In this document: piece after piece, positions 1 through 64,000 of the stretch | Layout: each line of letters opens with the position of its first letter | Numbering within the stretch: the stretch's first letter is position 1 | Origin: Hahella chejuensis KCTC 2396 | GTDB taxonomy: Bacteria > Pseudomonadota > Gammaproteobacteria > Pseudomonadales > Oleiphilaceae | Length of the DNA stretch: 64,000 nucleotides | Reading direction: 5' to 3' | Assembly (NCBI RefSeq): GCF_000012985.1 | Contig: NC_007645.1 | Span: 1,654,501-1,718,500, forward strand | Notes under the pieces: generated by a model | Database searches by the model: none | Told to the model about the DNA's origin: nothing | The model's input: only the letters and a program-made list of their open reading frames with translations | Translations under genes and position numbers: made by a program

Positions 1-2292
1 GTGCATTTTGGCGGTTTGCTCCGCGCTGAGCGGATTCAGGTACAGTTTCGCCGTCGCTTTCAGCTCCTTTCCTGGTTTCTGCAACCAGTCATGCAGATCA
101 TCTATCTGCGTTTCCACCTTGAAAATCAGTCCCTGATCGCCGGTGAGGCGCGCAGCGGCGCCACTGGCGGGCTGGGATGAAGAGGGAAGCGCCTCGGCCC
201 ACTGCCTGATCCAGCTTTCTATCCAGTCAGGCAGATCAGTGTGGACTTCCTGCGCCTGCAAACGGCCGAACATCTGTTCACTGATGCTTAGCGTCACCGT
301 CGGGCTGGGTCTGGCCGTAGTGGTCGCCGCTGGCTGTCGCATTGGCGATAAGGCTTGCGCCAGCTCAGGATCGACCCGCTCCTGCGTCGGCGCAAGCCAG
401 TCATGTTGTTTCTGAATCGCCTCCGCGGCCCGAAGGGACAGCGCGGATATGGTCAGGAATGGATTGACGCCCAGGGCGGCCGGCAGGATGGAGCCATCCA
501 GCACATATAACCCTTCATGCAAAGCGGGCGCGTCAACGCCATGGGCGCGGTTGTCAGCCTTGAAGACCTGACCGTAATGGTTGACGACGCCAGTGTCGGG
601 ACCATCGCCCATGGCGCAGCCGCCCAGCGGGTGTACGGTGATGACGCGGCCGCCGGGAAGTTGGCCGCTCATGACGGTAGAGGCGTCGTCCGGCAGCGTT
701 TTCCAAAGAGGGTTGGGGAGGTATTGGCCGCCGTCGAAGCCTTCCTTTCTGTCCTGGCTGCGCAACAACGCGTCAGCAGCGGTCAGACAGGCGTTCTCCG
801 CCGCTTTGGGCCATTCGACGCGGATGCGGGAATAGTCCGTGTCAGCCTGCTGGGCGGGGTTATCGCTGGCGCGCAGAGAAAGTCCGCCGATGGCGCCGTC
901 GTCCCCCATAATCAGAAGGATTTGCGAATGCGCCATGGCGTCGCTGTGATGAGCCAGAGGGTCTTTGAACACGCCGTTTTGGCCTGCATTGAGAAACCAG
1001 GCGGGCAAGGTCATGTCGGTGAGACGGTTCAGTTGGGCGCCGGTCGTGGCGATTTCGCCGAAAAGGCGCGCCACGCCATAGGGCGCGGCGCCATCCTCCA
1101 GGGTCAGGCGCACTTCGGCGCCGGTGTTGGGATGGCGCGCCATAGGGCGGGATACGGCGGTGATGGTGGGGCCAACCCTGGGCTCCTCGCCGGCTTGCAA
1201 AGAGTCGTCAGACCTGCCTATCGCCATGACCGGGTTCGCCTGTCCATAACTCATGGCGAAGCCGTCGCCGTTGGTGGAGAAGCGTTTGCCCAGTCTGTCG
1301 GAAAGCCGCATGCGGCCGGACTCCTGAGACCGCAACAGAATTTCCGTGCTGCCCAGGGCGCCCGCCGCCAGGATGACGGTGGCGGCTTCAATCCAGAATA
1401 CCTCGTCGGCCAGACTGTTCTTTTCCGTGGCGGTGCGTCGCACCCGAACCCGCCAACGCCGCCTGTTCGACCCGGTCGTATTGTCGTCTGCTGACGGAAC
1501 GATGGGCTCCAGTGTGAGAACCGTGGCGCCGGTATAAAATCTGGCGCCGCGGGCTTTCGCCAGTGGAATGACGTTCATGGCCAGCGTATTCTTCGCGCCC
1601 TGATTGCATCCGGAAACGCAGTTGCCGCAGAGGTTGCAGCCCGGCTGCTCAACGCCGACGGCGTTAGCGCCAGGGCGTAAGCTGACAGTCAATGGCGCTG
1701 TTTCCACTGGCGCGCCAATCGCCCTGGCGAGCCTGGTCAGCGCCTGAAACTTGGGGAGACGGCGTAGCCTGTCGCGGGTGGTTTGATCCTGATTGCGGAC
1801 TCCCAACAAGTGACGCACTTTCTGAAAATGCGGTCGCAGCAGTCCTGGATGCTCCCGAAACTCACGAGGCCAGGCGGCCTGGGCCAAGGTTTCTGAATCC
1901 GGCTCCAGGGCCACATTGGCGTTAATCAACGATCCGCCGCCAAGCCCGCAGCCCAACAAAACATCCACTTCTTTACCAATGCGAAAATCATAGAGCGCGT
2001 CGGCGTAGCCAATAGGGCGGTTGGAGCCGGATTTCAGTAATTGCATGTGGCCGGGAATATCGCCCAGCGCTTCCGGGAAATCGCCAGGGCGGTATTCTTT
2101 GCCTCGTTCCAACACCGTCACTGACGCGCCGCTGGCCCTGGATTTGGAGGACTTGCCGCCCGCCAGTCGCATGGCGGCGATGGAGCCGCCATAGCCGGAG
2201 CCGATAATCAATACGTCGGTGTCGTGGACCCGCGTTTCGGGGAGCGCATCTTTAATTAAAGTTTCAAACGGTTCGGAAAGATGAAAGTGCAT
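1..2292 (-). CDS. GMC-family FAD oxidoreductase (cholesterol-oxidase-like), 3' end outside window
   Basis: The frame is open from an ATG at 2292 down to base 1, at least 764 codons with no stop, so the C terminus is missing. A GGAAGGAG ribosome site lies about 8 bases before the ATG. Near residues 27-42 is the FAD-binding Rossmann motif IIGSGYGGS. Around residues 550-620 are the GMC C-terminal signatures HPLGGCAMG, with the likely catalytic His, and GVNPFLT. Near residues 215-230 is a C-x2-C-x2-C-x3-C cluster (CNLCGNCVSGC). The family oxidises alcohols or sterols with FAD. Typical members have about 500-600 residues; this one continues well past the GMC core, so a fused second domain is likely. 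Substrate unknown. It is divergent from the kinase gene at 2766. Confidence 0.85.
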   Translation of the reverse strand, partial: MHFHLSEPFETLIKDALPETRVHDTDVLIIGSGYGGSIAAMRLAGGKSSKSRASGASVTVLERGKEYRPGDFPEALGDIPGHMQLLKSGSNRPIGYADALYDFRIGKEVDVLLGCGLGGGSLINANVALEPDSETLAQAAWPREFREHPGLLRPHFQKVRHLLGVRNQDQTTRDRLRRLPKFQALTRLARAIGAPVETAPLTVSLRPGANAVGVEQPGCNLCGNCVSGCNQGAKNTLAMNVIPLAKARGARFYTGATVLTLEPIVPSADDNTTGSNRRRWRVRVRRTATEKNSLADEVFWIEAATVILAAGALGSTEILLRSQESGRMRLSDRLGKRFSTNGDGFAMSYGQANPVMAIGRSDDSLQAGEEPRVGPTITAVSRPMARHPNTGAEVRLTLEDGAAPYGVARLFGEIATTGAQLNRLTDMTLPAWFLNAGQNGVFKDPLAHHSDAMAHSQILLIMGDDGAIGGLSLRASDNPAQQADTDYSRIRVEWPKAAENACLTAADALLRSQDRKEGFDGGQYLPNPLWKTLPDDASTVMSGQLPGGRVITVHPLGGCAMGDGPDTGVVNHYGQVFKADNRAHGVDAPALHEGLYVLDGSILPAALGVNPFLTISALSLRAAEAIQKQHDWLAPTQERVDPELAQALSPMRQPAATTTARPSPTVTLSISEQMFGRLQAQEVHTDLPDWIESWIRQWAEALPSSSQPASGAAARLTGDQGLIFKVETQIDDLHDWLQKPGKELKATAKLYLNPLSAEQTAKMH

Positions 2293-2765
2293 GGCCGGAA
2301 CTCCTTCCCTAGCAAAGGACTTGTTATGAGGTTGATGTCCGTTCGGCGACGTTTGGACTGCGTTGTCCGGGCGCAGGGGAGCGCCGGACTTCGCCGCTCT
2401 GGTTCCAGGGTGGTGGGCTATGTCAACGCGTGGGTCGCATTGCATTGACCGACAATATGTTGACCGACAAGAGGATGGCGTTCGGCTTATCAGTCGATCG
2501 GGTCATTATTGTTAGAGGACTGCTTGAATCAGGATAACAATGAAAATTTGTTTTGGTTAATTTTTGAACAAAATACAGGTTGAATACGCAGAAAGGAATA
2601 AACGAGGGGCCTAAACCTAGGTTTACTTGCAATCGACGAAAATTCTGCTGTTAAACTGAAATTGAGTCGGCGTGCGGTAATCAAACTCATCTAAGATTAA
2701 AAGAGAGCGTGGCGTGACGCTCATCCACCGATGAGGCGCGTTCTCAGCCCAGCCCGGAGAGCAAG
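2293..2765. other. Intergenic region between divergent GMC oxidoreductase and histidine kinase genes
   Basis: No convincing gene. The right half is AT-rich and holds the palindrome at 2610-2625. A possible extended -10 (TG-T-TAAACT, 2649-2657) would place a kinase transcript start near 2664. No terminator was recognised. Confidence 0.5.
2610..2625. promoter_or_regulatory. Operator-like palindrome, copy 1 (CCTAAAC-N4-GTTTA)
   Basis: CCTAAAC (2610-2616), CTAG, then GTTTA (2621-2625). The core TAAACCTAGGTTTA is a perfect 14-bp palindrome. The same arms with the same 4-base spacer occur at 5345-5362, next to the response-regulator gene. The site lies 140 bp before the kinase start and about 46 bp before the inferred transcript start. 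The inference is that it is the binding site of the neighbouring LuxR-type regulator. Confidence 0.5.
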
Positions 2766-4565
2766 GTGAGACAAGAGCATAAAGCTAAGGATTCCAGTCG
2801 CTTAGGGACGGCGCCGGAGGAGTTTGAGCGCGCCCATCTGATCGAATCCGTCAAAATCCGCTGCCAACAAACGCTTCCTGCAGTGCAGGGCGTGTTTCTC
2901 ATCATGGCGATCTTTCTATTCATGTTATGGGATCAGGCGCCCTTGTCGCGCATCCTGCTCTGGGTCGGCCCCGTTGCGGCGGCGCAATTGCTGCGTCTGC
3001 AGATCAGCCGCCAGATTATGCGTCAGCTGGACAGCATGATCTTTCAGGAAATTCTGCGCAGCGACAGGCGCTTGTTGCGCAGCAGTCTTATCAACCAGGC
3101 CCTGGTCGGTACGGGCATCTGGACTGTCGGCGCGGTGGAGACGGATAATGTCGCTTTTTTCATGACCCTGGCTATCAGCCTGTACGGGGTGGGGGCCATG
3201 GTGAATCTGGCGTCCGATTACCGTTCCTTTTTGTTGTCCATTCCCCTGTTGATGGGGCAGCCGATTTTGTACTGGTCCCTGCAAGGAGTGGATGAACTGC
3301 GCATCGCCGCGCCTCTGGCGACCCTGACTCTGTTGATGATCAGCTCCGTGCGCCGCAGCAGCCGCACCTTTGCGGAAAGCGTCGCGATGCGTTTTGAAAA
3401 AAACGCGTTGCTGAACAAAGTCGAGGCGGAGCGCAAAAAAGCCGAGGAAGCGTTAGCGGTGGCGCAGGAGGCGAATAAAGCCAAAACCTACTTCATGGCC
3501 GCCGCCAGTCACGACCTGCGCCAGCCCTTGTACGCGGTGTCACTGTTGACGGATACGCTGTCTTACCAGCCCTTGGGCGAGACGGCGCAGGAAATCGTCA
3601 GCAAACAACGGCAGGCCATTGAAGTATTGCGCACGCTGTTCAACAACCTGCTGGATTTGTCGCGCTTCGAAGCCGGCAAGTTTCAACCCAATATGAAGGC
3701 GTTGTCGCTGGATGAAGTCATGCGGCCTCTGGAGGCGGAGTTCCAGCCACTATGTCAGGCTAAAGGTCTGACATGGCGATGCAGTTATACGCGGGTCAGT
3801 CTTTATTCGGACCTGGAGCTGCTGAGTCGTTTACTCAATAACCTGATTTCCAATGCAATCCGTTACACCCATAAAGGCGAAGTCAGCGTGGAGGCGACGG
3901 TGGAAGGGCGTCAAGTGGCGTTCACCATCAGCGACACGGGGCCGGGCATTGAGCGTGACGACCAGGTGCGTATTTTTGAAGACTTTGTGCAACTCAATAA
4001 TCCCAGCCGCAACCGGGACAAGGGCATCGGCATGGGGCTGGCCATAGTGCGCCGCATCAATGAACTCCTTGATGCGGGGCTGACCGTACAGTCTTCGCCG
4101 GGCAAGGGCTCGCGCTTTTCTTTTTACGCGCCCCTGGCGGAATATGCCTGTCTTGCCCCCAGTCTTCGCGATATGGAAGCCCCGGATAACGCCTTCATTG
4201 ATCTCAATGTCTGGTTGGTGGAGGATGATCCGTTAGTGAGGTCGGCGCTCTCTTTTCAATTCGACGCCTGGGGGTGCCGCTACGAAATCGTCGCCAACAA
4301 AGATGAACTGCTGGCGCTGCGCCATCGCAGCCAGGGCTGGCCGGACGCGCTGATACTCGACGATATGCTGGACAAAGGCGAAGATGGACTGGATATCGCC
4401 GACAGTCTGTCCCGGCAAATGCCCAAGGAAAAGATGCTGCTGGTATCCGGCAATGTGCAGCCTGAGCGAGTAAGAGAGCTGCAGGAGAGTGGGTTCAGCT
4501 TTCTCACCAAACCCATCTCTTCGCACCAGCTGCAAACCTGGATAGAGTCTGTGGCGCACCACTAG
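2766..4565 (+). CDS. Membrane-bound hybrid histidine kinase with C-terminal receiver
   Basis: 599 residues from a GTG start with a GGAGAG site just upstream. Hydrophobic segments between about 40 and 195 form a multi-pass membrane sensor. A short coiled coil (about 205-240) leads to the H-box ASHDLRQPL with phospho-acceptor His249. Next come the N-box (LLNNLISNAIRY, 356-367), the G1 box DTGPG (390-394) and the GIGMGLA ATP lid (420-426). A receiver occupies about 481-597, with phospho-acceptor Asp532 or Asp533 and Lys582 in a TKP motif. It should autophosphorylate and pass phosphate to its own receiver and/or to the LuxR-type regulator encoded convergently 16 bp away. The signal is unknown; no PAS or periplasmic sensor domain is visible. 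Confidence 0.9.
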   Translation: MRQEHKAKDSSRLGTAPEEFERAHLIESVKIRCQQTLPAVQGVFLIMAIFLFMLWDQAPLSRILLWVGPVAAAQLLRLQISRQIMRQLDSMIFQEILRSDRRLLRSSLINQALVGTGIWTVGAVETDNVAFFMTLAISLYGVGAMVNLASDYRSFLLSIPLLMGQPILYWSLQGVDELRIAAPLATLTLLMISSVRRSSRTFAESVAMRFEKNALLNKVEAERKKAEEALAVAQEANKAKTYFMAAASHDLRQPLYAVSLLTDTLSYQPLGETAQEIVSKQRQAIEVLRTLFNNLLDLSRFEAGKFQPNMKALSLDEVMRPLEAEFQPLCQAKGLTWRCSYTRVSLYSDLELLSRLLNNLISNAIRYTHKGEVSVEATVEGRQVAFTISDTGPGIERDDQVRIFEDFVQLNNPSRNRDKGIGMGLAIVRRINELLDAGLTVQSSPGKGSRFSFYAPLAEYACLAPSLRDMEAPDNAFIDLNVWLVEDDPLVRSALSFQFDAWGCRYEIVANKDELLALRHRSQGWPDALILDDMLDKGEDGLDIADSLSRQMPKEKMLLVSGNVQPERVRELQESGFSFLTKPISSHQLQTWIESVAHH

Positions 4566-4581
4566 CGACGGTGGATACGTT

Positions 4582-5253
4582 TCAGATCACGCCCAGCTGC
4601 CGCGCCTTCAGAATCGCCTGCGCGCGATTACGCACCCCTAATGCCCTGAAAATAGTGTTCATATGGGTTTTCACCGTGCCTTCCGCCATATCCAGGCGCG
4701 CGGCGATTACCTTATTGGGCATGCCTTCCAGCAAATAGTGAAACACCTGCTCCTGACGGGGAGAGAAGTACGGACGGGTCTCCACTGCAGTATTGCCGAT
4801 GGCCACGGTTCCGGCCGCGGGCTCAAAACCCAGCATGCGGATGGCGTGAGGCGGGATGTAGCAACTACCGGCGAGCACGACTTTGACTGCGCTCACCACC
4901 ACCTCCACAGGCGAGTTCTTCGGCACATAGCCGCGTACGCCATACTCGAACGCCTTGGCGATGGTGTCGGTGGAGTCGTCGCCGGAGAAGATAATGATGG
5001 GAATGTCGGGATAGGCCTCCCGCATGGTCATCATGGCGTGAATGCCCTCGGCGTCAGACAGGTGCAGATCAAGCAACACCAGGCTGAAATCCGCGTCGTT
5101 GGCCAGTTTTTCCTTGGCTTCCGCCAGCGTGTTGGCCTTGTCGATCCAGTTACACAGCTTCAACGCCAGCAATGAGGTGGAGAGTGCGTCGATCACAATA
5201 GGATGGTCATCGACCAGAAGGGCGCGAACGTCAGCGCAATGAGTGCTTTCCAT
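4582..5253 (-). CDS. LuxR/NarL-family two-component response regulator
   Basis: 223 residues. The receiver (about 9-125) has acidic residues Asp15 and Asp16, phospho-acceptor Asp62 in LLDLHL and Lys112. The C-terminal LuxR-type helix-turn-helix (about 155-218) has the typical pattern SPRQEQVFHYLLEG, then GTVKTHM. It should be a phosphorylation-controlled transcription factor. The gene is convergent with the hybrid kinase, its probable partner. The palindrome at 5345-5362 lies about 100 bp before its start, suggesting autoregulation. The organisation resembles other orphan-like LuxR regulators paired with HDLRQPL-type kinases, but I cannot name the regulon. Confidence 0.9.
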   Translation of the reverse strand: MESTHCADVRALLVDDHPIVIDALSTSLLALKLCNWIDKANTLAEAKEKLANDADFSLVLLDLHLSDAEGIHAMMTMREAYPDIPIIIFSGDDSTDTIAKAFEYGVRGYVPKNSPVEVVVSAVKVVLAGSCYIPPHAIRMLGFEPAAGTVAIGNTAVETRPYFSPRQEQVFHYLLEGMPNKVIAARLDMAEGTVKTHMNTIFRALGVRNRAQAILKARQLGVI

Positions 5254-5344
5254 GTTTTTCCCCTTGGCGAAATCGCGTATACGCCTTGATTTCCAGTGTA
5301 GTAATGCTGGCCCAGCGCAACAATAAAATCGATATTTCTTTGGC

Positions 5345-5362
5345 CCTAAACTTTGGTTTAGG
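5345..5362. promoter_or_regulatory. Operator-like palindrome, copy 2 (CCTAAAC-N4-GTTTAGG)
   Basis: Perfect 7-bp arms CCTAAAC (5345-5351) and GTTTAGG (5356-5362) around TTTG. It matches the site at 2610-2625 in arms and spacing. It sits between the response-regulator start and the candidate sRNA, centred about 56 bp before that RNA's inferred start, a plausible activator position. Confidence 0.55.
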
Positions 5363-5409
5363 CGGGACTGTGGATAGGCGGAAGAGGGCGGGAGGCGTAT
5401 AAATGACAG

Positions 5410-5499
5410 TGAGACAGGAGATACGACGGGTGGGGACTGACAGTCATCTCTCTGAGAAGAAGCACGGGCGCGAAGGTTATCCTCCGCGCCCGTTTTTTT
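5410..5499 (+). ncRNA. Candidate small RNA ending in a strong intrinsic terminator
   Basis: A terminator-like hairpin (9-bp arms 5464-5472 and 5485-5493) followed by seven T residues points along the plus strand, yet no plus-strand gene lies upstream: both flanking genes run on the minus strand. A good -10 (TATAAA, 5398-5403) has no -35 match, as expected for an activator-dependent promoter, and the palindrome at 5345-5362 lies just upstream. The predicted RNA is about 90 nt. The ORF covering this stretch reads through the terminator and looks non-coding. Existence and start are inferred. Confidence 0.4.
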
Positions 5500-5562
5500 G
5501 GCTTCCTCGTCTCAATCTCTCGATGAGTGCGAGTTGCGTCGAGCCTCTCTGCACAGGGCTGT

Positions 5563-6792
5563 TTAGAACAGCACGCGGCAGCGAATAGTGCCTTTGACGG
5601 ACTTGAGTTTTTGCAGGGCCAGATCGCTGTAATCTTTGTTCACGTCCACGACCACATAACCGACTTTGTCGTTGGTCTGCAGATACTGGCCGCAGATGTT
5701 GATGCCGTTGTCGGAGAACACGCTGTTGATCTCGGACAGTACGCCCGGCACGTTTTCGTGAATGTGCAGCAGACGGTGGTTCTGCGGGTGTGACGGCAGG
5801 GAAACTTCGGGGAAGTTCACGGAGGTCACGGTGGCGCCGGTGTCGCTGTATCTGGCCAGCTTTTCGCCGACTTCGCGACCGATGTTTTCCTGGGCTTCCA
5901 TGGTGCTGCCGCCGACATGTGGCGTCAGAATGACGTTGTCGAATTCACGCAGGGGAGAAACGAACTCTTCGTCATTGGAGCGAGGCTCCACCGGGAATAC
6001 GTCGATGGCGGCGCCGAGCAGCTTCTTGGCGCGCAACGCGTCCGCCAGGGCGTCGATATCCACGACAGTGCCGCGGGAAGCGTTGATGAAGATGCTCTTG
6101 TCCTTCATCGCTTCGAATTCCGCAGCGCCCATCATATCTTTGGTGCTTGGAGTTTCCGGCACGTGCAGGGTGACGATATCGCTGATGGCCAGTAAATCTT
6201 TCAGGCTGTCCATCTGTGTGGCGTTGCCCAGGGGCAGCTTGGTGGAAACGTCGTAGAAGTAGACTTTCATCCCCATGGCTTCCGCCATGACGCTCAACTG
6301 CGCGCCGATGCTGCCGTAACCGACGATGCCCAGGTTCTTGCCGCGAATTTCAAAGCTGTCTTTCGCGTGCTTCAACCAGCCGCCGCGGTGCGCCGAAGCG
6401 TTTTTCTCGGGAATGCCGCGCAACAGCAGAATGGCTTCCGCCAGCACCAGTTCGGCGACGGAGCGGGTGTTGGAGTAGGGGGCGTTGAAGACGGCGACGC
6501 CTTTCGCCAGCGCTGCGTCAAGGTCGACCTGGTTGGTTCCGATACAGAAACAGCCGATCGCAATCAGCTTTTTCGCTTCTTCCAGCACGCTTTCAGTGAG
6601 CTGGGTGCGGGAGCGTATTCCGATGAAGTGAGCGTCAGCGATGCGTTCTTTCAGTTCCTGTTCGGGCAGGGAGCCCTTGTGATACTCGATATTGGTGTAG
6701 CCAGCCGCTTGCAGGGTGTCTATCGCAGACTGGTGCACACCTTCGAGAAGAAGGAACTTGATCTTGCTCTTGTCTAAGGACGTCTGTGTCAT
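5563..6792 (-). CDS. serA: D-3-phosphoglycerate dehydrogenase
   Basis: 409 residues starting MTQTSLDKSKIKFLL, which lines up with E. coli SerA; an upstream in-frame extension to 6921 is not supported. It oxidises 3-phosphoglycerate to 3-phosphohydroxypyruvate with NAD+, the first step of serine synthesis, in the cytoplasm. Visible features are the NAD-binding GYGSIG motif, the catalytic region INASRGTVVD, the HVGGS segment and a C-terminal ACT domain (about 335-409), the usual site of serine feedback inhibition. It is divergent from a D-2-hydroxyglutarate dehydrogenase gene. SerA enzymes of this type can reduce 2-oxoglutarate to D-2-hydroxyglutarate, which the neighbour would re-oxidise. Confidence 0.96.
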   Translation of the reverse strand: MTQTSLDKSKIKFLLLEGVHQSAIDTLQAAGYTNIEYHKGSLPEQELKERIADAHFIGIRSRTQLTESVLEEAKKLIAIGCFCIGTNQVDLDAALAKGVAVFNAPYSNTRSVAELVLAEAILLLRGIPEKNASAHRGGWLKHAKDSFEIRGKNLGIVGYGSIGAQLSVMAEAMGMKVYFYDVSTKLPLGNATQMDSLKDLLAISDIVTLHVPETPSTKDMMGAAEFEAMKDKSIFINASRGTVVDIDALADALRAKKLLGAAIDVFPVEPRSNDEEFVSPLREFDNVILTPHVGGSTMEAQENIGREVGEKLARYSDTGATVTSVNFPEVSLPSHPQNHRLLHIHENVPGVLSEINSVFSDNGINICGQYLQTNDKVGYVVVDVNKDYSDLALQKLKSVKGTIRCRVLF

Positions 6793-7160
6793 ATCGGTTC
6801 GGACCTTTTGTGTAATCGCACTTATTTCCGCCGCTAAGTTCTTAAACAGAAAGGCTTCCCGGGCCGCCTCCATCGTTATTCTGTTTTTCAGGCTGGGAAC
6901 GGCGCCGACAAACTCCGCCACTGGCGCTTAGCATTTTGGGCTCTGCTGTTGGTGACCAAACCCCGGATTCAGACATAAATCGCATCAGGGATCTACAGCG
7001 CAGGGCGCGTATGATACCATAATCGCCGCTTTTTGAACTCGCATATTCATATAAATCGCCGGTTGACCGATGTCTCTCCACGCCATGTGGAAAAAGGCTG
7101 CGCGCGCAGTGGCGACGCGGTTTTCCGGACGCTGATTACAAGGTGTTGTTGAGAAATTCT
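6793..7160. other. Divergent promoter region between serA and the D-2-hydroxyglutarate dehydrogenase gene
   Basis: 368 bp with no supported gene; short ORFs here are extensions of flanking frames. Promoters for both directions must lie here. I could not assign -10/-35 boxes or an operator with confidence. Confidence 0.5.
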
Positions 7161-8564
7161 ATGAGTAAGGTTGCGGCGGAACAGATCGTTGAGAGGCTTA
7201 AGGCCATTGTCGTCTCCGGCAAAGTGTTGACGGACGCGGATTCATTACAGGCGTACGGCAAGGACTGGACCAAGAAATACGAGCCCGATCCCGTGGCTGT
7301 CGTACTGCCCAAAACCACGGAAGAAGTGCAGGCGATCGTGCTGGCGGCCAATGAGATGGGCTTCGCCCTGGTGCCTTCCGGCGGCCGCACTGGTCTGAGC
7401 GCTGGCGCTGTAGCGGCCTCCGGCGAGGTGGTGGTGGCGTTTGACGCCATGAACAGGATCAGCGACTTCAACCCCGCCGACCGCACGTTAGTGTGTCAGG
7501 CCGGAGTGATTACCGAGCAACTGCAGAACTTCGCCGAGGAGCAGGGGCTGTTCTATCCGGTGGACTTCGCCTCCGCGGGCTCCAGTCAGATCGGCGGCAA
7601 CCTGTCCACCAACGCTGGCGGCATCAAGGTGATCCGCTGGGGCATGAGTCGCGACTGGGTGGCGGGCCTGAAAGTGGTCACCGGCAAGGGCGATATTCTC
7701 GAACTCAACAAAGGCCTGGCCAAGAACAACACCGGCTATGATCTGCGTCACCTGTTTATTGGCGCCGAGGGCACTCTGGGCTTCATCACCGAAGCCACCA
7801 TGAAGCTGACCCGTCAGCCTAAAAACCTCACGGTGCTGGTGCTCGGCCTGAGCCATTTCAATCACGTGATGGATGTATTGCAGGCGTTCTCCCGCCGCAT
7901 CGACCTCACTGCATTCGAATTTTTCTCCGACAAAGCCCTGCGCCATGTGCTGGCCAATGGCGATGTGACGGCGCCCTTCGAAGGCGAAGCGCCGTTTTAC
8001 GCGTTGCTGGAGTTTGAGTCGCTGACGGAAGAAACTCTGGAAGAGGCCATGGGCGTATTCGAAGAGTGTATGGAGAACGGCTGGGTAGTGGATGGCGTCA
8101 TCAGCCAGAGCGAAACCCAGGCTAAGAATCTGTGGCGTCTGCGCGAGGATATTTCCGAAACCATTTCCAAGTTCACGCCTTATAAGAACGATATCTCGGT
8201 CGTTCCCAGCAAGGTGCCTGCATTCCTGACTGAAATCGACGAAATTGTCGCCAGTCGTTATCCGGATTTCGAGATCATCTGGTTCGGCCACATCGGCGAC
8301 GGCAACCTGCACTTGAATATTCTGAAGCCGGAAGGACTGGCCAAGGAAGAGTTCTTCGCCAAGTGTGAAGAAGTGAACACCCAGGTGTTTGAAACCGTGC
8401 AGCGTCATCAAGGCAGTGTTTCCGCTGAGCATGGCGTAGGCTTGCTGAAAAAAGACTATCTGCAATACACCCGCGCTCCGGAAGAAATCGCTTATCTGAA
8501 AGCGATCAAGGTAGCGTTTGATCCCAATAATGTGATGAATCCCGGCAAAGTGCTGGATATATAA
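7161..8564 (+). CDS. FAD-linked D-2-hydroxyglutarate dehydrogenase (D-lactate dehydrogenase-like)
   Basis: 467 residues from ATG 7161 (MSKVAAEQIVERL); a GTG at 7143 would add six residues. The N-terminal half is an FAD-binding PCMH-type domain with PSGGRTGLSAGA and GGNLSTNAGG. The C-terminal half is the FAD-oxidase domain with FGHIGDGNLHLNI and SAEHGVG, which supply metal and substrate ligands. Family members oxidise D-2-hydroxyacids and pass electrons to the respiratory chain. Divergence from serA favours D-2-hydroxyglutarate as substrate: in Pseudomonas the two enzymes are coupled to drive serine synthesis. A hydrolase-family gene follows 36 bp downstream, probably in one operon. D-lactate remains an alternative substrate. 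Confidence 0.85.
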   Translation: MSKVAAEQIVERLKAIVVSGKVLTDADSLQAYGKDWTKKYEPDPVAVVLPKTTEEVQAIVLAANEMGFALVPSGGRTGLSAGAVAASGEVVVAFDAMNRISDFNPADRTLVCQAGVITEQLQNFAEEQGLFYPVDFASAGSSQIGGNLSTNAGGIKVIRWGMSRDWVAGLKVVTGKGDILELNKGLAKNNTGYDLRHLFIGAEGTLGFITEATMKLTRQPKNLTVLVLGLSHFNHVMDVLQAFSRRIDLTAFEFFSDKALRHVLANGDVTAPFEGEAPFYALLEFESLTEETLEEAMGVFEECMENGWVVDGVISQSETQAKNLWRLREDISETISKFTPYKNDISVVPSKVPAFLTEIDEIVASRYPDFEIIWFGHIGDGNLHLNILKPEGLAKEEFFAKCEEVNTQVFETVQRHQGSVSAEHGVGLLKKDYLQYTRAPEEIAYLKAIKVAFDPNNVMNPGKVLDI

Positions 8565-8600
8565 GCGGAAAAACGGCAGCGGGAAAACGACGAGGTTCCT

Positions 8601-9254
8601 ATGGTCAAGGCGCGTTTTATTGGCGGCGGCGATTTTGAGAGTCAGATTGGTAAAGTGGTGTGCGTAGGGCGCAATTACGCTGAGCACGCCCGGGAATTAA
8701 ACAATCCGGTGCCGACCACCCCCATCCTGTTCATCAAGCCGAGCACGGCGGTGGTGGATATGCGGGGCCCACTCGTTATTCCTGAGGGGGATGTGCATTA
8801 TGAAACGGAAATCGCCTTGCTGATCGGCAAGACGTTGAAAAACGCGACGCCCCAGGAAGCGCGTAGCGCTGTCATCGGCGTTGGGCTGGCCCTGGACCTG
8901 ACCCGTCGCGACCTGCAATCCGCTCTGAAGGAAAAAGGCCTTCCGTGGGAAGTCGCCAAAAGCTTCGATGGCGCCTGCCCGTTGTCGGATTTCGTTTCCG
9001 TGACGGCGCAAGACGACCTTGCCGACCTGACTTTCAGCATGTATTTGAACGGCGAACTGCGCCAGGACGGCAAAGCGTCGGACATGATTACCGCGATAGC
9101 GCCTCTCCTGGCCTATATGTCCTCTCACTTCACATTGATGCCAGGCGATGTGGCGCTTACCGGCACGCCGGCGGGCGTTGGTCGTCTGCAATCCGGCGAT
9201 CGCGTTGAGCTGTCTCTGTCACTGGGTCTTGATATCGCCACTTCCGTCGTGTGA
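8601..9254 (+). CDS. Fumarylacetoacetate hydrolase (FAH) family protein, FAHD1-like
   Basis: 217 residues, one FAH C-terminal domain. It begins with CVGRNYAEH; the metal-binding acidic residues are in YETEIALLIG and ALDLTRRDLQ; the late motif is LTGTPAGVG. Small single-domain members include acylpyruvate hydrolases and oxaloacetate decarboxylases (FAHD1/YcgM type). It probably shares an operon with the D-2-hydroxyglutarate dehydrogenase gene upstream and is followed by a terminator. The exact substrate cannot be read from sequence. Confidence 0.88.
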   Translation: MVKARFIGGGDFESQIGKVVCVGRNYAEHARELNNPVPTTPILFIKPSTAVVDMRGPLVIPEGDVHYETEIALLIGKTLKNATPQEARSAVIGVGLALDLTRRDLQSALKEKGLPWEVAKSFDGACPLSDFVSVTAQDDLADLTFSMYLNGELRQDGKASDMITAIAPLLAYMSSHFTLMPGDVALTGTPAGVGRLQSGDRVELSLSLGLDIATSVV

Positions 9255-9261
9255 TAGAAAT

Positions 9262-9301
9262 GGGCGCATTGCGCCCGTTCATTTCTTCTCTTCTTTTTTT
9301 T
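9262..9301 (+). terminator. Rho-independent terminator after the FAH-family gene
   Basis: A 6-bp GC stem, GGGCGC/GCGCCC (9262-9276) with a 3-base loop, 8 bp after the stop, followed by a T-rich tract that merges into an unusual repeat. Confidence 0.75.
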
Positions 9302-9335
9302 CTTTTTTTCTTTTTTTCTTTTTTTCTTTTTTTCT
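9293..9335 (+). repeat. Octanucleotide microsatellite (CTTTTTTT)n
   Basis: Cytosines at 9293, 9302, 9310, 9318, 9326 and 9334 separate runs of seven T (eight in the first run), an almost perfect 8-bp period of five units. It lies between the FAH-family terminator and the chemoreceptor promoter, about 180 bp before the chemoreceptor start. It is prone to slippage. Confidence 0.9.
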
Positions 9336-9512
9336 CTATTCGTATTACCTAAATCCACGGGTTTATCCTTGCTTGGCCCTGTTGCAATCCGCCTTTGAGC
9401 GTTCTGACTGCGCCGCTTCAACAACTTATTACAGTTGCGCCAGGTAAGCTCTCCAGCGCGGTCTATACTTAGTTGGTTGCACACCAAAAAAATAAATTTG
9501 TAGAGGTTGGTC

Positions 9513-11258
9513 ATGAGGTTACCTACGTCAATGCGCTCGTTGATGACCATTAAGGCGCGCGTTATCTTCTTGTTCCTGGTTTTCATTCTTATCTCGGCGA
9601 CGTCGTCCTACTTTTTGAATCTCCGCATTACTGAAATTTCCGATACGGTCTCTGTGCAGCTGCAAAGTATCGACGCCCAGAATGAGTTGGTCAGGGAACA
9701 AAATCAGTTGATGGCGGAGCAGCAGAAAATCTATGACCGGGTGGCGGCGATTACGCAGGCGCAGTTGTTGTTGAGCGAGTTGCAGTATTGGTTTTTTCAC
9801 GCCTCGCTGGCGGCGGATCGTAATTCCCTGAGTCTCGGAGAAACCACATACGGAAGGGTGAAAACAATGCTCGCCGATCTGGCGGCGAATGATCCTGAGC
9901 GTGAGGAGCGTTTCAAGAAAATTCAGGATGCGCTGGACCGTTATCAAAATTTCGCGGTGAGAATGTTCGGGTTCTACGAGGAGCGCTCCATGACCATGGG
10001 GAAGTCCATGAGCGAGCGGGCCCGGGGAGAGGCCATCAAGTTCATCACTATGTTGAACCAGATTCGCGGCGAATATGAAGCGGCGCAGAAAACCTCCGCG
10101 GAGGGCGTAGCGGCGGCGGCCGACAAGGTCGCGCATCAAGGCAGTCTGGTGCAGGAAGGCGCCTTATCGATTGGCGGCGCCGTGGAGGATGCGCGCCGGG
10201 CCAGCCTGGCCGGACTGGGGTTTATGGTGATTTCCTGCCTGTTGTTGGGCGCCTTTTTCATCTGGTCGGTCGTGCGTCCGGTGCGCAAAGTGACCCGGGT
10301 GATTTCCGATATCGAAGCGCAAAATGATCTGACTCGAACCATCGATTACGACAACTCAGATGAGTTGCAGGATATCACTGAGGCCCTGGACCGCATGCTG
10401 CTCAAATTCCGCAGTCTGATCAGCGATGTGGGTAAAGCCACAGAAGTTTTACAGGGCGTGGCGGCGGAAGGAGCGGACGGGAGTCTGAAGCTGGCGGACC
10501 AAGTCAATCAGCAGCAGGCGGAAACCTCTATGGTGGCGGCGGCGACTAACCAGATGACGGCAACGGCCAAAGGCATTCAGGAGACGACGGACAGCGCTGC
10601 GCATATTGCGGAGGAAGTGACGGATCTGACGGAAGCGGGGCGCAGCGCAATGGCGGCGTCGGTGCGTTCGATCGAGGATCTTTCCCATCGCATTCAGAGC
10701 GCCAGTGAAGTTATTGGCAAGCTGGCGCAGCGCACCGAAGCCATTGGCGGCGTTTTAGACGTTATTCGCGGCATTTCTGAGCAAACCAACTTGTTGGCGT
10801 TGAACGCCGCCATCGAAGCGGCGCGGGCGGGCGAGCTGGGGCGCGGTTTCGCGGTGGTGGCGGATGAAGTGAGGAGTCTGGCCAAGCGCACCAATGAATC
10901 CACCACGGAAATACAGGAGGTGGTGCAAAACCTCCAGCGCGATGCGGAAAGCGCCGTGGGCGAAATTGGCGTCAGCATGAATGAAAGCAAGCTCAGCGTG
11001 GCGAAGATCGACGACTGCCGCAAAGCGCTGGAAGCTATTTCGGGCGCCGTGGCGCGTATGCACGAATTGAATCATCAAGTCGCGCAGGCGACGGCGGAGC
11101 AGTGTGAAGCGGTGCAGAGCATTGATCGCAGTATCGATAATCTGAGCGGGCAAACCAATGAGATTAACGGACTGGCGGAAGCCACCACGGATATGTCCTC
11201 AAGATTAAACGAGGTCAGCAGCGACATCCGCACGGCTGTTGGGTTGTTTAAATTCTAA
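9513..11258 (+). CDS. Methyl-accepting chemotaxis protein
   Basis: 581 residues from ATG 9513, preceded by AGAGG at good spacing; the upstream TTG is less likely. The first membrane helix is about 17-35. A periplasmic, largely helical sensor of about 195 residues follows. The second helix is about 232-254, then a HAMP domain (about 255-307) and the cytoplasmic signalling domain. The conserved hairpin tip, [19 protein letters not shown] followed by [10 protein letters not shown], is at about 420-450. It should signal to CheA/CheW; no che genes are adjacent, and no C-terminal CheR-binding pentapeptide is seen. Ligand unknown. A terminator follows. Confidence 0.93.
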
Positions 11259-11274
11259 ACTCTTTGATAAACAG

Positions 11275-11313
11275 AAAAAGGAGCAGGCGGGAATACCGTC
11301 TGCTCCTTTTCGT
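11275..11313 (+). terminator. Rho-independent terminator after the chemoreceptor gene
   Basis: Long stem AAAAGGAGCAG paired with CTGCTCCTTTT, with extra CGG/CCG pairs near the loop, spanning 11275-11310 and followed by a T-rich stretch. It may also serve the convergent gene ending at 11375. Confidence 0.8.
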
Positions 11314-11374
11314 TGTGTTTTCTGGTCGTTGTGCTTTCTGATCGTTGCGTTTTCTGGTCCAGATAAGCGTCAGC

Positions 11375-12079
11375 TTAGAAGATGGTTTTGCTCATCAGCT
11401 CGGAGAAGTCGCTTTCAACGCCGTCAGTGTCGATCGCGGTGATGGCGAAGTAGTGCGTGCCAGTCTCCAGATTGTCGAAGTAGTGGTAGTACTGACCGGC
11501 GGGCACGTTATAAGTCGCTTCCAGAGAACCTGCCTCGTTAGTTACATAGATGCGATAGCTTGAGATGTTTTCCAGAGCCAGCGCGCTGCCGTCCTCGCGA
11601 GTAGTGGGCGGCTGCCAGAACATGTTGGCGGTTCTGTCGACAAATACTGTGACTTGCGCGCTGTTGCTGACGACTGAGCCCGTGCTGTTAGAAACAATGA
11701 CGTCGTAGGCTCCTTGGTCTTCCATGGTCGCTGCGCTGATGTCGTAGTAAGACTTGACTGCGTCAGGAATGGCGACGCCGTTCTTACGCCATTGATAAGA
11801 CAGAGTTCCGCTGCCGGTGGCGGCGACGTTCAGCGTAGTCAGGTTGTTCACGGAAACATACTGAGACATCGGTTGAAAAGTAATGTTGATGTCTACCGCG
11901 ACAGTTTGTTCTTGTGTGGTGTTTGTTGCGCTACTTTGCAAAGGGTTTACAGCGCTGACCTGTGTTTTATTGGCGCGTTTCCAGGAAGCGGCTTCCACCA
12001 TAGGAGCCAATTGAGCCAACAGGCCGCTAGCCAGAATGACGCTGAAAACTTTTGCTGTGAATTTAGTAGTAGTAGTCAT
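11375..12079 (-). CDS. Secreted immunoglobulin-like / fibronectin III-like protein, paralogue 1
   Basis: 234 residues. A basic start and hydrophobic stretch (about 8-30, ending VEAAS) look like a Sec signal peptide. An Ig-like domain (about 65-145) has the typical YQWRKNG and DQGAYDVIVSN segments. An Fn3-like domain (about 150-230) has EDGSAL, SSYRIYV and THYFAITAIDTDG. It is a clear paralogue of the lipoprotein gene at 32444-33322: both share the domain pair and the ending SDFS-x2-MSK-x-IF. No enzyme motif is visible, so binding or adhesion at the cell surface is the best guess. The two genes share upstream sequence. Confidence 0.8.
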   Translation of the reverse strand: MTTTTKFTAKVFSVILASGLLAQLAPMVEAASWKRANKTQVSAVNPLQSSATNTTQEQTVAVDINITFQPMSQYVSVNNLTTLNVAATGSGTLSYQWRKNGVAIPDAVKSYYDISAATMEDQGAYDVIVSNSTGSVVSNSAQVTVFVDRTANMFWQPPTTREDGSALALENISSYRIYVTNEAGSLEATYNVPAGQYYHYFDNLETGTHYFAITAIDTDGVESDFSELMSKTIF

Positions 12080-12153
12080 TTTGTTGTTCCCCCAGATGAA
12101 TGGTGATTCGTAACTGATGGGGTCATTCTACGGTTTAATTTTTAGTCAAAAGT

Positions 12154-12198
12154 TGTAAAACGCACATAAAATGTACAAAAATGCGTCAAAAAATTGGC
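12154..12198 (-). promoter_or_regulatory. Conserved upstream element shared by the two Ig/Fn3 paralogues (copy 1)
   Basis: Plus-strand reading: TGTAAAACG at 12154, then CGTCAAAAAATTGGC at 12184, exactly 30 bp later, with TCTTGAACT just beyond. The same blocks with the same 30-bp offset lie before the paralogue at 33387-33431. Probable common promoter or regulator site. Confidence 0.55.
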
Positions 12199-12366
12199 TA
12201 TTTCTTGAACTGAGATCTAGTCCATTTGGGATATGTGAACTAATTGGGACAAAGGCGCCGATTAGTTCACGTCAAGAAAACCCGAAAAGGGAAAGCAGGC
12301 AAAAAGGTTGAAGGTTTTGGCGGGTGAAGATCGCTTGCCGACGAATTTATCTCTCCGCCAGGCGCT

Positions 12367-13260
12367 TTATTGAACGAAATGAGCGCCAAGAAAGTCCAAA
12401 AAAGCGCGAATGGCCGGACGCATGTAATGATTGTCGATGTAAGCCGCGTAGATCTCGCCGCCGTTTTCTGGATAGAGAGACGCGCGCCATTGCGGCAGCA
12501 GTGGCAGCAATCGTCCTTCATCTATATAGGGTTGCAATGACCATTGGGTGAGCAGCGTTATCCCCACGCCCTGTAAGGCGCTTTCCAACAAGGGCGTGCC
12601 GCCGGCGGAACGAAGGGAGCCTTGTACTTGCACGCGACGATGTTCCTGGCCTTTGTGAAAACGCCACCAAACCTGGCGGCGTCCGCGACTGATCAGCAGA
12701 CAATTGTGGCGCGCCAAGTCTTCCGGGGCCTGGGGTGGGCCGAAGGACGCCACATAATCCGGACTGGCGCATAGCAACATGCGTCCGTCCGTTAATTTCT
12801 TGGCCTTGAGCCGCGAGTCCTCTGGCGGCCCTATGCGTATGGCGATATCCACCGCGTCCCGGTAGAGATCCACCATCTGATTTTCCAATTCAATATCGAC
12901 GCTGACTTTGGGGTATAGCGCCAGGAACTTCGGCAACAGAGGGGAGATATGCAGTCTGCCGTAAGTCTCCAACACGGAGATGCGCAGTCGTCCCTCGGGT
13001 TCGCCGTGCAGCTGTCGTAGCGAGGCGACGGTGTCGTCGAGGCGGGCCAGAATGTCTTCCGCGCGCTCCAACAGGAAGCGGCCCTCGTCACTCAGGATAA
13101 GCTGCCTCGTGGTGCGCTGGAACAACTTGGTCTGCAGCTTGGTTTCCAGGCTGTCGATCTGCCGTGAGACGGAGGAAGGCGACAGGAGCAAAGTCTTGCC
13201 GGCGGCGGAGAAACTGCCGCACTCACAGCACTTTATAAAGGTTTTGAGTTCGTCGAGCAT
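12367..13260 (-). CDS. LysR-family transcriptional regulator
   Basis: 297 residues. The N-terminal winged helix-turn-helix (about 1-60) has the hallmark FSAAGKTLLLSPSSVSRQI. The C-terminal effector-binding domain spans about 90-295. It is divergent from the AhpD-like gene (start 13410) with about 150 bp between, the usual geometry for a LysR protein controlling its neighbour and itself. The inducer cannot be inferred. Confidence 0.92.
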   Translation of the reverse strand: MLDELKTFIKCCECGSFSAAGKTLLLSPSSVSRQIDSLETKLQTKLFQRTTRQLILSDEGRFLLERAEDILARLDDTVASLRQLHGEPEGRLRISVLETYGRLHISPLLPKFLALYPKVSVDIELENQMVDLYRDAVDIAIRIGPPEDSRLKAKKLTDGRMLLCASPDYVASFGPPQAPEDLARHNCLLISRGRRQVWWRFHKGQEHRRVQVQGSLRSAGGTPLLESALQGVGITLLTQWSLQPYIDEGRLLPLLPQWRASLYPENGGEIYAAYIDNHYMRPAIRAFLDFLGAHFVQ

Positions 13261-13409
13261 GACTGCATCTTACTGTTTTCGGCGAATGAATGGCTTTGCG
13301 TTATGCGCAAAACAGATTTGATTATAGAGATTATTCTCAATATTTTTGCATGGATTGATAATGATTTTGTCTCAAGTTGATATCGCTAACTTACAGAAGG
13401 AGCATGATG

Positions 13410-13871
13410 ATGAGCACTCGTATCGCCCTGGCGGAAATTCCCAAGCCCTTATATGCGGCCATGATGACAGTGGAAAGCTATGTGCGTGAAAGCGGGCTTC
13501 CTCTAGAACTGCTGGAACTGGTGCGCCTGCGGGCGTCGCAGATTAACGGCTGCGCTTACTGTGTGGACATGCATTATAAGGACGCGGTGGCGGCTGGCTT
13601 CGACCCGTTGAAATTGAACGCCGTCGTAGTGTGGCGGGAAATGGCATGCTTTGATGACAAGGAGCGGGCGGCGCTGGCGTTGACGGAGACATTGACCTTG
13701 GTGGCGGAGCAGAAAGTGGAGGACGCCTTGATGGAAAAGGTAATCAGTCTGTTTGGGCATGCGCAGGCGGCGAATCTCGCTCTGGCTATCGCCCAGATCA
13801 ACAGTTGGAACCGCCTGACGAAGTTGTTCGCGTATGAGCCAGGCAGTTACCAGGTTGGGCAGTTCGATTAA
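13410..13871 (+). CDS. AhpD-like carboxymuconolactone decarboxylase family protein
   Basis: 153 residues from the third of three tandem ATGs (13404, 13407, 13410). AAGGAG at 13397-13402 gives best spacing to 13410. The C-x2-C thiol pair in GCAYCVDMH followed by a short helix is the AhpD/CMD signature, and the paired helices fit the family length. Members are small peroxidases or reductases that act through the CxxC pair; a role in oxidative or electrophile stress under the divergent LysR regulator is plausible. Confidence 0.88.
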   Translation: MSTRIALAEIPKPLYAAMMTVESYVRESGLPLELLELVRLRASQINGCAYCVDMHYKDAVAAGFDPLKLNAVVVWREMACFDDKERAALALTETLTLVAEQKVEDALMEKVISLFGHAQAANLALAIAQINSWNRLTKLFAYEPGSYQVGQFD

Positions 13872-13994
13872 CAGACCTTGCTGGATATCTCCGCGCGGCG
13901 GGAGCCTTCGCTCCTTCCGCTTTCTCCTTGCACTCCTGTTCGACTGTCATCGCTTCTTTTATTAATATGGCAATGATATTGGCATGTTAATAAT
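13872..13994. other. Intergenic stretch after the AhpD-like gene
   Basis: Nothing recognised here apart from GC-rich sequence leading into the hairpin cluster at 13995-14107. From 14108 to 14399 there is only the upstream region of glcB, including an open extension of its frame that is not coding by homology. Confidence 0.4.
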
Positions 13995-14107
13995 CAGGCG
14001 CATGGATGCGCCTGCGCGGCGGCAAGCCGCGGGAGACAGGGCCTGACCTGTGCAGGCCCTGTCGTTGCAGACAAATAGAAGGAAGCTATTTGTCTGCCTG
14101 ATTAATA
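13995..14107. repeat. Cluster of four intergenic hairpins; 3' part is an ~80-bp dispersed repeat (copy 1)
   Basis: Four consecutive perfect hairpins. CAGGCGCAT/ATGCGCCTG (13995-14014) and CGCGGC/GCCGCG (14015-14031) come first. They are followed by an 11-bp GACAGGGCCTG/CAGGCCCTGTC stem and a 12-bp GCAGACAAATAG/CTATTTGTCTGC stem ending near 14100. The segment 14027-14107 recurs almost identically at 23124-23203. It behaves like a REP/BIME-type extragenic repeat. Confidence 0.85.
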
Positions 14108-14399
14108 TATAGGCGATAGATCGCTTTAAGCTCTCCCTGTCTACGGATAATCATCCGGCCATCCCTCCGCGGCAGTTTAATCCTCACGCCCGATTACCTG
14201 GGCGGTAATTTTGCTAGTAATCTTTTGCACATGATTATCTACGTATTTTCACGTAAAATGACGCGCTCTTCGCTTGCTTCGGAACGGATGGGGACCCGTA
14301 ATGAAGCGTCTGCGGCGATCTTTGCGGCATCATGTCGCACAGGTCTGTCGATGCGCGAAGGGATTCAGGAAACCACAAGAGAGTGTGTTGAGGCTTACT

Positions 14400-16574
14400 A
14401 TGACAGATAGAGTACAAGTAGGCGGCTTACAGGTCGCCAAGGTTCTGTACGACTTTGTAAATGAAAAAGCGATCCCCGGAACTGGCGTTTCTGCGGATAA
14501 GTTCTGGTCCGAGCTGGAAGCCGTCGTTAACGAAATGGCTCCCAGAAACAAGGCGTTACTGAAAAAACGCGATGAACTGCAGGCGCAGATCGACGCCTGG
14601 CACCGCGAGAACCCAGGTAAGGTCGATCTGTCGGCCTATAAAACATTTCTACAAGACATCGGTTATTTGGCGCCGGAAGCGGACGACTTCCAGATCGCCA
14701 CCGCCAATGTGGACCCGGAAATCGCCACTATGGCCGGTCCGCAGCTGGTTGTGCCGGTGATGAACGCCCGTTTCGCCCTTAATGCCGCCAATGCGCGCTG
14801 GGGCAGTCTGTACGACGCGCTGTACGGCACTGACGTTATCTCCGAAGAAAACGGCGCGGAAAAGGGTAAAGGCTATAATCCGGTGCGCGGCGCCATGGTC
14901 ATCGAGTTCGCCCGTAAGTTTCTGGACGAAGCCGCTCCTCTGGCCTCCGGCAGCCATAAGGACTCCATCGGCTATAGCATAGAAAGCGGACGTCTGGCGG
15001 TGAAACTGCAGTCCGGCGCCAGCATCGGTCTGTTGGATGAAAGCAAACTGGCCGGCTACGTCGGCGAACCCTCCGCGCCTGAAGGCATTCTGCTGCAAAA
15101 CAATGGATTGCGTTTCGAGGTTCAGATCGACGCTGACAGCCCTATCGGTAAAACCGATCCCGCCGGCGTTAAAGACGTTCTGATGGAAGCGGCCCTGACC
15201 ACTATTCAGGACTGTGAAGACTCCGTCGCTGCGGTGGACGCGGAAGACAAAGTGGTGGTTTACGGCAACTGGCTGGGTCTGATGAAAGGCGATCTGGCGG
15301 AAACCTTCAACAAGGGAGGCAAATCCGTTACCCGTACGTTGCACGCAGACCGTGAGTATATCGCCCCGAATGGCGAGCGTTTCAGTTTGCCGGGACGCAG
15401 CCTGTTGTTCGTGCGCAACGTCGGTCATTTGATGACGATCGACGCCGTGCTCGACAGCAACGGTGAAGAAATTCCGGAAGGCATACTGGACGGCATGATG
15501 ACGTCGCTGATCGCCATGCATGATCTGAAAGGCGCAGGCCCTCTGCGCAACAGCAAGACCGGCAGCGTTTATATTGTTAAGCCCAAGATGCATGGCCCGG
15601 AAGAGGTGACGTTCACCAACGACCTGTTCGCCCGTATCGAAGATGCGCTGGAATTGCCGCGCTTCACTCTGAAAGTCGGCATCATGGACGAAGAGCGTCG
15701 CACTACCATCAATTTGAAGGCGTGTATCAAGGCGGCGGCGGATCGGGTGGTGTTCATCAATACCGGATTCCTGGACCGCACGGGCGATGAAATCCACACC
15801 AGTATGGAAGCGGGCCCGGTGGTGCGTAAGGCGGCGATGAAGCAACAGCCCTGGATCAACGCTTATGAAGACTGGAACGTGGATACCGGTCTGGCGGCAG
15901 GTCTGAAAGGCAAAGCGCAAATCGGCAAAGGCATGTGGCCGATTCCCGATGAAATGGCGCAGATGCTTCAGGCCAAAATTGGCCACCCGCAAGCGGGCGC
16001 CAACTGCGCCTGGGTGCCGTCTCCCACTGCTGCGACCTTGCACGCCTTGCATTATCACAAGGTAAGCGTGGCGGCGCGTCAGGAGGAGCTCGCCTCCCGT
16101 AAGCGGGCGTCTCTGGATGATATCCTGACTATTCCATTGCTGGGCGACCAGGCTTTGTCCGCACAGGATATCCAGCAGGAGCTGGATAATAACGCGCAGG
16201 GCATCCTGGGGTATGTTGTACGCTGGGTCGATCAGGGCGTGGGTTGTTCCAAAGTGCCTGATATTAACGACGTGGGCCTGATGGAAGACCGCGCCACGTT
16301 GCGGATTTCCAGCCAGCATATCGCCAACTGGCTGCGCCATGGCGTTTGCTCGAAGGAGCAGGTGCTGGAAACCATGCAGCGTATGGCGGCGATCGTGGAT
16401 CGTCAGAACGCTGGCGACCCCAGCTATCGCAACATGGCTCCGAATTTTGACGATAGCGTGGCGTTTCAAGCCGCCTGCGACTTGGTGCTGAAAGGTTGCG
16501 AACAGCCTAACGGTTACACCGAGCCGTTGCTGCATGCATATCGTCGCAAGGCGAAGGCAAAATTCGGCGGTTGA
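14400..16574 (+). CDS. glcB: Malate synthase G
   Basis: 724 residues starting [19 protein letters not shown] at ATG 14400, with GAGG just upstream; the longer frame from 14274 is not supported and 724 matches the family length of about 723. It condenses glyoxylate with acetyl-CoA to malate in the glyoxylate and glycolate pathways. Conserved stretches include [36 protein letters not shown], with active-site acidic residues, and [10 protein letters not shown] near the C terminus. It is monocistronic: a terminator follows at once, and no glc operon genes are next to it. Confidence 0.97.
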
Positions 16575-16592
16575 TTCCCCATCGTCAAATGC

Positions 16593-16625
16593 AAAACGCC
16601 CGGCCTTAGCGTCGGGCGTTTTCGT
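16593..16625 (+). terminator. Rho-independent terminator after glcB
   Basis: Ten-bp stem AAAACGCCCG (16593-16602) with CGGGCGTTTT (16613-16622), 10-base loop, T tract built into the 3' arm. It sits between convergent glcB and the MarR gene and can serve both strands. Confidence 0.85.
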
Positions 16626-16666
16626 TTATGGGCGAAGGATTTCGCCGAATGCGCGCCGACAGGCTC

Positions 16667-17134
16667 TTAAGTGACGGAACCCACCGCCAGCAATGGCGAC
16701 GCGTCAATATCGGTGGCGTCCATCATGTCCGCTACCTTGGCGAGACTGGCCAGGATCAGATATTGCTCCCACTCCGGCAGATTGTCGAAGCGGGAGGTGA
16801 ACAGTTCCTGCAGCGGCCGGGGGGCGCCGGCCAGCACTTCTTTGCCTTCATCCGTCAGCACCAGATAAATACGCCGCTTGTCCACCGAATCGCGAATGCG
16901 CGCCACCAGACTTTTCTTTTCCAGGCGGTCGACAATGCTGGTGACCGTCGCCTGGCTCAGACTGATGTTTTGCGCCACTTGGCTCATCGTTGTATTTCGG
17001 GAGTCGCCGATAGACCGAAGAATGAGTAACTGCGGCGCGGTGAGTCCGGTTTCTTTGCCCAATTGCTTGGAGCGGAGGTCTGCTGCACGAATAATCCTTC
17101 GTATCAGGACCAATACTTCATCGTGTCGAGTCAT
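16667..17134 (-). CDS. MarR-family transcriptional regulator of the NAGGN cluster
   Basis: 155 residues with a central winged helix-turn-helix: recognition region MSQVAQNISLSQATVTSIVDRL (about 50-71), wing DKRRIYLVLT. It is divergent from asnO with 216 bp between; the palindrome at 17279-17300 fits a MarR dimer site. A MarR gene beside the asnO-ngg-peptidase genes is, to my knowledge, also the arrangement in Pseudomonas. Likely role: repressor of the osmolyte operon, relieved by an unknown signal. Confidence 0.88.
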   Translation of the reverse strand: MTRHDEVLVLIRRIIRAADLRSKQLGKETGLTAPQLLILRSIGDSRNTTMSQVAQNISLSQATVTSIVDRLEKKSLVARIRDSVDKRRIYLVLTDEGKEVLAGAPRPLQELFTSRFDNLPEWEQYLILASLAKVADMMDATDIDASPLLAVGSVT

Positions 17135-17278
17135 GAGTAAAAATTACATCAATGGAAAAACTCATATTATCCTTCATACTTGGTGGGCTATCCACCTTTT
17201 AATTTGTGACATAAATATTACATGACAAAATTTTTAAATTGCCTAAAAACAGAAGTATAGATGGATTTGTGCTTTGTG

Positions 17279-17313
17279 TTTACTTTGTTGTCAAAGTAAA
17301 TGTGTGCTAATAT
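17279..17313 (+). promoter_or_regulatory. Palindromic operator overlapping the predicted asnO promoter
   Basis: Perfect 9-bp arms TTTACTTTG (17279-17287) and CAAAGTAAA (17292-17300) around TTGT. A -10 TAATAT (17308-17313) lies 17 bp after TTGTTG (17285-17290), so the palindrome overlaps the -35. AAGGAG and ATG 17351 follow. Best read as the binding site of the adjacent MarR protein. Confidence 0.65.
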
Positions 17314-17350
17314 TGATCAGCTATATGTTTGAACAAACCAAGGAGTTCAT

Positions 17351-19123
17351 ATGTGTGGCATATGCGGAGAGATCCGCTTCGACAACCACTCGCCCGATTT
17401 AAATTTCATCCGACTCGCCAACGACATTCAAACCCCCCGCGGCCCGGACGCCGAAGGCGTCTTCGCTCAAAACAATATCGCATTCGGCCACCGGCGCCTG
17501 AAAATCATGGACCTCTCCGACGCATCCCAGCAGCCTCTATACGATCCTGCGCTGGGCCTGGCGGTGGTGTTCAACGGCGCCATCTATAACCATCGTGAGT
17601 TGCGCTCCGAACTGGAGGGACAGGGTTACAAATTCTATTCCGACGGCGACACGGAAGTGGTGTTGAAAGCCTATCACGCCTGGGGCAGGGAGTGCCTGAG
17701 CCGCTTCAATGGCATGTTTGCGCTGGCGGTCTGGGAGCGCGATAGCGGCAAGACGTTGCTGGCGCGCGACCGTCTCGGCATCAAGCCGCTTTATTTTCAA
17801 CATGACGCCAAGGCGCTGCGTTTCGCCTCATTTATGCCGGCGTTGGCGAAAGCTCCGGGTTTCAGCGCGAAGATCAATCCGAAAGCGCTGAACATGTATC
17901 TCAACTTCCACTCCGTCACACCAGCGCCTGATACGATTTTCGAAGGCATTTACAAGGTGCAGCCGGGCACCTGGATGGAGCTGGATAAAAGCGGAAACAT
18001 CAACACGGGCAGCTATTGGAGCCTTACTTTCGGCATGCAGCCCGGCGACGAAGCGATGACGGCGGAAGACTGGCGCGATCGTCTGCTGGAAGCGCTGTTT
18101 GCGTCCGTACGCCGCCGCAATAACGCAGCGGTTGAGGTCGGCGTGCTACTTTCCGGTGGCGTCGACAGCAGCCTGCTGGTTGGATTGTTGGCGGAAGTCG
18201 TCCCGGACGGATTCCAGACCTTCTCCATTGGCTTTGAAGCTGTGGGCGGGGAAGAGGGAGATGAATTTCATTACTCCGATATCATCGCCAATCATTTCAA
18301 CACTCGTCATCACAAGATTCAGATCGCATCAGATCGCATGTTCTCGGCGTTGCCGAAAGCTATCGACGCCATGTCAGAGCCCATGGTGAGTCACGACTGC
18401 GTGGCGTTCTATCTGTTGTCCCAGGAAGTCAGCAAGTATTGCCGGGTGGTGCAGAGCGGGCAGGGCGCTGATGAAGTGTTTGGCGGCTATCACTGGTATC
18501 CGCCTCTGGTGGGCGCGCAAGACCCCTACGCTTGTTATCGCGAAGCGTTTTTCGACCGCAGTTATGAGGAATACAGGCAGACAGTGCAACCCCGCTGGAT
18601 AGCGCCGGATTACGCCGGCGAATTCGTCAAGCAGCACTTCCTGCGTCCTGGCGCTGATGATCCGGTGGACAAGGCGTTGCGCCTGGATATGAGCGTCATG
18701 TTGGTGGATGACCCGGTTAAGCGGGTGGATAACATGACCATGTCCGCCGGGCTGGAGGCGCGGGTGCCGTTCCTTGATCATGAACTGGTGGAGCTGGCGG
18801 CGCGTATTCCGTCGCCGCTGAAAGTACGGGATGAAGGCAAATGGATTTTGAAAGAGGCGGCGCGTCGTGTGATTCCTCACCAGGTGATCGACCGCCCCAA
18901 AGGCTATTTTCCGGTGCCTGCGCTGAAGTATCTGCGCGGAACCATTCTGGAATGGGTGAAGGAAGCCCTGTCCACGCAAAGCGCACGGGAGCGCGGCCTG
19001 TTTGATCAGGCATATGTGGACAACCTGTTGTTGTCGCCCGATATGCACATTACGCCGTTGCGCGGCTCCAAACTCTGGCAGCTTGGCCTGCTGGAGCTCT
19101 GGCTGCAGCGCCACAATTTATAA
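17351..19123 (+). CDS. asnO: N-acetylglutaminylglutamine amidotransferase (asparagine synthetase B-like)
   Basis: 590 residues starting MCGICGE, so Cys2 is the class II glutaminase nucleophile. The glutaminase domain spans about 2-210 and includes RGPDAEG and NGAIYNH. The synthetase domain has the ATP-pyrophosphatase loop LLSGGVDSS at about 267-275. It amidates the dipeptide made by the next gene, giving N-acetylglutaminylglutamine amide, a compatible solute used under salt stress. An AAGGAG site lies 5 bases before the ATG. It is first gene of asnO-ngg-peptidase, 83 bp before ngg. The neighbours distinguish it from ordinary asnB. Confidence 0.93.
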   Translation: MCGICGEIRFDNHSPDLNFIRLANDIQTPRGPDAEGVFAQNNIAFGHRRLKIMDLSDASQQPLYDPALGLAVVFNGAIYNHRELRSELEGQGYKFYSDGDTEVVLKAYHAWGRECLSRFNGMFALAVWERDSGKTLLARDRLGIKPLYFQHDAKALRFASFMPALAKAPGFSAKINPKALNMYLNFHSVTPAPDTIFEGIYKVQPGTWMELDKSGNINTGSYWSLTFGMQPGDEAMTAEDWRDRLLEALFASVRRRNNAAVEVGVLLSGGVDSSLLVGLLAEVVPDGFQTFSIGFEAVGGEEGDEFHYSDIIANHFNTRHHKIQIASDRMFSALPKAIDAMSEPMVSHDCVAFYLLSQEVSKYCRVVQSGQGADEVFGGYHWYPPLVGAQDPYACYREAFFDRSYEEYRQTVQPRWIAPDYAGEFVKQHFLRPGADDPVDKALRLDMSVMLVDDPVKRVDNMTMSAGLEARVPFLDHELVELAARIPSPLKVRDEGKWILKEAARRVIPHQVIDRPKGYFPVPALKYLRGTILEWVKEALSTQSARERGLFDQAYVDNLLLSPDMHITPLRGSKLWQLGLLELWLQRHNL

Positions 19124-19206
19124 CGGTAAGCATTATCAGCCGTGAAGCCCGCAGCGTCACACTGACGTTGCGGTAAGCAACCTCAGGCACGAAAGGTTAC
19201 ATCAAT

Positions 19207-20967
19207 ATGGCTATTACACCCCGCCATCATCATGAAAGGATGTTGCGCAAACAAATGCCGTCATATGAATCGCTGCAGGCGGAGCATATACGCACAGACG
19301 CGGAAGCGGACGCTCCCAGCAGTGTGAGCGTTCACTGCGGCTGGGGCCGTCTACTGCTGGCTAATACGTTTGAAAGCCCGAAAGAACTGGCGAAGAGTCT
19401 GGCGGAAGAATCCACCGGCGATCGCGATATCGCCCTCTACGTAGCGGACCCCCATGTGGTGCTGAGTCATGCGCCGCAGTCTCTGTTTCTGGACCCCTCC
19501 GACACCATGCGCTTGTGGATGAGCCAATATCGTCCGCGCACTCGCGCGCTGCCGGGCGTTACCGTTCGACGAGCCAGCAGCACGGTGGATGTGGAGGCGC
19601 TGAATGCGATTTTCACCCAGAGAAAAATGGTCTGTGCGCCAGTAGAGCATGTACTCGCGCATCGTCATTCCAAGGATATTGTCTATCTGGTCGCCGAGGC
19701 GCTGGGCAGCGGCAAGATCATCGGCACGGTTATGGGCGTGAACCATATCAAAGCGTTTGGCGACCCCAGCAAGGGCTCCAGCCTGTGGTGTCTGGCGGTG
19801 TCCCCGGACAGCAAGACCCCGGGCGTCGGCGAGGCGTTGGTGCGTTATCTGGCGGAATACTTTCAGACGCGGGAGTGTCAGTACATGGATCTCAGCGTGT
19901 TGCATGATAACTACGAGGCCAAAGCGCTGTACGAAAAGCTCGGGTTTCAGGCCATACGCACCTTCGCGCTGAAAAAGAAGAACGCCATCAACGAGAAACT
20001 GTTTGTAGGGCCGGAGCCGTCCGCGAAACTGAATCCGTACGCCAAAATCATCGTCAACGAAGCAATGCGTCGGGGCATTGAAGTGGTGATCGACGATGAG
20101 GTCAACAATCTGTTCACCCTCAGCTTCGGCGGTCGTCGCATACGTTGTCATGAGTCTCTCACCGACATGACCACGGCGCTGTCCATGTCGCTATGTCAGA
20201 ACAAAATGCTGACGCATCGCTCCTGCGCCCGCGCCGGGTTGCGCACCCCCATTTATCAACTGTATCGCTCGCGGGAACAGGCGGAAGAGTTTCTCGCCGA
20301 TCACGGAGCTGTGGTGGTGAAGCCCCTGGATAGCGAGCAGGGCAAAGGCATTTCCGTGGATGTCCGCAATGTGGACGACCTGCACGCCGCCATTAGCAAG
20401 GCGGAGAGCGTTTCCTCATCGGTGCTGCTGGAGACTTATCATCCAGGATTCGACCTGCGGGTGGTGGTGATCGACTTCGATACCGTGGCGGCGGCGATTC
20501 GTCGTCCGGCGGAGATTTACGGCAACGGCCGCGACTCTATTCGCACTCTGGTGGAAAAGCAGAGCCGTCGCCGCGCCGCCGCAACGGGAGGGGAAAGCCA
20601 GATTCCCATAGATGCGGAAACCGAGCGTTGCATCCGCGAGGCCGGTTACGACTGGGACAGTGTGCTGCCAGTGGAAGCGCATCTGTTTGTGCGTCGCACC
20701 GCCAATCTGCATACCGGCGGTACGCTGATTGACGTCACTGACGATCTGCATCCTGAGTTGCGGGCTGCGGCGGAAGAAGCCGCCAGAGCGCTACAGATTC
20801 CGGTGGTGGGCATGGACTTCATCGTCAAAGACCACACATCGCCGGATTACGTCATCATTGAAGCCAATGAACGTCCTGGACTGGAAAATCACGCGCCGCA
20901 GCCGACGGCGCAACGTTTTATCGATTTGCTGTTCCCGCTGACGCGGAGCGTACGACATGCATCTTAG
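19207..20967 (+). CDS. ngg: N-acetylglutaminylglutamine synthetase (GNAT plus ATP-grasp fusion)
   Basis: 586 residues. A GNAT acetyltransferase domain at about 115-260 (LSVLHDNYEAKALYEKLGF) is fused to an ATP-grasp ligase at about 290-586 (VVKPLDSEQGKGI, GMDFIVKD, IIEANERPGL). The protein acetylates glutamine and ligates a second glutamine, making the precursor for AsnO. This domain pairing is diagnostic for the NAGGN pathway. Its last codons overlap the upstream extension of the peptidase gene, indicating translational coupling. Confidence 0.93.
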   Translation: MAITPRHHHERMLRKQMPSYESLQAEHIRTDAEADAPSSVSVHCGWGRLLLANTFESPKELAKSLAEESTGDRDIALYVADPHVVLSHAPQSLFLDPSDTMRLWMSQYRPRTRALPGVTVRRASSTVDVEALNAIFTQRKMVCAPVEHVLAHRHSKDIVYLVAEALGSGKIIGTVMGVNHIKAFGDPSKGSSLWCLAVSPDSKTPGVGEALVRYLAEYFQTRECQYMDLSVLHDNYEAKALYEKLGFQAIRTFALKKKNAINEKLFVGPEPSAKLNPYAKIIVNEAMRRGIEVVIDDEVNNLFTLSFGGRRIRCHESLTDMTTALSMSLCQNKMLTHRSCARAGLRTPIYQLYRSREQAEEFLADHGAVVVKPLDSEQGKGISVDVRNVDDLHAAISKAESVSSSVLLETYHPGFDLRVVVIDFDTVAAAIRRPAEIYGNGRDSIRTLVEKQSRRRAAATGGESQIPIDAETERCIREAGYDWDSVLPVEAHLFVRRTANLHTGGTLIDVTDDLHPELRAAAEEAARALQIPVVGMDFIVKDHTSPDYVIIEANERPGLENHAPQPTAQRFIDLLFPLTRSVRHAS

Positions 20968-20977
20968 AGGCGAAGTT

Positions 20978-22195
20978 ATGATAGAAGAGAAAGGCTATAC
21001 CCTGGACTCTGAGTACCTCACCAAAGTGTTACTCGAATTGCTGGCGATACCTTGCCCTACGGGATTCACCGATGGAGCGGTTGTATATGTATGTGAGCGT
21101 TTGAGCGATCTGGGCATCGATTATGAGTTGACCCGGCGCGGCACCATCAAAGGACGATTGCAGGGCAAACTGAATGCGCCGCAACGCGCCGTGGTGACGC
21201 ATCTGGACACTATCGGCGCCATGGTGCGTGAAATCAAACCCAACGGTCGACTGTGTCTGACGCCGGTGGGGCACTGGTCGAGCCGCTTCGCGGAAGGTTC
21301 TCGCGTGACCATATTCAGCGACAGCGGTTGTTTCAGAGGGTCGGTATTGCCTTTGTATGCGGCGGGACATCGCTACAACGAAGAGGTGGATCGCCTCCCT
21401 GTCACCTGGGATCACGTGGAAATCCGCGTGGACGAATGCATATACTCGAAAGAAGACGCCTTCAGAATTGGCATTTCCGTTGGCGACTTTGTAGCCTTTG
21501 ATCCCAATCCGGAATTTCTGCCCAATGGTTTCGTTGTTTCCCGCCATTTGGATAACAAAGCGGGCACCGCCGCGTTGTTGACGGGGTTGAAAGCTATAGT
21601 GGAGCACGATCTGCCGCTGGCCATGGATTGTCTGCCGATATTTACCCTGACGGAAGAAATCGGCTCAGGCGTCGGGCATGCGATCGAAGCGGACGTCACT
21701 GAGTTTGTCGGCATTGATATCGGTCCGGTGGCGGAAGGTCAGAACGCGAAAGAGCATGGCGTCACCATCGCCATGAAAGATTCCTCGGGGCCATTCGACT
21801 GGCATCTGACCCGGCATCTGATTCATCTGTGTCAGGATCATCATATTCCCCATCAGCGCGATGTGTTCCGCTACTACTACAGCGATGCGGTGTCGGCGGT
21901 GCAGGCGGGCCATGATATCCGCCATGCGCTGGTGACCTTCGGCACTGACGCCACGCATGGCTACGAACGCACCCATATTGACGCATTGACCGCCATTTCT
22001 GATCTGGTGGTGCGATACGCTCAGAGTGAACCGGTGCGTCCGCATGACGCACAGGCGAATATTCCCAAAGAGGACTTCCAGGATCAGATCACCTGGGATG
22101 AAATGCAGTTCGGCGGCACCGCCGTGCCGATGGTGAACGAAGTGCTGGGCGAGCGTGAGAAAGGCGGGCGAGGCAAAAAGCAGGTTCTGAAGTAG
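20978..22195 (+). CDS. NAGGN-system M42-family metallopeptidase
   Basis: 405 residues from ATG 20978, which has AGAGG seven bases upstream; ATG 20957, overlapping ngg by 11 bp, is the alternative. M42/FrvX-type metal ligands are visible: THLDTIG (His, Asp), HLDNKAG (bridging Asp), TEEIGSG (catalytic Glu pair), GIDIGPV (Asp) and a late THGYERTH (His). Peptidases of this type are a constant third member of NAGGN operons; the probable role is osmolyte turnover or editing, not proven. It ends 3 bp before the convergent binding-protein gene. Confidence 0.9.
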   Translation: MIEEKGYTLDSEYLTKVLLELLAIPCPTGFTDGAVVYVCERLSDLGIDYELTRRGTIKGRLQGKLNAPQRAVVTHLDTIGAMVREIKPNGRLCLTPVGHWSSRFAEGSRVTIFSDSGCFRGSVLPLYAAGHRYNEEVDRLPVTWDHVEIRVDECIYSKEDAFRIGISVGDFVAFDPNPEFLPNGFVVSRHLDNKAGTAALLTGLKAIVEHDLPLAMDCLPIFTLTEEIGSGVGHAIEADVTEFVGIDIGPVAEGQNAKEHGVTIAMKDSSGPFDWHLTRHLIHLCQDHHIPHQRDVFRYYYSDAVSAVQAGHDIRHALVTFGTDATHGYERTHIDALTAISDLVVRYAQSEPVRPHDAQANIPKEDFQDQITWDEMQFGGTAVPMVNEVLGEREKGGRGKKQVLK

Positions 22196-22198
22196 GCG

Positions 22199-22966
22199 TT
22201 AAAATTTTCCTTTGAGCATGTCGTCCATGTAAGTGTCGAAGACGCCGTCTTTGTCCATTTCCTCCAGGCTGACCGTCAGCAGGGAGGAAAGGCGCTCGCT
22301 GTCAGGATGGGCGCGGGAAAATAGAATGAAGCCCTGCGTGCTGGTCAGCGGCTTGGCCAGAGTGGTCAGCAGGTCCGCCATACCGGCGTCGAACTGCTCA
22401 CGCACGATTCGCCAGCCGGTCATTTCGTCAATAGGGAAGAGGTCAATGCGGCGGCGTAGCAGCTTGCGGAAGTTGATGTCGTCGCGAGCGGTTTCTTCCA
22501 ACCCGAATACGTTACTGCGGGCTGCGTTCCAGAACTCGTTGGAGTAGGTGTAGCCGATAGTGGCGCCGATCCGGTAAGGCTTCAGGTCGGAGAATTTGCT
22601 CCAATTGGGGATTGGGTTGGACTTGAGGTGAAAGAACACCTCGTTATGCCAGGAAACCGGCCCTACCTGATAGAACTCCGCGTTGCGTTCTTCATTGAAA
22701 AACCAGAAAGAGCTGGCGTGGACGCGCAAGGTGCGCACTTCCTCATAAGCGCGTTTCCAGGGCAGATAAACAAATTCCACCTTTATGTTTTTGCGCTTAA
22801 ATGCTTCCCGCACCAGACGGTTGACATAACCGCCATAGGTGGACTTTTCGGTGGCCCAGGGGGAATAGTCGCCTGTGCTGATAGTGATGGTTTCCGCCGC
22901 GCTGCAGAAAGTCGCGGCGAGCGTCAGGATGATGCCTCCCAGAAAAGTCGTCACACGTCTATTCAT
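22199..22966 (-). CDS. Periplasmic substrate-binding protein, amino-acid (SBP_bac_3) type
   Basis: 255 residues from ATG 22966; a TTG nine bases upstream is the alternative. A signal peptide (MNRRVTTFLGGIILTLAAT, ending near CSA-AE) precedes a single bilobed ligand-binding domain starting TITISTGDYSPWATEKSTYGG. No permease or ATPase genes adjoin it, so it may be an orphan receptor or serve a transporter encoded elsewhere. Proteins of this type in related bacteria are often annotated as amino-acid ABC binding proteins; ligand unknown. Confidence 0.8.
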   Translation of the reverse strand: MNRRVTTFLGGIILTLAATFCSAAETITISTGDYSPWATEKSTYGGYVNRLVREAFKRKNIKVEFVYLPWKRAYEEVRTLRVHASSFWFFNEERNAEFYQVGPVSWHNEVFFHLKSNPIPNWSKFSDLKPYRIGATIGYTYSNEFWNAARSNVFGLEETARDDINFRKLLRRRIDLFPIDEMTGWRIVREQFDAGMADLLTTLAKPLTSTQGFILFSRAHPDSERLSSLLTVSLEEMDKDGVFDTYMDDMLKGKF

Positions 22967-23123
22967 AACATTCAACCCAGCACGCCGAGATGATGGCGCG
23001 ACTCGGAAGACTGCGCCCGGCTGCTGCGGGAAGTCGAAGGGTCGCTATATTCTAAGCATAGGCCATAGTCGGGAAACCGCTAGGGTCTGTCGATGTTTGG
23101 GCGTCGCTGCCGTACGGGACTAT

Positions 23124-23203
23124 CCGCGGGAGAAGGGGCTGACATGTGCAGGCCCTGTCGTTGCAGACAAATAGAAGGAAGCTATTTGTCTGCCTGATTA
23201 ATA
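23124..23203. repeat. Dispersed ~80-bp intergenic repeat, copy 2
   Basis: Nearly identical to 14027-14107, with a handful of differences and one base shorter. It keeps the perfect 12-bp GCAGACAAATAG/CTATTTGTCTGC hairpin; the first stem is weakened by substitutions. It lies 20 bp from the 3' end of tcdA. Confidence 0.85.
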
Positions 23204-23223
23204 AAGCAGGTTCGGGTGCGAGA

Positions 23224-24015
23224 CTATTTTCCTGTGCTTTCCTGTAACTTTTTCAGCACCCGCGACACCGCGATAAAACCGAAAGTGGCGGTGACCGCCG
23301 TGGCGGCGCCGAAGCCGGAAGCGCAGTCCAGACGCGTACTCTCCATGTTCCCCGGTTTGCTCTGGCAGACTTCTCCCTCCGCATCCGGATAGACCTGCTG
23401 TTCGGTGGAGAACACCGCCTCCACGCCGAAACGGCGTTGCGGGTTATCGGGAAAGTTGTACTCCTGGCGCAAACGCTTGCGGGTTTTCGCCAGCAGCGGA
23501 TCGTGATAGGTGCGGCTCAAGTCGCAGGCCTCGATGCGGGTCGGGTCGGTCTGGCCGCCGGCGCCGCCGACGGTGACGAGCTTGATCTTGTTGCGTCGAC
23601 AGTAGGCGATGATGGCGCATTTATGGCGCACGCTATCGATAGCGTCGATGACGAAGTCATAGCCGCGATCCAGCAGCTCCGCCACATTTTTCTCGGTGAC
23701 GAATTTAAACTCGGTGCGCACGTTGCATTCTGGATTGATCGCCTTGATACGCTCCGCCATGACATCGGTTTTATTGCGTCCGACGGTGCTTTGCAGGGCG
23801 TGAATCTGCCGGTTGGTGTTGGAGACGCAGATGTCGTCCATATCGATCAGGGTGATGGCCCCCACGCCTGAGCGAGCCAGCGCCTCAGCCGCCCAGGAGC
23901 CGACGCCGCCAATGCCGATCACGCAGACGTGGGCGTTGCGAAAGCGCTCCAGGGCGCGTTGGCCGTACAGGCGGGCGATGCCCCCGAAACGAAAACTGTA
24001 ATCTGAATCTGTCAT
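23224..24015 (-). CDS. tcdA: tRNA threonylcarbamoyladenosine dehydratase
   Basis: 263 residues from ATG 24015 (MTDSDYSFRFGGIARLYG); the frame extends to 24108 without support. It is an E1/ThiF-like enzyme that uses ATP to cyclise t6A to ct6A at position 37 of ANN-decoding tRNAs. The nucleotide-binding loop is IGIGGVGSWAAEALARSG, followed by LIDMDDICVSNTNRQIHAL; FSTEQQVYP and DCASGFGAAT resemble E. coli TcdA (CsdL) closely. It appears monocistronic. Confidence 0.94.
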   Translation of the reverse strand: MTDSDYSFRFGGIARLYGQRALERFRNAHVCVIGIGGVGSWAAEALARSGVGAITLIDMDDICVSNTNRQIHALQSTVGRNKTDVMAERIKAINPECNVRTEFKFVTEKNVAELLDRGYDFVIDAIDSVRHKCAIIAYCRRNKIKLVTVGGAGGQTDPTRIEACDLSRTYHDPLLAKTRKRLRQEYNFPDNPQRRFGVEAVFSTEQQVYPDAEGEVCQSKPGNMESTRLDCASGFGAATAVTATFGFIAVSRVLKKLQESTGK

Positions 24016-24367
24016 GGCGGTCTGATCCGGGACTAATGCTGAATGAATCCGGCTGGGCGCGCGGGAACCTTGGCGCGGCGCAGGCAAAGCGCGGATTATA
24101 AGCGCCATCGGGCAATTTTTCTAAATTTTCCAAGCCCTCATGGGCGGCTCTTTTTTTGCTAATAAGGGCAAGATGATCTTTACTTATCTACAAGATATCG
24201 GCAAGAGCGCGCCTAAAATTTCGACTTCATAAGCCAACCAGAGGAAGATTTTGACCACCTGCAAATTGGCTGCTGACGAAAGACAGGTGGAGACCGTTCG
24301 CTGGACTCAGCAGTCACATCCAAACAACCGCTATCGTATATGCAGACAACTATAACTGGACTTATAC
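24016..24367. other. Divergent intergenic region, tcdA / CheY-CheC-type regulator
   Basis: About 350 bp without a supported gene. A 7-bp inverted repeat CCACCTG (24255-24261) and CAGGTGG (24284-24290) is the only structure noticed; its meaning is unclear. Confidence 0.4.
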
Positions 24368-25384
24368 ATGACCATTCCCATTCTTATTTGCGATGACTCA
24401 GGCGTAGCGCGCAAGCAGATGGCCAAGTCGCTGCCTGCGGGCTGGGATGTTGAGGTCAATTTCGCCGCCAACGGCCAGGAAGCGATTGATATGATTCATC
24501 AGGGGCTGGGGGATGTGTTGTTTCTCGACCTCAACATGCCGGTTATGGACGGCTACCAGACGCTTGAAGTGATCAGCAAAGAAGAGTTGCCGACCGTCGT
24601 CATTGTCGTATCCGGCGACATTCAGCCCGACGCTAAAAAACGCGTGATTGGGCTTGGCGCTTTCGATTTCATTAAAAAGCCGATCAACAGTGACGAGCTG
24701 ACGGCGATTCTGCAGAAGACCGGTCTTTATGCCGAAACCGACGAGCCGGCCCAAGCCGCCGCCCCTGCGGTGGATCGCGCCGCCAGTCATCAGGGCTCCA
24801 TTTCCATGTTCGACGCCTTTCAGGAGGTGGCCAACGTCGCCATGGGGCAGGCGGCCGACCTGCTGGCGCGCTTATTGGACGTATTTGTGCTGTTGCCGAT
24901 ACCGCGGGTGAATCTGCTGGAGATATCCGAACTGCAAATGGCGCTACAGGCGACGGAAGACAATGATACGTATTCCGGCGTGTGTCAGGGTTTTATTGGT
25001 TCAGGCATCGCCGGCGAAGCCTTCCTGCTGTTCCATGACTCCAGCTTCAAGGATATGGCGAAGCTGATGCGCTATGACGGCAAACTGAATGAGCTGGTTG
25101 AGCTGGAGTTGCTGATGGATGTGTCCTCGGTGCTGATCGGCGCCTGCATCAAAGGCATCGCCGAGCAGCTGGACATCGCCTTCAGCCAGGGACATCCGGT
25201 AGTGCTGGGGCAACATGTGAACGTCGGCGATCTGTTGAGCAACAACAACTGGCGCTGGACCAAAACCCTGGCCATTGAAATTTGCTACAGCATTGAGAAT
25301 TACAACATCAATTGCGATCTGCTGCTGCTTTTTACGGAAGACTCGCTGCCGGTATTTCGCGATAAAGTGGCGTACCTAATATAA
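24368..25384 (+). CDS. Response regulator with CheC-like C-terminal domain
   Basis: 338 residues. The CheY-like receiver (1-120) has Asp9/Asp10, phospho-acceptor Asp54 (LFLDLNMP) and Lys104. A linker leads to a CheC/CheX-like domain (about 145-338). The first CheC signature is intact (Glu153 and Asn156 in QEVANVAMG); the second looks degenerate, with DVSSVLIG in the equivalent place. CheC domains dephosphorylate CheY-type receivers, so this protein may reset its own or a partner's phosphorylation. It lies 57 bp before a diguanylate cyclase gene, almost certainly in one operon, linking phospho-signalling to c-di-GMP. Confidence 0.85.
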   Translation: MTIPILICDDSGVARKQMAKSLPAGWDVEVNFAANGQEAIDMIHQGLGDVLFLDLNMPVMDGYQTLEVISKEELPTVVIVVSGDIQPDAKKRVIGLGAFDFIKKPINSDELTAILQKTGLYAETDEPAQAAAPAVDRAASHQGSISMFDAFQEVANVAMGQAADLLARLLDVFVLLPIPRVNLLEISELQMALQATEDNDTYSGVCQGFIGSGIAGEAFLLFHDSSFKDMAKLMRYDGKLNELVELELLMDVSSVLIGACIKGIAEQLDIAFSQGHPVVLGQHVNVGDLLSNNNWRWTKTLAIEICYSIENYNINCDLLLLFTEDSLPVFRDKVAYLI

Positions 25385-25441
25385 GGGCGTACGTAATGTC
25401 AGGCGTATGTAATAAAAAAATATAAGGAAAACGATAAATCC

Positions 25442-26401
25442 ATGGCTGAGAATCACTTCGACATTACAGAATTCCACTGGGTAATGGATATGCTCCAGAC
25501 CATCGATGTCGGGTTGGTGGTGCTGGATTCGGAATACCGCATTAACGTATGGAACAGCTTCATGGAGAACCATAGCGGGCTGCGGCCGCATGTGGTGAAG
25601 GATCGTGTGTTGTTTGAGGTCTTCAAGGAGATCCCTGAGGAGTGGTTCAAGCATAAAACCCAATCCGTGTTCCTGCTTAAAAACCGCACTTTCACTACCT
25701 GGGAGCAGCGTCCCTTTCTGTTTCGCTTCAAAAACTACCGTCCGATTACCGGGACGGAAGAGTTCATGTACCAGAACATCACCATTACGCCTCTGGTGTC
25801 GCCTAACGGCGAGGTGCAGAACATCTGCCTGATCATTTATGACGTCACCGACATCGCCAGTAACCGGCGCCAGTTGGAAGCCGCCAATTCCAAGCTGGAG
25901 AAGCTTAGCCGCATCGACCGGCTGACCCAGCTCAACAATCGCGGCTATTGGGAGGAGCAGTTGGTGAAAGAGTATCAGCGGGTGAAGCGCACCAATGAAG
26001 CCAGTACGCTGATTATGTTCGATATCGACCACTTTAAGAAGGTCAACGACACTTATGGCCATCCGGCGGGAGATGAAGTGATTCGAGTGGTCTCCGCCGC
26101 GTTGCGGGACACCATGCGCAGCACTGATATTGCGGGCCGATACGGCGGCGAAGAATTCAGCGTCATTTTGGTGAATACCGATGGTAAAAACGCGATGAAC
26201 TTCGCTGAGCGTCTGCGCACCCGTATTGAGAACCTGGAAGTGACCCACGAGGGGCGCGATATCCGTTTCACCATCAGTTTGGGCCTGGCTGAGTTGGATA
26301 AAAAGATTAAAGATCATAAAGAATGGATCGAGCGCGCCGACACGGCTTTGTACGCTTCCAAACAGGGTGGACGCAACCGCGCCACGACCTATGAAAAATA
26401 A
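25442..26401 (+). CDS. PAS-GGDEF diguanylate cyclase
   Basis: 319 residues. An N-terminal PAS-like sensor (about 10-145) is followed by a short helix and a GGDEF domain (about 155-318). The active-site motif is GGEEF (235-239). An inhibitory RxxD site (RSTD, 226-229) lies exactly five residues before it, so product feedback is expected. FDIDHFKKVNDTYGH is fully conserved. It should make c-di-GMP from two GTP. No membrane segment. It is co-transcribed with the CheC-type regulator, which probably controls it. Confidence 0.93.
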   Translation: MAENHFDITEFHWVMDMLQTIDVGLVVLDSEYRINVWNSFMENHSGLRPHVVKDRVLFEVFKEIPEEWFKHKTQSVFLLKNRTFTTWEQRPFLFRFKNYRPITGTEEFMYQNITITPLVSPNGEVQNICLIIYDVTDIASNRRQLEAANSKLEKLSRIDRLTQLNNRGYWEEQLVKEYQRVKRTNEASTLIMFDIDHFKKVNDTYGHPAGDEVIRVVSAALRDTMRSTDIAGRYGGEEFSVILVNTDGKNAMNFAERLRTRIENLEVTHEGRDIRFTISLGLAELDKKIKDHKEWIERADTALYASKQGGRNRATTYEK

Positions 26402-26560
26402 CGAGCGAATTCAGCGAACTGCGCGTCCCCAAAGGCTTAGGTCGGAGTTATGATGTGATAAAAAGTCACCGCTAGGGAAAGTGGGCGCTATCAACATTTT
26501 TTTGCTTTTAAACGGTCGTTTGGTTAGAGTTTCGGCGGTCGTTTGTCGCGAGAACCAGAA

Positions 26561-26983
26561 ATGAAGGCGTCCCCAAGGAGTCGGTTGAAAAATCCAGCTA
26601 CCCACCTGCATGCTGAATTGAAAATCAAGCGAGGACTGTTGTCGCGGGAGTGGGTAAAGGTGCAGATTCTGCAATTTTCTGCAGAAGGCATGCTATTGCG
26701 CACCGATGAAAACCTTCAGGTCGGAGGCAAGGCGGTTATTTCTCTCAAACTGCCCATGGACTTTGGCGATATCGCCATTAATAAAGTCGAAATCAACGTC
26801 AAAGACCGCCAGAAGGTGTGCAGCTGCTTCGACTACGAGGTTGAGTTCAATTTGGGCGGCGGCATGCTGCAGAGCGACAGGGTCCGTAAGGACCTCAAAC
26901 AGATTGAATCCCTTCTTTCCCGCTACGACTCCCTGATCAATAAAATCCGTAACGGTCCGCTGTCCAGCAATAATCCCGGCTGA
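26561..26983 (+). CDS. PilZ-like domain protein
   Basis: 140 residues from ATG 26561; an in-frame TTG at 26543 is an alternative and neither has a strong ribosome site. An N-terminal PRSRLKNP and a later QFSAEGMLL resemble the PilZ arginine motif and [DN]xSxxG signature, though the first is imperfect. The C-terminal part is helical. Its position 160 bp downstream of a diguanylate cyclase gene supports a c-di-GMP receptor role. Binding is not proven by motif alone. Confidence 0.6.
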   Translation: MKASPRSRLKNPATHLHAELKIKRGLLSREWVKVQILQFSAEGMLLRTDENLQVGGKAVISLKLPMDFGDIAINKVEINVKDRQKVCSCFDYEVEFNLGGGMLQSDRVRKDLKQIESLLSRYDSLINKIRNGPLSSNNPG

Positions 26984-27090
26984 TCTTTCCCGCCCGTCAA
27001 CCGGTGCGCGCTCCGCTTCATTCTTACGTAATCCCAAGTCAAAACTGGCGGCTTCCGCTGTTGTCTGAAAAACTTGTAAAGCAAACCATG

Positions 27091-27104
27091 TTAACCCAGG
27101 TTAA
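27091..27104. promoter_or_regulatory. Small palindrome upstream of the ABC1 kinase gene
   Basis: TTAACC-CA-GGTTAA, perfect 6-bp arms, about 55 bp before the TTG start at 27158. Possible operator or promoter-overlapping site; no regulator is assigned. Confidence 0.35.
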
Positions 27105-27157
27105 TGTATGGAGTATGCTAGTCCCGCCAGAGAGTTTAATCGCCGTGGAGGTAAATT

Positions 27158-28504
27158 TTGGCTAAGCGGACAAAGGACGACAGCAAGCAAAAAACAGCGC
27201 CGGCTACCAGAACCAAGCGGTTTCTGAAGCTGGCCGGCATGACGGCGTCCGTGGCGGGCAGTTATGCGGCTGAACGGGTGCGACGGGCCTTCAATGAGGA
27301 AGACAAGGAAGAACGTCAGGCTCGCGCCTATGACAAGATGGCCAATCAGATCGCTGATACTCTGGGCGAATTGAAAGGCGCGGTGATGAAAGTGGGGCAG
27401 ATCGCCTCGCAAACCCAGGACTTTTTGCCCAAAGAGTTTTCTCAGGCGCTGCAGCGCTTGCAAAAAGAAGCGCCGCCCATGGACTATGAGGTGATCGCCA
27501 GGCAGGTTGAAAGAGAGCTGGGCGCGCCGCCGGAAGAATTGTTCAAAGAATTCAGCGAGGAGCCCTACGCTGCGGCCTCTATTGGTCAGGTTCACAAGGC
27601 CGTCACCTTGGATGGCAAAGAGGTCATCGTCAAGGTGCAGTACCCTGGCGTGGATCGATCCGTGGACTCCGATCTCAAGCAACTTAAGTTGACGCTGAAG
27701 TTGGGTGGGCTGCTCAAGCTGCCGAAAGAGAGCGTCGATCAGCTGTTCGAGGAAATTCGCGAGCGCCTTAACGAAGAGCTCGATTATGAGAATGAAGCCC
27801 GCAACATTGCGGATTTTCAGCGCTTTCACGCCAAAGACGAAGGCTTGATCATTCCCAGCGTGGTGCGTCAGCTGTCCAGCAAGCGGGTGTTGACGATGGA
27901 GTGCGTGGAAGGGGATCACATCAGCGCGGTCAGCGCAGAGGCATATGGCCAGGAGGTCATCAATCTTATCGGTCGACGTCTGTTCCGCATCATGGCGGAT
28001 CAGTTATTCAAGTTCCACGCGATTCACGGCGACCCGCACGCCGGCAATTTCGCCTTTCGGCCTGACGGCTCCATCATCATGTACGACTTCGGTTGCGTGA
28101 AACGCCTGAAGCCGGAAATCGTGCATGCCTATAGCCAGGCGTTGACGGCGGGGCTTAATGCGGACTACGACGCGCTGGACAATTACCTGGTCGACCTGGG
28201 TGTCAGAGTGAGCGGAAAGCCGGCGGTGGAGCAGGACTACTACGCGATGTGGCGCGATATCTTCATACGTCCGTTTCGCAGTAAGGATGAAGAGTTCGAC
28301 TTCGCCAGCTCCAATCTGCATAAGCAAGTGGCCTCCAAGGCGACCACTGTCTTCAAGTACATGGACTTCTTTCAGCCGCCGGTGGAGAGCCTGTTTATCG
28401 ACAGGATGATCGCTGGCCACTATTGGATGATGATGCGTTTAGGGGTGCAAGCGGCCTTCCGCAAGGAACTGGAAGACTACCTCGATCTTTCCTCAGCCGC
28501 CTGA
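27158..28504 (+). CDS. ABC1/UbiB-family atypical kinase (AarF-like)
   Basis: 448 residues with an uncommon TTG start, supported by a GGAGG site 7 bases upstream. The family hallmarks are present: KVGQIASQ (KxGQ motif, about 86-93), AASIGQVHKA (alanine-rich ATP loop), VKVQYPGV (the Lys), ELDYENEARN, and HGDPHAGNF with YDFG (the catalytic and metal-binding loops). ABC1 proteins are ATPases/kinases linked to ubiquinone and lipid biology. It is shorter than UbiB proper (about 540) and lacks an obvious C-terminal membrane pair, so it is probably a paralogue, not the ubiquinone-pathway UbiB. Confidence 0.88.
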   Translation: MAKRTKDDSKQKTAPATRTKRFLKLAGMTASVAGSYAAERVRRAFNEEDKEERQARAYDKMANQIADTLGELKGAVMKVGQIASQTQDFLPKEFSQALQRLQKEAPPMDYEVIARQVERELGAPPEELFKEFSEEPYAAASIGQVHKAVTLDGKEVIVKVQYPGVDRSVDSDLKQLKLTLKLGGLLKLPKESVDQLFEEIRERLNEELDYENEARNIADFQRFHAKDEGLIIPSVVRQLSSKRVLTMECVEGDHISAVSAEAYGQEVINLIGRRLFRIMADQLFKFHAIHGDPHAGNFAFRPDGSIIMYDFGCVKRLKPEIVHAYSQALTAGLNADYDALDNYLVDLGVRVSGKPAVEQDYYAMWRDIFIRPFRSKDEEFDFASSNLHKQVASKATTVFKYMDFFQPPVESLFIDRMIAGHYWMMMRLGVQAAFRKELEDYLDLSSAA

Positions 28505-28520
28505 CAGGGCGCCAAAAATG

Positions 28521-28554
28521 GTCACATTCTGCCCTTTTCGGGCGGAATTGTGAC
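28521..28554 (+). terminator. Stable hairpin after the ABC1 kinase gene
   Basis: Fourteen pairs, with one wobble and one bulge, between 28521-28534 and 28540-28554 around a 5-base loop, 16 bp after the stop. No T tract follows, so it may protect a 3' end or be a factor-dependent terminator. Confidence 0.45.
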
Positions 28555-28672
28555 GTGGTTTGGGTTTGTAACGCCGTATTTCTCACGGAAAACGAGCTGG
28601 CTCAGTGGCAATATAGACGCTCGCGAAAAGCTAAGCGTTGTTGTATTGATAGGGTAGTGAGTTAGTAAGTCC

Positions 28673-28837
28673 ATGTTGAAAAATCTTCGTGAAACACTGA
28701 TGGGACGAATCGCCGGCGAGAAGCGTTCCAGTAAGCAGGCTGAGGAGAAAAAGGCGGAAGTCAAAGCTCCTCAAGTGGAATTTGAAATGAGCGCACTTGA
28801 AGCACTGCGCGTTTCCACAGTGACTCGCCGGGTGTAA
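28673..28837 (+). CDS. Small hypothetical protein (54 aa)
   Basis: ATG 28673 to TAA 28837, beginning MLKNLRETLMGRIAG and ending VSTVTRRV. It is rich in Lys and Glu (residues 15-35), with no membrane segment or known motif. A strong terminator follows 65 bp later, supporting a short transcript here. The ribosome site is weak. Larger minus-strand ORFs over this stretch run through the terminator and look like shadows. The function cannot be inferred. Confidence 0.45.
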   Translation: MLKNLRETLMGRIAGEKRSSKQAEEKKAEVKAPQVEFEMSALEALRVSTVTRRV

Positions 28838-28901
28838 TAGCCCGCTGAACAAAACAACATAACGCCAAAAGATGTAGCTGAGCGCTTTCTTTTGTGTGAA
28901 T

Positions 28902-28928
28902 AGGGACCTGGATGGTCCCTGTTTTTTT
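28902..28928 (+). terminator. Rho-independent terminator
   Basis: AGGGACC (28902-28908) and GGTCCCT (28914-28920), 5-base loop, then G and eight T residues. Confidence 0.9.
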
Positions 28929-29087
28929 TGCCCCCTTTGAAACAAATCTCAAACTTTTTCAAGTATCAGTAATACCCCACAAACCCTGACGCAATGTGGG
29001 GGGAATGTTGGAAAGTTTACCCTCAAGCCCTTACACCCGCCTTTAAATCTGTTATATAACAGGGCTTTATTCGCCCGGATTAACAAC

Positions 29088-29831
29088 GTGTCTGTCGTCA
29101 ATCATCCCGAATGCGCTATCTACCTTGCTGACATCCGCCAGATCGACCCGGATCTTGACGCCCGTTACTGCGCCATGCTGGGTCCCGGGGAAGATGAGCG
29201 CCTGTCTTCTTTTCGCTTTCCCGAAGGCCGTTTGAGCTATTTGCTGGGGCGTGCGCTGGTTCGGACTCAATTGGCGGATAGGCTGGGCTGCGAGCCAGCG
29301 GGTGTGGCGATCGGTATAAGCGAAAAAGGCAAGCCCTTCCTAAGTGATAGGGAGGCGCCATGGTGTTTCAGCATCGCCCACGCTGGCGCATGGGTGGCGG
29401 TGGCGGTCGCCAGGGCTTCGGTGGGGCTTGATCTTGAGCGTGCGGAACAACGTAACGTCAAGGCGCTGGCGCGTCGCTTTTATACAGAGCGGGAATATCA
29501 GTGGGTATGCGCGCAGCCGGAAGAGACCCAGGCGCATTGCTTTTTTCGCATCTGGACCTTGAAAGAGGCGGAGGTGAAACGGCGCGGCTCGACCATGTCG
29601 GAGCTGCTGTCCGGGGCTCCGTTTGCTCTGCATGACGACTTGGCGGTGGCGGAATTTGCTGAAGGCGCGGCCTGTGGCTATGGGCTGTTTCAATGGCGTG
29701 AAGAGCAGTTGCTAGGGGTGGCCCTGAGCGAGCCGCGCCCTATGTGCTTTTTTGAGGGCTTGCCAGGACAGGGCTACGCCCAGGTTGCGCCATGTCTCCT
29801 GGCTGGTTCAGAAAACTGGCGACATCAATAA
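29088..29831 (+). CDS. 4'-phosphopantetheinyl transferase (Sfp type)
   Basis: 247 residues from a GTG start. The superfamily motifs are GKPFLSD, FSIAHAGAW, VGLDLERAEQR (Mg-binding Asp and Glu) and WTLKEAEVKRRG (WxxKEA core). It transfers phosphopantetheine from CoA to carrier-protein serines. Sfp-type enzymes serve polyketide, peptide or fatty-acid-like synthases; none is in this window. The dienoyl-CoA isomerase gene follows after 23 bp, probably co-transcribed. Confidence 0.92.
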   Translation: MSVVNHPECAIYLADIRQIDPDLDARYCAMLGPGEDERLSSFRFPEGRLSYLLGRALVRTQLADRLGCEPAGVAIGISEKGKPFLSDREAPWCFSIAHAGAWVAVAVARASVGLDLERAEQRNVKALARRFYTEREYQWVCAQPEETQAHCFFRIWTLKEAEVKRRGSTMSELLSGAPFALHDDLAVAEFAEGAACGYGLFQWREEQLLGVALSEPRPMCFFEGLPGQGYAQVAPCLLAGSENWRHQ

Positions 29832-29854
29832 TAGAAAGAGAGTGGATACTAATA

Positions 29855-30667
29855 ATGTCAGAATACTCAACACTTAGCGTTACACAGGAAGGCGGCGTCG
29901 CCGTCATTGAATTGAATCGTCCCGATAAGGCCAACGCGCTGAACATGGCGATGTGGGAAGAAATCGGACTGGCGTTTCGCCGGGCGGATCAGGAAAGCAC
30001 GGTGCGGGTGGTGGTGCTGCGCGGCGCGGGTAAGCATTTCTGCTCAGGTATCGACTTGATGGATTTCGCTTCCGTGATGACGGGCAAGGAAAAGTGCGAC
30101 GGCCGTCGTCGTGAAGAGCTGCGCCGTCTGATTCTCAAACTACAGGGGTGTCTTTCCGCTATTGAAGAATGCCGTAAGCCTGTGCTGGCGGCTCTGCACG
30201 GCGGTTGTATCGGCGGCGGCGTGGACATGGTGGCCAGCTGCGATATGCGCTACATCTCTGCGGAAGGCTATCTACAGATCAAGGAGATAGATATCGGCAT
30301 GACGGCGGATGTGGGTACGCTACAAAGGTTGCCTCATATCATCGGCGATGGCGTCATGCGGGAGCTGGCGTATACCGGCCGCAAAGTCGATGCGGAAGAG
30401 GCGCGGGCCATCGGTTTGGTCAATCGTGTTTATGAGTCGCCGGAAGCCTTGATGGCGGGCGTCATGGAAACCGCTCAGGTGATCGCCGGCAAGTCGCCCT
30501 TGGCGATTCGCGGCACGAAAGAGATGATCAAGTACACTCGCGATCACAGTGTCGCAGACAGTCTGAATTACGTCGCTACCTGGAATGCGGCGATGTTGAT
30601 CAGTGAGGATATTCAGGAAGCCATGATGGCGCAGATGCAGAAACGGGAGCCCAAATTCAGGGACTAG
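29855..30667 (+). CDS. Enoyl-CoA hydratase/isomerase family, likely delta(3,5)-delta(2,4)-dienoyl-CoA isomerase
   Basis: 270 residues from ATG 29855. The crotonase fold is shown by RGAGKHFCSGIDL (oxyanion hole) and ALHGGCIGGGVDM. The segment KEIDIGMTADVGTLQRLP carries an Asp at the position of the catalytic Asp of mammalian ECH1-type dienoyl-CoA isomerase, and the following ELAYTGRKVDAEEA also resembles ECH1. The enzyme moves double bonds in 3,5-dienoyl-CoA during oxidation of odd-position unsaturated fatty acids. A general hydratase is the alternative. Confidence 0.85.
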   Translation: MSEYSTLSVTQEGGVAVIELNRPDKANALNMAMWEEIGLAFRRADQESTVRVVVLRGAGKHFCSGIDLMDFASVMTGKEKCDGRRREELRRLILKLQGCLSAIEECRKPVLAALHGGCIGGGVDMVASCDMRYISAEGYLQIKEIDIGMTADVGTLQRLPHIIGDGVMRELAYTGRKVDAEEARAIGLVNRVYESPEALMAGVMETAQVIAGKSPLAIRGTKEMIKYTRDHSVADSLNYVATWNAAMLISEDIQEAMMAQMQKREPKFRD

Positions 30668-30681
30668 CCGGCGGTAGATGA

Positions 30682-30702
30682 AGGGGAGGATGATCCTCCC
30701 CT
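30682..30702. terminator. Hairpin between convergent isomerase and glpQ-type genes
   Basis: AGGGGAGG with CCTCCCCT around ATGAT, a strong GC stem without a T tract. Possible bidirectional terminator. Confidence 0.5.
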
Positions 30703-30715
30703 GAAATGATAAGCC

Positions 30716-32044
30716 TTACTTTTTGTTCCCGCGTCTCGGTCTTTCTTCGTTGATCTTCAGGAACATATCCCGCGCTCTGACGCCCAGGTCAGGGTTGTCC
30801 GTGAAAAATCCGCTCACTCCAAGGCCCAGCATTTGAATGGCTTCGCCAGTCAGCGTCTGCGGCTCATCGTTCGGGTGTAAGGTCAGGAACTGTTCTTCCA
30901 CGCGTAGCGTGTAAGGGTGAATCTCCAGCCCGTTCGCCAGGGCTTCCTGTAAGAAGGGATGCACGCCGCCGGTCAGCTTGCTGCCGACTTCCGCCACGCC
31001 GTCGCCGTTGGTGTCCTGCTTTTCGTCAAGACTGGCGCGTAGCAGGAAACTGTTCTTCCAGGGACCGACGCCCTCTGCGTAGTTATCCGCAATAAACTTG
31101 ACTGTTTTCGGGGTGACCAGTTTGCCGTAACCGGTGGTATCGGTGACGCCGCCTTCGATCAGCTCATTCAACTCGCCATAGATTGTCGCCACGTCCGCGC
31201 CGTGTTTCGCGTTGTAGTACATGTCGTAGGGGCGGGAGAAGTTGCTGGCGGGCTGCACATAGATATCGTCAAAGTCGCCATACAACTGCACCAGCGGCAA
31301 ATCCACGTTGTTGCTCGGCATGATGTCCTTTTGCAACTCCATCAGGTTCTCAACCTCGAAAGACTGGATATAAACCCGCGTGGGATCGGTGAAGTTTTCG
31401 CTGACCAGGGTTTCGATCAGCTTGCGGCCGAGGGACATGTTAATTTTGCCGCCCCCCAGAAACTCGCCTTCTTTGGCGAAGTAGGTGGGGTGCTTGGTTT
31501 CTGGATAGATGCCGACTTTTTTGCCGGTATTGTGTTCGATCAGACGCACCATGCCAATGATTTCTTCCAGCGTGGGAATCGCGAATTTGCCGTCAAAACG
31601 GGTATTACGGGGACGCACATCTGGAATGCGCTCTTTGGCGCGCAAGGTTTTGATTTCCGCCAGGGTGAAGTCTTCGCTGAACCAGCCGGTCATGGCGACG
31701 CCATCTATCATCTTGGTGGCTTTGCGGTCAGCGAATTCAGGGTGGTCCGCTACGTCAGTGGAGCCGCCCAGTTCGTTTTCATGGCGGGCGATCAGGTGGC
31801 CGTCTTTGGTCGGTACGAGGTCAGGTTCGATAAAATCCGCGCCCTGGCGAATGGCCAGCCAGTAGCTGGCGAGCGTGTGCTCAGGACGGTATCCGGGGGC
31901 GCCTCGATGGCCGATGACGATAGGGTGGTCGGCGGCTGCGGTGACGACCGTAGGTTGCTTGGCCTGCGCTGCGGTAGCTCCTGCGCTGAGCGCGGCCGCG
32001 GCGATCCAGGGTAGACACTTCGGCCAAGTGAAATACTGTTTCAT
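30716..32044 (-). CDS. glpQ: Periplasmic glycerophosphodiester phosphodiesterase
   Basis: 442 residues from ATG 32044 with AGGGAT upstream; the longer frame to 32071 is not needed. A signal peptide (about 1-30, ending AAQAKQ) exports it. The catalytic-domain motifs are IGHRGAPGYRPEHT (catalytic His, Arg, Glu), FIEPDLVPTKDG (metal ligands), HEN, YPETKHP and the C-terminal GVSGFFTDNPD. It hydrolyses glycerophosphodiesters to glycerol-3-phosphate and alcohols, supplying phosphate and carbon. A Pho-box-like sequence lies upstream. At 442 residues it is longer than E. coli GlpQ (358), with insertions in the middle. Confidence 0.92.
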   Translation of the reverse strand: MKQYFTWPKCLPWIAAAALSAGATAAQAKQPTVVTAAADHPIVIGHRGAPGYRPEHTLASYWLAIRQGADFIEPDLVPTKDGHLIARHENELGGSTDVADHPEFADRKATKMIDGVAMTGWFSEDFTLAEIKTLRAKERIPDVRPRNTRFDGKFAIPTLEEIIGMVRLIEHNTGKKVGIYPETKHPTYFAKEGEFLGGGKINMSLGRKLIETLVSENFTDPTRVYIQSFEVENLMELQKDIMPSNNVDLPLVQLYGDFDDIYVQPASNFSRPYDMYYNAKHGADVATIYGELNELIEGGVTDTTGYGKLVTPKTVKFIADNYAEGVGPWKNSFLLRASLDEKQDTNGDGVAEVGSKLTGGVHPFLQEALANGLEIHPYTLRVEEQFLTLHPNDEPQTLTGEAIQMLGLGVSGFFTDNPDLGVRARDMFLKINEERPRRGNKK

Positions 32045-32105
32045 CGTTATATCCCTAATTAGATTTCTCATTCACAATCAGTAGAGTACAAACTAATCGA
32101 AGAAA

Positions 32106-32123
32106 ATGACAGTTTAAGGTCAC
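32106..32123 (-). promoter_or_regulatory. Possible Pho box upstream of glpQ
   Basis: On the minus strand: GTGACCT, TTAA-type spacer of four, then a perfect CTGTCAT. The second half matches the PhoB consensus 7/7, the first 4/7, with the right 11-bp period, 62-80 bp before the start codon. Confidence 0.4.
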
Positions 32124-32375
32124 GCTATTTTTAGCCGCTTAAAGCCATCGTCAGCAAGTTTCAATTTGGTCATGAAAACCAGGTTTGCAGGCGTTTACAG
32201 ACGCTCTTCAAGCGCTCTCAGAGGCTTTCATGGCGACGGCCAGCCGCCGTTTTGGGTGCGCTTTACGGAAATTTAATGCGCCTTTTTACAAGGGGAAGAT
32301 ATTGAACGTTGCGTTTGGATCGACGAGGCGGCGTTGACTTGTAAAAACGGACATTGTTTTCAAGGAAAGGTAGAA
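32124..32375. other. Intergenic stretch between glpQ promoter and the Ig/Fn3 lipoprotein terminator
   Basis: About 250 bp with no supported ORF or clear structure. It lies beyond the 3' end of the lipoprotein gene and before the glpQ promoter. Confidence 0.4.
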
Positions 32376-32398
32376 CAAAAAACGGGGCCAAAGGCCCC
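32376..32398 (-). terminator. Rho-independent terminator for the Ig/Fn3 lipoprotein gene
   Basis: GGGGCC (32384-32389), AAA, GGCCCC (32393-32398); on the minus strand the stem is followed by six T residues (32377-32382). It lies 46 bp after the stop of the minus-strand gene at 32444. Confidence 0.75.
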
Positions 32399-32443
32399 TA
32401 ATGACATCGTTGGGAAAAGACGGTTAAGAGGGCCCCTCAGGGC

Positions 32444-33322
32444 TCAGAAAATCTGCTTGCTCATGACGTTGGAGAAGTCGCTCTCAATGCCTGAGGTGTC
32501 CACCACGGTGACTGCGAAGTAGTGAACGCCGCTGTCCAGCTCACTGAATGTGTATTCGGTCGAGTCAGGCTGCGCTTCCACGCTGGCGCCCCAGGAACCA
32601 TCTTCGGTGGTGTGATAAATACGATAAGCGGAAATGTCCTGCTGAGGCAGTGCGCTGCCGTCCTCACGGGAACTCGGCGCGCTCCAGGCCAGGCGCACGC
32701 TGCGGTCAACCGTCAAAGACAGTGTCGCGCCGCTGCTGGTTACTGATCCGGTGGCGTTGCTGATGATGACGTCATAAACGCCTGCGTCGTTGTCGTCCAG
32801 GTTTGACAGGCTCAGATAAGACTGTACGGCGTCAGCGATGATTGCGCCGTCTTTACGCCATTGGTAGTTCAACGCGCCGCTGCCTGATGCGCTGACGTTG
32901 AGCGTCACGTCGCCGCCTTTGTCTGCGCTCTGCGAAACAGGTTGCAGGCTGATCGCGATATCCAGTTCAACACTGTTTTCCTGGCTGGCGTCCTGAGAGT
33001 CGTTCTGGACCTGATCTTGTTGGTCTGTCTGTTGTGTATCCTGCTGAGTTTGTGTGGAAGAGCCGGAGCTGGCCTGGCTGTTATCCACTGTATTGTCGTC
33101 AGTAGTCGTTGTGTTGGTGGCGTCCGTTTGAGTAGATGTTTGCGAGCTGGAGTCAGACGCCGAGCTTGTATCTTCCGCTTCTGAAGATGAGGTTCCTTGA
33201 ACTGAGACGGAGCCGTTGTCGGAACTTTCACCCGCCGCCCCGCCGCCGCAGCCATGTAACGCCAGCGTCGCGGCTAAAATCGCGGTGGACAGTAATCTGG
33301 TTTGGGTGGTTTGAGCAGCCAT
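32444..33322 (-). CDS. Ig/Fn3-like surface lipoprotein, paralogue 2
   Basis: 292 residues. The signal peptide ends in a lipobox (ALHGC, Cys25), predicting a lipidated protein. Residues about 30-118 are a Ser/Thr/Gln/Asp-rich low-complexity linker. An Ig-like domain (about 120-205; NYQWRKDG, DAGVYDVIISN) and an Fn3-like domain (about 208-290; EDGSALPQ, ISAYRIYH, VHYFAVTVVDTSG) follow. It is paralogous to the protein at 11375-12079, which lacks the linker and lipobox. The linker would lift the domains off the outer membrane. Probable adhesion or scaffold role; no catalytic motif. A terminator follows. Confidence 0.82.
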   Translation of the reverse strand: MAAQTTQTRLLSTAILAATLALHGCGGGAAGESSDNGSVSVQGTSSSEAEDTSSASDSSSQTSTQTDATNTTTTDDNTVDNSQASSGSSTQTQQDTQQTDQQDQVQNDSQDASQENSVELDIAISLQPVSQSADKGGDVTLNVSASGSGALNYQWRKDGAIIADAVQSYLSLSNLDDNDAGVYDVIISNATGSVTSSGATLSLTVDRSVRLAWSAPSSREDGSALPQQDISAYRIYHTTEDGSWGASVEAQPDSTEYTFSELDSGVHYFAVTVVDTSGIESDFSNVMSKQIF

Positions 33323-33661
33323 CGGTCACTTCCTTCGTTATATGTCAACTTATGATCAATAGTAGATGGCTATAAATGAAAAAGACTGTAAAACGTCACA
33401 CGTGGCGCACTGAAATCGTCAAAAAAATGGCGAATTGGGCTGAATCTTGAACTTTGTATGAAAAGTGTGCGGTTCCTCTCAGTTTGTGAGAGCCGGAAAG
33501 AGTCCGAGAAAGGAAAAAGAGCGAGGATCGAATAGTCCAATGCGCGGATGTACGTTCTGATAGCTATCGAGTAAAGTGGCCGGCCCTCGCAATCGCTAAC
33601 ATGGCGAGCGGCTCAGACGAGCGTTGTCGTTATCTTTACCTTTACTTTACTTAACTTAGGG
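33323..33661. other. Divergent intergenic region before the small membrane protein gene
   Basis: Contains the shared upstream element at 33387-33431 near the lipoprotein gene. Close to 33662 it has direct TTTACTTTACTTAACTTAG pentamer-like repeats. No ORF is supported. Confidence 0.45.
33387..33431 (-). promoter_or_regulatory. Conserved upstream element shared by the two Ig/Fn3 paralogues (copy 2)
   Basis: TGTAAAACG at 33387 and CGTCAAAAAAATGGC at 33417 are 30 bp apart as in copy 1 at 12154, again followed by TCTTGAACT. It sits 65-110 bp before the lipoprotein start. Confidence 0.55.
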
Positions 33662-34057
33662 ATGAGCGCCTCCATGAACCTCTATGAACAATATCTTGCG
33701 CCCTGGCTGACGGACTGGACCGATTGGGCGTTGCTGGCGTGCGGCGTCTATACGGTTATATTTGGGATGTTTGAGATGTTCTGGCGGCGGACAAGGGCGT
33801 ATGATTATTTGTCTACTGCAAACTTTGTCCTGCTTCTGTTACTGCAATTCCTGTTACCTGTAATGGCCGTCTGGGGCGCTGAATTTGTACAGCCAGGGCT
33901 GGTTTTCATGGCGATATACACGGCGCTCTTTTTTATCAGCACCTCTCATGTAAACGAGGGCGGAATCGCTTTTATGATCCACCTCCAACTATTGATGGTA
34001 ATCCTTCCCCTCGCGATTCTGATCCGGGTGATCCGGTTTATTTGGATGCTGTTTTAA
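33662..34057 (+). CDS. Small integral membrane protein (131 aa), unknown function
   Basis: 131 residues from ATG 33662; ATG 33674 (MNLYEQ) has AGGG at better spacing and may be the true start. Four hydrophobic segments at about 18-40, 47-66, 75-94 and 103-128 suggest a four-helix inner-membrane protein. No named family is recognised. A bidirectional terminator separates it from the convergent chitinase gene. Confidence 0.75.
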   Translation: MSASMNLYEQYLAPWLTDWTDWALLACGVYTVIFGMFEMFWRRTRAYDYLSTANFVLLLLLQFLLPVMAVWGAEFVQPGLVFMAIYTALFFISTSHVNEGGIAFMIHLQLLMVILPLAILIRVIRFIWMLF

Positions 34058-34074
34058 GGGAGAACAGGGAGTAG

Positions 34075-34099
34075 AAAGGCCCTCATCCGAGGGCCTTTT
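34075..34099. terminator. Bidirectional rho-independent terminator
   Basis: AAAGGCCCTC (34075-34084), ATCC, GAGGGCCTTTT (34089-34099). A/T tracts on both sides serve the membrane-protein gene and the convergent chitinase gene. Confidence 0.85.
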
Positions 34100-34124
34100 G
34101 CGTATTATTCATTGCTAAGCACAA

Positions 34125-36509
34125 TCAACGTAAGCTTTCTATCAAGCTTTCACATTCGCTGGCGCTGATATTTTCACCGCAGACCGGGATTTGATTTTGC
34201 GGTTTGCCGTTGGCGATGTCGTTTACCAAGGTGTTGCCGAGAACGTGGTTGACGGCGTTGAGGTTGTAGCCGTTGTCCTGCTCCGCCATCCAGAAGAAAA
34301 CGCCGGCGAAACCGTTGTCTTTGGCGTACTGCGCTTTTAGTGCGGCGGTTCTCGGCGACTCTATCGTGATGAAGGAGCCGATGGCGGGCTGTACGAGATA
34401 GTCGGCGTTGGAGGCTTTGTCGGTGTACAGCTTATACCCGTTGTAGGGACGCAACGACGGATCAAGGAAGCTCTGATACATGTCGTAGCCTTCCAGAACA
34501 CCGGCTTCCCAGCTGCCGTATCCGGCGATGGCGAGAATGAAATTGGTCGTTCCCGGCGCCTGATTCGGCTGGTGAGCAGTCGCGCCGGCGATTCCGTCGC
34601 TGTACTCAGTGATGTCCGCCGCGCTGTTAAGGCGCTTGGCGCGATGATAATTCGCCACACCGACCATCAGTTTATTATTGGGAACGCCTTTGCTTTGCAG
34701 ATAAGACATCGCTGTGGTGACCGAGGTATTGGCGGATGAGCCCTGAGCGCTCGGATTGACCTGCATGGGCGTATGATTGCTCAATTCGCGCTCCCAGGCG
34801 CCGGTCAGGTCGTAAGTCATCACATACAGGCGGTCCATATAAGGATGCGCGGCGGGCCAGTCGATCAGGTCGAGACGACCGGTTCCTGCAGGGATTGCGG
34901 AAGACAGGCGATACTGCTTGCCGGTTTTCCGCCCCAGCCAGTCCATGCCTGCGCGAATTTCCTTCAACAGGCGCACATAATTGGCGGCGTCTTCCGGTCT
35001 GTCCGCGTCGGGAACGGCGCCGTCGGAGGCGGGGTACTCCCAGTCAATATCGATGCCGTCAAAGTCGAAGCGTTGCAAGAAGTGAATCAGAGAGTCGACG
35101 AAGGCTTTGCGTCTGGCGTCATCCCGCGACATCCAGCCGAAGCCTTCGGACAAGGTCCAACCGCCGACGGAGAGATCCAGCTTCAGATGCGGATTTTCTT
35201 TTCTCAGTTTATAGAGCACGCCGAATACGCCGCCGACGCTCGCCGGCTCCAGTTCATACATGCTTTCTGTACCGGTTACGCCGCCGGGAACGCCTACGTT
35301 GCGCACGAAAGCCGCTTCGAAATCGGCGATGGCCATGGCGCCGTCAGGCAGGTTGCTTTGATTGCAGGTGCGATTCACCGCCGCGGGAGCGGAAGTGGGG
35401 AAGCCCGGGTCCTGAGTGTCGGAGGCGTCGGGATAACAGATGCCGGAAAAGCCGTAGACGATGCGATGCAGGTTTTTCACTGGAAGCTTGGTGAAATCAT
35501 AGCGACGACCGTAAATCACCCAGTCGCCGATATAGGTGACAATTTCCGTTCCTGCGCGCAGGGAGTAGGTATTGTGTTGCAACGGCACGGTTCCGGGAGG
35601 CAGTTTGGAGACTCTGGCTCCGTTGTCTGCGTCGAAGCCGGGATGATCCCCTCCTGGATCGGTGGACGGAACTGAAGAGCGCGGCGTACCGGTGGATGGC
35701 GTATTGGAGATGCGCGCCGCGCCGATGACGCCGCCAGGGAAGGTGACCCCTGCGTTGGGGTTGCCGTCGACAGGTTGCGGATCGCCATAATCGATGTCGT
35801 TGGGAATAGGCACTGGGCATAAACTGTCATCGGGGACCCCCACCAGTTTCCAGCGATCAGGGTAAGTAGGATCATTGGGAGGAATGCCCCAAACATCTAC
35901 CTGGGCCTGGTAAACGCCGCCTTGATAAGCCGCCACGGCTCCGGTCCGATAGACTTTGCTGGCGTTCCATGCGCTGGCGCAGAATGGCGTATCCGGTCCT
36001 GGTCCGGGATCATCTGGGTCGTCGGGATCGTCTGTTCCGCAAGGTCCTATTAAGGTCCAGGCGGAACTCCAGCTACTGCCGACGCCAGGCTCATACGCCC
36101 AGGCGGCGGCGGATGAGCACCAGCCGGGGACGTCGCAGCGATAGTCGTTACCAATATTCTGCACGACTTGTCCTGCGCTGTAGGCGGTTCCGGCGGAATA
36201 TTGCGGAGCGTCACAGGCGCTGGGGTCATCATCGGGGCCTCCATCGTCGGGTGGCGAATCGCCGTCGCAGGCGCCGAGCCCGTTCCAGGCCTGCTCCCAG
36301 GCCCAGCCTACGCCGGGTTCATAGGCTCCGCCCAATCCGCACCAGCCGCTGACGTTGCAGCGGTAAGCATTGTCGTGATGCTGGCGAATGGCGCCGGCGC
36401 CGATAGCGCCGGTTTCAAAAGGAGCTACGTCTGTGCAGTCATAAGCGTAGCTGTTGGCGGCGATGGTCCAAACGCCGCCAGCTAAGAGGGTGGCCAATAG
36501 CTTCTTCAT
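34125..36509 (-). CDS. Secreted GH18 chitinase with three N-terminal chitin-binding modules
   Basis: 794 residues. The signal peptide is about 1-22 (ending SYA-YD). Three CBM5/12-like or related small modules (about 23-82, 96-157, 177-231) each contain paired aromatic and Cys motifs such as YRCNVSGWC. They are joined by acidic Asp/Pro-rich linkers. The GH18 domain (about 320-770) has LDLSVGGW (444-451) and the catalytic DGIDIDWE (484-491), with Glu491 as proton donor and Asp489 as assisting residue; YVMTYDL and FFWMAEQD are also conserved. It hydrolyses chitin outside the cell. The duplicated binding modules suit crystalline chitin in the sea. A structured region lies upstream. Confidence 0.93.
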   Translation of the reverse strand: MKKLLATLLAGGVWTIAANSYAYDCTDVAPFETGAIGAGAIRQHHDNAYRCNVSGWCGLGGAYEPGVGWAWEQAWNGLGACDGDSPPDDGGPDDDPSACDAPQYSAGTAYSAGQVVQNIGNDYRCDVPGWCSSAAAWAYEPGVGSSWSSAWTLIGPCGTDDPDDPDDPGPGPDTPFCASAWNASKVYRTGAVAAYQGGVYQAQVDVWGIPPNDPTYPDRWKLVGVPDDSLCPVPIPNDIDYGDPQPVDGNPNAGVTFPGGVIGAARISNTPSTGTPRSSVPSTDPGGDHPGFDADNGARVSKLPPGTVPLQHNTYSLRAGTEIVTYIGDWVIYGRRYDFTKLPVKNLHRIVYGFSGICYPDASDTQDPGFPTSAPAAVNRTCNQSNLPDGAMAIADFEAAFVRNVGVPGGVTGTESMYELEPASVGGVFGVLYKLRKENPHLKLDLSVGGWTLSEGFGWMSRDDARRKAFVDSLIHFLQRFDFDGIDIDWEYPASDGAVPDADRPEDAANYVRLLKEIRAGMDWLGRKTGKQYRLSSAIPAGTGRLDLIDWPAAHPYMDRLYVMTYDLTGAWERELSNHTPMQVNPSAQGSSANTSVTTAMSYLQSKGVPNNKLMVGVANYHRAKRLNSAADITEYSDGIAGATAHQPNQAPGTTNFILAIAGYGSWEAGVLEGYDMYQSFLDPSLRPYNGYKLYTDKASNADYLVQPAIGSFITIESPRTAALKAQYAKDNGFAGVFFWMAEQDNGYNLNAVNHVLGNTLVNDIANGKPQNQIPVCGENISASECESLIESLR

Positions 36510-36563
36510 GGTCCATTTCTCTCGTGTGGTTGGTTAACAATCCTGGGTCAGCCAACTGTCATA

Positions 36564-36670
36564 CCACCAAAATGGCTTCGCCAAGCGGTGGCCGAGCGCA
36601 CCCGTGCTGGACCGGCGCACGGTCAGTTTTGGTGGGCCGGATTCGTCGCGGGGAGCAAGGAATCCGGCCC
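36564..36670. other. Structured multi-stem intergenic element upstream of the chitinase gene
   Basis: An outer 9-bp stem CCACCAAAA (36564-36572) / TTTTGGTGG (36627-36635) encloses TGGC-TTC-GCCA (36573-36583) and CCGTGC/GCACGG (36602-36607, 36617-36622). Directly after comes an 11-bp hairpin GGGCCGGATTC (36634-36644) / GAATCCGGCCC (36660-36670). The last stem shares two bases with the outer stem, so the two may be mutually exclusive. It could be chitinase leader RNA or an extragenic repeat. Confidence 0.6.
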
Positions 36671-36799
36671 GGTACTGCAGAGGTTCTTTATAGTAGTTGG
36701 TGAGTTTTTAACCTTTTTTCCCGTTGTTGGCAATAGGCCGGTTGGAAGAAGAAAATAGCCGCTAAAATAGAGGGTTATGCGATTTTGTCGGAGAAGCCT

Positions 36800-37003
36800 T
36801 TAACCGTCTTTGCCGGCTTGGGCGTCAACGTGCAACAAACCGGCTTTTCCCCAATTACTGTCGTCATAGTCCTGCAAAAATATGGTGACCGACTCCGGTT
36901 TTACGCCGTAGCTGGTCACAAAGGCGTCGGTAATCTTTTTCACCAACTCCCGTTTCTGCTCCAAGGACCGGCCGGGGGATTGCGCGATGGTGACGACGGG
37001 CAT
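36800..37003 (-). CDS. 4-oxalocrotonate tautomerase-family protein
   Basis: 67 residues from ATG 37003, with AGGAG well placed. It begins MPVVTIAQSPGRS, so Met removal exposes the catalytic N-terminal Pro of the family; Arg12 and the length fit. Family members tautomerise 2-hydroxydienoates or aryl-pyruvates. It is last gene of the six-gene operon from 41896, 40 bp after the exporter. A phenylpyruvate-tautomerase-like role would suit the arylglycine hypothesis, but the sequence does not prove it. Confidence 0.85.
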   Translation of the reverse strand: MPVVTIAQSPGRSLEQKRELVKKITDAFVTSYGVKPESVTIFLQDYDDSNWGKAGLLHVDAQAGKDG

Positions 37004-37043
37004 AATTGTCTCCTGCAAATATATGAATGGAAGGATGGATGCG

Positions 37044-37946
37044 TCAGCTTTGTTGTCTGGCCAGCGAGGCAGGACGCCACCAGAGTTTGGAGACCATCAA
37101 GAAATTACCGAAGATGATGACGCCAACGCCGGAGAACGTTGTGGCGTCCCATCGATAGTCTTCAAACAGGGTGGAGATAAGGATAGCGACGACCGGAAAA
37201 GCCACCATGCAATACGCGGCTTTGTTGATGCCGATCTTATTCACCAGAGTCAGATAGATCGTAAAGCCGAGCACTGACGCGAAAATAGCCAAATACAACA
37301 GGCTAAAAATATATTGGGAAGTGAAGCTGAACCTGAGCGGCGTGTCGGTGGCGAATACGGCGATTAACAGCACCATGGCGCCGTAAGCCATTGAATAGCC
37401 ATTTCCGGTGAGCGGCGTGATGCCCTTGGCTCCGTTGCGCACAGAGACCATGTTGCCCAGCGAAAAGATCAGTGTGCCCAGTAAGGCGAACAACATGCCG
37501 GTGAAAAAATCCGCGCCGAAGTTTTGTTGCGTCAGCTCCCGCCAAAACAAAAGCACAATGCCGACAATGCCGAAAGCGATGCCGATAAACTCGCTTTGCG
37601 AAGTGCTCTGACGCAGAAACAGCCAGCGGTTGATGCTGTTGAACAGCAATACGGTGGAGAAAATGATCGCAACGATGCCGCTGGGGATGTATTGGGTGGC
37701 GTGATAGAAACACAGAAAGTTCAGGGAAAAAAAGCATAACCCCTGCCCGGCGAACCAAAGGTGGTCGACAGGCTGCGTTTTCTGGATCTTCTTAAGTAGA
37801 AACAAGGTGGGCAGCAGCAATAATGCGGCGATGGCGAAGCGATAGAAAATGGAAGTCAGAATGGGAACTTCGCCTAACTGCATGTGGATAGCGATCCATG
37901 ACGTGCCCCACAGCAGAATGCAGGCGATATATAAAAAAGCGGTCAT
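37044..37946 (-). CDS. EamA/DMT-family transporter
   Basis: 300 residues with ten hydrophobic segments in two EamA repeats, the usual drug/metabolite transporter length. The family exports amino acids and metabolites, including RhtA-type homoserine/threonine export. It starts 23 bp after the aminotransferase gene. It is likely to export the operon's product. Direction and substrate are inferred. Confidence 0.88.
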   Translation of the reverse strand: MTAFLYIACILLWGTSWIAIHMQLGEVPILTSIFYRFAIAALLLLPTLFLLKKIQKTQPVDHLWFAGQGLCFFSLNFLCFYHATQYIPSGIVAIIFSTVLLFNSINRWLFLRQSTSQSEFIGIAFGIVGIVLLFWRELTQQNFGADFFTGMLFALLGTLIFSLGNMVSVRNGAKGITPLTGNGYSMAYGAMVLLIAVFATDTPLRFSFTSQYIFSLLYLAIFASVLGFTIYLTLVNKIGINKAAYCMVAFPVVAILISTLFEDYRWDATTFSGVGVIIFGNFLMVSKLWWRPASLARQQS

Positions 37947-37969
37947 AACGAGCTTGTCTCCCTTGCTCT

Positions 37970-39286
37970 CTAGCTGGCGGCCGCCGTTTCGGGCGTGCGC
38001 AGGGCCAGACGTTCCTTGATAAAGTCGCGCAGGCGTGAAACTCCTTCGCTGATCTGCTCTGGCGTCAGGTAACTGAATGAGAGCCTGATTTCATTGGACT
38101 CTCTGGGGGGCGAGTAAAACATCTCCATAGGCGTCCAAAGCACCCCGTATTGCTCCGCCGACGCTTTCAGCTGCGTCAGGGTAACAGTGAACGGCAGCTT
38201 GAGCACGAGAAAAAAGCCGCCGTCCGGTCTGTTCCAGGTGATTTGCGAACGCATGGTCGATCCCTTGGGAAAGGCGATCTCAAGCTGATGCAGCAGGTGT
38301 TTCAGGTTGTTCTGATAAAAGTGAATCCGGTTTTCACAATGCAGGCGAAGATCTCCCTTGCACTCCAGTAGAACGCCGCCGACCACCGCCTGACAGATCG
38401 GCGAGGTGTTTAGCGTCAGCATGCTTTTGATTTTGGTGAGCGCTTGCGCCAGTCGCCGGGATACAACAAACCCCATGCGCACGCCGGGAAACAGAGTTTT
38501 GGAGAACGAGCCCAGATACGCCACGGAGCGGCCGTGTCTATCCAGCGAGGCGAGAGTAGGCTTGATGGCGCTCGCCGCGCCGAAAATGCCGTAAGGATTG
38601 TCTTCCAGCACGGTGAAGTGATAGGTGTGGGAAAGCCAGACCAGATCCATGCGCTGGCTAAGCGGTAGCGAGACGCCGGTGGGATTGCAGAAGTCGGCGT
38701 TGATATAGAGCGCTTTGACTTTATTGCCTTCCGCCTCCAGCGCTTGAATCTTGCTTTCGACTTCACTGATATCCACGCCTTGATCGTGAATATCGAAAGT
38801 TTCGACCCGGATATCCAGCAGTCTGGCGGCGCCGATGATGCCGACATACACCGGCTGTGGGACCAGCAGGACATCGCGCGGATCAGCAAACAGGGCGCGC
38901 AGCGTTAAAATCATCCCCTCCTGCGCGCCGGAGGTGACCACGATATCCTCCGGGCGACAGGCGACGCCGTCGGTTTTCTCCAGCATATCGGCGATGAGCG
39001 CGCGAATGTGTCCTTCCGAGGGGCCGTACTGGAAAAGCTGGGTAATAACGGCGCCTTCGGAGCGATGCTCATGTTGGGTAAGGTGTTCGACATAGCGTTG
39101 CAGATAACGGTCGATATCTTCGATCCGAAAGTCCTTCTCGATAGGTCGTCCGGGTGCGAACGATATCGCCTTGGGATATTGCCCGGCGATATCGTTGAGA
39201 AAGGTCATGGAATTAAGACAGGGGTCCGCCAGGGATGCGTGCAGTGGCGGCTCTTCATGCCTGTCCTGGGATGGCGTTACGCTCAT
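37970..39286 (-). CDS. PLP-dependent class I/II aminotransferase, HpgT-like candidate
   Basis: 438 residues, fold-type I. The PLP-binding Lys is Lys263 in LGSFSKTLFPGVRMGF. QYGPSEGHIRALIADML, the NPTG motif (about 201-204) and the Arg in NEIRLSFSYL complete the core. There is no N-terminal DNA-binding domain, so it is not a MocR regulator. Enzymes of this subgroup include 2-aminoadipate and hydroxyphenylglycine transaminases. It lies 3 bp after the dioxygenase gene. Sitting with a hydroxyacid oxidase and an HPPD-like protein, it plausibly aminates an aryl-glyoxylate. Substrate not proven. Confidence 0.8.
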   Translation of the reverse strand: MSVTPSQDRHEEPPLHASLADPCLNSMTFLNDIAGQYPKAISFAPGRPIEKDFRIEDIDRYLQRYVEHLTQHEHRSEGAVITQLFQYGPSEGHIRALIADMLEKTDGVACRPEDIVVTSGAQEGMILTLRALFADPRDVLLVPQPVYVGIIGAARLLDIRVETFDIHDQGVDISEVESKIQALEAEGNKVKALYINADFCNPTGVSLPLSQRMDLVWLSHTYHFTVLEDNPYGIFGAASAIKPTLASLDRHGRSVAYLGSFSKTLFPGVRMGFVVSRRLAQALTKIKSMLTLNTSPICQAVVGGVLLECKGDLRLHCENRIHFYQNNLKHLLHQLEIAFPKGSTMRSQITWNRPDGGFFLVLKLPFTVTLTQLKASAEQYGVLWTPMEMFYSPPRESNEIRLSFSYLTPEQISEGVSRLRDFIKERLALRTPETAAAS

Positions 39287-39289
39287 GGT

Positions 39290-40210
39290 TCACTCCTTCC
39301 AGATTTGCGGACAAAAATCCGGGTCGGCGTAATCCGGATCGCCGTTTTGGTTTTGGCGGCAAAAATAATCGTTGTTGTATTTCAGCGGCTTCCCGTCCGC
39401 CATCTGGTGGCGTTTGTATCTATTGCCGCCATCCTGCAGGTGAAGGGAAATCGATACCCGGTCGATCTGGCTGTAATTGGGGGCGCTGCCATGGAAGGTG
39501 TGACAGTTGTGGAAGCTGATGTGGCCGCGTTTGCTGGTCATGGGTATTTTTCTGACGGTGTCGCCATTAAGCTGGGCGGTTTCTTCCAGCATGGTTTGCA
39601 GCTCATCGATGCTGCGACGCCCGAAGTGACGCGTGACGCTGTCGTCGGCGTCGATTTCCCGCCAGCGATGGCTGCCGTCGATCATTTCCAGCGCGCCCAT
39701 GCCCTCGAAGCAGTCGTAAAAGTTGATAAAGGCGGTCAGCAGATTGTTGGAAGTGCAGGTAGACCAGTAATGGGCGTCCTTATGCCAGGGCACCACCGGC
39801 CGGAACATGCCCTCCGCTGCGAAGTCGCCCCGCGCGGGTTTGGTGATAAGGGCGCTGTTCCACACGCGGATTTCGTCAGTCTGCGCCAGCCGGGCGGCGA
39901 TGGCGCCAATGATGGGTTTGGTCAGCAGGCGTCGAAACGTATCGCTTTCATAATGCACGTAGTCGTTGTTACGAGCCACGTCGCCGTCTTCGGGAGTCCA
40001 GTAGGCCAATGTGGAAGGCATGGTCGGCAAGCGTCTGTCGCGCTTGCCTGCATAATAATCGCGACTTTCCTGAGCGAAGGCGTCCAGCTCCTCATCTGTG
40101 AAAACCTTGCCGGTCATGAACCAACCGTGCTCTTGATAAAAACGCACGTCCTCATCGCTGGGCAACAGTGCGCGCTCCTGTTCGCTCAGTGGGTATTCCG
40201 CTATAAACAC
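39290..40210 (-). CDS. Phytanoyl-CoA dioxygenase (PhyH) family Fe(II)/2-oxoglutarate oxygenase
   Basis: 306 residues with a double-stranded beta-helix core. The iron-binding HxD is His143/Asp145 in PWHKDAHYW; the distal His is probably His240 in CHTFHGSAPN; the 2-oxoglutarate Arg is Arg251. Family members hydroxylate or halogenate amino acids and natural-product intermediates. It is third gene of the six-gene operon, between the VOC and aminotransferase genes. It could hydroxylate the substrate or product; free amino-acid hydroxylation is plausible. Confidence 0.88.
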   Translation of the reverse strand: MFIAEYPLSEQERALLPSDEDVRFYQEHGWFMTGKVFTDEELDAFAQESRDYYAGKRDRRLPTMPSTLAYWTPEDGDVARNNDYVHYESDTFRRLLTKPIIGAIAARLAQTDEIRVWNSALITKPARGDFAAEGMFRPVVPWHKDAHYWSTCTSNNLLTAFINFYDCFEGMGALEMIDGSHRWREIDADDSVTRHFGRRSIDELQTMLEETAQLNGDTVRKIPMTSKRGHISFHNCHTFHGSAPNYSQIDRVSISLHLQDGGNRYKRHQMADGKPLKYNNDYFCRQNQNGDPDYADPDFCPQIWKE

Positions 40211-40268
40211 GTCGTCATCCTTTCTAAATTTGTTGTCGGAGAGAGTCGCCGCAGTATGGCGGCGTTTA

Positions 40269-40781
40269 TCAGTAGGCGTCGCTGGCTTCCAGTTGTCGGA
40301 ACAGGTCCTCGACGTTCTGTTCCGAAAAGCCTTCTTCTTCGTTGCGCTCTATGAACTCGATCATGACCCCGGAGTTGGGGCAACGCACGGTGAAGCGCTG
40401 GATGAGTTCCGGGCCTTTGATGGTTTTGGTGCTGAAGTCCAGTCCCTGTTTTTCCAGCTCCTTGCACAGGCTTTCCACATTCTCCACCTCAATGGCGATA
40501 TGCTGTGGTCCGGGGCCGTATTCGTTGATGAAACGGGTAATCTGGGAGGTTTCGTTGGCGCCTTCCAGCAGAACGAATTTGATCGGTCCTGCTTCCATGA
40601 CGGCGGAATGCATGGCGCTATGCGCGCCGGTGGTGGTCATGCGGTCGGAGAGGGTGAATCCCATCATGCTGAAATAGCCGATGGCTTGCTCCAGATCCAG
40701 CACCGCAATGGCAACGTGATCGATTTTTTTCGCTTTATGCCTGAGCATTAACTTAGACATGCTTTCCCAACCTGTCGTCAT
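40269..40781 (-). CDS. Single-domain VOC protein resembling the catalytic half of 4-hydroxyphenylpyruvate dioxygenase / hydroxymandelate synthase
   Basis: 170 residues from ATG 40781, whose ATGA overlaps the stop of the upstream oxidase (4-bp overlap, GGAG site upstream). The vicinal-oxygen-chelate metal triad is His22 (KKIDHVAIAV), His94 (GPQHIAIEV) and Glu142 (GVMIEFIER). The segment SQITRFINEYGPGPQHIA parallels the C-terminal half of HPPD and hydroxymandelate synthase. Those enzymes are twice as long with two VOC domains, so this may act as a homodimer. It could turn an aryl-pyruvate into a mandelate for the coupled oxidase. A glyoxalase-like role is the alternative. Confidence 0.75.
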   Translation of the reverse strand: MTTGWESMSKLMLRHKAKKIDHVAIAVLDLEQAIGYFSMMGFTLSDRMTTTGAHSAMHSAVMEAGPIKFVLLEGANETSQITRFINEYGPGPQHIAIEVENVESLCKELEKQGLDFSTKTIKGPELIQRFTVRCPNSGVMIEFIERNEEEGFSEQNVEDLFRQLEASDAY

Positions 40782-41896
40782 AGGGGGTCTCCTTGATATG
40801 AGGGATGTTTGGTGCAAATGATTTCCTGGTTAATGTCCGCCAGAGATGCGCAGCCGCAGATATGCATGCTGAGTATGAGGTCGTCGATGAGCTGTCGTAA
40901 CACGGCGGCGACGCCCTGTGCGCCGGCGGCGGCCAGCCCCCACAACGCCGGACGGCCCACGCCCACGGCGTCGGCCCCCAGGGCCAAAGCTTTGAGAATG
41001 TCTGCGCCGCTGCGTATACCGCCGTCCACGATCAGCGGCATGGCCGCGCCCAGGCGCTGACGGATATGTGGCAGCATGTCGATGGCGGAGACGTGATGGT
41101 CAAGTTGCCGGCCGCCGTGATTCGATAGATACAGAGCGTCGACTTCGTGTTTCTGTGCGATTTCCGCATCCTGTGGATGCAGCACGCCTTTCAATATCAG
41201 CGGCATGCGGGTCTGGCTTTTCACCCAGGCGACATCGGTCCAGGAAATCGCTGGCTCCAGGTGCTCGGCGACGAAAGCGGCGACTCTGGACCGCCCGGAA
41301 TTGTGTGGTTGAATCAGCGGTTGCTCGCCAGACCTGTCTGCGCTTTTTCGATATCGATTAACATCGAACTCATTACGACGGTCGCGCAGGCGCGCCCCCA
41401 TGCGGGGAACGTCAACGGTGAGCATGAGGGCGCTGCATCCGGCGTCTTGCGCCTGCTGAATGATATCTCTGTTGCGAGCCCGGTCTTTGTACAGATAGAG
41501 CTGGAACATGACCGGCGCTGTCGATTGTTTGCAGACTGTTTCCAGCGGCGTATCGGACATCGTGCTGAGCGCAAGGGGAGCGCCGCACTGGTTGGCGGCG
41601 GCGAGCGTCGCCAGTTCGCCGTCTGGATGAACAAGCTGGTGGTGCGCGCTGGGAGCGATGATAAGCGGGGTGGCCGGGGTGCGGCCGTGTTGAACGGGTG
41701 ACAGGCGGGGCGCGCTGATATCGACTTTGCTAACGCCTCGCAACACTCTGGATATCAGCCTGATTTGACTCAGAGCGTTGATGTTTTCCTTTAAAGTCCG
41801 CTCTCGCCCTGCGCCGCCGGCGATAAAGTCATAGACTTCCGGCGCTAAGCGGCGTTTGGCGAGATCTTCCCAGTCTTCAATACAAACCGGCTCCAT
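40778..41896 (-). CDS. FMN-dependent alpha-hydroxyacid oxidase, (hydroxy)mandelate-oxidase-like
   Basis: 372 residues, full-length TIM-barrel family member. Key residues are Tyr22 (YDFIAGGAG), the QLYLYKDR segment, LTVDVPRMGARLRDRRNEF, Lys236 (LKGVL), catalytic His260 and Arg263 (LSNHGGRQLD), DGGIRSGADI and GVGRP. RRLRD-x-RN and several flanking segments resemble actinobacterial hydroxymandelate oxidase (Hmo). It would oxidise mandelate-type 2-hydroxyacids to aryl-glyoxylates. It is the first gene of the operon and is translationally coupled to the VOC gene. Lactate or glycolate are alternative substrates. Confidence 0.85.
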   Translation of the reverse strand: MEPVCIEDWEDLAKRRLAPEVYDFIAGGAGRERTLKENINALSQIRLISRVLRGVSKVDISAPRLSPVQHGRTPATPLIIAPSAHHQLVHPDGELATLAAANQCGAPLALSTMSDTPLETVCKQSTAPVMFQLYLYKDRARNRDIIQQAQDAGCSALMLTVDVPRMGARLRDRRNEFDVNRYRKSADRSGEQPLIQPHNSGRSRVAAFVAEHLEPAISWTDVAWVKSQTRMPLILKGVLHPQDAEIAQKHEVDALYLSNHGGRQLDHHVSAIDMLPHIRQRLGAAMPLIVDGGIRSGADILKALALGADAVGVGRPALWGLAAAGAQGVAAVLRQLIDDLILSMHICGCASLADINQEIICTKHPSYQGDPL

Positions 41897-42300
41897 GCTG
41901 GCTCCCTGTGATTGGTTCGGCTTCCTTGTCCGCTGAGGGGCGCATCCTGTGACGATGTTTCGCCTGCTGCCCCTCAGTCGGACGGAAAATATCCAGATTC
42001 GTCTATGATTGAATATTTTCGTAAATTTTCTAATTTGTAAGTATTTTTTACTGTATTGGCCACATTAATTCTCTGTCAATGAAAATTTGATGAGATTTCG
42101 AATAATGACGAATATTGGGAAGACTGGGAATAAATTGCTCATAACGGGCGTTATGAATGTTTTTCCCCGCTTTCCGTTGCGATCTGTGGCATGGCCAGGC
42201 GGGAAAAAGAAAGTTTTTCTCTTTTCTATGCAATCCCTGCGTCGCAACTAGACTATGTCTACATGACCGTTTACATGAACGGATGAAAGGAGCTCAGACC
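41897..42300. other. AT-rich divergent promoter region (hydroxyacid oxidase operon / MaoC gene)
   Basis: 404 bp with no supported gene. The middle (about 42000-42130) is markedly AT-rich, as expected for promoters. ORFs crossing it are extensions of the MaoC frame or minus-strand noise. No regulator gene adjoins the operon. Confidence 0.5.
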
Positions 42301-42756
42301 ATGACGAAATCGTTGCAGGATCTTCAAGTTGGTGAAAATTTGGGCGAAAGTCGGTGGGTGACCATAGATCAGCCTCTTATCGAACAATTCGCCGACTGCA
42401 CTCGTGACAGACAGTGGATTCATGTCGATGAGGAGCGTTGCCGGAGGGAGAGTCCCTACGGCCAGCCTATTGCTCATGGCTTTTTGGCGTTATCGCTGTT
42501 GCCGGGATTGTTATACGAGCTGATCTCGCCGCCAGGGGAGGGTTATGCGCTGATTAATTATGGCCTGGAGCAAGTGCGATTTCTGGAGGCTGTGCGAAGC
42601 GGCGATGAAATTCGTCTGGAGGCGGCGCTGGATGGCATTCAACAAAAGCAAAGCGGAACGCTTTATCGCATAAACTGTGCGGCGCGCATTCATCATCGGG
42701 AGAAGCCAGCCTTGGCGGCTGCATTGTTGGTGCTGTGTGCGGAGCTGAAGCCGTAG
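42301..42756 (+). CDS. MaoC-like (R)-specific enoyl-CoA hydratase
   Basis: 151 residues from ATG 42301 with AAGGAG about 10 bases upstream; the open frame to 42157 is not supported. The hot-dog fold hydratase motif is recognisable: FADCTRDRQWIHVDEERC, then SPYGQPIAHGFLALSLL, with the catalytic Asp and His in the usual spacing. The family (NodN/MaoC/PhaJ) hydrates enoyl-CoA, feeding beta-oxidation or polyester synthesis. It is monocistronic. Confidence 0.88.
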   Translation: MTKSLQDLQVGENLGESRWVTIDQPLIEQFADCTRDRQWIHVDEERCRRESPYGQPIAHGFLALSLLPGLLYELISPPGEGYALINYGLEQVRFLEAVRSGDEIRLEAALDGIQQKQSGTLYRINCAARIHHREKPALAAALLVLCAELKP

Positions 42757-42795
42757 CCTGTATTGACGCCGGCTTCAGCGCTATCTTGTGTTCGT

Positions 42796-42987
42796 TTAGA
42801 AACCTTGCAGGCTGGCGAGGTCTTTGACTTTACCTGCGCTGACGGTGCAAAAGCTTAAAGGAGCTTGCTTTTGCTGATCGCTGATAACCTTTACCTGAGC
42901 CGCCGCCACTTTGCGCAGGCTGTCGAAAGGCAGTGTGGTCACGGAATCGTCTTTTTGGGTGAGGGCTCTAAGAAGTTTGCTGAACAT
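42796..42987 (-). CDS. Small hypothetical protein (63 aa)
   Basis: 63 residues, starting MFSKLLRALTQKDDS and ending KDLASLQGF. There is a basic amphipathic start and no membrane segment or motif I recognise. GGGAT lies about 9 bases before the ATG. It is placed convergent to maoC and divergent from the AI-2E gene, where nothing else could be coding. Moderate support only. Confidence 0.5.
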   Translation of the reverse strand: MFSKLLRALTQKDDSVTTLPFDSLRKVAAAQVKVISDQQKQAPLSFCTVSAGKVKDLASLQGF

Positions 42988-43183
42988 GATGTCGTATCCC
43001 GTAATTATTGTTGCTTACATTCAGTAGCGACCTTCTCTGACCAATCCCGTCAAAAAAGTAAAAAAATGTCATATTTGGCTGGGCGAGCGGCGGGTCTCTG
43101 CGGTCCTCTTGGGTGCGCGGACAATAAAAACATGAGATTATCACCGCCCATCTTTCGAAATACCCTGTAAGAGAATTTCCTGA

Positions 43184-44269
43184 ATGCAACGAAAACTCGA
43201 AGACCGATCCTTTCTGCTACTGTTGCTGGTTGTGACTTTTGGGTTCGGGCTGCTGATATTGCCGTTCTTCTACGCCATATTCTGGGCGGCGATGTTAGCG
43301 ATACTGTTTGCGCCGCTGCATCGCTGGCTGATTCGGCGCTTCCCCGGGAGAGACAATATCAGCGCCCTGCTGACGCTCCTGGCCAGTCTGTTGATTGTGG
43401 TGATTCCTCTGGCGGTGATGATGACGATGCTGGCGAAAGAGGGCGCCAGGGTATATCAGCAGGTAAGCTCCGGCGAAATCCAGCTGCAGGCGTTGGTGGA
43501 TAAGGCGAGGGCGACCATGCCGGTGATTCAGGAGCTGGCTGAACGCTTTGATATTGATCTGGGCAACGTCAAGCAGATGTTGTCGCAAGCCGCGTTGACC
43601 GGCAGTAAGTTTTTCGCCACCCAGGCATTCAATTTTGGCCAAGAGTATCTGCAGTTCACTGTCAGTTTTGTGTTGATGCTATATCTGACATTTTTCTTTC
43701 TGCGGGACGGCGGCAGTCTGATACAACTTTTAATCCGCGCTCTGCCATTGGGCGACACCCGTGAAATGCATCTCTTTCAGAAGTTTGCGGAGGTATCCCG
43801 GGCGACGGTGAAGGGAAACCTGGTGGTGGCTATCGTACAGGGTACCCTGGGAGGGCTGATCTTCTGGGCGCTGGGGATCAAAGGCGCGCTCCTTTGGGGT
43901 GTGGTGATGGTGGTGTTGTCTTTATTGCCGGCGGTGGGATCAGCTCTGGTCTGGGCCCCGGCGGCGGCGTATTTGTTTTTTAGTGGCGACGTCTTCAAAG
44001 GCGTTGTGCTGGTGCTGTTCGGCTTTTTTGTCATTGGGCTGGTGGATAATGTTTTGCGTCCGGTATTGGTGGGGCGCGACACCAAAATGCCGGACTATCT
44101 GGTCTTGCTGTCGACGCTGGGAGGTTTGTCGCTGTTCGGCTTGAACGGGTTTGTATTAGGACCGGTGTTGACCGCCTTGTTCCTGGCGTTTTGGCAGATC
44201 TTTATGGAAGAGTTCAACAATAACGAAGAGAAAAGTATTTCGGATGAGGAAGACGCGTCCGGTGGGTGA
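43184..44269 (+). CDS. AI-2E family transporter (PerM-like)
   Basis: 361 residues with about eight hydrophobic helices, typical of the AI-2E/UPF0118 permeases: paired N-terminal helices (about 8-45), one at 65-88, then a soluble stretch (about 90-145) and a C-terminal helix set. Signature segments include LYLTFFFLRDGG and GLVDNVLRPVLVG. Members export autoinducer-2 or act as Na+/H+ antiporters; the substrate here is not determinable. Confidence 0.88.
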   Translation: MQRKLEDRSFLLLLLVVTFGFGLLILPFFYAIFWAAMLAILFAPLHRWLIRRFPGRDNISALLTLLASLLIVVIPLAVMMTMLAKEGARVYQQVSSGEIQLQALVDKARATMPVIQELAERFDIDLGNVKQMLSQAALTGSKFFATQAFNFGQEYLQFTVSFVLMLYLTFFFLRDGGSLIQLLIRALPLGDTREMHLFQKFAEVSRATVKGNLVVAIVQGTLGGLIFWALGIKGALLWGVVMVVLSLLPAVGSALVWAPAAAYLFFSGDVFKGVVLVLFGFFVIGLVDNVLRPVLVGRDTKMPDYLVLLSTLGGLSLFGLNGFVLGPVLTALFLAFWQIFMEEFNNNEEKSISDEEDASGG

Positions 44270-44273
44270 TCAA

Positions 44274-44294
44274 GCCGGGCGCGCGGCGCCCGGC
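44274..44294. terminator. GC hairpin between convergent AI-2E and acyl-CoA dehydrogenase genes
   Basis: GCCGGGCGC (44274-44282), GCG, GCGCCCGGC (44286-44294): perfect 9-bp stem, no T tract. Likely a shared transcription end. Confidence 0.6.
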
Positions 44295-44302
44295 AATGGC
44301 TG

Positions 44303-46102
44303 TCAGCCGAGGTAGAACGAGGCTTCCGGCATCGTCATTAAGCTGTCCGCACCAGCACTGACGCTTGTCGCCAGAGAGCGTGTGCGAGGCAGCAGGCGCT
44401 CAAAGTAGAACTCCGCTGTGTGCAGCTTGGCCTGATAAAAGTCGTTGTCTCCGATCTGTGAGTCCAGCTTCTCCTTCGCTGTAACCGCTATCCGCAGCCA
44501 GAAATAAGCCAGGCAGACATAGCCGGAGTACATCAGAAACTCCACTGACGCGGCGCCGATCTCATCTGGATTGGTTTTAGCCTTTTCCGCTACGCCCTGG
44601 GCGAGTTGCAGCCATTCATCCAGGTGTTGCAGAAGGGCGTCCGTCCAGGCGCTGAAACGACGGGCCTCATTTTGGCCTTCACAGTAAGCGCGGGCTTCAT
44701 TGACGAACTGACGCAGCAGTTCGCCTTGGCTGCCGATAATTTTGCGAGCCAGTAAATCAATGGCCTGGATGCCGGTGGTGCCTTCATACATGGTGCAAAT
44801 GCGGGTGTCTCTGGCCAATTGCTCCATGCCCCATTCCTTGATGAAGCCATGACCGCCGTAAACCTGCATGCCGTAGCTCGCGCACTCCTGCGCGGTTTCC
44901 GTCAAAAAGGCTTTGACGATTGGCGTCAGCAGCGCCAGTTTCGCCTCGGCGGCGGCTTTAACGTCAGCATCTTCGCTGTACAGGGTCAGGTCTATCTGCT
45001 GGGTGCAATACATCGCCAGGGCGCGTCCGCCTTCTCGAATCGCTTTCTGCGTCAGCAGCATGCGCCGTACATCGGGATGCACGATGATCGGATCGGCGGG
45101 TTTGTCCTTGTTAACGGGGCCTTTGAGCGAGCGCATCTGGAGACGATCGCGAGCGTAGCTGATCGCGCCTTGAAACGCCGCTTCCGTGGCGGCCAGCCCT
45201 TCCAGTCCTACGCCAACGCGAGCCGCGTTCATGAAGGTGAACATACAGTTGAGGCCGCGGTTGGGCTCGCCGATCAGATAGCCGCGCGCGCCGTCGAAAT
45301 TCATAACGCAGGTGGCGCTGCCTTTGATGCCCATCTTATGTTCAAGGGAGCCGCAGGAAAGTGAGTTGGGCGTTGTGATTTCGCCGCCGTCGGACACATT
45401 GAACTTGGGAACGATAAACAGGGAGATTCCTTTAGTGCCTGCCGGCGCGTCCGGCAGGCGGGCCAGGACGACGTGGACGATGTTGTCGGACAGGTCATGG
45501 TCGCCGGCGGAGATGAATATTTTGGTTCCGGTGATCGCATAGGCGCCGTCAGGCAGGGGCTCGGCTTTGGTTTTCAGGAGTCCCAGATCAGATCCGCAAT
45601 GGGGCTCAGTGAGACACATGGTGCCGGTCCAGCGACCCGCAATAAGATGAGGTAAAAAGCGCTGTTTTTGTGAGTCCGAACCGTGGGCGAGGATAGTTTC
45701 AATACAACCCTGACTCAGTCCGGGATACATGGCCCAGGCGTGATTGGCGCCGGAAAACCACTCGGATAGAATGCTCGACAACGAATAGGGCAAACCCTGA
45801 CCGTCGTACTCTAACGGCTGCGACATGGCCGGCCAGCCGCCCTCGACATACTGCTGGTAGGCTTCTTTAAACCCTTTAGGCGTCGTCACTACGCCGTCAT
45901 TCCAGGAACAACCCTCTGTATCACCCACCGCATTCAGCGGCGCCAGGATATTCTCCGCAAACTTGCCGCCTTCCTGCAGGATCGCCTTCACCATATCCGG
46001 CGTCGCATCCGCGAACCTCAGCCTTTCGTAATGCTCGAAGAAACCCAACAGTTCATCCATCACAAACGCCACATCACGCTGTGGAGCTTTGTAGTTCAAC
46101 AT
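44303..46102 (-). CDS. Acyl-CoA dehydrogenase, long (~600 aa) DmdC-type subfamily
   Basis: 599 residues from ATG 46102 with GAGGTAGG upstream; the extension to 46123 is not needed. The acyl-CoA dehydrogenase domains are visible (MCLTEPHCGSDLGL at the flavin; YGGHGFIKEWGMEQ; catalytic Glu in MYEGTTGIQA). A C-terminal extension of about 130 residues marks the subfamily that includes 3-methylmercaptopropionyl-CoA dehydrogenase (DmdC). The N-terminal MLNYKAPQRDVAFVMDELL is typical of it. DMSP-derived or ordinary fatty acyl-CoA are both possible substrates. Confidence 0.9.
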   Translation of the reverse strand: MLNYKAPQRDVAFVMDELLGFFEHYERLRFADATPDMVKAILQEGGKFAENILAPLNAVGDTEGCSWNDGVVTTPKGFKEAYQQYVEGGWPAMSQPLEYDGQGLPYSLSSILSEWFSGANHAWAMYPGLSQGCIETILAHGSDSQKQRFLPHLIAGRWTGTMCLTEPHCGSDLGLLKTKAEPLPDGAYAITGTKIFISAGDHDLSDNIVHVVLARLPDAPAGTKGISLFIVPKFNVSDGGEITTPNSLSCGSLEHKMGIKGSATCVMNFDGARGYLIGEPNRGLNCMFTFMNAARVGVGLEGLAATEAAFQGAISYARDRLQMRSLKGPVNKDKPADPIIVHPDVRRMLLTQKAIREGGRALAMYCTQQIDLTLYSEDADVKAAAEAKLALLTPIVKAFLTETAQECASYGMQVYGGHGFIKEWGMEQLARDTRICTMYEGTTGIQAIDLLARKIIGSQGELLRQFVNEARAYCEGQNEARRFSAWTDALLQHLDEWLQLAQGVAEKAKTNPDEIGAASVEFLMYSGYVCLAYFWLRIAVTAKEKLDSQIGDNDFYQAKLHTAEFYFERLLPRTRSLATSVSAGADSLMTMPEASFYLG

Positions 46103-46320
46103 ATGCCTACCTCGTATTATCAATCCCGAACAGCCAAATAGACTCAGCCCATGAACCCAGTTTACCCGTAGAGGCAGGTTAAGCCGTTGGTGGTTTTTGA
46201 CAAAAATGATGCTACTTCAGACGATAGGGGGAGTAGATGTTTTGTAAAGGGGGATGATTTATTGATGGGAAAAAAGTGATAGGGTCATGTGTTTGGCGTT
46301 GTGATCAGGGTGGGAGAAAG

Positions 46321-47100
46321 GTGCGCACTGCTCATGAAGAGAACTCAGTTACAGCAATTTTGCTAAGTTATTTACGACCTGAAAATGTCCAGAAGATATT
46401 TGGGCAATTGGCAAAGAGTAAATATATTGGCAAAATTATTGTTTCTAATAACAACCCTGACATTGATCTTTGTCTATATATTGAACAGCACCCGAAGCTA
46501 AGTTTAATTCAGCAGGTCGTTCACTATCCGCCTTGGATAAGATTTGAATTTGCTGCTCATGATTCCGCCAACTATTTTTTGTCCATTGATGACGACATTT
46601 TTTTATCATTGGAACAAATTGATCTCTTACTTGAGCGATTATTTAATGGCCCTGCCGTGCCGCATGGAGTGTGGGGACAACGAATAGTTAATACTCCTAA
46701 GGGGCTCAAGTTGGTTGACGGCGTCCAGAGGGAGAACCGAAGCGTAGATGTGCTTAATAGAGTGTACGCCTGTACAAAAGAGCATGTTTTAAACTCCTTT
46801 AGACTGTTAAAAATTTTAGGCTTGAATCACGCCAGAAAAATCGGCCCCTTCGAAGATGTTCTTCTAAGTTTCGGGTCAATGGAGAAACCACTATGCCATG
46901 ACTTGGGAGTATTAGATGAGTGTGACTCTTCGAGTAGCATGGAAAAAGCGTTGCATATGAAACCCGGCTTTATTGGGCTCAGACAGCAGTTGGTTTTAGA
47001 TATATTTGAGCGTTCTAAAGATATACCTTGGCTTGGAGCAGATAGATGCAAGGTTGTTGAATTTTTAGACGGATATGAGCGTTTTTTGCTCGAAACGTAG
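46321..47100 (+). CDS. Glycosyltransferase-like protein (GT-A fold)
   Basis: 259 residues from GTG 46321 with GGGAG about 5 bases upstream; an upstream GTG at 46276 would add 15. VTAILLSYLRPENVQKIFG opens the nucleotide-sugar-binding Rossmann region; SIDDDIF (about 98-104) is the metal-binding DxD motif. It resembles exostosin/GT64-like transferases more than family 2. Its DNA is AT-rich compared with upstream genes, suggesting acquisition, possibly with the RHS gene that follows. Acceptor unknown. Confidence 0.7.
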   Translation: MRTAHEENSVTAILLSYLRPENVQKIFGQLAKSKYIGKIIVSNNNPDIDLCLYIEQHPKLSLIQQVVHYPPWIRFEFAAHDSANYFLSIDDDIFLSLEQIDLLLERLFNGPAVPHGVWGQRIVNTPKGLKLVDGVQRENRSVDVLNRVYACTKEHVLNSFRLLKILGLNHARKIGPFEDVLLSFGSMEKPLCHDLGVLDECDSSSSMEKALHMKPGFIGLRQQLVLDIFERSKDIPWLGADRCKVVEFLDGYERFLLET

Positions 47101-47260
47101 CTTGGGTCAGATTGTTGCCAGTTATGATGTATGGTGATTAAATGACATTATCTTTTTTCTATAGAGAGCTGTTAGGTGAAGCGTTGTAAGGATACTGTAA
47201 CGAGGATGCGTTTCTTCCTTTTAGCTCAGTTCACATCGTTTATATTATATAAAGCAATAG
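47101..47260. other. Intergenic leader between glycosyltransferase and RHS genes
   Basis: AT-rich. No ORF, no recognisable ops/JUMPstart antitermination element and no clear promoter. It ends in the terminator at 47261-47303. Confidence 0.4.
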
Positions 47261-47303
47261 GCCGCTGACGACAGGCGCAAAGTCTGCCGTCAGCGGCTTT
47301 TTT
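47261..47303 (+). terminator. Rho-independent terminator 43 bp before the RHS gene
   Basis: Ten-bp perfect stem GCCGCTGACG (47261-47270) / CGTCAGCGGC (47288-47297) with further near-pairs, then six T residues. Only 42 bp separate it from the RHS start, leaving little room for a separate promoter. Confidence 0.85.
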
Positions 47304-47345
47304 ATGCGTTAAAAAAGTCAGTCGAAGTATTTCAGGAGTCATCGA

Positions 47346-50300
47346 ATGGTTGCGGTCGTTTCAGGGGAAGGTCTGGGATTGTTTGGCGCGTCCTTGTCAG
47401 GCGCGGGCGCGGGGTTATCGCAAGCGGGCGTCGGTCAGAGCGGCGAGCGGGTCTACGTCAACGCCGTCACGGGCAACCTGGTGCTGCAGCGCCGCGATGA
47501 ACTGCTGTTAGGCGCGGGGCGCGACGCCAGCCTGATCCGCACCTACAACAGCCAGGGCCGCTTCACCGACGACAACGGCGACAACTTCTACTTCAGCTTC
47601 AACCAGCGTCTGGAATTCAACGGCGGCAATCTGAACAAAGCCGGCAGTCTGATCACGCGGATCGCCGGCGACGGCAGCCGCACGGACTATCATTATGACG
47701 AGAGCCGCGGGCTGTATGTCTCCAGCGTCGGCGAAGGGGCCCACGACACCCTGGAGTTCCGCGGCGGCACCGGTTCTGACGCGTTCCTGTGGACGGAAGG
47801 CGAGAGCGGCGCGCAGGAAGTGTACAGCTGGCAGGGCAAACTGAGCGCGCTGGCCCATCGCGACGAACCGGGACGAGTGACCATCAGCCGCAGCGCGGCC
47901 GCAACGACCCTGACGACGGCGTCGGGGGAGAAACTGGAGATTCAGTACGACGGCGCCGGCCGGGCGGTGCTGGTGAAGACGGTGGGCGCGGACGGCGCGC
48001 AACGCAACCAGACATATTACGGCTATGACGCCCAGGGCCGTCTGACGACGGTGACGGTGGACCTGACCCCGGCGGACAACAGCATCGGCGACGGCCGCAC
48101 CTTCGTGACGCGCTACAGCTACGACGGCGACAGCAAACGGGTGGCGAAGATGCAGGCCAGCGACGGCGTGTCGGTGAGCTTCCAGTACCAGGACATCGGC
48201 GGCGAATACCGGGTGACCCGGGTGACCCAGGGCGACGGCGCGGACGCTATTGTCACCACTTACGCCTACGATCTGGCGCAGCGCACCGCGACGGTGACGC
48301 GGGTGTTGGACCCCGCGACGCTGAGCGGCCTGCAGACGGTGCTGCGCTACGACGAACGCACGCGCCTGGTGGAAATGCGCCTGCCGCAGCAGGACGGAAC
48401 CCAGAGCGTGCGCCGCTACGCCTACGACGCCGACGACAATCTCATCCAAAGCACGGACGCCGACGGCCACAGCGAGACCTACCGCTACGACGCCATGGGC
48501 AATCTGCTGACCCATACCGACCGTTTGGGGGGCGCCACCGACTACACCTATAACGCCCACAACCAGACCCTGACGGAGACCACGGACGGCGCCACCCAGC
48601 GCTACGTTTACGACAGCGCGCACCGTTTGCGTTACCGCGTGGACGCCGAGGGCGGGGTCACCGAATTCCGCTACAACCACCTGGGCCAGCTGACGGCGAC
48701 CCAGGGGTACTTGGCGCGCTACGACCTGAGCGGCCTGAGTTCCAATCAAGCGCTGAGCGAAGGACCTCTTAATACGTGGGCGCCCGGCGCCCGGGCGCAG
48801 GGAACCAGCCTGACGGAATACGCCTACGACTTCCGCGGCCAGCTGAGCCGTCAGACCCGCTACAGCAAGACTGACGCCACGGGCGCGGGAATCGGCGCGG
48901 CGACGACGCACTTTATCTACGACGCGGAAGGACGCCTGCTGAAACAGGTCAACCCCGAGCAGGCGGCGCCGACGGAGAACGCGAGCGCGGCCCCGGAGAG
49001 CCTGGGGCATCGCACGGGAGAAACGCTGTACGTCTACGACGGCCTGGGCCGGCTGCTGTCGGTGAAGGACGCGCTGGGCGCGGTGACCACGCAGACCGAA
49101 TACCAGGGCGCGACCATCCTGAGCCGCGACGCGGCGGGTCTGCAAAGCGTGAAGACGTACAACAGCGCCGGCGCGCTGATCGACGTGGTGGAGCGCGACG
49201 CCGGCGGCGCCCAGCTGGGCAAGGCGCAACAGTACTACGACGCCCAGGGCCGGGTGATCCGCAGCGTGGACGCGCAGGGCGCGCAGACCCGCTACATCTA
49301 TGACGGCCAGGACCGGGTGCGTTTTGAAATCGACGCCCTGGGCTACGTCACGGAGAACCGCTATGACGCCCTGGGCCGGGTGACGCAAACGCGTCGCTAC
49401 GAGGCCGCCTATGGCGGCGCCGACGTGAACCTGACGGCGCTGGAAACGTTCGCCGCGGGCCAGAGCGCGATCACGACGCGACGCTTCTATGACGCGGCGG
49501 GCCAGGTGCGTTTCGAAATCGACGCCCAGGGCTATGTGACCGGCTACGAGTACGACGGACAAGGGCGCGTTGCGAAGAAGACCCGCTACGACAAGGCGGC
49601 GGACCTGAACGCGGCGAATCTGGCGTCGCTGGCGGCGCATGCGCCGAGCTGGCGCGGCGACGGCGTCGTGCAGATCGACGCGGGACGGATTATCAAGACC
49701 GCCGCCACCGGACTCAGCGGAGGCCGGGCGGTGGCGAACGAAACGCTGCGACAAGGCCGCGGCGCGCTGGAGTTCACCGTGGCGGCGCTGCCGACCGGGG
49801 CGTCCCTGGGCGCGGTGGGTTTCAACAAGACCCCGGAGACCGTCCTGAGCGGGAACGCTTACCTGAATGAAGTGGACCTGGGCGTTTTCATCCGCGACCC
49901 GGACGGGGCGGGTTCGCAGGGCCACAGCCTGATGATCCAGGTGAACGGCGTGCGCACGGAGCCAACCTCGGCGACGCCGATTCAGGTCGGCGACCGCCTG
50001 CGCATCGAAATGCGGGGCGCGGACGCGCGCATCCTGCTTCAGCGTCCTGGCCAGCACGGCTTCACATTGATACAGACCCTGACGGGCGTGGTGGATGCGA
50101 ACGCGAATTACACGGCGCAAACCAACCTGTACGGCGCCGGCGCGGCCATTGAGGCGGTGGCGCTCAGCGGCGATGCGGACTACCACAGCGCGGGCGTCTC
50201 CACCCGCTACGTCTATGACGCCAAGGGACAGGCGCGCTTTGAGGTGGACGCGCAAGGCTACGTCACGGAGAACCGCTACGACGCCCAGGGGCGCGTGGTG

Positions 50301-53300
50301 GAGACGGTGCGTTACCTGGACGCGCAGGCGTTGACGCCGGCGCAGCTGGCGCAACTGCAGCGGCAGGCGGACAGCGGCGCGGCGGGGGGCGTGGGAGACG
50401 TCGTCTTGGACAGCGAAACCCTGCCGGCGCCGGCGGGCTGGAGCGAGTCAACCAGCACAGCGGGCTATGAAGGCCGACAGTACCTGACGGCCAAAGGGGC
50501 GTCTGCTGCGGTCGAGTGGCGCTCGGCGCTGACGCAGGCGGGACGCCATGGCGTGTACGCGACCTGGACCGCGCACGCCAATCGGGCGAGCAATGCGACC
50601 TATCGGGTTCATCATGTGGACGCCGCAGGCAAGGCGAGCGTGACGGACGTGAAAGTGAACCAGCGGACGCAGGGTGGTCAGTGGGTGTTGCTGGGCGACT
50701 TTGATTTCGGCGCAGAAGGCCGGGTGGAGCTGCTGGGCGGCGGAGATGGCTATGTGGTGGCCGATGCGGTGAAATTCGCGCGCGCGAACTACGCCACGCA
50801 GAGCAAGAAAGTCGTGTACGACGCCCAGGGTCGTGCGCGTTTCAGTCTGGACGAACAGGGCTATGTCACCGAGAACCGCTATGACGCGGCGGGCCGGGTC
50901 GTGGCCACCCTTCGCTACGATAGCGCTTACCAGGGCGACGCATGGGGCGAGAGCGACCTGGAGACCTTCGTCAACGGCGAACCCCCGGCTTCCCACTCCC
51001 AACGGGTCTACGACGCGAAAGGCCAGACGCGCTTCACGATTGACGGTTTGGGCTACGTCACCGAGAACCGGTACGACGCGCTGGGCCGTATAACCGAAAA
51101 ACCCAGTTACAGCTCCGCCTACACGGGCGCCGCTTTTACCGAAAGCGCCCTGCAGAGCTTTATCAGCGGCAAAACGCCAGCTGCCCATTCCCGGTTGGTC
51201 TACGACGTCAAAGGCCAGGCGCGCTTCACCCTCGACGCCCTGGGCCAGGTAACGGAGACCCGTTACGACAGCCTGGGGCGGGTAATTGAAACGCTAACTT
51301 ACAAAGGCGTTTATACCGCTGCGAGCACTACCGAAAGCGATCTGCAATCCTTTGTCAATGGTAAAACCATTCTTACTAAATCTCGTGTGATCTATGACGC
51401 CAGAGGCCAGGCGCGCTTCACCCTCGACGCTTTGGGGTATGTCACCGAGAACCGCTACGACGCCCAAGGGCGGGTAACGGAGAAACAACGCTTTAATGCG
51501 ATCTACACCGGTGCGGACTTTAGTGAAAGCGCCTTGCAGACGTTCACGAACGGCAAAACCCCGGCTTCCCATTCCCGATTGGTCTACGACGCTAAAGGCC
51601 AGGCGCGCTTCACTCTGGACGCTCTGGGTCAAGTGACGGAGAACCGCTACGATGCGTTGGGTCGAATAACCGAAAAACTCAGTTACAGTTCTACATACAC
51701 CGGCGCGGCATTTACTGAAAGCGCCTTGCAGACGTTCACGAACGGCAAAACCCCGGCTTCCCATTCCCGGTTGGTCTACGACGCCAAAGGCCAGACGCGC
51801 TTCATCCTCGACGCCCTGGGTCAGGTGACGGAGAACCGTTACGACGCCCTGGGCCGGGTGACCGAAAAACGCAGCTACAGCCATGCTTATACCGGCGGCG
51901 TATTCACCGAAAGCGCCCTGCAGACGTTCGCAAACGGTGAGCCCCCCGCCTCCCGCACTCGTTTGGTCTATGACGCCAAAAACCAGGTGCGTTTTGAGGT
52001 CGACGCGTTGGGACAAGTAACCGAGACCCGCTACGACGCGTTGGGACAAGTGATCGAAACGCGCAGTTACGATGGCGTTTATACGGGGACCAGCGCTACC
52101 GAAAGCGCTTTGCAGTCCTTTGTCAGCGGCAAAACCGTTCACGCTCGATCTCGCGTGGCCTACGACGCCAAAGGCCAGGCGCGCTTCATCATCGACGCCC
52201 TGGGTTACGTCACCGAGAGCCGTTACGACGCCCTGGGACAGGTGGCGGAAAAACTCAGCTATGACCGCGTTTACGCCGGTTCGGATTACAGCGAAGCGGC
52301 GCTGACCCAGTTCGTCAGCGCGCAAAGTCAGCCGCGCAGCGCGCGTCTGGTGTATAACGCCAAGGGACAGGCGCGGTTTGAAATCGACGCTCTGGGCCAT
52401 GTGACGGAGCGGGAATACGACGCGGCGGGACGGGTGATCGCCACCTACCAATACGATGGAGCGCTGCCGGCGGATGCGACCTACACCGAAGCGGGCGTGG
52501 AGCAATGGCTGCCGCAGGCGGCGGAGTGGTCGAAGCGCACCGGCGCGCTGGTGGGCGGTTCGTCGCGCATTGAGCAGCTGGACGTACCGGAAGCGAGAGA
52601 GTTTACCGGCAGCGTGAGATCGCGGCAGACCATCCGCGGTGAAGGCTATGTGGAGTTCAGCTTGCCCTCGGAAGGCGTCAATGCGGTGTTCTGTGGTTTC
52701 AGCGAGAAGGATGCGGGGACTTCCTACGAGGATCTGAACTTCGCGTTTTACCGCAAGCAGGGCGGCGTGGTGCGCTGCTATGAAGATTCGGCCAAGGTGA
52801 AAGAGCTGGGCGTGTTGCCTGGGGACACCCGTTACCGCATCGAGCTGAAAGACGGCAAGGTCAACTACTACATCAAGCGGGAAAGCGACGCGACTTTCAC
52901 TTTGGTGCACACCTCCACCAGAACGGTGGAGCCCGGCAAGGCGTACGCCATCGACAGCTCCTTCTACAAAGGCGGCTCCCTGCTGAAAGACGTGGTGATC
53001 GGAACGCGACTGGACGCCCCGGCGGGACGCGTGAACGTCAGCCGCACGATCTACGACGCGCGCGGTCTGGCGCGCTTCAGCCTGAACGCCCTGGGGCAGG
53101 TGACGGAGACCCGTTACGATGCGGCGGGCAGAGCGACGCAGACGCTGCGCTATGAGACCGCCTACAGCGGCGCCGATTACAGTGAGGCGGCGCTGGCGCA
53201 GTTCGTCGCGGGCGAGACCCGGGCGCAACATGCCTACATGGTGTACGACAGCCTGGGTCAGGCGCGCTTCAAGCTGGACCACCAGGGCCATATCACCGAA

Positions 53301-56300
53301 CTGGAATACGATCACAACGGTCAGGTGACGCGCACGCTGAGTTACGTCGCGGCCTATGACCTGAGCCAGCCGCTGACGGCGGCGGCGCTGGAAACTTATG
53401 TGCAAGGCCACGCTTCAGCCGGGGACCGGGTGGAGCAGGTCTTCTACGACGCCCGCGGCCTGGAAATCTACCGGATAGACGCTGGCGGACGCCTCACCGC
53501 ACAGGAATATGACCACGCCGGTCGTCTGACCCACCGCGTGCGCTACGCCGCCAGCCTGAATCTCGGAACCGCCGCGACCCTGACGCAAGTGACGCAGGCG
53601 GCGGACGCCCATCGCAGCGTGGCGGCGAACCAGCACAGCCGTCTGGTTTACGACGCCCTGGGACGTCTGCGCTACAGCCTGGACGGCGAGAATTACGTCT
53701 CGGAAACCCTGTACAACGGACAGGGGCAGGTGACGGAAGAACGCCGTTACGCCGCCCCCTGGACCCAGGCGGCGACCCTGAGCGCCCTGACGGGGCTGCA
53801 CCCGGACGCCGAGACCCGCATCACCCGCTACGCCTATGACGACGCCGGCCGCAAGATCAGCCAGTCGCAGCGGCTGATGACCGGCGGCGCGGAGACCTGG
53901 ATTACTGAAAGCTACGCCTACGACGCCCACGGCAACCGCACGGCGGTGACCGACGCGCGGGGCAACGTCACCAGCTTCGCCTACGATGCGGACAACCGCC
54001 TGATCGCCAAGCTGACGCCGAAAGACGCTATCGACGATGCGGACATCAGCGCCAGCGCGCGCAAAGGCGCGGTGACGCGCTACCAGTACGACGGCTTCGA
54101 CAACCTGATCCAGGAAAGCCAGTACGTCACCGAAGTATCGATCCATGAACGCACGGCGGCGGATTACGCCACGGCGAACGTCCCGGCCAATAACGATCCG
54201 GTCAGCGGAGACCGGCATACCCGCTACGAATACGACGCGCTCAACCGTCAGGAGCGCATCCGCACGCCGGAGCTGAATGGCGTCTCCACACTGACGCGCA
54301 AGGAATACGACCGCTACGGCAACGTCACGGCCTTGATCGAAGCGGAAGGCTCCGCTCTGGAGCGCACCACGCGTTACGAATTCGACGACCTGAACCGGGT
54401 GGTGAAAGAAACCAAAGCGTTCGGCACGGCGAACGCCAGCAGCACGGGCTATGTTTACGACGCCTTCGGCCAGGTGGAGCGGGTGATCGATCCGCGCGCC
54501 TACGAGATTCTCGACAGTCAAAGCGACTGGGCCAAAGGGGAGCGGGCGCGGTTGCGCCTGCTGGCGGAAAACTATCAGGCCAACCCTGCGGGACTGTGGC
54601 AGTCTCAGCAGGCGCAGTGGCTAAAGGACAATGCGTTATTGCTGAGCTTCCTGAGCCGGGAGCACCTGCCGGAGGGCGAGCACCGGGCGTTGCTGCTGCA
54701 GATTTACAGCAAATCGCAGACGTTCGACGCGCGGGGCCTGAAAACCTCGGAAACCAACGGCGAAGGCTATACGACGCACACGCAATACGACGCGTTCGGC
54801 AACATCACCTCGGTGACCGACCCGAACGGCGCCACCGGCTACTTCTTCTATGACGCCCTCAACCGCCAGACGCTGCAGGTCAGCGCCGGCGGCGCGGCGA
54901 AGGACTTCACCTACAACGCGGCGGGACAGGTGATCGCCCAGCGCAGCTGGGCCAACCGGATCAACGCGGCGTCCCTGGCGGGCAAAACCGAGGCGCAGGC
55001 GCGGGCGATGCTGACGGTGGACGCGGCGCATGACCAGTTCACCCGCAGCGACTTCGACAGCCTGGGCCGACTGAAGACGCAGACGGCGCAAGCGACGTCT
55101 GCGCAACAGGTCAGTGAAAGCTACAGCTATGACGCGCAGGGCAACCGGATCAGCTGGACCGACCGTGGCGGCCATGTTTACGCCTACCGTTACGACGCGC
55201 AGGGACGCCTGCTGGAGACCATCAAACCCAGCGTGCGGGTGACCTTCAACGCCGATGCGAGCCTGACGGGAGAGCGGCGTCTGAGCGACCGCAACAGTTA
55301 CGACGCACTGGGCAACCGCATTCGCGTGGTGGAAGGCGGCTATCGCGATGCGGACGGCTCCTACAAAACCATCAGCGGGCAGACGCGCGCGACGGAATAC
55401 GTTTACGACAAACTGAACCGGGAAGTTCAGGTGTGGTCGGACCTCATCGACATCGGCTTCGCCAACGACGCGGGCGAGATCCGACGCTATAACCGGGTGC
55501 GGCAGGTGACCCAGCGCGAATACGACGCCTTGGGCAACCAACTGAAAGAGACCGTGCAGGCGTTTCAGGTGGACGGCGCCAACCGGCCCACCACGGCGGT
55601 GGGCGCGCAGCGCAAGCAACTGTTCGAATACGATAACCTGAGTCGGGTGAAGGCGGCGGTGGACGCGGCCGGCGGCGTGACCGCCTACGACTACGACCCC
55701 AGCGGCAACCGCATCCTGGAGCGACGTTACGGCGAGGCCTTGAGCAATCCCGGCAATGCCGCGCTGGCGGCGTTGCTGGGCAAAGATACGGACGATTACC
55801 GGGAACTGCGTTACACATTCGACCTGAACAACCGCCAGGTGGAGACACGCACCCGGGGCGAGACCCACTTTGATCTGGCGCTGAGCAATCAGCAACTGGC
55901 GGCGCTGACCCAGGGCGAAAGCGCAGTGAGCAAGGGCTTCTACAGCTCCGCGTACAGCCAGGAGGAGGTGGTGACGCAAACGCTCTACAACCGCAACGGC
56001 GACGTGATCGCGGAGCGGGACGGTCGCGGCGGCGTGACGCGTCACTTCTATACGGCGCAGGGCGACCTGCAGGCGACGCTGGCGGCGGGCGTCACGGATT
56101 ACCAGCGCGAAGGGGGAGCGGTGACGGTGACGCGCCGTCACGCCCTGACGCAATGGACGACGGACGCATTAGGCCAGATCCGGGAGCAGGTCCAGTACGC
56201 CTATGAGGCGAAAAAACCCGCAGAAACGGCGACCCTGGCGGAGCTGCTGGCGAACGTGGCGGCGCAGCGGGCGGCGGCGGAGAGCGACGCGGCGAAGCTG

Positions 56301-59300
56301 GCCGGGCGCGACCTGACGGACCTGAGCGACGCGGAAGTGGCGCAGAAACTGGTGCGGGGCGACCGCAGACAGACATACGACTATGACCGCCTGGGACGCC
56401 GCATCACGGAAACCGTGCACGGGGTGGAGGACTACCAGTTCGTGAACGGGGCGCCAAAGAAGACCACGGCGAGCAGTCGCAGCACCCGCTACGACTACGA
56501 CAACCTGAACCGCCTGCAACGCACGATTGCGCCGGGAGAAGGCGCGGAGACGCTGCGCACGCTGGAGACGACCTACGACGCCCTGGGCCGCAAGACGACG
56601 GAGAAAGGACAGAGCTTTACGGACTACAAAGGCCGCATGGCGCGCGCGACCGTGACCTATGGTTATGACGCGTTAGGACGTCAGGTGACGCAGACGCGAG
56701 TGGCGCTGGAGGCGGGCGCCAACCAGACCAGCCGCACGCTGGTGAACGCGCTGGGCTTTGCGGTGGCGGACATTGACGCCAGCGGCGCGCGGACGGATTA
56801 CGCGACGGACGCGTTCGGCGCGGTGGCGGAGAAAAGCTGGAGCCAGCGGCAGGCGGAAGGTGGTAGCCAGAGCTATTGGAACCGTTACTGGTATGACGGC
56901 GCCGGCCGTGAAATCAAGCGCGTGGACACCACCGGCCTGAGCCACGAGACGCGTTATAACGGCTACGGCGACATCACGGCGAAAGGGATGAACGGGCAAT
57001 ACCAGGAGCAGTTCAAGTACGACCGCCTGGGCCGTCTGTTCAGCACCAACAAGGAAACCGGCGCGCCGCAGCTTTACCTGTACGACAAGAACGGCAACGC
57101 CTCGGCGGAATTCATTCTGGTGGACGACCTGAAGGACGCGTCAGGCAATCCGATCGACCTGGCGACGCTGACGTCGCCGGAGCAGGTGAAGGCGCTGGGC
57201 GTACTGCAGACGCAGATGAAAGTCAGCGTGTATGACGAACGCAACCGCCATACGGACACCTTTGAGGCGCCTCATGATTATAGCCAGTTGAGCGCTTCTT
57301 TGACGGAAGAGGAGGTTGATAAGAATTGGAGTTCAACCGTCGACTTTGAGGAGTACAGGCAACGACTGCTGGGAACGCAGGCGCCTCAGCCTGGGCTTAC
57401 AGCTTGGGAGGATGTCAAAGAGGAAACGACGGTAGAGTATAACGAAAAGAATGTTGGGTATTATTCCAGTGCTCCAGGCACAAGTTCTTCTACCTCTCCT
57501 ATTGGATTCGATGGCTTTGATTTAACTCAGGTCGAATCTGCGCTGGCGTTGCAGTATGAGTTAACAAAAGTAGGTAAAGGCTTAAGTGACGTTGCATTAA
57601 GTAACGCCACCAATAGCTACGACTCCGCCTGGCAAGCGGAGAGAGTGGAAAAAGATCCAGCAAACGAAAATAGGTATATCAAAACAACTGTCCGAATCTG
57701 GCGAGCTGCTGAGCCAGTAGGGACCGCCCATAATTACTATATCTATCGTGACGTGCAGACGCAGGAGTTTACCTTCAAACCTGATCTTGAGTTGGACGCG
57801 GAGGCGCTTTCAAGCCTCAAAATCGAGGAGAAGGAAAACAGCTATCACGTATTGATCAGTTATGAGCGTGGCGGAACTGTGACAGTGACTGCCCCTATGA
57901 AAACCACTCATGACACTAAGAGAGTCAGGCTTGAAAGAAGTGTTGTTGATGAGTATGTGAAGGTAGGCGGAAAAAAAGGAGAGGTCAAGGCTATTGGCAG
58001 GGATGTGGTGGAAATAGAAGGAGCAATAGATGTAACGCATGCTATAGGAACATATGGTCAAGCTACTGCGGCAATATGGAAAAATTTATATAAAGTAAAA
58101 ATTCCACAGCAACTTAGAGAATTAGGGCTTCCATTAAAAGTCGATTTTTATTATGGATCTAAGCTGGTTAACACAGGGGTGTCGACCAATATTTCTGACT
58201 ATGTTGAGTTTCAACATAATGGGAGTGTCGGGAAAGGGGGGATTCATGATCAGACTGTCTCCTTTAAGATTTATGTTCCATCGCTCGGTGGTTTAAAGTT
58301 ATTTGAAGGTAGTTATAGTTTTTCGTTAAATCAAGGACGACGAACGACGAGGGTATCTAAACCTACTGAATTTGGTATGTTGATTATCGGTGAGCCAAAT
58401 ACTCTGGATTCAATTGTGGGCTCGCTTTCTGCTCCAAAAGATCATGGGCTTCCAAGTAAAACAACAGTCACAATCAACGGGAAAGAAGATGTTGTATATG
58501 CGGATGAAAAATACGGTTGGCCAACTACCGCAAGATGGAGTAACTCATATACAGTTGAAATTCCTCCTGAGCTGAAACGGCTTGGGGTTCCGCTAAAAAT
58601 AAAGTTTTCCAGTTCTGAGAAGGTTGATGAAAAGATAGTTAATCCGGGGCAGCAAAGTATTGTTTTTACCCATGTAGGGCGGGTCGAAAGGTTTGGTCGT
58701 AATGACTTTCCTGGTCAGACAGTAGGTTTTAGTATTTATGTTCCAAGCATAAGTAATATTAAAGTTTTTGATGGCGTATATAACTATTCTCTTCAGGAAG
58801 GGAGAAAAACTGGTTCAGCTACAAGTACTAGTTTTGTTGAATCCGCAGAGTTAGGCGGGCGGGCTATAAAATATAAAGATAGATTTTACTTTACGCTTTC
58901 TGAAGGGGCATATCAGTTAGATTATGAAACACGTAACGCACAAGGGGGAGTTCAAAATAGAGCTTCAGCCAGCGTTTATGTAGGAATGGGATCTGGTAAT
59001 GTAGATGGCTATAAGTATGAGTTTATTCATAATTACGTAGTATCTAAGAAAACACACACAGAGTCAGCCCAGACAACATCGTCAGAAAATATAGGCGGCT
59101 CCTGGAAGCTAGAGAGTCCTGAGCAAAGAAATGTAATTCAAAATTACCGCGTTAGTTGGTTGTTAGGTGAGCAGTCAAGTTATCAGATTCACCGCAGTCA
59201 GAGATACAACGCGTTTGGCGAGATTGTAAAAGAGGTGGATGGTAACGGTAACGCCACTCACATGGCCTATGACGCTCAAGGCAGACTTACTTATAAAGTT

Positions 59301-62300
59301 GATCCGAAAGTGGCTGTATATCAGGATCATGGGCCTGAGTCCGCAAGCGATTCTAATAGTTCATTGAAGTCGCTAAACGCCCATCCTGTAACTAAATACT
59401 ATTACGACGGTCAGAATAACCTCGTCGCAAGTCAAGATGCGAACAGCTATTTGCATCAACAGAAATCGGGGTATTCCAATGAATGGAAAGGCGATACAGC
59501 ATTTTATCGTGGTCAGGAGTACGCTGCAGGACAAGTCGCGTCTGAAGTAGATGCGATGGGAGCGAAGAAGACTTATAAGTACGATCAGTTAGGCAATAAG
59601 CGTTTAATGATCGATGAGTTGGGTCGCTATCATTCTTTCATTTATGACAAAGCGAACCGTTTGCAGGAAGTTCGTCAATTTAGCTCTCTCAGCAACTATC
59701 TCCAGGGCTCGTCATATTCCAGTGAGCGTTATAGTTATGACGAAGCTGGCAATAGGATCACTCATACTAATGCGGCGAACTTTCAACAGAAGTATTTTTA
59801 TGATGGTGAAGGGCGTATCACTAAGCATATCAGCTTCGACGATGGCGATATCTCCAATAACAGCGCCAAATGGGAAAGAAGAGAAACCTATTATAAATAT
59901 TCCTATGACGCTGAAATCGGCGGCATTGGCGGTTTCAGAAAAACGACGGAAAATGGTCTTAATACAGAAACCAACGCTAACTATAGAACGAATCACCTTT
60001 TAACCGATGACGTCGATTATTTTGGAAAAATTCGCTACCACAAGGACCTGGGGGGGCATGAATTCTATTATGAGTATAACCAAGCTGGCTGGTTAACAAA
60101 GCAAACCAGCAATACAGCATTTAACTACTCTGATAGCATCATTCCTGCAGACACAGGAATTGCCGATAGGGTGAGGCAGCGTAAGTCACAAAAGATTGAG
60201 TATAAGTACTATGCGAATGGAAGTTTGCATCAAGTACTTGATGAGGGAGCTAAAAGCTTTACTGAATTTCGGTATGACGCCAATGGAAATGTTGTTGGCG
60301 AAACCTATCGTAGTAAGCCATTTTCTGACTTGGCGGGTGGGCTCGAGAACGACACGCTTCCTTATCAAAATGTGACGGCTAAATATGATGCGCTAAATCG
60401 TGTCTATGAAATTGATGATTATGACTACAAGCTCAATTACTTTTATGACGCGGTGGGCAATCGTCGTAGGGTGAAAGCTGAGTATGACAATGCGGCTATT
60501 TCAAGCGATAAATATGGAGAAAATAAGCTAACGCAGGATTTCTATTATCTCTACGATAAAGAGAATCGCTTCCTGGTAACCATGGGTGCGCTAAATCAAG
60601 CTGCTAATGGAGTGCGGAGGATTGGCGCAGGGAATACGGGATATTCTATCAAGTATGACGCTATGGGGCGTCGCCTCAGTAGCGATAGCGCGCAACTATC
60701 CGAAAATAGCGGTTCTCCACAAGAGGTTCGGCAGAAATACGGCTATGACGAAAGAGGCAACCTGGAAACCATCTGGTTATATGACGAAAAATTTAAAGAT
60801 GCTACTGGCGCAAACTTTGATGCTGGGTATGTTTTAATCTCACGGAGAGAGAACATTGATCCGTTAGGAAGAACGAAAAAGAAAACCGAGTATAAGTACG
60901 AAAAATATAATGGAAACGTTCAGACGTTCAAGGTCAGTGAAGAATCCTATGATTATAATGCTGATAACCGTCTATTAGAAAGTAAGATTACTGTCGCTGA
61001 TAGCCGCGCTGTCGATAGAAGTATTAAATATCACTATCTAAATGACGGTCAGACTCTGCGTCAAACGGAGTTTAAAGGAAGTGGCGATGATGCGAATAGT
61101 GTTACTGACTATTTCTATGATTCTCAAGACCGCTGGGATACTTATAAGGAAAGTAAAGTTACCATCACGGCTACAAAGAGTGGCGTAGATAACTGGAAAC
61201 CAGGAACTTCGTATTACGCATACGACGCCAACGGCCATAATCTGTTTGTATACGACCATGCAGCGGACCGTAGCCTGAGTTACGTCAATAATCATAATGG
61301 GCAAATACTTTTCCGGGATGAAGTGGACTGGGAGGAAAAAGGAGGTAAGGCGCCGGTCCGACGCAAATTCTTCTATCTGAACGGTATTGTTCGAGGCGAT
61401 ATGGGGAGTGATGATGTTCCATCTCGCACTGACTATGTTCAGCATTTGGCTAACATGCCGGATACAGAACACGTTGTTGGCCAGGAGCAGGTGACGATCC
61501 CGGTTGGAAAAGAGGGACACTTTACCTTCAATCGGGATGTTAAGCGTAAGGTAGGGTACTCAAATCTGAAGCGAATAGTTCCTGTTACCTCTGCGGACTT
61601 CGATCAAAACTTTCAGCCTATAAACTCGAACTATCCGGGTAAGGCGCCGACATATTATCGCGTAAACAGTGGCGACACTTTGGCGACGATTGCTTCAAGA
61701 CTCTGGGGCGACGCCAGTCTTTGGTATCTGATTGCTGATGCGAACGGGTTGTCAGGAGATCAGGATCTAAAAGCAGACTTGAATCTGGTCGTCCCGAACG
61801 TGGTAACGAACATCCACAATAATGCGTCAACGTTCAGGCCTTACGATCCTGGTCTGGCGTTGGGCGATACGACGCCGACACTGCCTGAACCGCCTCCTCC
61901 GCCCAAGAAGGGCAAATGTGCCGGCGCCGCGATATTTGTGATGATTATCGCAATCGCCGTAACCGCTATAGTGGCTCCGGCAATGGCGGGCGTTGTTGGT
62001 GATGCGCTGTTCTCTGCAGGCATGACTACCGTTACCAGCATAGGCGCAGGTGGCGCCACTATAACCACGCTAACAGCGGGAGCAAGCGCCTTTGCAACAG
62101 CGGCGGGGGCATTTGTCGGCGGCCTTGCCGGCAGCGCTGTTTCTCAACTTGCGGCAAAAGAGCTGGACCTTCAGGACCACTTTTCACTTCGGTCTGCGCT
62201 ACGCGGAGGGCTTACTGCCGCCGCCACGGCTGGGGTCAGCCAGTACATGGGGTGGGGGAAAGATATATCTTGGTCGGCAACCGCCGGCAAAGCTTTGACG

Positions 62301-63839
62301 GCGGTAGGCGCAAACTACGCCGCAGGTAAACTCGTCAATCAAGAGACTCACTTCAGATGGCGAGATGTCGCTGCAAGTCTGGCGACGAGCGCCATTATGG
62401 GGGGAACCGGACTCGGTAAGACAGGCAGTATTCTTCACAGCGGACTGGAAGCGCAAAGCTGGATGCCGAGCCCCCTGAGCACGCCTCTATCCTATTCAGC
62501 GATAAGCGGAATAACGTCGGGAGTCGTGTCTGAAGCAGTGAAGACTGCTGTTTATGACAGTGAAGACTATCGTCCTGACTATGTGGGGATGATAGCGGGG
62601 GTTGTTGGGAGTACTTTAGGTAGATTGGCAGTTGATGGATTAGCAGGAAGGAGCCAGCGCAGCAACGCTTTGGAAGTAAAAGCTGAAGCAGCAAAGAGCC
62701 AGGGTGGCAATGCATTGGAAGAAAAAGCTGAAGCAGCAAAGAACCAGAGTGGCAATACTTTGGAAGTAAAGGCTGAAGCAGCCAAGAGCCAGAGTAGCAA
62801 TGCTTTGGAAGTAAAATCTGAAACAACCTACCCTAAAAAAATTATATATGAAGACGGTCGGCCAGGCTTTTTATATGAGGATGGTACTATATCAATAGGC
62901 TTGCCTGACTCTCCTTTATTATTGGTGGAAGACCTCCCTGAATACCCAACGAATACAGGGGGAGATGTAAATAAGGAAAAGATTAATACAAATTCTTATG
63001 GCGCGCCTAGGACGCTAGGTGCCACGGAACCTAGTATGCTGGAATCGTTAGGGACGCAATATGATTATTTCTTCGGTGAGTGGGAATTAGGGACGAAATA
63101 TGATTATTTCTTAGGTGCATGGGAGTTAGGGAAGCAAAGGGTGTTAGACAACCTTGACCAAGCAGCAATACAGGATGATGGTGGCATTATAACTTTTGCA
63201 GCAGCATTTATTAAATTCCCTGCTGAGATTGGGTTTGGGCTAATTGATACAGGCTTATCTCTTGGTGGAATTGCTGTATCGCCAAAGGTACGCCAATACC
63301 AAGTAGAACAGTGGGAATCTGCATGGAAAGACTTTACTACTACGTCACCCCTCATCATTGATGAGCTTGCTACAGATATCTTCTCTGGAGAGGATGATAT
63401 CAGGTTTACTATAGATAGTGATAGGGAGGTGATTAATGGGAAGGTGGTGATTGGGACTGATTTTTACGGGGCACAGTTTAAAAATGTCAATACGGCTGAA
63501 AAAAAAGGAGGGCGGTTTAAGACGGATGACGTGGTTAGATACGCTTCTGATTGGGATGGTAATAATTCAACCTCTATAATTCTTGAAAAAACAATGGAAT
63601 CTTTCTTTTTTCCATTACCTAAAGCATGGAAAGAAGCCGGTATAAAAATGGAGGTTTCAGCTGGGGCAAGATACAACCTGACTAGTTCGCAAGTTCGGTC
63701 TGCAGTTAACTTTAAGTTTAAAACGCCAGTACTGGACTTTGGTATTGATTGGAGAGGTGCGAGTCACAAGACCTCTAATGAGGAAGATTTTTATAATATT
63801 CTTGATGAGGGTGACGGCTATGATAACAGCGATTATTAA
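47346..63839 (+). CDS. Giant RHS/YD-repeat protein (5497 aa) with LysM-like domain and variable C-terminal tail
   Basis: ATG 47346 has AGGAG 7 bases upstream. The start (VYVNAVTGNLVLQRRDELL) is the usual non-Sec N terminus of these proteins. Hundreds of YDAxGR(V/L)-type repeats should build a hollow beta-shell. Inserts break the shell at about residues 767-951 and 1719-1892 (lectin-like beta-sandwiches) and 1019-1149 (golvesin/xanthan-lyase-like: YRVHHVDAAG, GDGYVVADAVKF). An AT-rich insert at about 3316-3949 holds a duplicated module. A LysM-like domain (YYRVNSGDTLATIASRLWGD) spans about 4768-4819, a Pro-rich linker and hydrophobic Ala/Gly-rich region about 4835-4942, 15-residue repeats 5103-5162, and a unique tail follows to 5497. 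The classic YYDPxxGRF core end is absent. Probable polymorphic toxin or surface effector; target unknown. Confidence 0.9.
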   Translation: MVAVVSGEGLGLFGASLSGAGAGLSQAGVGQSGERVYVNAVTGNLVLQRRDELLLGAGRDASLIRTYNSQGRFTDDNGDNFYFSFNQRLEFNGGNLNKAGSLITRIAGDGSRTDYHYDESRGLYVSSVGEGAHDTLEFRGGTGSDAFLWTEGESGAQEVYSWQGKLSALAHRDEPGRVTISRSAAATTLTTASGEKLEIQYDGAGRAVLVKTVGADGAQRNQTYYGYDAQGRLTTVTVDLTPADNSIGDGRTFVTRYSYDGDSKRVAKMQASDGVSVSFQYQDIGGEYRVTRVTQGDGADAIVTTYAYDLAQRTATVTRVLDPATLSGLQTVLRYDERTRLVEMRLPQQDGTQSVRRYAYDADDNLIQSTDADGHSETYRYDAMGNLLTHTDRLGGATDYTYNAHNQTLTETTDGATQRYVYDSAHRLRYRVDAEGGVTEFRYNHLGQLTATQGYLARYDLSGLSSNQALSEGPLNTWAPGARAQGTSLTEYAYDFRGQLSRQTRYSKTDATGAGIGAATTHFIYDAEGRLLKQVNPEQAAPTENASAAPESLGHRTGETLYVYDGLGRLLSVKDALGAVTTQTEYQGATILSRDAAGLQSVKTYNSAGALIDVVERDAGGAQLGKAQQYYDAQGRVIRSVDAQGAQTRYIYDGQDRVRFEIDALGYVTENRYDALGRVTQTRRYEAAYGGADVNLTALETFAAGQSAITTRRFYDAAGQVRFEIDAQGYVTGYEYDGQGRVAKKTRYDKAADLNAANLASLAAHAPSWRGDGVVQIDAGRIIKTAATGLSGGRAVANETLRQGRGALEFTVAALPTGASLGAVGFNKTPETVLSGNAYLNEVDLGVFIRDPDGAGSQGHSLMIQVNGVRTEPTSATPIQVGDRLRIEMRGADARILLQRPGQHGFTLIQTLTGVVDANANYTAQTNLYGAGAAIEAVALSGDADYHSAGVSTRYVYDAKGQARFEVDAQGYVTENRYDAQGRVVETVRYLDAQALTPAQLAQLQRQADSGAAGGVGDVVLDSETLPAPAGWSESTSTAGYEGRQYLTAKGASAAVEWRSALTQAGRHGVYATWTAHANRASNATYRVHHVDAAGKASVTDVKVNQRTQGGQWVLLGDFDFGAEGRVELLGGGDGYVVADAVKFARANYATQSKKVVYDAQGRARFSLDEQGYVTENRYDAAGRVVATLRYDSAYQGDAWGESDLETFVNGEPPASHSQRVYDAKGQTRFTIDGLGYVTENRYDALGRITEKPSYSSAYTGAAFTESALQSFISGKTPAAHSRLVYDVKGQARFTLDALGQVTETRYDSLGRVIETLTYKGVYTAASTTESDLQSFVNGKTILTKSRVIYDARGQARFTLDALGYVTENRYDAQGRVTEKQRFNAIYTGADFSESALQTFTNGKTPASHSRLVYDAKGQARFTLDALGQVTENRYDALGRITEKLSYSSTYTGAAFTESALQTFTNGKTPASHSRLVYDAKGQTRFILDALGQVTENRYDALGRVTEKRSYSHAYTGGVFTESALQTFANGEPPASRTRLVYDAKNQVRFEVDALGQVTETRYDALGQVIETRSYDGVYTGTSATESALQSFVSGKTVHARSRVAYDAKGQARFIIDALGYVTESRYDALGQVAEKLSYDRVYAGSDYSEAALTQFVSAQSQPRSARLVYNAKGQARFEIDALGHVTEREYDAAGRVIATYQYDGALPADATYTEAGVEQWLPQAAEWSKRTGALVGGSSRIEQLDVPEAREFTGSVRSRQTIRGEGYVEFSLPSEGVNAVFCGFSEKDAGTSYEDLNFAFYRKQGGVVRCYEDSAKVKELGVLPGDTRYRIELKDGKVNYYIKRESDATFTLVHTSTRTVEPGKAYAIDSSFYKGGSLLKDVVIGTRLDAPAGRVNVSRTIYDARGLARFSLNALGQVTETRYDAAGRATQTLRYETAYSGADYSEAALAQFVAGETRAQHAYMVYDSLGQARFKLDHQGHITELEYDHNGQVTRTLSYVAAYDLSQPLTAAALETYVQGHASAGDRVEQVFYDARGLEIYRIDAGGRLTAQEYDHAGRLTHRVRYAASLNLGTAATLTQVTQAADAHRSVAANQHSRLVYDALGRLRYSLDGENYVSETLYNGQGQVTEERRYAAPWTQAATLSALTGLHPDAETRITRYAYDDAGRKISQSQRLMTGGAETWITESYAYDAHGNRTAVTDARGNVTSFAYDADNRLIAKLTPKDAIDDADISASARKGAVTRYQYDGFDNLIQESQYVTEVSIHERTAADYATANVPANNDPVSGDRHTRYEYDALNRQERIRTPELNGVSTLTRKEYDRYGNVTALIEAEGSALERTTRYEFDDLNRVVKETKAFGTANASSTGYVYDAFGQVERVIDPRAYEILDSQSDWAKGERARLRLLAENYQANPAGLWQSQQAQWLKDNALLLSFLSREHLPEGEHRALLLQIYSKSQTFDARGLKTSETNGEGYTTHTQYDAFGNITSVTDPNGATGYFFYDALNRQTLQVSAGGAAKDFTYNAAGQVIAQRSWANRINAASLAGKTEAQARAMLTVDAAHDQFTRSDFDSLGRLKTQTAQATSAQQVSESYSYDAQGNRISWTDRGGHVYAYRYDAQGRLLETIKPSVRVTFNADASLTGERRLSDRNSYDALGNRIRVVEGGYRDADGSYKTISGQTRATEYVYDKLNREVQVWSDLIDIGFANDAGEIRRYNRVRQVTQREYDALGNQLKETVQAFQVDGANRPTTAVGAQRKQLFEYDNLSRVKAAVDAAGGVTAYDYDPSGNRILERRYGEALSNPGNAALAALLGKDTDDYRELRYTFDLNNRQVETRTRGETHFDLALSNQQLAALTQGESAVSKGFYSSAYSQEEVVTQTLYNRNGDVIAERDGRGGVTRHFYTAQGDLQATLAAGVTDYQREGGAVTVTRRHALTQWTTDALGQIREQVQYAYEAKKPAETATLAELLANVAAQRAAAESDAAKLAGRDLTDLSDAEVAQKLVRGDRRQTYDYDRLGRRITETVHGVEDYQFVNGAPKKTTASSRSTRYDYDNLNRLQRTIAPGEGAETLRTLETTYDALGRKTTEKGQSFTDYKGRMARATVTYGYDALGRQVTQTRVALEAGANQTSRTLVNALGFAVADIDASGARTDYATDAFGAVAEKSWSQRQAEGGSQSYWNRYWYDGAGREIKRVDTTGLSHETRYNGYGDITAKGMNGQYQEQFKYDRLGRLFSTNKETGAPQLYLYDKNGNASAEFILVDDLKDASGNPIDLATLTSPEQVKALGVLQTQMKVSVYDERNRHTDTFEAPHDYSQLSASLTEEEVDKNWSSTVDFEEYRQRLLGTQAPQPGLTAWEDVKEETTVEYNEKNVGYYSSAPGTSSSTSPIGFDGFDLTQVESALALQYELTKVGKGLSDVALSNATNSYDSAWQAERVEKDPANENRYIKTTVRIWRAAEPVGTAHNYYIYRDVQTQEFTFKPDLELDAEALSSLKIEEKENSYHVLISYERGGTVTVTAPMKTTHDTKRVRLERSVVDEYVKVGGKKGEVKAIGRDVVEIEGAIDVTHAIGTYGQATAAIWKNLYKVKIPQQLRELGLPLKVDFYYGSKLVNTGVSTNISDYVEFQHNGSVGKGGIHDQTVSFKIYVPSLGGLKLFEGSYSFSLNQGRRTTRVSKPTEFGMLIIGEPNTLDSIVGSLSAPKDHGLPSKTTVTINGKEDVVYADEKYGWPTTARWSNSYTVEIPPELKRLGVPLKIKFSSSEKVDEKIVNPGQQSIVFTHVGRVERFGRNDFPGQTVGFSIYVPSISNIKVFDGVYNYSLQEGRKTGSATSTSFVESAELGGRAIKYKDRFYFTLSEGAYQLDYETRNAQGGVQNRASASVYVGMGSGNVDGYKYEFIHNYVVSKKTHTESAQTTSSENIGGSWKLESPEQRNVIQNYRVSWLLGEQSSYQIHRSQRYNAFGEIVKEVDGNGNATHMAYDAQGRLTYKVDPKVAVYQDHGPESASDSNSSLKSLNAHPVTKYYYDGQNNLVASQDANSYLHQQKSGYSNEWKGDTAFYRGQEYAAGQVASEVDAMGAKKTYKYDQLGNKRLMIDELGRYHSFIYDKANRLQEVRQFSSLSNYLQGSSYSSERYSYDEAGNRITHTNAANFQQKYFYDGEGRITKHISFDDGDISNNSAKWERRETYYKYSYDAEIGGIGGFRKTTENGLNTETNANYRTNHLLTDDVDYFGKIRYHKDLGGHEFYYEYNQAGWLTKQTSNTAFNYSDSIIPADTGIADRVRQRKSQKIEYKYYANGSLHQVLDEGAKSFTEFRYDANGNVVGETYRSKPFSDLAGGLENDTLPYQNVTAKYDALNRVYEIDDYDYKLNYFYDAVGNRRRVKAEYDNAAISSDKYGENKLTQDFYYLYDKENRFLVTMGALNQAANGVRRIGAGNTGYSIKYDAMGRRLSSDSAQLSENSGSPQEVRQKYGYDERGNLETIWLYDEKFKDATGANFDAGYVLISRRENIDPLGRTKKKTEYKYEKYNGNVQTFKVSEESYDYNADNRLLESKITVADSRAVDRSIKYHYLNDGQTLRQTEFKGSGDDANSVTDYFYDSQDRWDTYKESKVTITATKSGVDNWKPGTSYYAYDANGHNLFVYDHAADRSLSYVNNHNGQILFRDEVDWEEKGGKAPVRRKFFYLNGIVRGDMGSDDVPSRTDYVQHLANMPDTEHVVGQEQVTIPVGKEGHFTFNRDVKRKVGYSNLKRIVPVTSADFDQNFQPINSNYPGKAPTYYRVNSGDTLATIASRLWGDASLWYLIADANGLSGDQDLKADLNLVVPNVVTNIHNNASTFRPYDPGLALGDTTPTLPEPPPPPKKGKCAGAAIFVMIIAIAVTAIVAPAMAGVVGDALFSAGMTTVTSIGAGGATITTLTAGASAFATAAGAFVGGLAGSAVSQLAAKELDLQDHFSLRSALRGGLTAAATAGVSQYMGWGKDISWSATAGKALTAVGANYAAGKLVNQETHFRWRDVAASLATSAIMGGTGLGKTGSILHSGLEAQSWMPSPLSTPLSYSAISGITSGVVSEAVKTAVYDSEDYRPDYVGMIAGVVGSTLGRLAVDGLAGRSQRSNALEVKAEAAKSQGGNALEEKAEAAKNQSGNTLEVKAEAAKSQSSNALEVKSETTYPKKIIYEDGRPGFLYEDGTISIGLPDSPLLLVEDLPEYPTNTGGDVNKEKINTNSYGAPRTLGATEPSMLESLGTQYDYFFGEWELGTKYDYFLGAWELGKQRVLDNLDQAAIQDDGGIITFAAAFIKFPAEIGFGLIDTGLSLGGIAVSPKVRQYQVEQWESAWKDFTTTSPLIIDELATDIFSGEDDIRFTIDSDREVINGKVVIGTDFYGAQFKNVNTAEKKGGRFKTDDVVRYASDWDGNNSTSIILEKTMESFFFPLPKAWKEAGIKMEVSAGARYNLTSSQVRSAVNFKFKTPVLDFGIDWRGASHKTSNEEDFYNILDEGDGYDNSDY
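50817..52352 (+). repeat. Eight-unit 192-bp tandem array inside the RHS gene
   Basis: The Tyr codon of each YDAKGQ-like start recurs at 50817, 51009, 51201, 51393, 51585, 51777, 51969, 52161 and 52353, exactly 192 bp (64 codons) each time with no indel. Central units share long stretches of near-identical DNA, for example around 51531 and 51723. Each unit reads YDAKGQARF, then DALGQVTENRYDALGR, then FTESALQTF. Confidence 0.95.
58050..58811 (+). repeat. Duplicated ~100-residue module in the AT-rich insert of the RHS protein
   Basis: Copy A (58050-58343) and copy B (58509-58811) start 459 bp apart. Shared landmarks are YG, KIPQQLRELGLPLKV against EIPPELKRLGVPLKI, then QTVSFKIYVPSLGGLKLFEG against QTVGFSIYVPSISNIKVFDG, then LNQGRRT against LQEGRKT. 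DNA identity is low, so the duplication is old. No known domain was recognised; predicted all-beta. Confidence 0.85.
62652..62831 (+). repeat. Four 45-bp tandem repeats (15 residues each) in the RHS gene
   Basis: Repeats begin at 62652, 62697, 62742 and 62787, each coding a variant of SQxSNALEVKAEAAK. A charged helical linker is likely, between the hydrophobic region and the unique C-terminal tail. Confidence 0.92.
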
Positions 63840-63888
63840 ATCCTCTATGTTTTCCGAAAATGTTTTTTGTAAATCGGAGGACGTCAAC

Positions 63889-64000
63889 TTGTCTATGTAT
63901 TCGTATTCTCTAAATGGTTTCTTTATTGATATTGTTAGGAGTGGTGATGTTGTTGCAAGAAGTGACTGTCTGAATGAGCTTGAATACCCTATTGGGAAGA
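63889..64000 (+). CDS. Start of an unknown gene directly after the RHS gene; candidate immunity protein, truncated by window end
   Basis: TTG 63889 is preceded by a perfect GGAGG (63876-63880) at 8-base spacing, and the frame stays open to base 64000 (starts MSMYSYSLNGFFID). An in-frame ATG at 63820 would overlap the RHS end by 20 bp. It is AT-rich like the RHS tail. Immunity genes usually sit in this position behind polymorphic toxins; no homology is recognised in the 37 visible residues. Confidence 0.55.
   Translation, partial: MSMYSYSLNGFFIDIVRSGDVVARSDCLNELEYPIGK

Follow-up and report, generated by a model that had tools for sequence, protein, structure and literature searches.

An operon of six genes in Hahella chejuensis KCTC 2396 raises the question of whether arylglycines, which are known mainly as building blocks of peptide antibiotics, can also be the product of a pathway that stands alone. 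Analysis of this operon suggested that it is likely a stand-alone arylglycine module, in which a tyrosine precursor would be converted to a rare phenylglycine-type amino acid that is modified and exported. Comparison establishes which enzyme families are present, how the genes are ordered, and which active-site residues and partner genes are conserved; we infer every reaction, the place of the oxygenase step, the export, and the product.

Organization and conservation of the operon

The window (the whole stretch of DNA analyzed, 64,000 nucleotides) harbors the operon on the minus strand at positions 36800 to 41896. It consists of six intact genes with inter-gene gaps of -4, 58, 3, 23, and 40 bp according to the open reading frame (ORF) coordinates; the tight arrangement reported in an initial annotation of this DNA was exact to the base in position and spacing. 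A Shine-Dalgarno-like purine-rich stretch precedes each of the six starts, and all six proteins scored above the curated Pfam cutoffs. The features are as follows.

42050-42079, minus strand: match to a sigma-70-like promoter, upstream of the six genes (10/12 consensus positions)
40778-41896, minus strand: FMN alpha-hydroxy-acid oxidase, Hmo-like (372 aa; Pfam FMN_dh, 400.6 bits)
40269-40781, minus strand: single-domain VOC protein, putative half-size hydroxymandelate synthase (170 aa; Pfam Glyoxalase_4, 54.8 bits)
39290-40210, minus strand: PhyH-family Fe(II)/2-oxoglutarate oxygenase (306 aa, GTG start; Pfam PhyH, 77.5 bits)
37970-39286, minus strand: PLP aminotransferase, HpgT-like (438 aa; Pfam Aminotran_1_2, 108.4 bits)
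37044-37946, minus strand: EamA/DMT-family transporter, putative exporter (300 aa; Pfam EamA, 109.9 bits)
36800-37003, minus strand: 4-oxalocrotonate-tautomerase (4-OT)-family protein (67 aa, Pro after Met; Pfam Tautomerase, 52.9 bits)

The promoter match is weak because seven sigma-70-like sites were found in the region compared to 3.7 (SD, 1.8) in shuffled sequences. Scanning the window for Rfam families (gathering threshold) and for tRNAs gave no matches. A MaoC-like gene, whose similarity to PaaZ is far under the cutoff, lies divergently upstream of the operon.

Four of seven same-genus genomes revealed an EamA match of at least 96%, the genome under study being counted in both figures (the contig of G004 is that of strain HN01). 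The initial annotation had suggested searching other genomes for the same gene order, and all six genes were present in this order in the three other EamA-positive genomes (L105, L106, and L036). Since same-order matches recur within the genus, the six-gene grouping is not due to chance.

The VOC protein as a probable half-size hydroxymandelate synthase

Standard hydroxymandelate synthases (HmaS/Hms) are two-domain proteins of about 350 to 370 aa. The Hahella VOC protein consists of one domain of 170 aa, is not of the size of HmaS or 4-hydroxyphenylpyruvate dioxygenase (HPPD), and scored 79.3 bits with the NCBIfam 4HPPD model (cutoff, 277). Because of this length, domain number, and score, it was not filed as an HmaS member; the proposal is that it functions like one. 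In the catalytic domain of 4HPPD/HmaS proteins, the metal is bound by His-His-Glu. In an alignment with HmaS-like and HPPD-length proteins, the corresponding residues H22, H94, and E142 were kept in all 10 VOC family sequences, and the HmaS/HPPD-type C-terminal helix was present. A Pro-x-Asn motif is characteristic of HPPD, and its absence marks HmaS; as read off the alignment, the motif occurs in 12 of 13 HPPD-length references and in none of the 12 HmaS-like or 10 VOC sequences. Thirteen of the 15 matches of the VOC family profile outside the family were HPPD-length proteins. The fold, the ligands, and the C-terminal helix are common to the VOC protein and the HPPD/HmaS superfamily (2r5v and 3zgj), whereas members of the latter have two VOC domains and an insertion of approximately 28 alignment columns that the Hahella protein lacks. 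The initial description of an HPPD/HmaS-like protein was borne out with respect to the ligands, the helix, and the missing Pro-x-Asn motif but not with respect to size. The VOC protein is a probable half-size hydroxymandelate synthase, which would decarboxylate and hydroxylate 4-hydroxyphenylpyruvate, supplied by the tyrosine pathway of the host, to yield 4-hydroxymandelate.

Alternatively, the VOC protein could be an epimerase- or glyoxalase-like helper, with the oxidase and aminotransferase building another exported nonprotein amino acid, a reading that we consider quite unlikely. Foldseek E-values placed epimerase/glyoxalase-type structures first, and the methylmalonyl-CoA epimerase model NCBIfam TIGR03081 gave 60.4 bits. 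This score lies under the cutoff of 114.95, however, the C-terminal helix is HmaS-like, and VIA-align ranked two HmaS structures at the top, covering 163 to 168 of the 170 residues, compared to 123 to 137 residues for methylmalonyl-CoA epimerases. Assignment as a methylmalonyl-CoA epimerase was rejected on the basis of this score and the shorter structural coverage. A glyoxalase or resistance protein was likewise rejected, given scores under the cutoff and shorter structural coverage, although the Foldseek E-values favor such structures.

Relatives of the VOC protein were sought in other genomes and on plasmids (12 plasmid records with matches, 7 of which were opened). A related aminotransferase gene adjoins in five of eight further loci. 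At an E value of ≤1e-25, the VOC profile matched G569 alone among 150 genomes of its order. In S. meliloti (T073), the VOC relative is fused to chorismate mutase and lies beside genes for prephenate dehydrogenase and pabB, which together form the gene set for 4-aminophenylpyruvate. This fusion beside prephenate dehydrogenase and the adjoining aminotransferase genes fit the proposed arylglycine route. The same enzyme logic might also be applied in Hahella to phenylpyruvate or 4-aminophenylpyruvate, giving phenylglycine or aminophenylglycine. The absence of a hydroxyphenylpyruvate-supplying gene from the Hahella operon is consistent with this, as is the substrate promiscuity of Hms, for which p-fluoro-, p-nitro-, and p-methoxy-substituted substrates are among those named in PMC3720870. 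Another arylpyruvate is nevertheless unlikely, as the whole operon has its closest counterpart in Streptomyces angustmyceticus, where a prephenate dehydrogenase gene is part of the operon and the genes listed within 20 kb, in a table that is possibly incomplete, do not include pabB.

The oxidase and the aminotransferase resemble Hmo and HpgT

The ligand site of Hmo comprises Phe24, Ala79, Tyr128, Met160, Arg163, His252, and Arg255 (PMC6677016). All seven residues are present in the operon oxidase. The complete site was found in the three Hahella oxidases and in four actinomycete oxidases adjoining HmaS-like genes, and in none of 13 oxidases without an HmaS-like neighbor in the stretch read. 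In a tree of 26 sequences, the Hahella oxidase grouped weakly (support, 67/86) with Hmo-type oxidases of arylglycine clusters, and its branch was long (1.23). PDB sequence searches did not separate Hmo from glycolate-type oxidases. Placement of the oxidase with lactate/glycolate oxidases or of the VOC protein with glyoxalases or resistance proteins, named in the initial annotation as evidence against an arylglycine route, did not occur, although the tree is weak and the Foldseek ranking of the VOC protein is headed by epimerases and glyoxalases. The oxidase would convert 4-hydroxymandelate to 4-hydroxyphenylglyoxylate.

The nearest relatives of the aminotransferase (E ≤ 1e-60 in 197 actinomycete genomes) were located near HmaS-like genes in six places and near type III polyketide synthase genes in three, accounting for 9 of 9 places, and the enzyme is 45% identical to that of the S. 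angustmyceticus operon. These comparisons support its classification as HpgT-like, closest to enzymes in arylglycine contexts. It would convert 4-hydroxyphenylglyoxylate to 4-hydroxyphenylglycine; the likely amino donor is tyrosine, as in the known hydroxyphenylglycine pathway, which would give back hydroxyphenylpyruvate. The long branch of the oxidase might point to a product other than an arylglycine, but the complete Hmo site and the context of the aminotransferase argue against it.

The PhyH oxygenase, the transporter, and the tautomerase

The oxygenase scored well above the Pfam PhyH cutoff (77.5 versus 22 bits). Residues H143, D145, H240, and R251, corresponding to the His-x-Asp...His facial triad and the 2-oxoglutarate-binding Arg, were invariant in nine sequences. 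PDB sequence matches included SnoN, SnoK, ectoine hydroxylase, and others, which do not indicate the substrate. At an E value of ≤1e-20, only the Hahella genome itself matched among 274 genomes of the class, and a pattern scan of genome contigs returned close relatives only (three loci). In actinomycetes, homologs follow an HmaS-like gene directly in 18 of 20 loci, including G862 and G963. The enzyme may further oxidize the arylglycine or its keto acid.

The EamA protein is 43% identical to the DMT transporter encoded after the aminotransferase in S. angustmyceticus and has a paralog (47%) elsewhere in its own genome. It would export the free amino acid. The tautomerase might isomerize the PhyH product or, through keto-enol isomerization, maintain the keto form of the arylpyruvate.

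As members of the 4-OT family act in catechol meta-cleavage, the tautomerase together with a hydroxy-acid oxidase could also indicate a catabolic operon degrading mandelate-type hydroxy acids or aromatics, and the divergent MaoC-like gene, with its subthreshold PaaZ similarity, could be read in the same way. None of the six proteins, however, matched decarboxylase, ring-cleavage, or CoA-ligase families in Pfam; the EamA family includes amino acid exporters, with weak matches for the Hahella protein; and relatives of the aminotransferase and PhyH enzyme sit in clusters with ketosynthase (KS) and AMP-ligase genes. Degradation thus appears very improbable.

Counterparts in actinomycetes and search for a nearby peptide synthetase

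Plasmid p1 of S. angustmyceticus (NZ_CP104318.1; L002/L078) carries, in a row, genes for an HmaS-like protein, oxidase, PhyH enzyme, aminotransferase, DMT transporter, prephenate dehydrogenase, and tautomerase. Four of the proteins are 42 to 52% identical to those of Hahella. The order oxidase-PhyH-aminotransferase-DMT is that of Hahella, with a tautomerase downstream in both. The operons differ in that a full-length HmaS-like protein (best match, HmaS 2r5v with 275 bits, versus 228 for HPPD 1t47) comes first in place of the small VOC protein, and in that a CHMI-type tautomerase lies downstream of the exporter and an added prephenate dehydrogenase. The genes listed within 20 kb, possibly an incomplete set, include no nonribosomal peptide synthetase (NRPS).

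In G1152 and G1250, HmaS-like, PhyH, oxidase, and aminotransferase genes are likewise grouped; in G862 and G963, they are contained in a stretch of 17 kb. Actinomycete HmaS-PhyH ketosynthase clusters (L065 to L068, L099, and L100) share the HmaS-like, PhyH, oxidase, and HpgT-like families with Hahella but have extra KS, AMP-ligase, and hydrolase genes; a DUF3050 gene is present in 12 of the 20 PhyH loci. In locus L039 of Nonomuraea gerenzanensis (with vanY-N), known as the dbv cluster and representing the HmaS-Hmo-HpgT hydroxyphenylglycine pathway of actinomycete peptide antibiotics, the oxidase has the same seven ligand-site residues as in Hahella. There, an HmaS/HPPD-superfamily enzyme adjoins the oxidase and prephenate dehydrogenase lies approximately 6 kb away; an HpgT-like aminotransferase is found in the other such loci. 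The Hahella operon differs from this pathway in its 170-aa one-VOC synthase candidate, in the lack of an NRPS seen nearby, and in the added PhyH, EamA, and tautomerase genes. A second gammaproteobacterial cluster of oxidase, HmaS-like, and aminotransferase genes also exists. The Hmo site, the aminotransferase context, the S. angustmyceticus counterpart, and the HmaS-PhyH pairing together favor, at the level of sequence, the arylglycine route initially proposed.

The same proposal held that no peptide synthetase lies nearby, and none was seen in the 10 scanned of the 15 window ORFs of at least 450 aa. For the 5497-aa ORF at 47346-63839, the scan covered the first 4900 aa and revealed RHS repeats. 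Four of the five remaining large ORFs are located opposite ORFs that were scanned, and the fifth occupies 44303-46123. By generally known code meanings, NRPSs near VOC relatives revealed serine-like codes and one Phe-like code instead of a hydroxyphenylglycine code among 17 adenylation domains extracted by a motif script (in 6 of these, the majority of the initial code positions went unread, and in 3, a single position). This result counts against the arylglycine route; the two adenylation domains of the control cluster lacked the code as well.

Significance

A literature search of partial coverage found no description of a one-domain hydroxymandelate synthase, an HmaS-PhyH pairing, the S. angustmyceticus operon, or the second gammaproteobacterial cluster. 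The initial view of the combination as new is tempered by the S. angustmyceticus operon, which is of the same kind, and by the second gammaproteobacterial cluster. It is an evenly balanced proposition that Proteobacteria (Hahella, Vibrio, rhizobia, and Paraburkholderia) possess half-size, single-VOC-domain hydroxymandelate synthases, that Hahella uses one in an NRPS-free pathway with a PhyH step leading to a new exported arylglycine, and that one actinomycete order commonly encodes an HmaS-PhyH-Hmo-HpgT module that includes a full-length synthase and is apparently undescribed.

The operon is small, so the whole proposal is testable by expressing six genes. The actinomycete HmaS-PhyH pairing points to unexplored arylglycine oxidation and offers a simple hook for genome mining. 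Should a one-domain hydroxymandelate synthase prove functional, it would bear on the origin of the two-domain HPPD/HmaS enzymes and provide mandelate chemistry with a compact catalyst. If the proposal is true, arylglycines would also be made as free, exported amino acids by a marine gammaproteobacterium.

Structure and distribution of the operon

Analysis of the open reading frames in the window confirmed the six genes of the initial annotation together with their coordinates and gaps (-4, 58, 3, 23, and 40 bp). A purine-rich stretch precedes the start of each gene. The genome of the window is a single contig of 7,215,267 bases. Matches of at least 96% to the EamA exporter were found in four of seven genomes of the genus, its own included. 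The initial annotation had proposed looking for the same six-gene order elsewhere, and all six genes were indeed present in the three other EamA-positive Hahella genomes, with 82 to 99% per protein. One of these genomes is the contig of the close relative Hahella sp. HN01. The oxidase gene (40778 to 41896) shares 80.7% of its nucleotides with HN01, and the VOC, PhyH, aminotransferase, and EamA genes are less diverged (86.1 to 90.7%). A contig of Vreelandella hamiltonii encodes PhyH, aminotransferase, EamA, and tautomerase proteins at 73 to 83% to those of the window; its VOC gene is broken off near the contig end. After the tautomerase gene, this contig has an open reading frame assigned, by reading only, to an IS30-like transposase. 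Taken together, these observations mark the operon block as accessory and probably mobile.

Elsewhere in the window, positions 47346 to 63839 hold a 5497-aa open reading frame that contains RHS repeats together with a Golvesin_C domain. An asparagine-synthase-like gene is paired with a GNAT/ATP-grasp gene at 17351 to 20967, a combination reminiscent of N-acetylglutaminylglutamine amide synthesis.

A counterpart operon in Streptomyces and the HmaS-PhyH pair

The best plasmid match of the window PhyH (52%) is located on plasmid p1 of Streptomyces angustmyceticus, in a run of genes for an HmaS-like protein, oxidase, PhyH, aminotransferase, DMT, prephenate dehydrogenase, and tautomerase. Four of the proteins are 42 to 52% identical to those of the window and lie in the same order. 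No NRPS was listed within 20 kb in the gene table of the plasmid collection, which is incomplete.

Nine PhyH homologs, including that of the window, all share H143, D145, H240, and R251, which fits the predicted hydroxylase role. When 180 genomes from a single actinomycete order were searched with the S. angustmyceticus PhyH, 21 gave matches, and 20 of these loci were fetched, including those of G862 and G963. In 18 of the 20, an HmaS-like gene lies next to PhyH, a conserved pair in actinomycetes (L065 to L068 and L079 to L096) that is followed by a DUF3050 (haem-oxygenase-like) gene in 12 of the 20; the 18 are not independent cases, because many share one cluster type. In genome G862, the pair sits with oxidase and HpgT-like genes within a cluster of ketosynthase, AMP-ligase, and P450 genes, and G963 has counterparts of the HmaS-like/PhyH/oxidase/HpgT-like region. 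Genomes G1152 and G1250 carry a compact ketosynthase/HmaS/PhyH/hydrolase/oxidase/aminotransferase cluster. PhyH homologs with no listed or detected HmaS neighbor also exist (L003, L004, L007, L097, and L098).

Active site of the oxidase

For the window oxidase, Hmo and glycolate-type oxidases were not separable by a PDB sequence search. In a 26-row tree, the oxidase stands beside the Hmo-type oxidases only weakly (67/86) and on a long branch. The active site is more telling. According to PMC6677016, the Hmo ligand site consists of Phe24, Ala79, Tyr128, Met160, Arg163, His252, and Arg255. The three Hahella oxidases of the 26-row alignment retain all seven residues. Of the remaining 23 rows, only four do so, all of them actinomycete oxidases adjoining HmaS-like genes (L014, L039, L040, and L041). 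Phe24 is present in nine of nine actinomycete oxidases of arylglycine contexts (counting that of G855, although some 43 kb separate it from the aminotransferase there) versus 1 of 13 other oxidases, defined as those with no HmaS-like or arylglycine neighbor found within the few kilobases read. The oxidase of the S. angustmyceticus operon deviates, having Tyr at this position. Met160 occurs in four of the nine (Leu in the other five) and in the S. angustmyceticus oxidase, and in none of the 13.

Context of the aminotransferase

Among 197 genomes of the actinomycete class, the aminotransferase gave matches at E <= 1e-60 in nine places in seven genomes. At six places, a match to the S. angustmyceticus HmaS-like protein occurs no more than 17 kb away (ranks 1, 2, 3, 6, 7, and 16 among the matches to that protein), and an oxidase match directly adjoins four of the nine. 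Each of the remaining three has a type III polyketide synthase, an enzyme of the dihydroxyphenylglycine pathway, as its neighbor or no farther than about 2 kb away. Thus, an arylglycine context was found for all nine of the nearest aminotransferase places. In the plasmid collection, the best 20 of 1669 records matching the aminotransferase are all actinomycete.

Relatives of the VOC protein and a second gammaproteobacterial cluster

Outside Hahella and Vreelandella, eight further VOC loci were analyzed (Vibrio europaeus, Rhizobium T136, S. chiapasense, Bradyrhizobium 187, Paraburkholderia sabiae, S. meliloti T073, G569, and G731). A related aminotransferase is next door in five of them, split into two open reading frames in Bradyrhizobium, and in all but G731 the VOC relative has NRPS genes as direct neighbors or only a few genes away. 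In G731 (L035:8606-9112), the relative adjoins a TPR-sulfotransferase protein, and no arylglycine context was seen around it. The rhizobial loci showed no Hmo-like oxidase next to the VOC gene, and the Vibrio europaeus cluster has an Ldh-family oxidoreductase in its place. Near a weaker match in S. garamanticum (34%), no pathway gene was listed. On the S. meliloti T073 plasmid (L010:7701-8483), chorismate mutase is fused to the VOC domain, and the neighboring genes include prephenate dehydrogenase, pabB, and NRPS genes. This fusion and its neighbors tie the VOC family to arylpyruvate chemistry, and an aminophenylpyruvate-derived amino acid is a possible product of the locus. The hydroxyphenylglycine code was found in none of 17 adenylation domains near VOC relatives, some with partly unread codes, which counts against a simple hydroxyphenylglycine reading.

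In gammaproteobacterial genome G147 (L104:1041-4430), three adjacent genes encode an oxidase (44% to that of the window), a full-length HPPD-superfamily (HmaS-like) protein that lacks the Pro-x-Asn motif, and an aminotransferase of class I/II type (27% to that of the window), so that predicted arylglycine-like gene sets outside the actinomycetes are not unique to Hahella. Neighboring open reading frames resemble, on reading only, diaminopropionate-synthesis genes.

Predicted function of the operon

The predicted chemistry of the operon resembles the HmaS-Hmo-HpgT route. It differs in having a putative half-size synthase, one additional oxygenase, and an exporter, and in that no NRPS was seen nearby. 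The operon most likely encodes a pathway to a free arylglycine, with predicted modification by PhyH and a predicted exporter.
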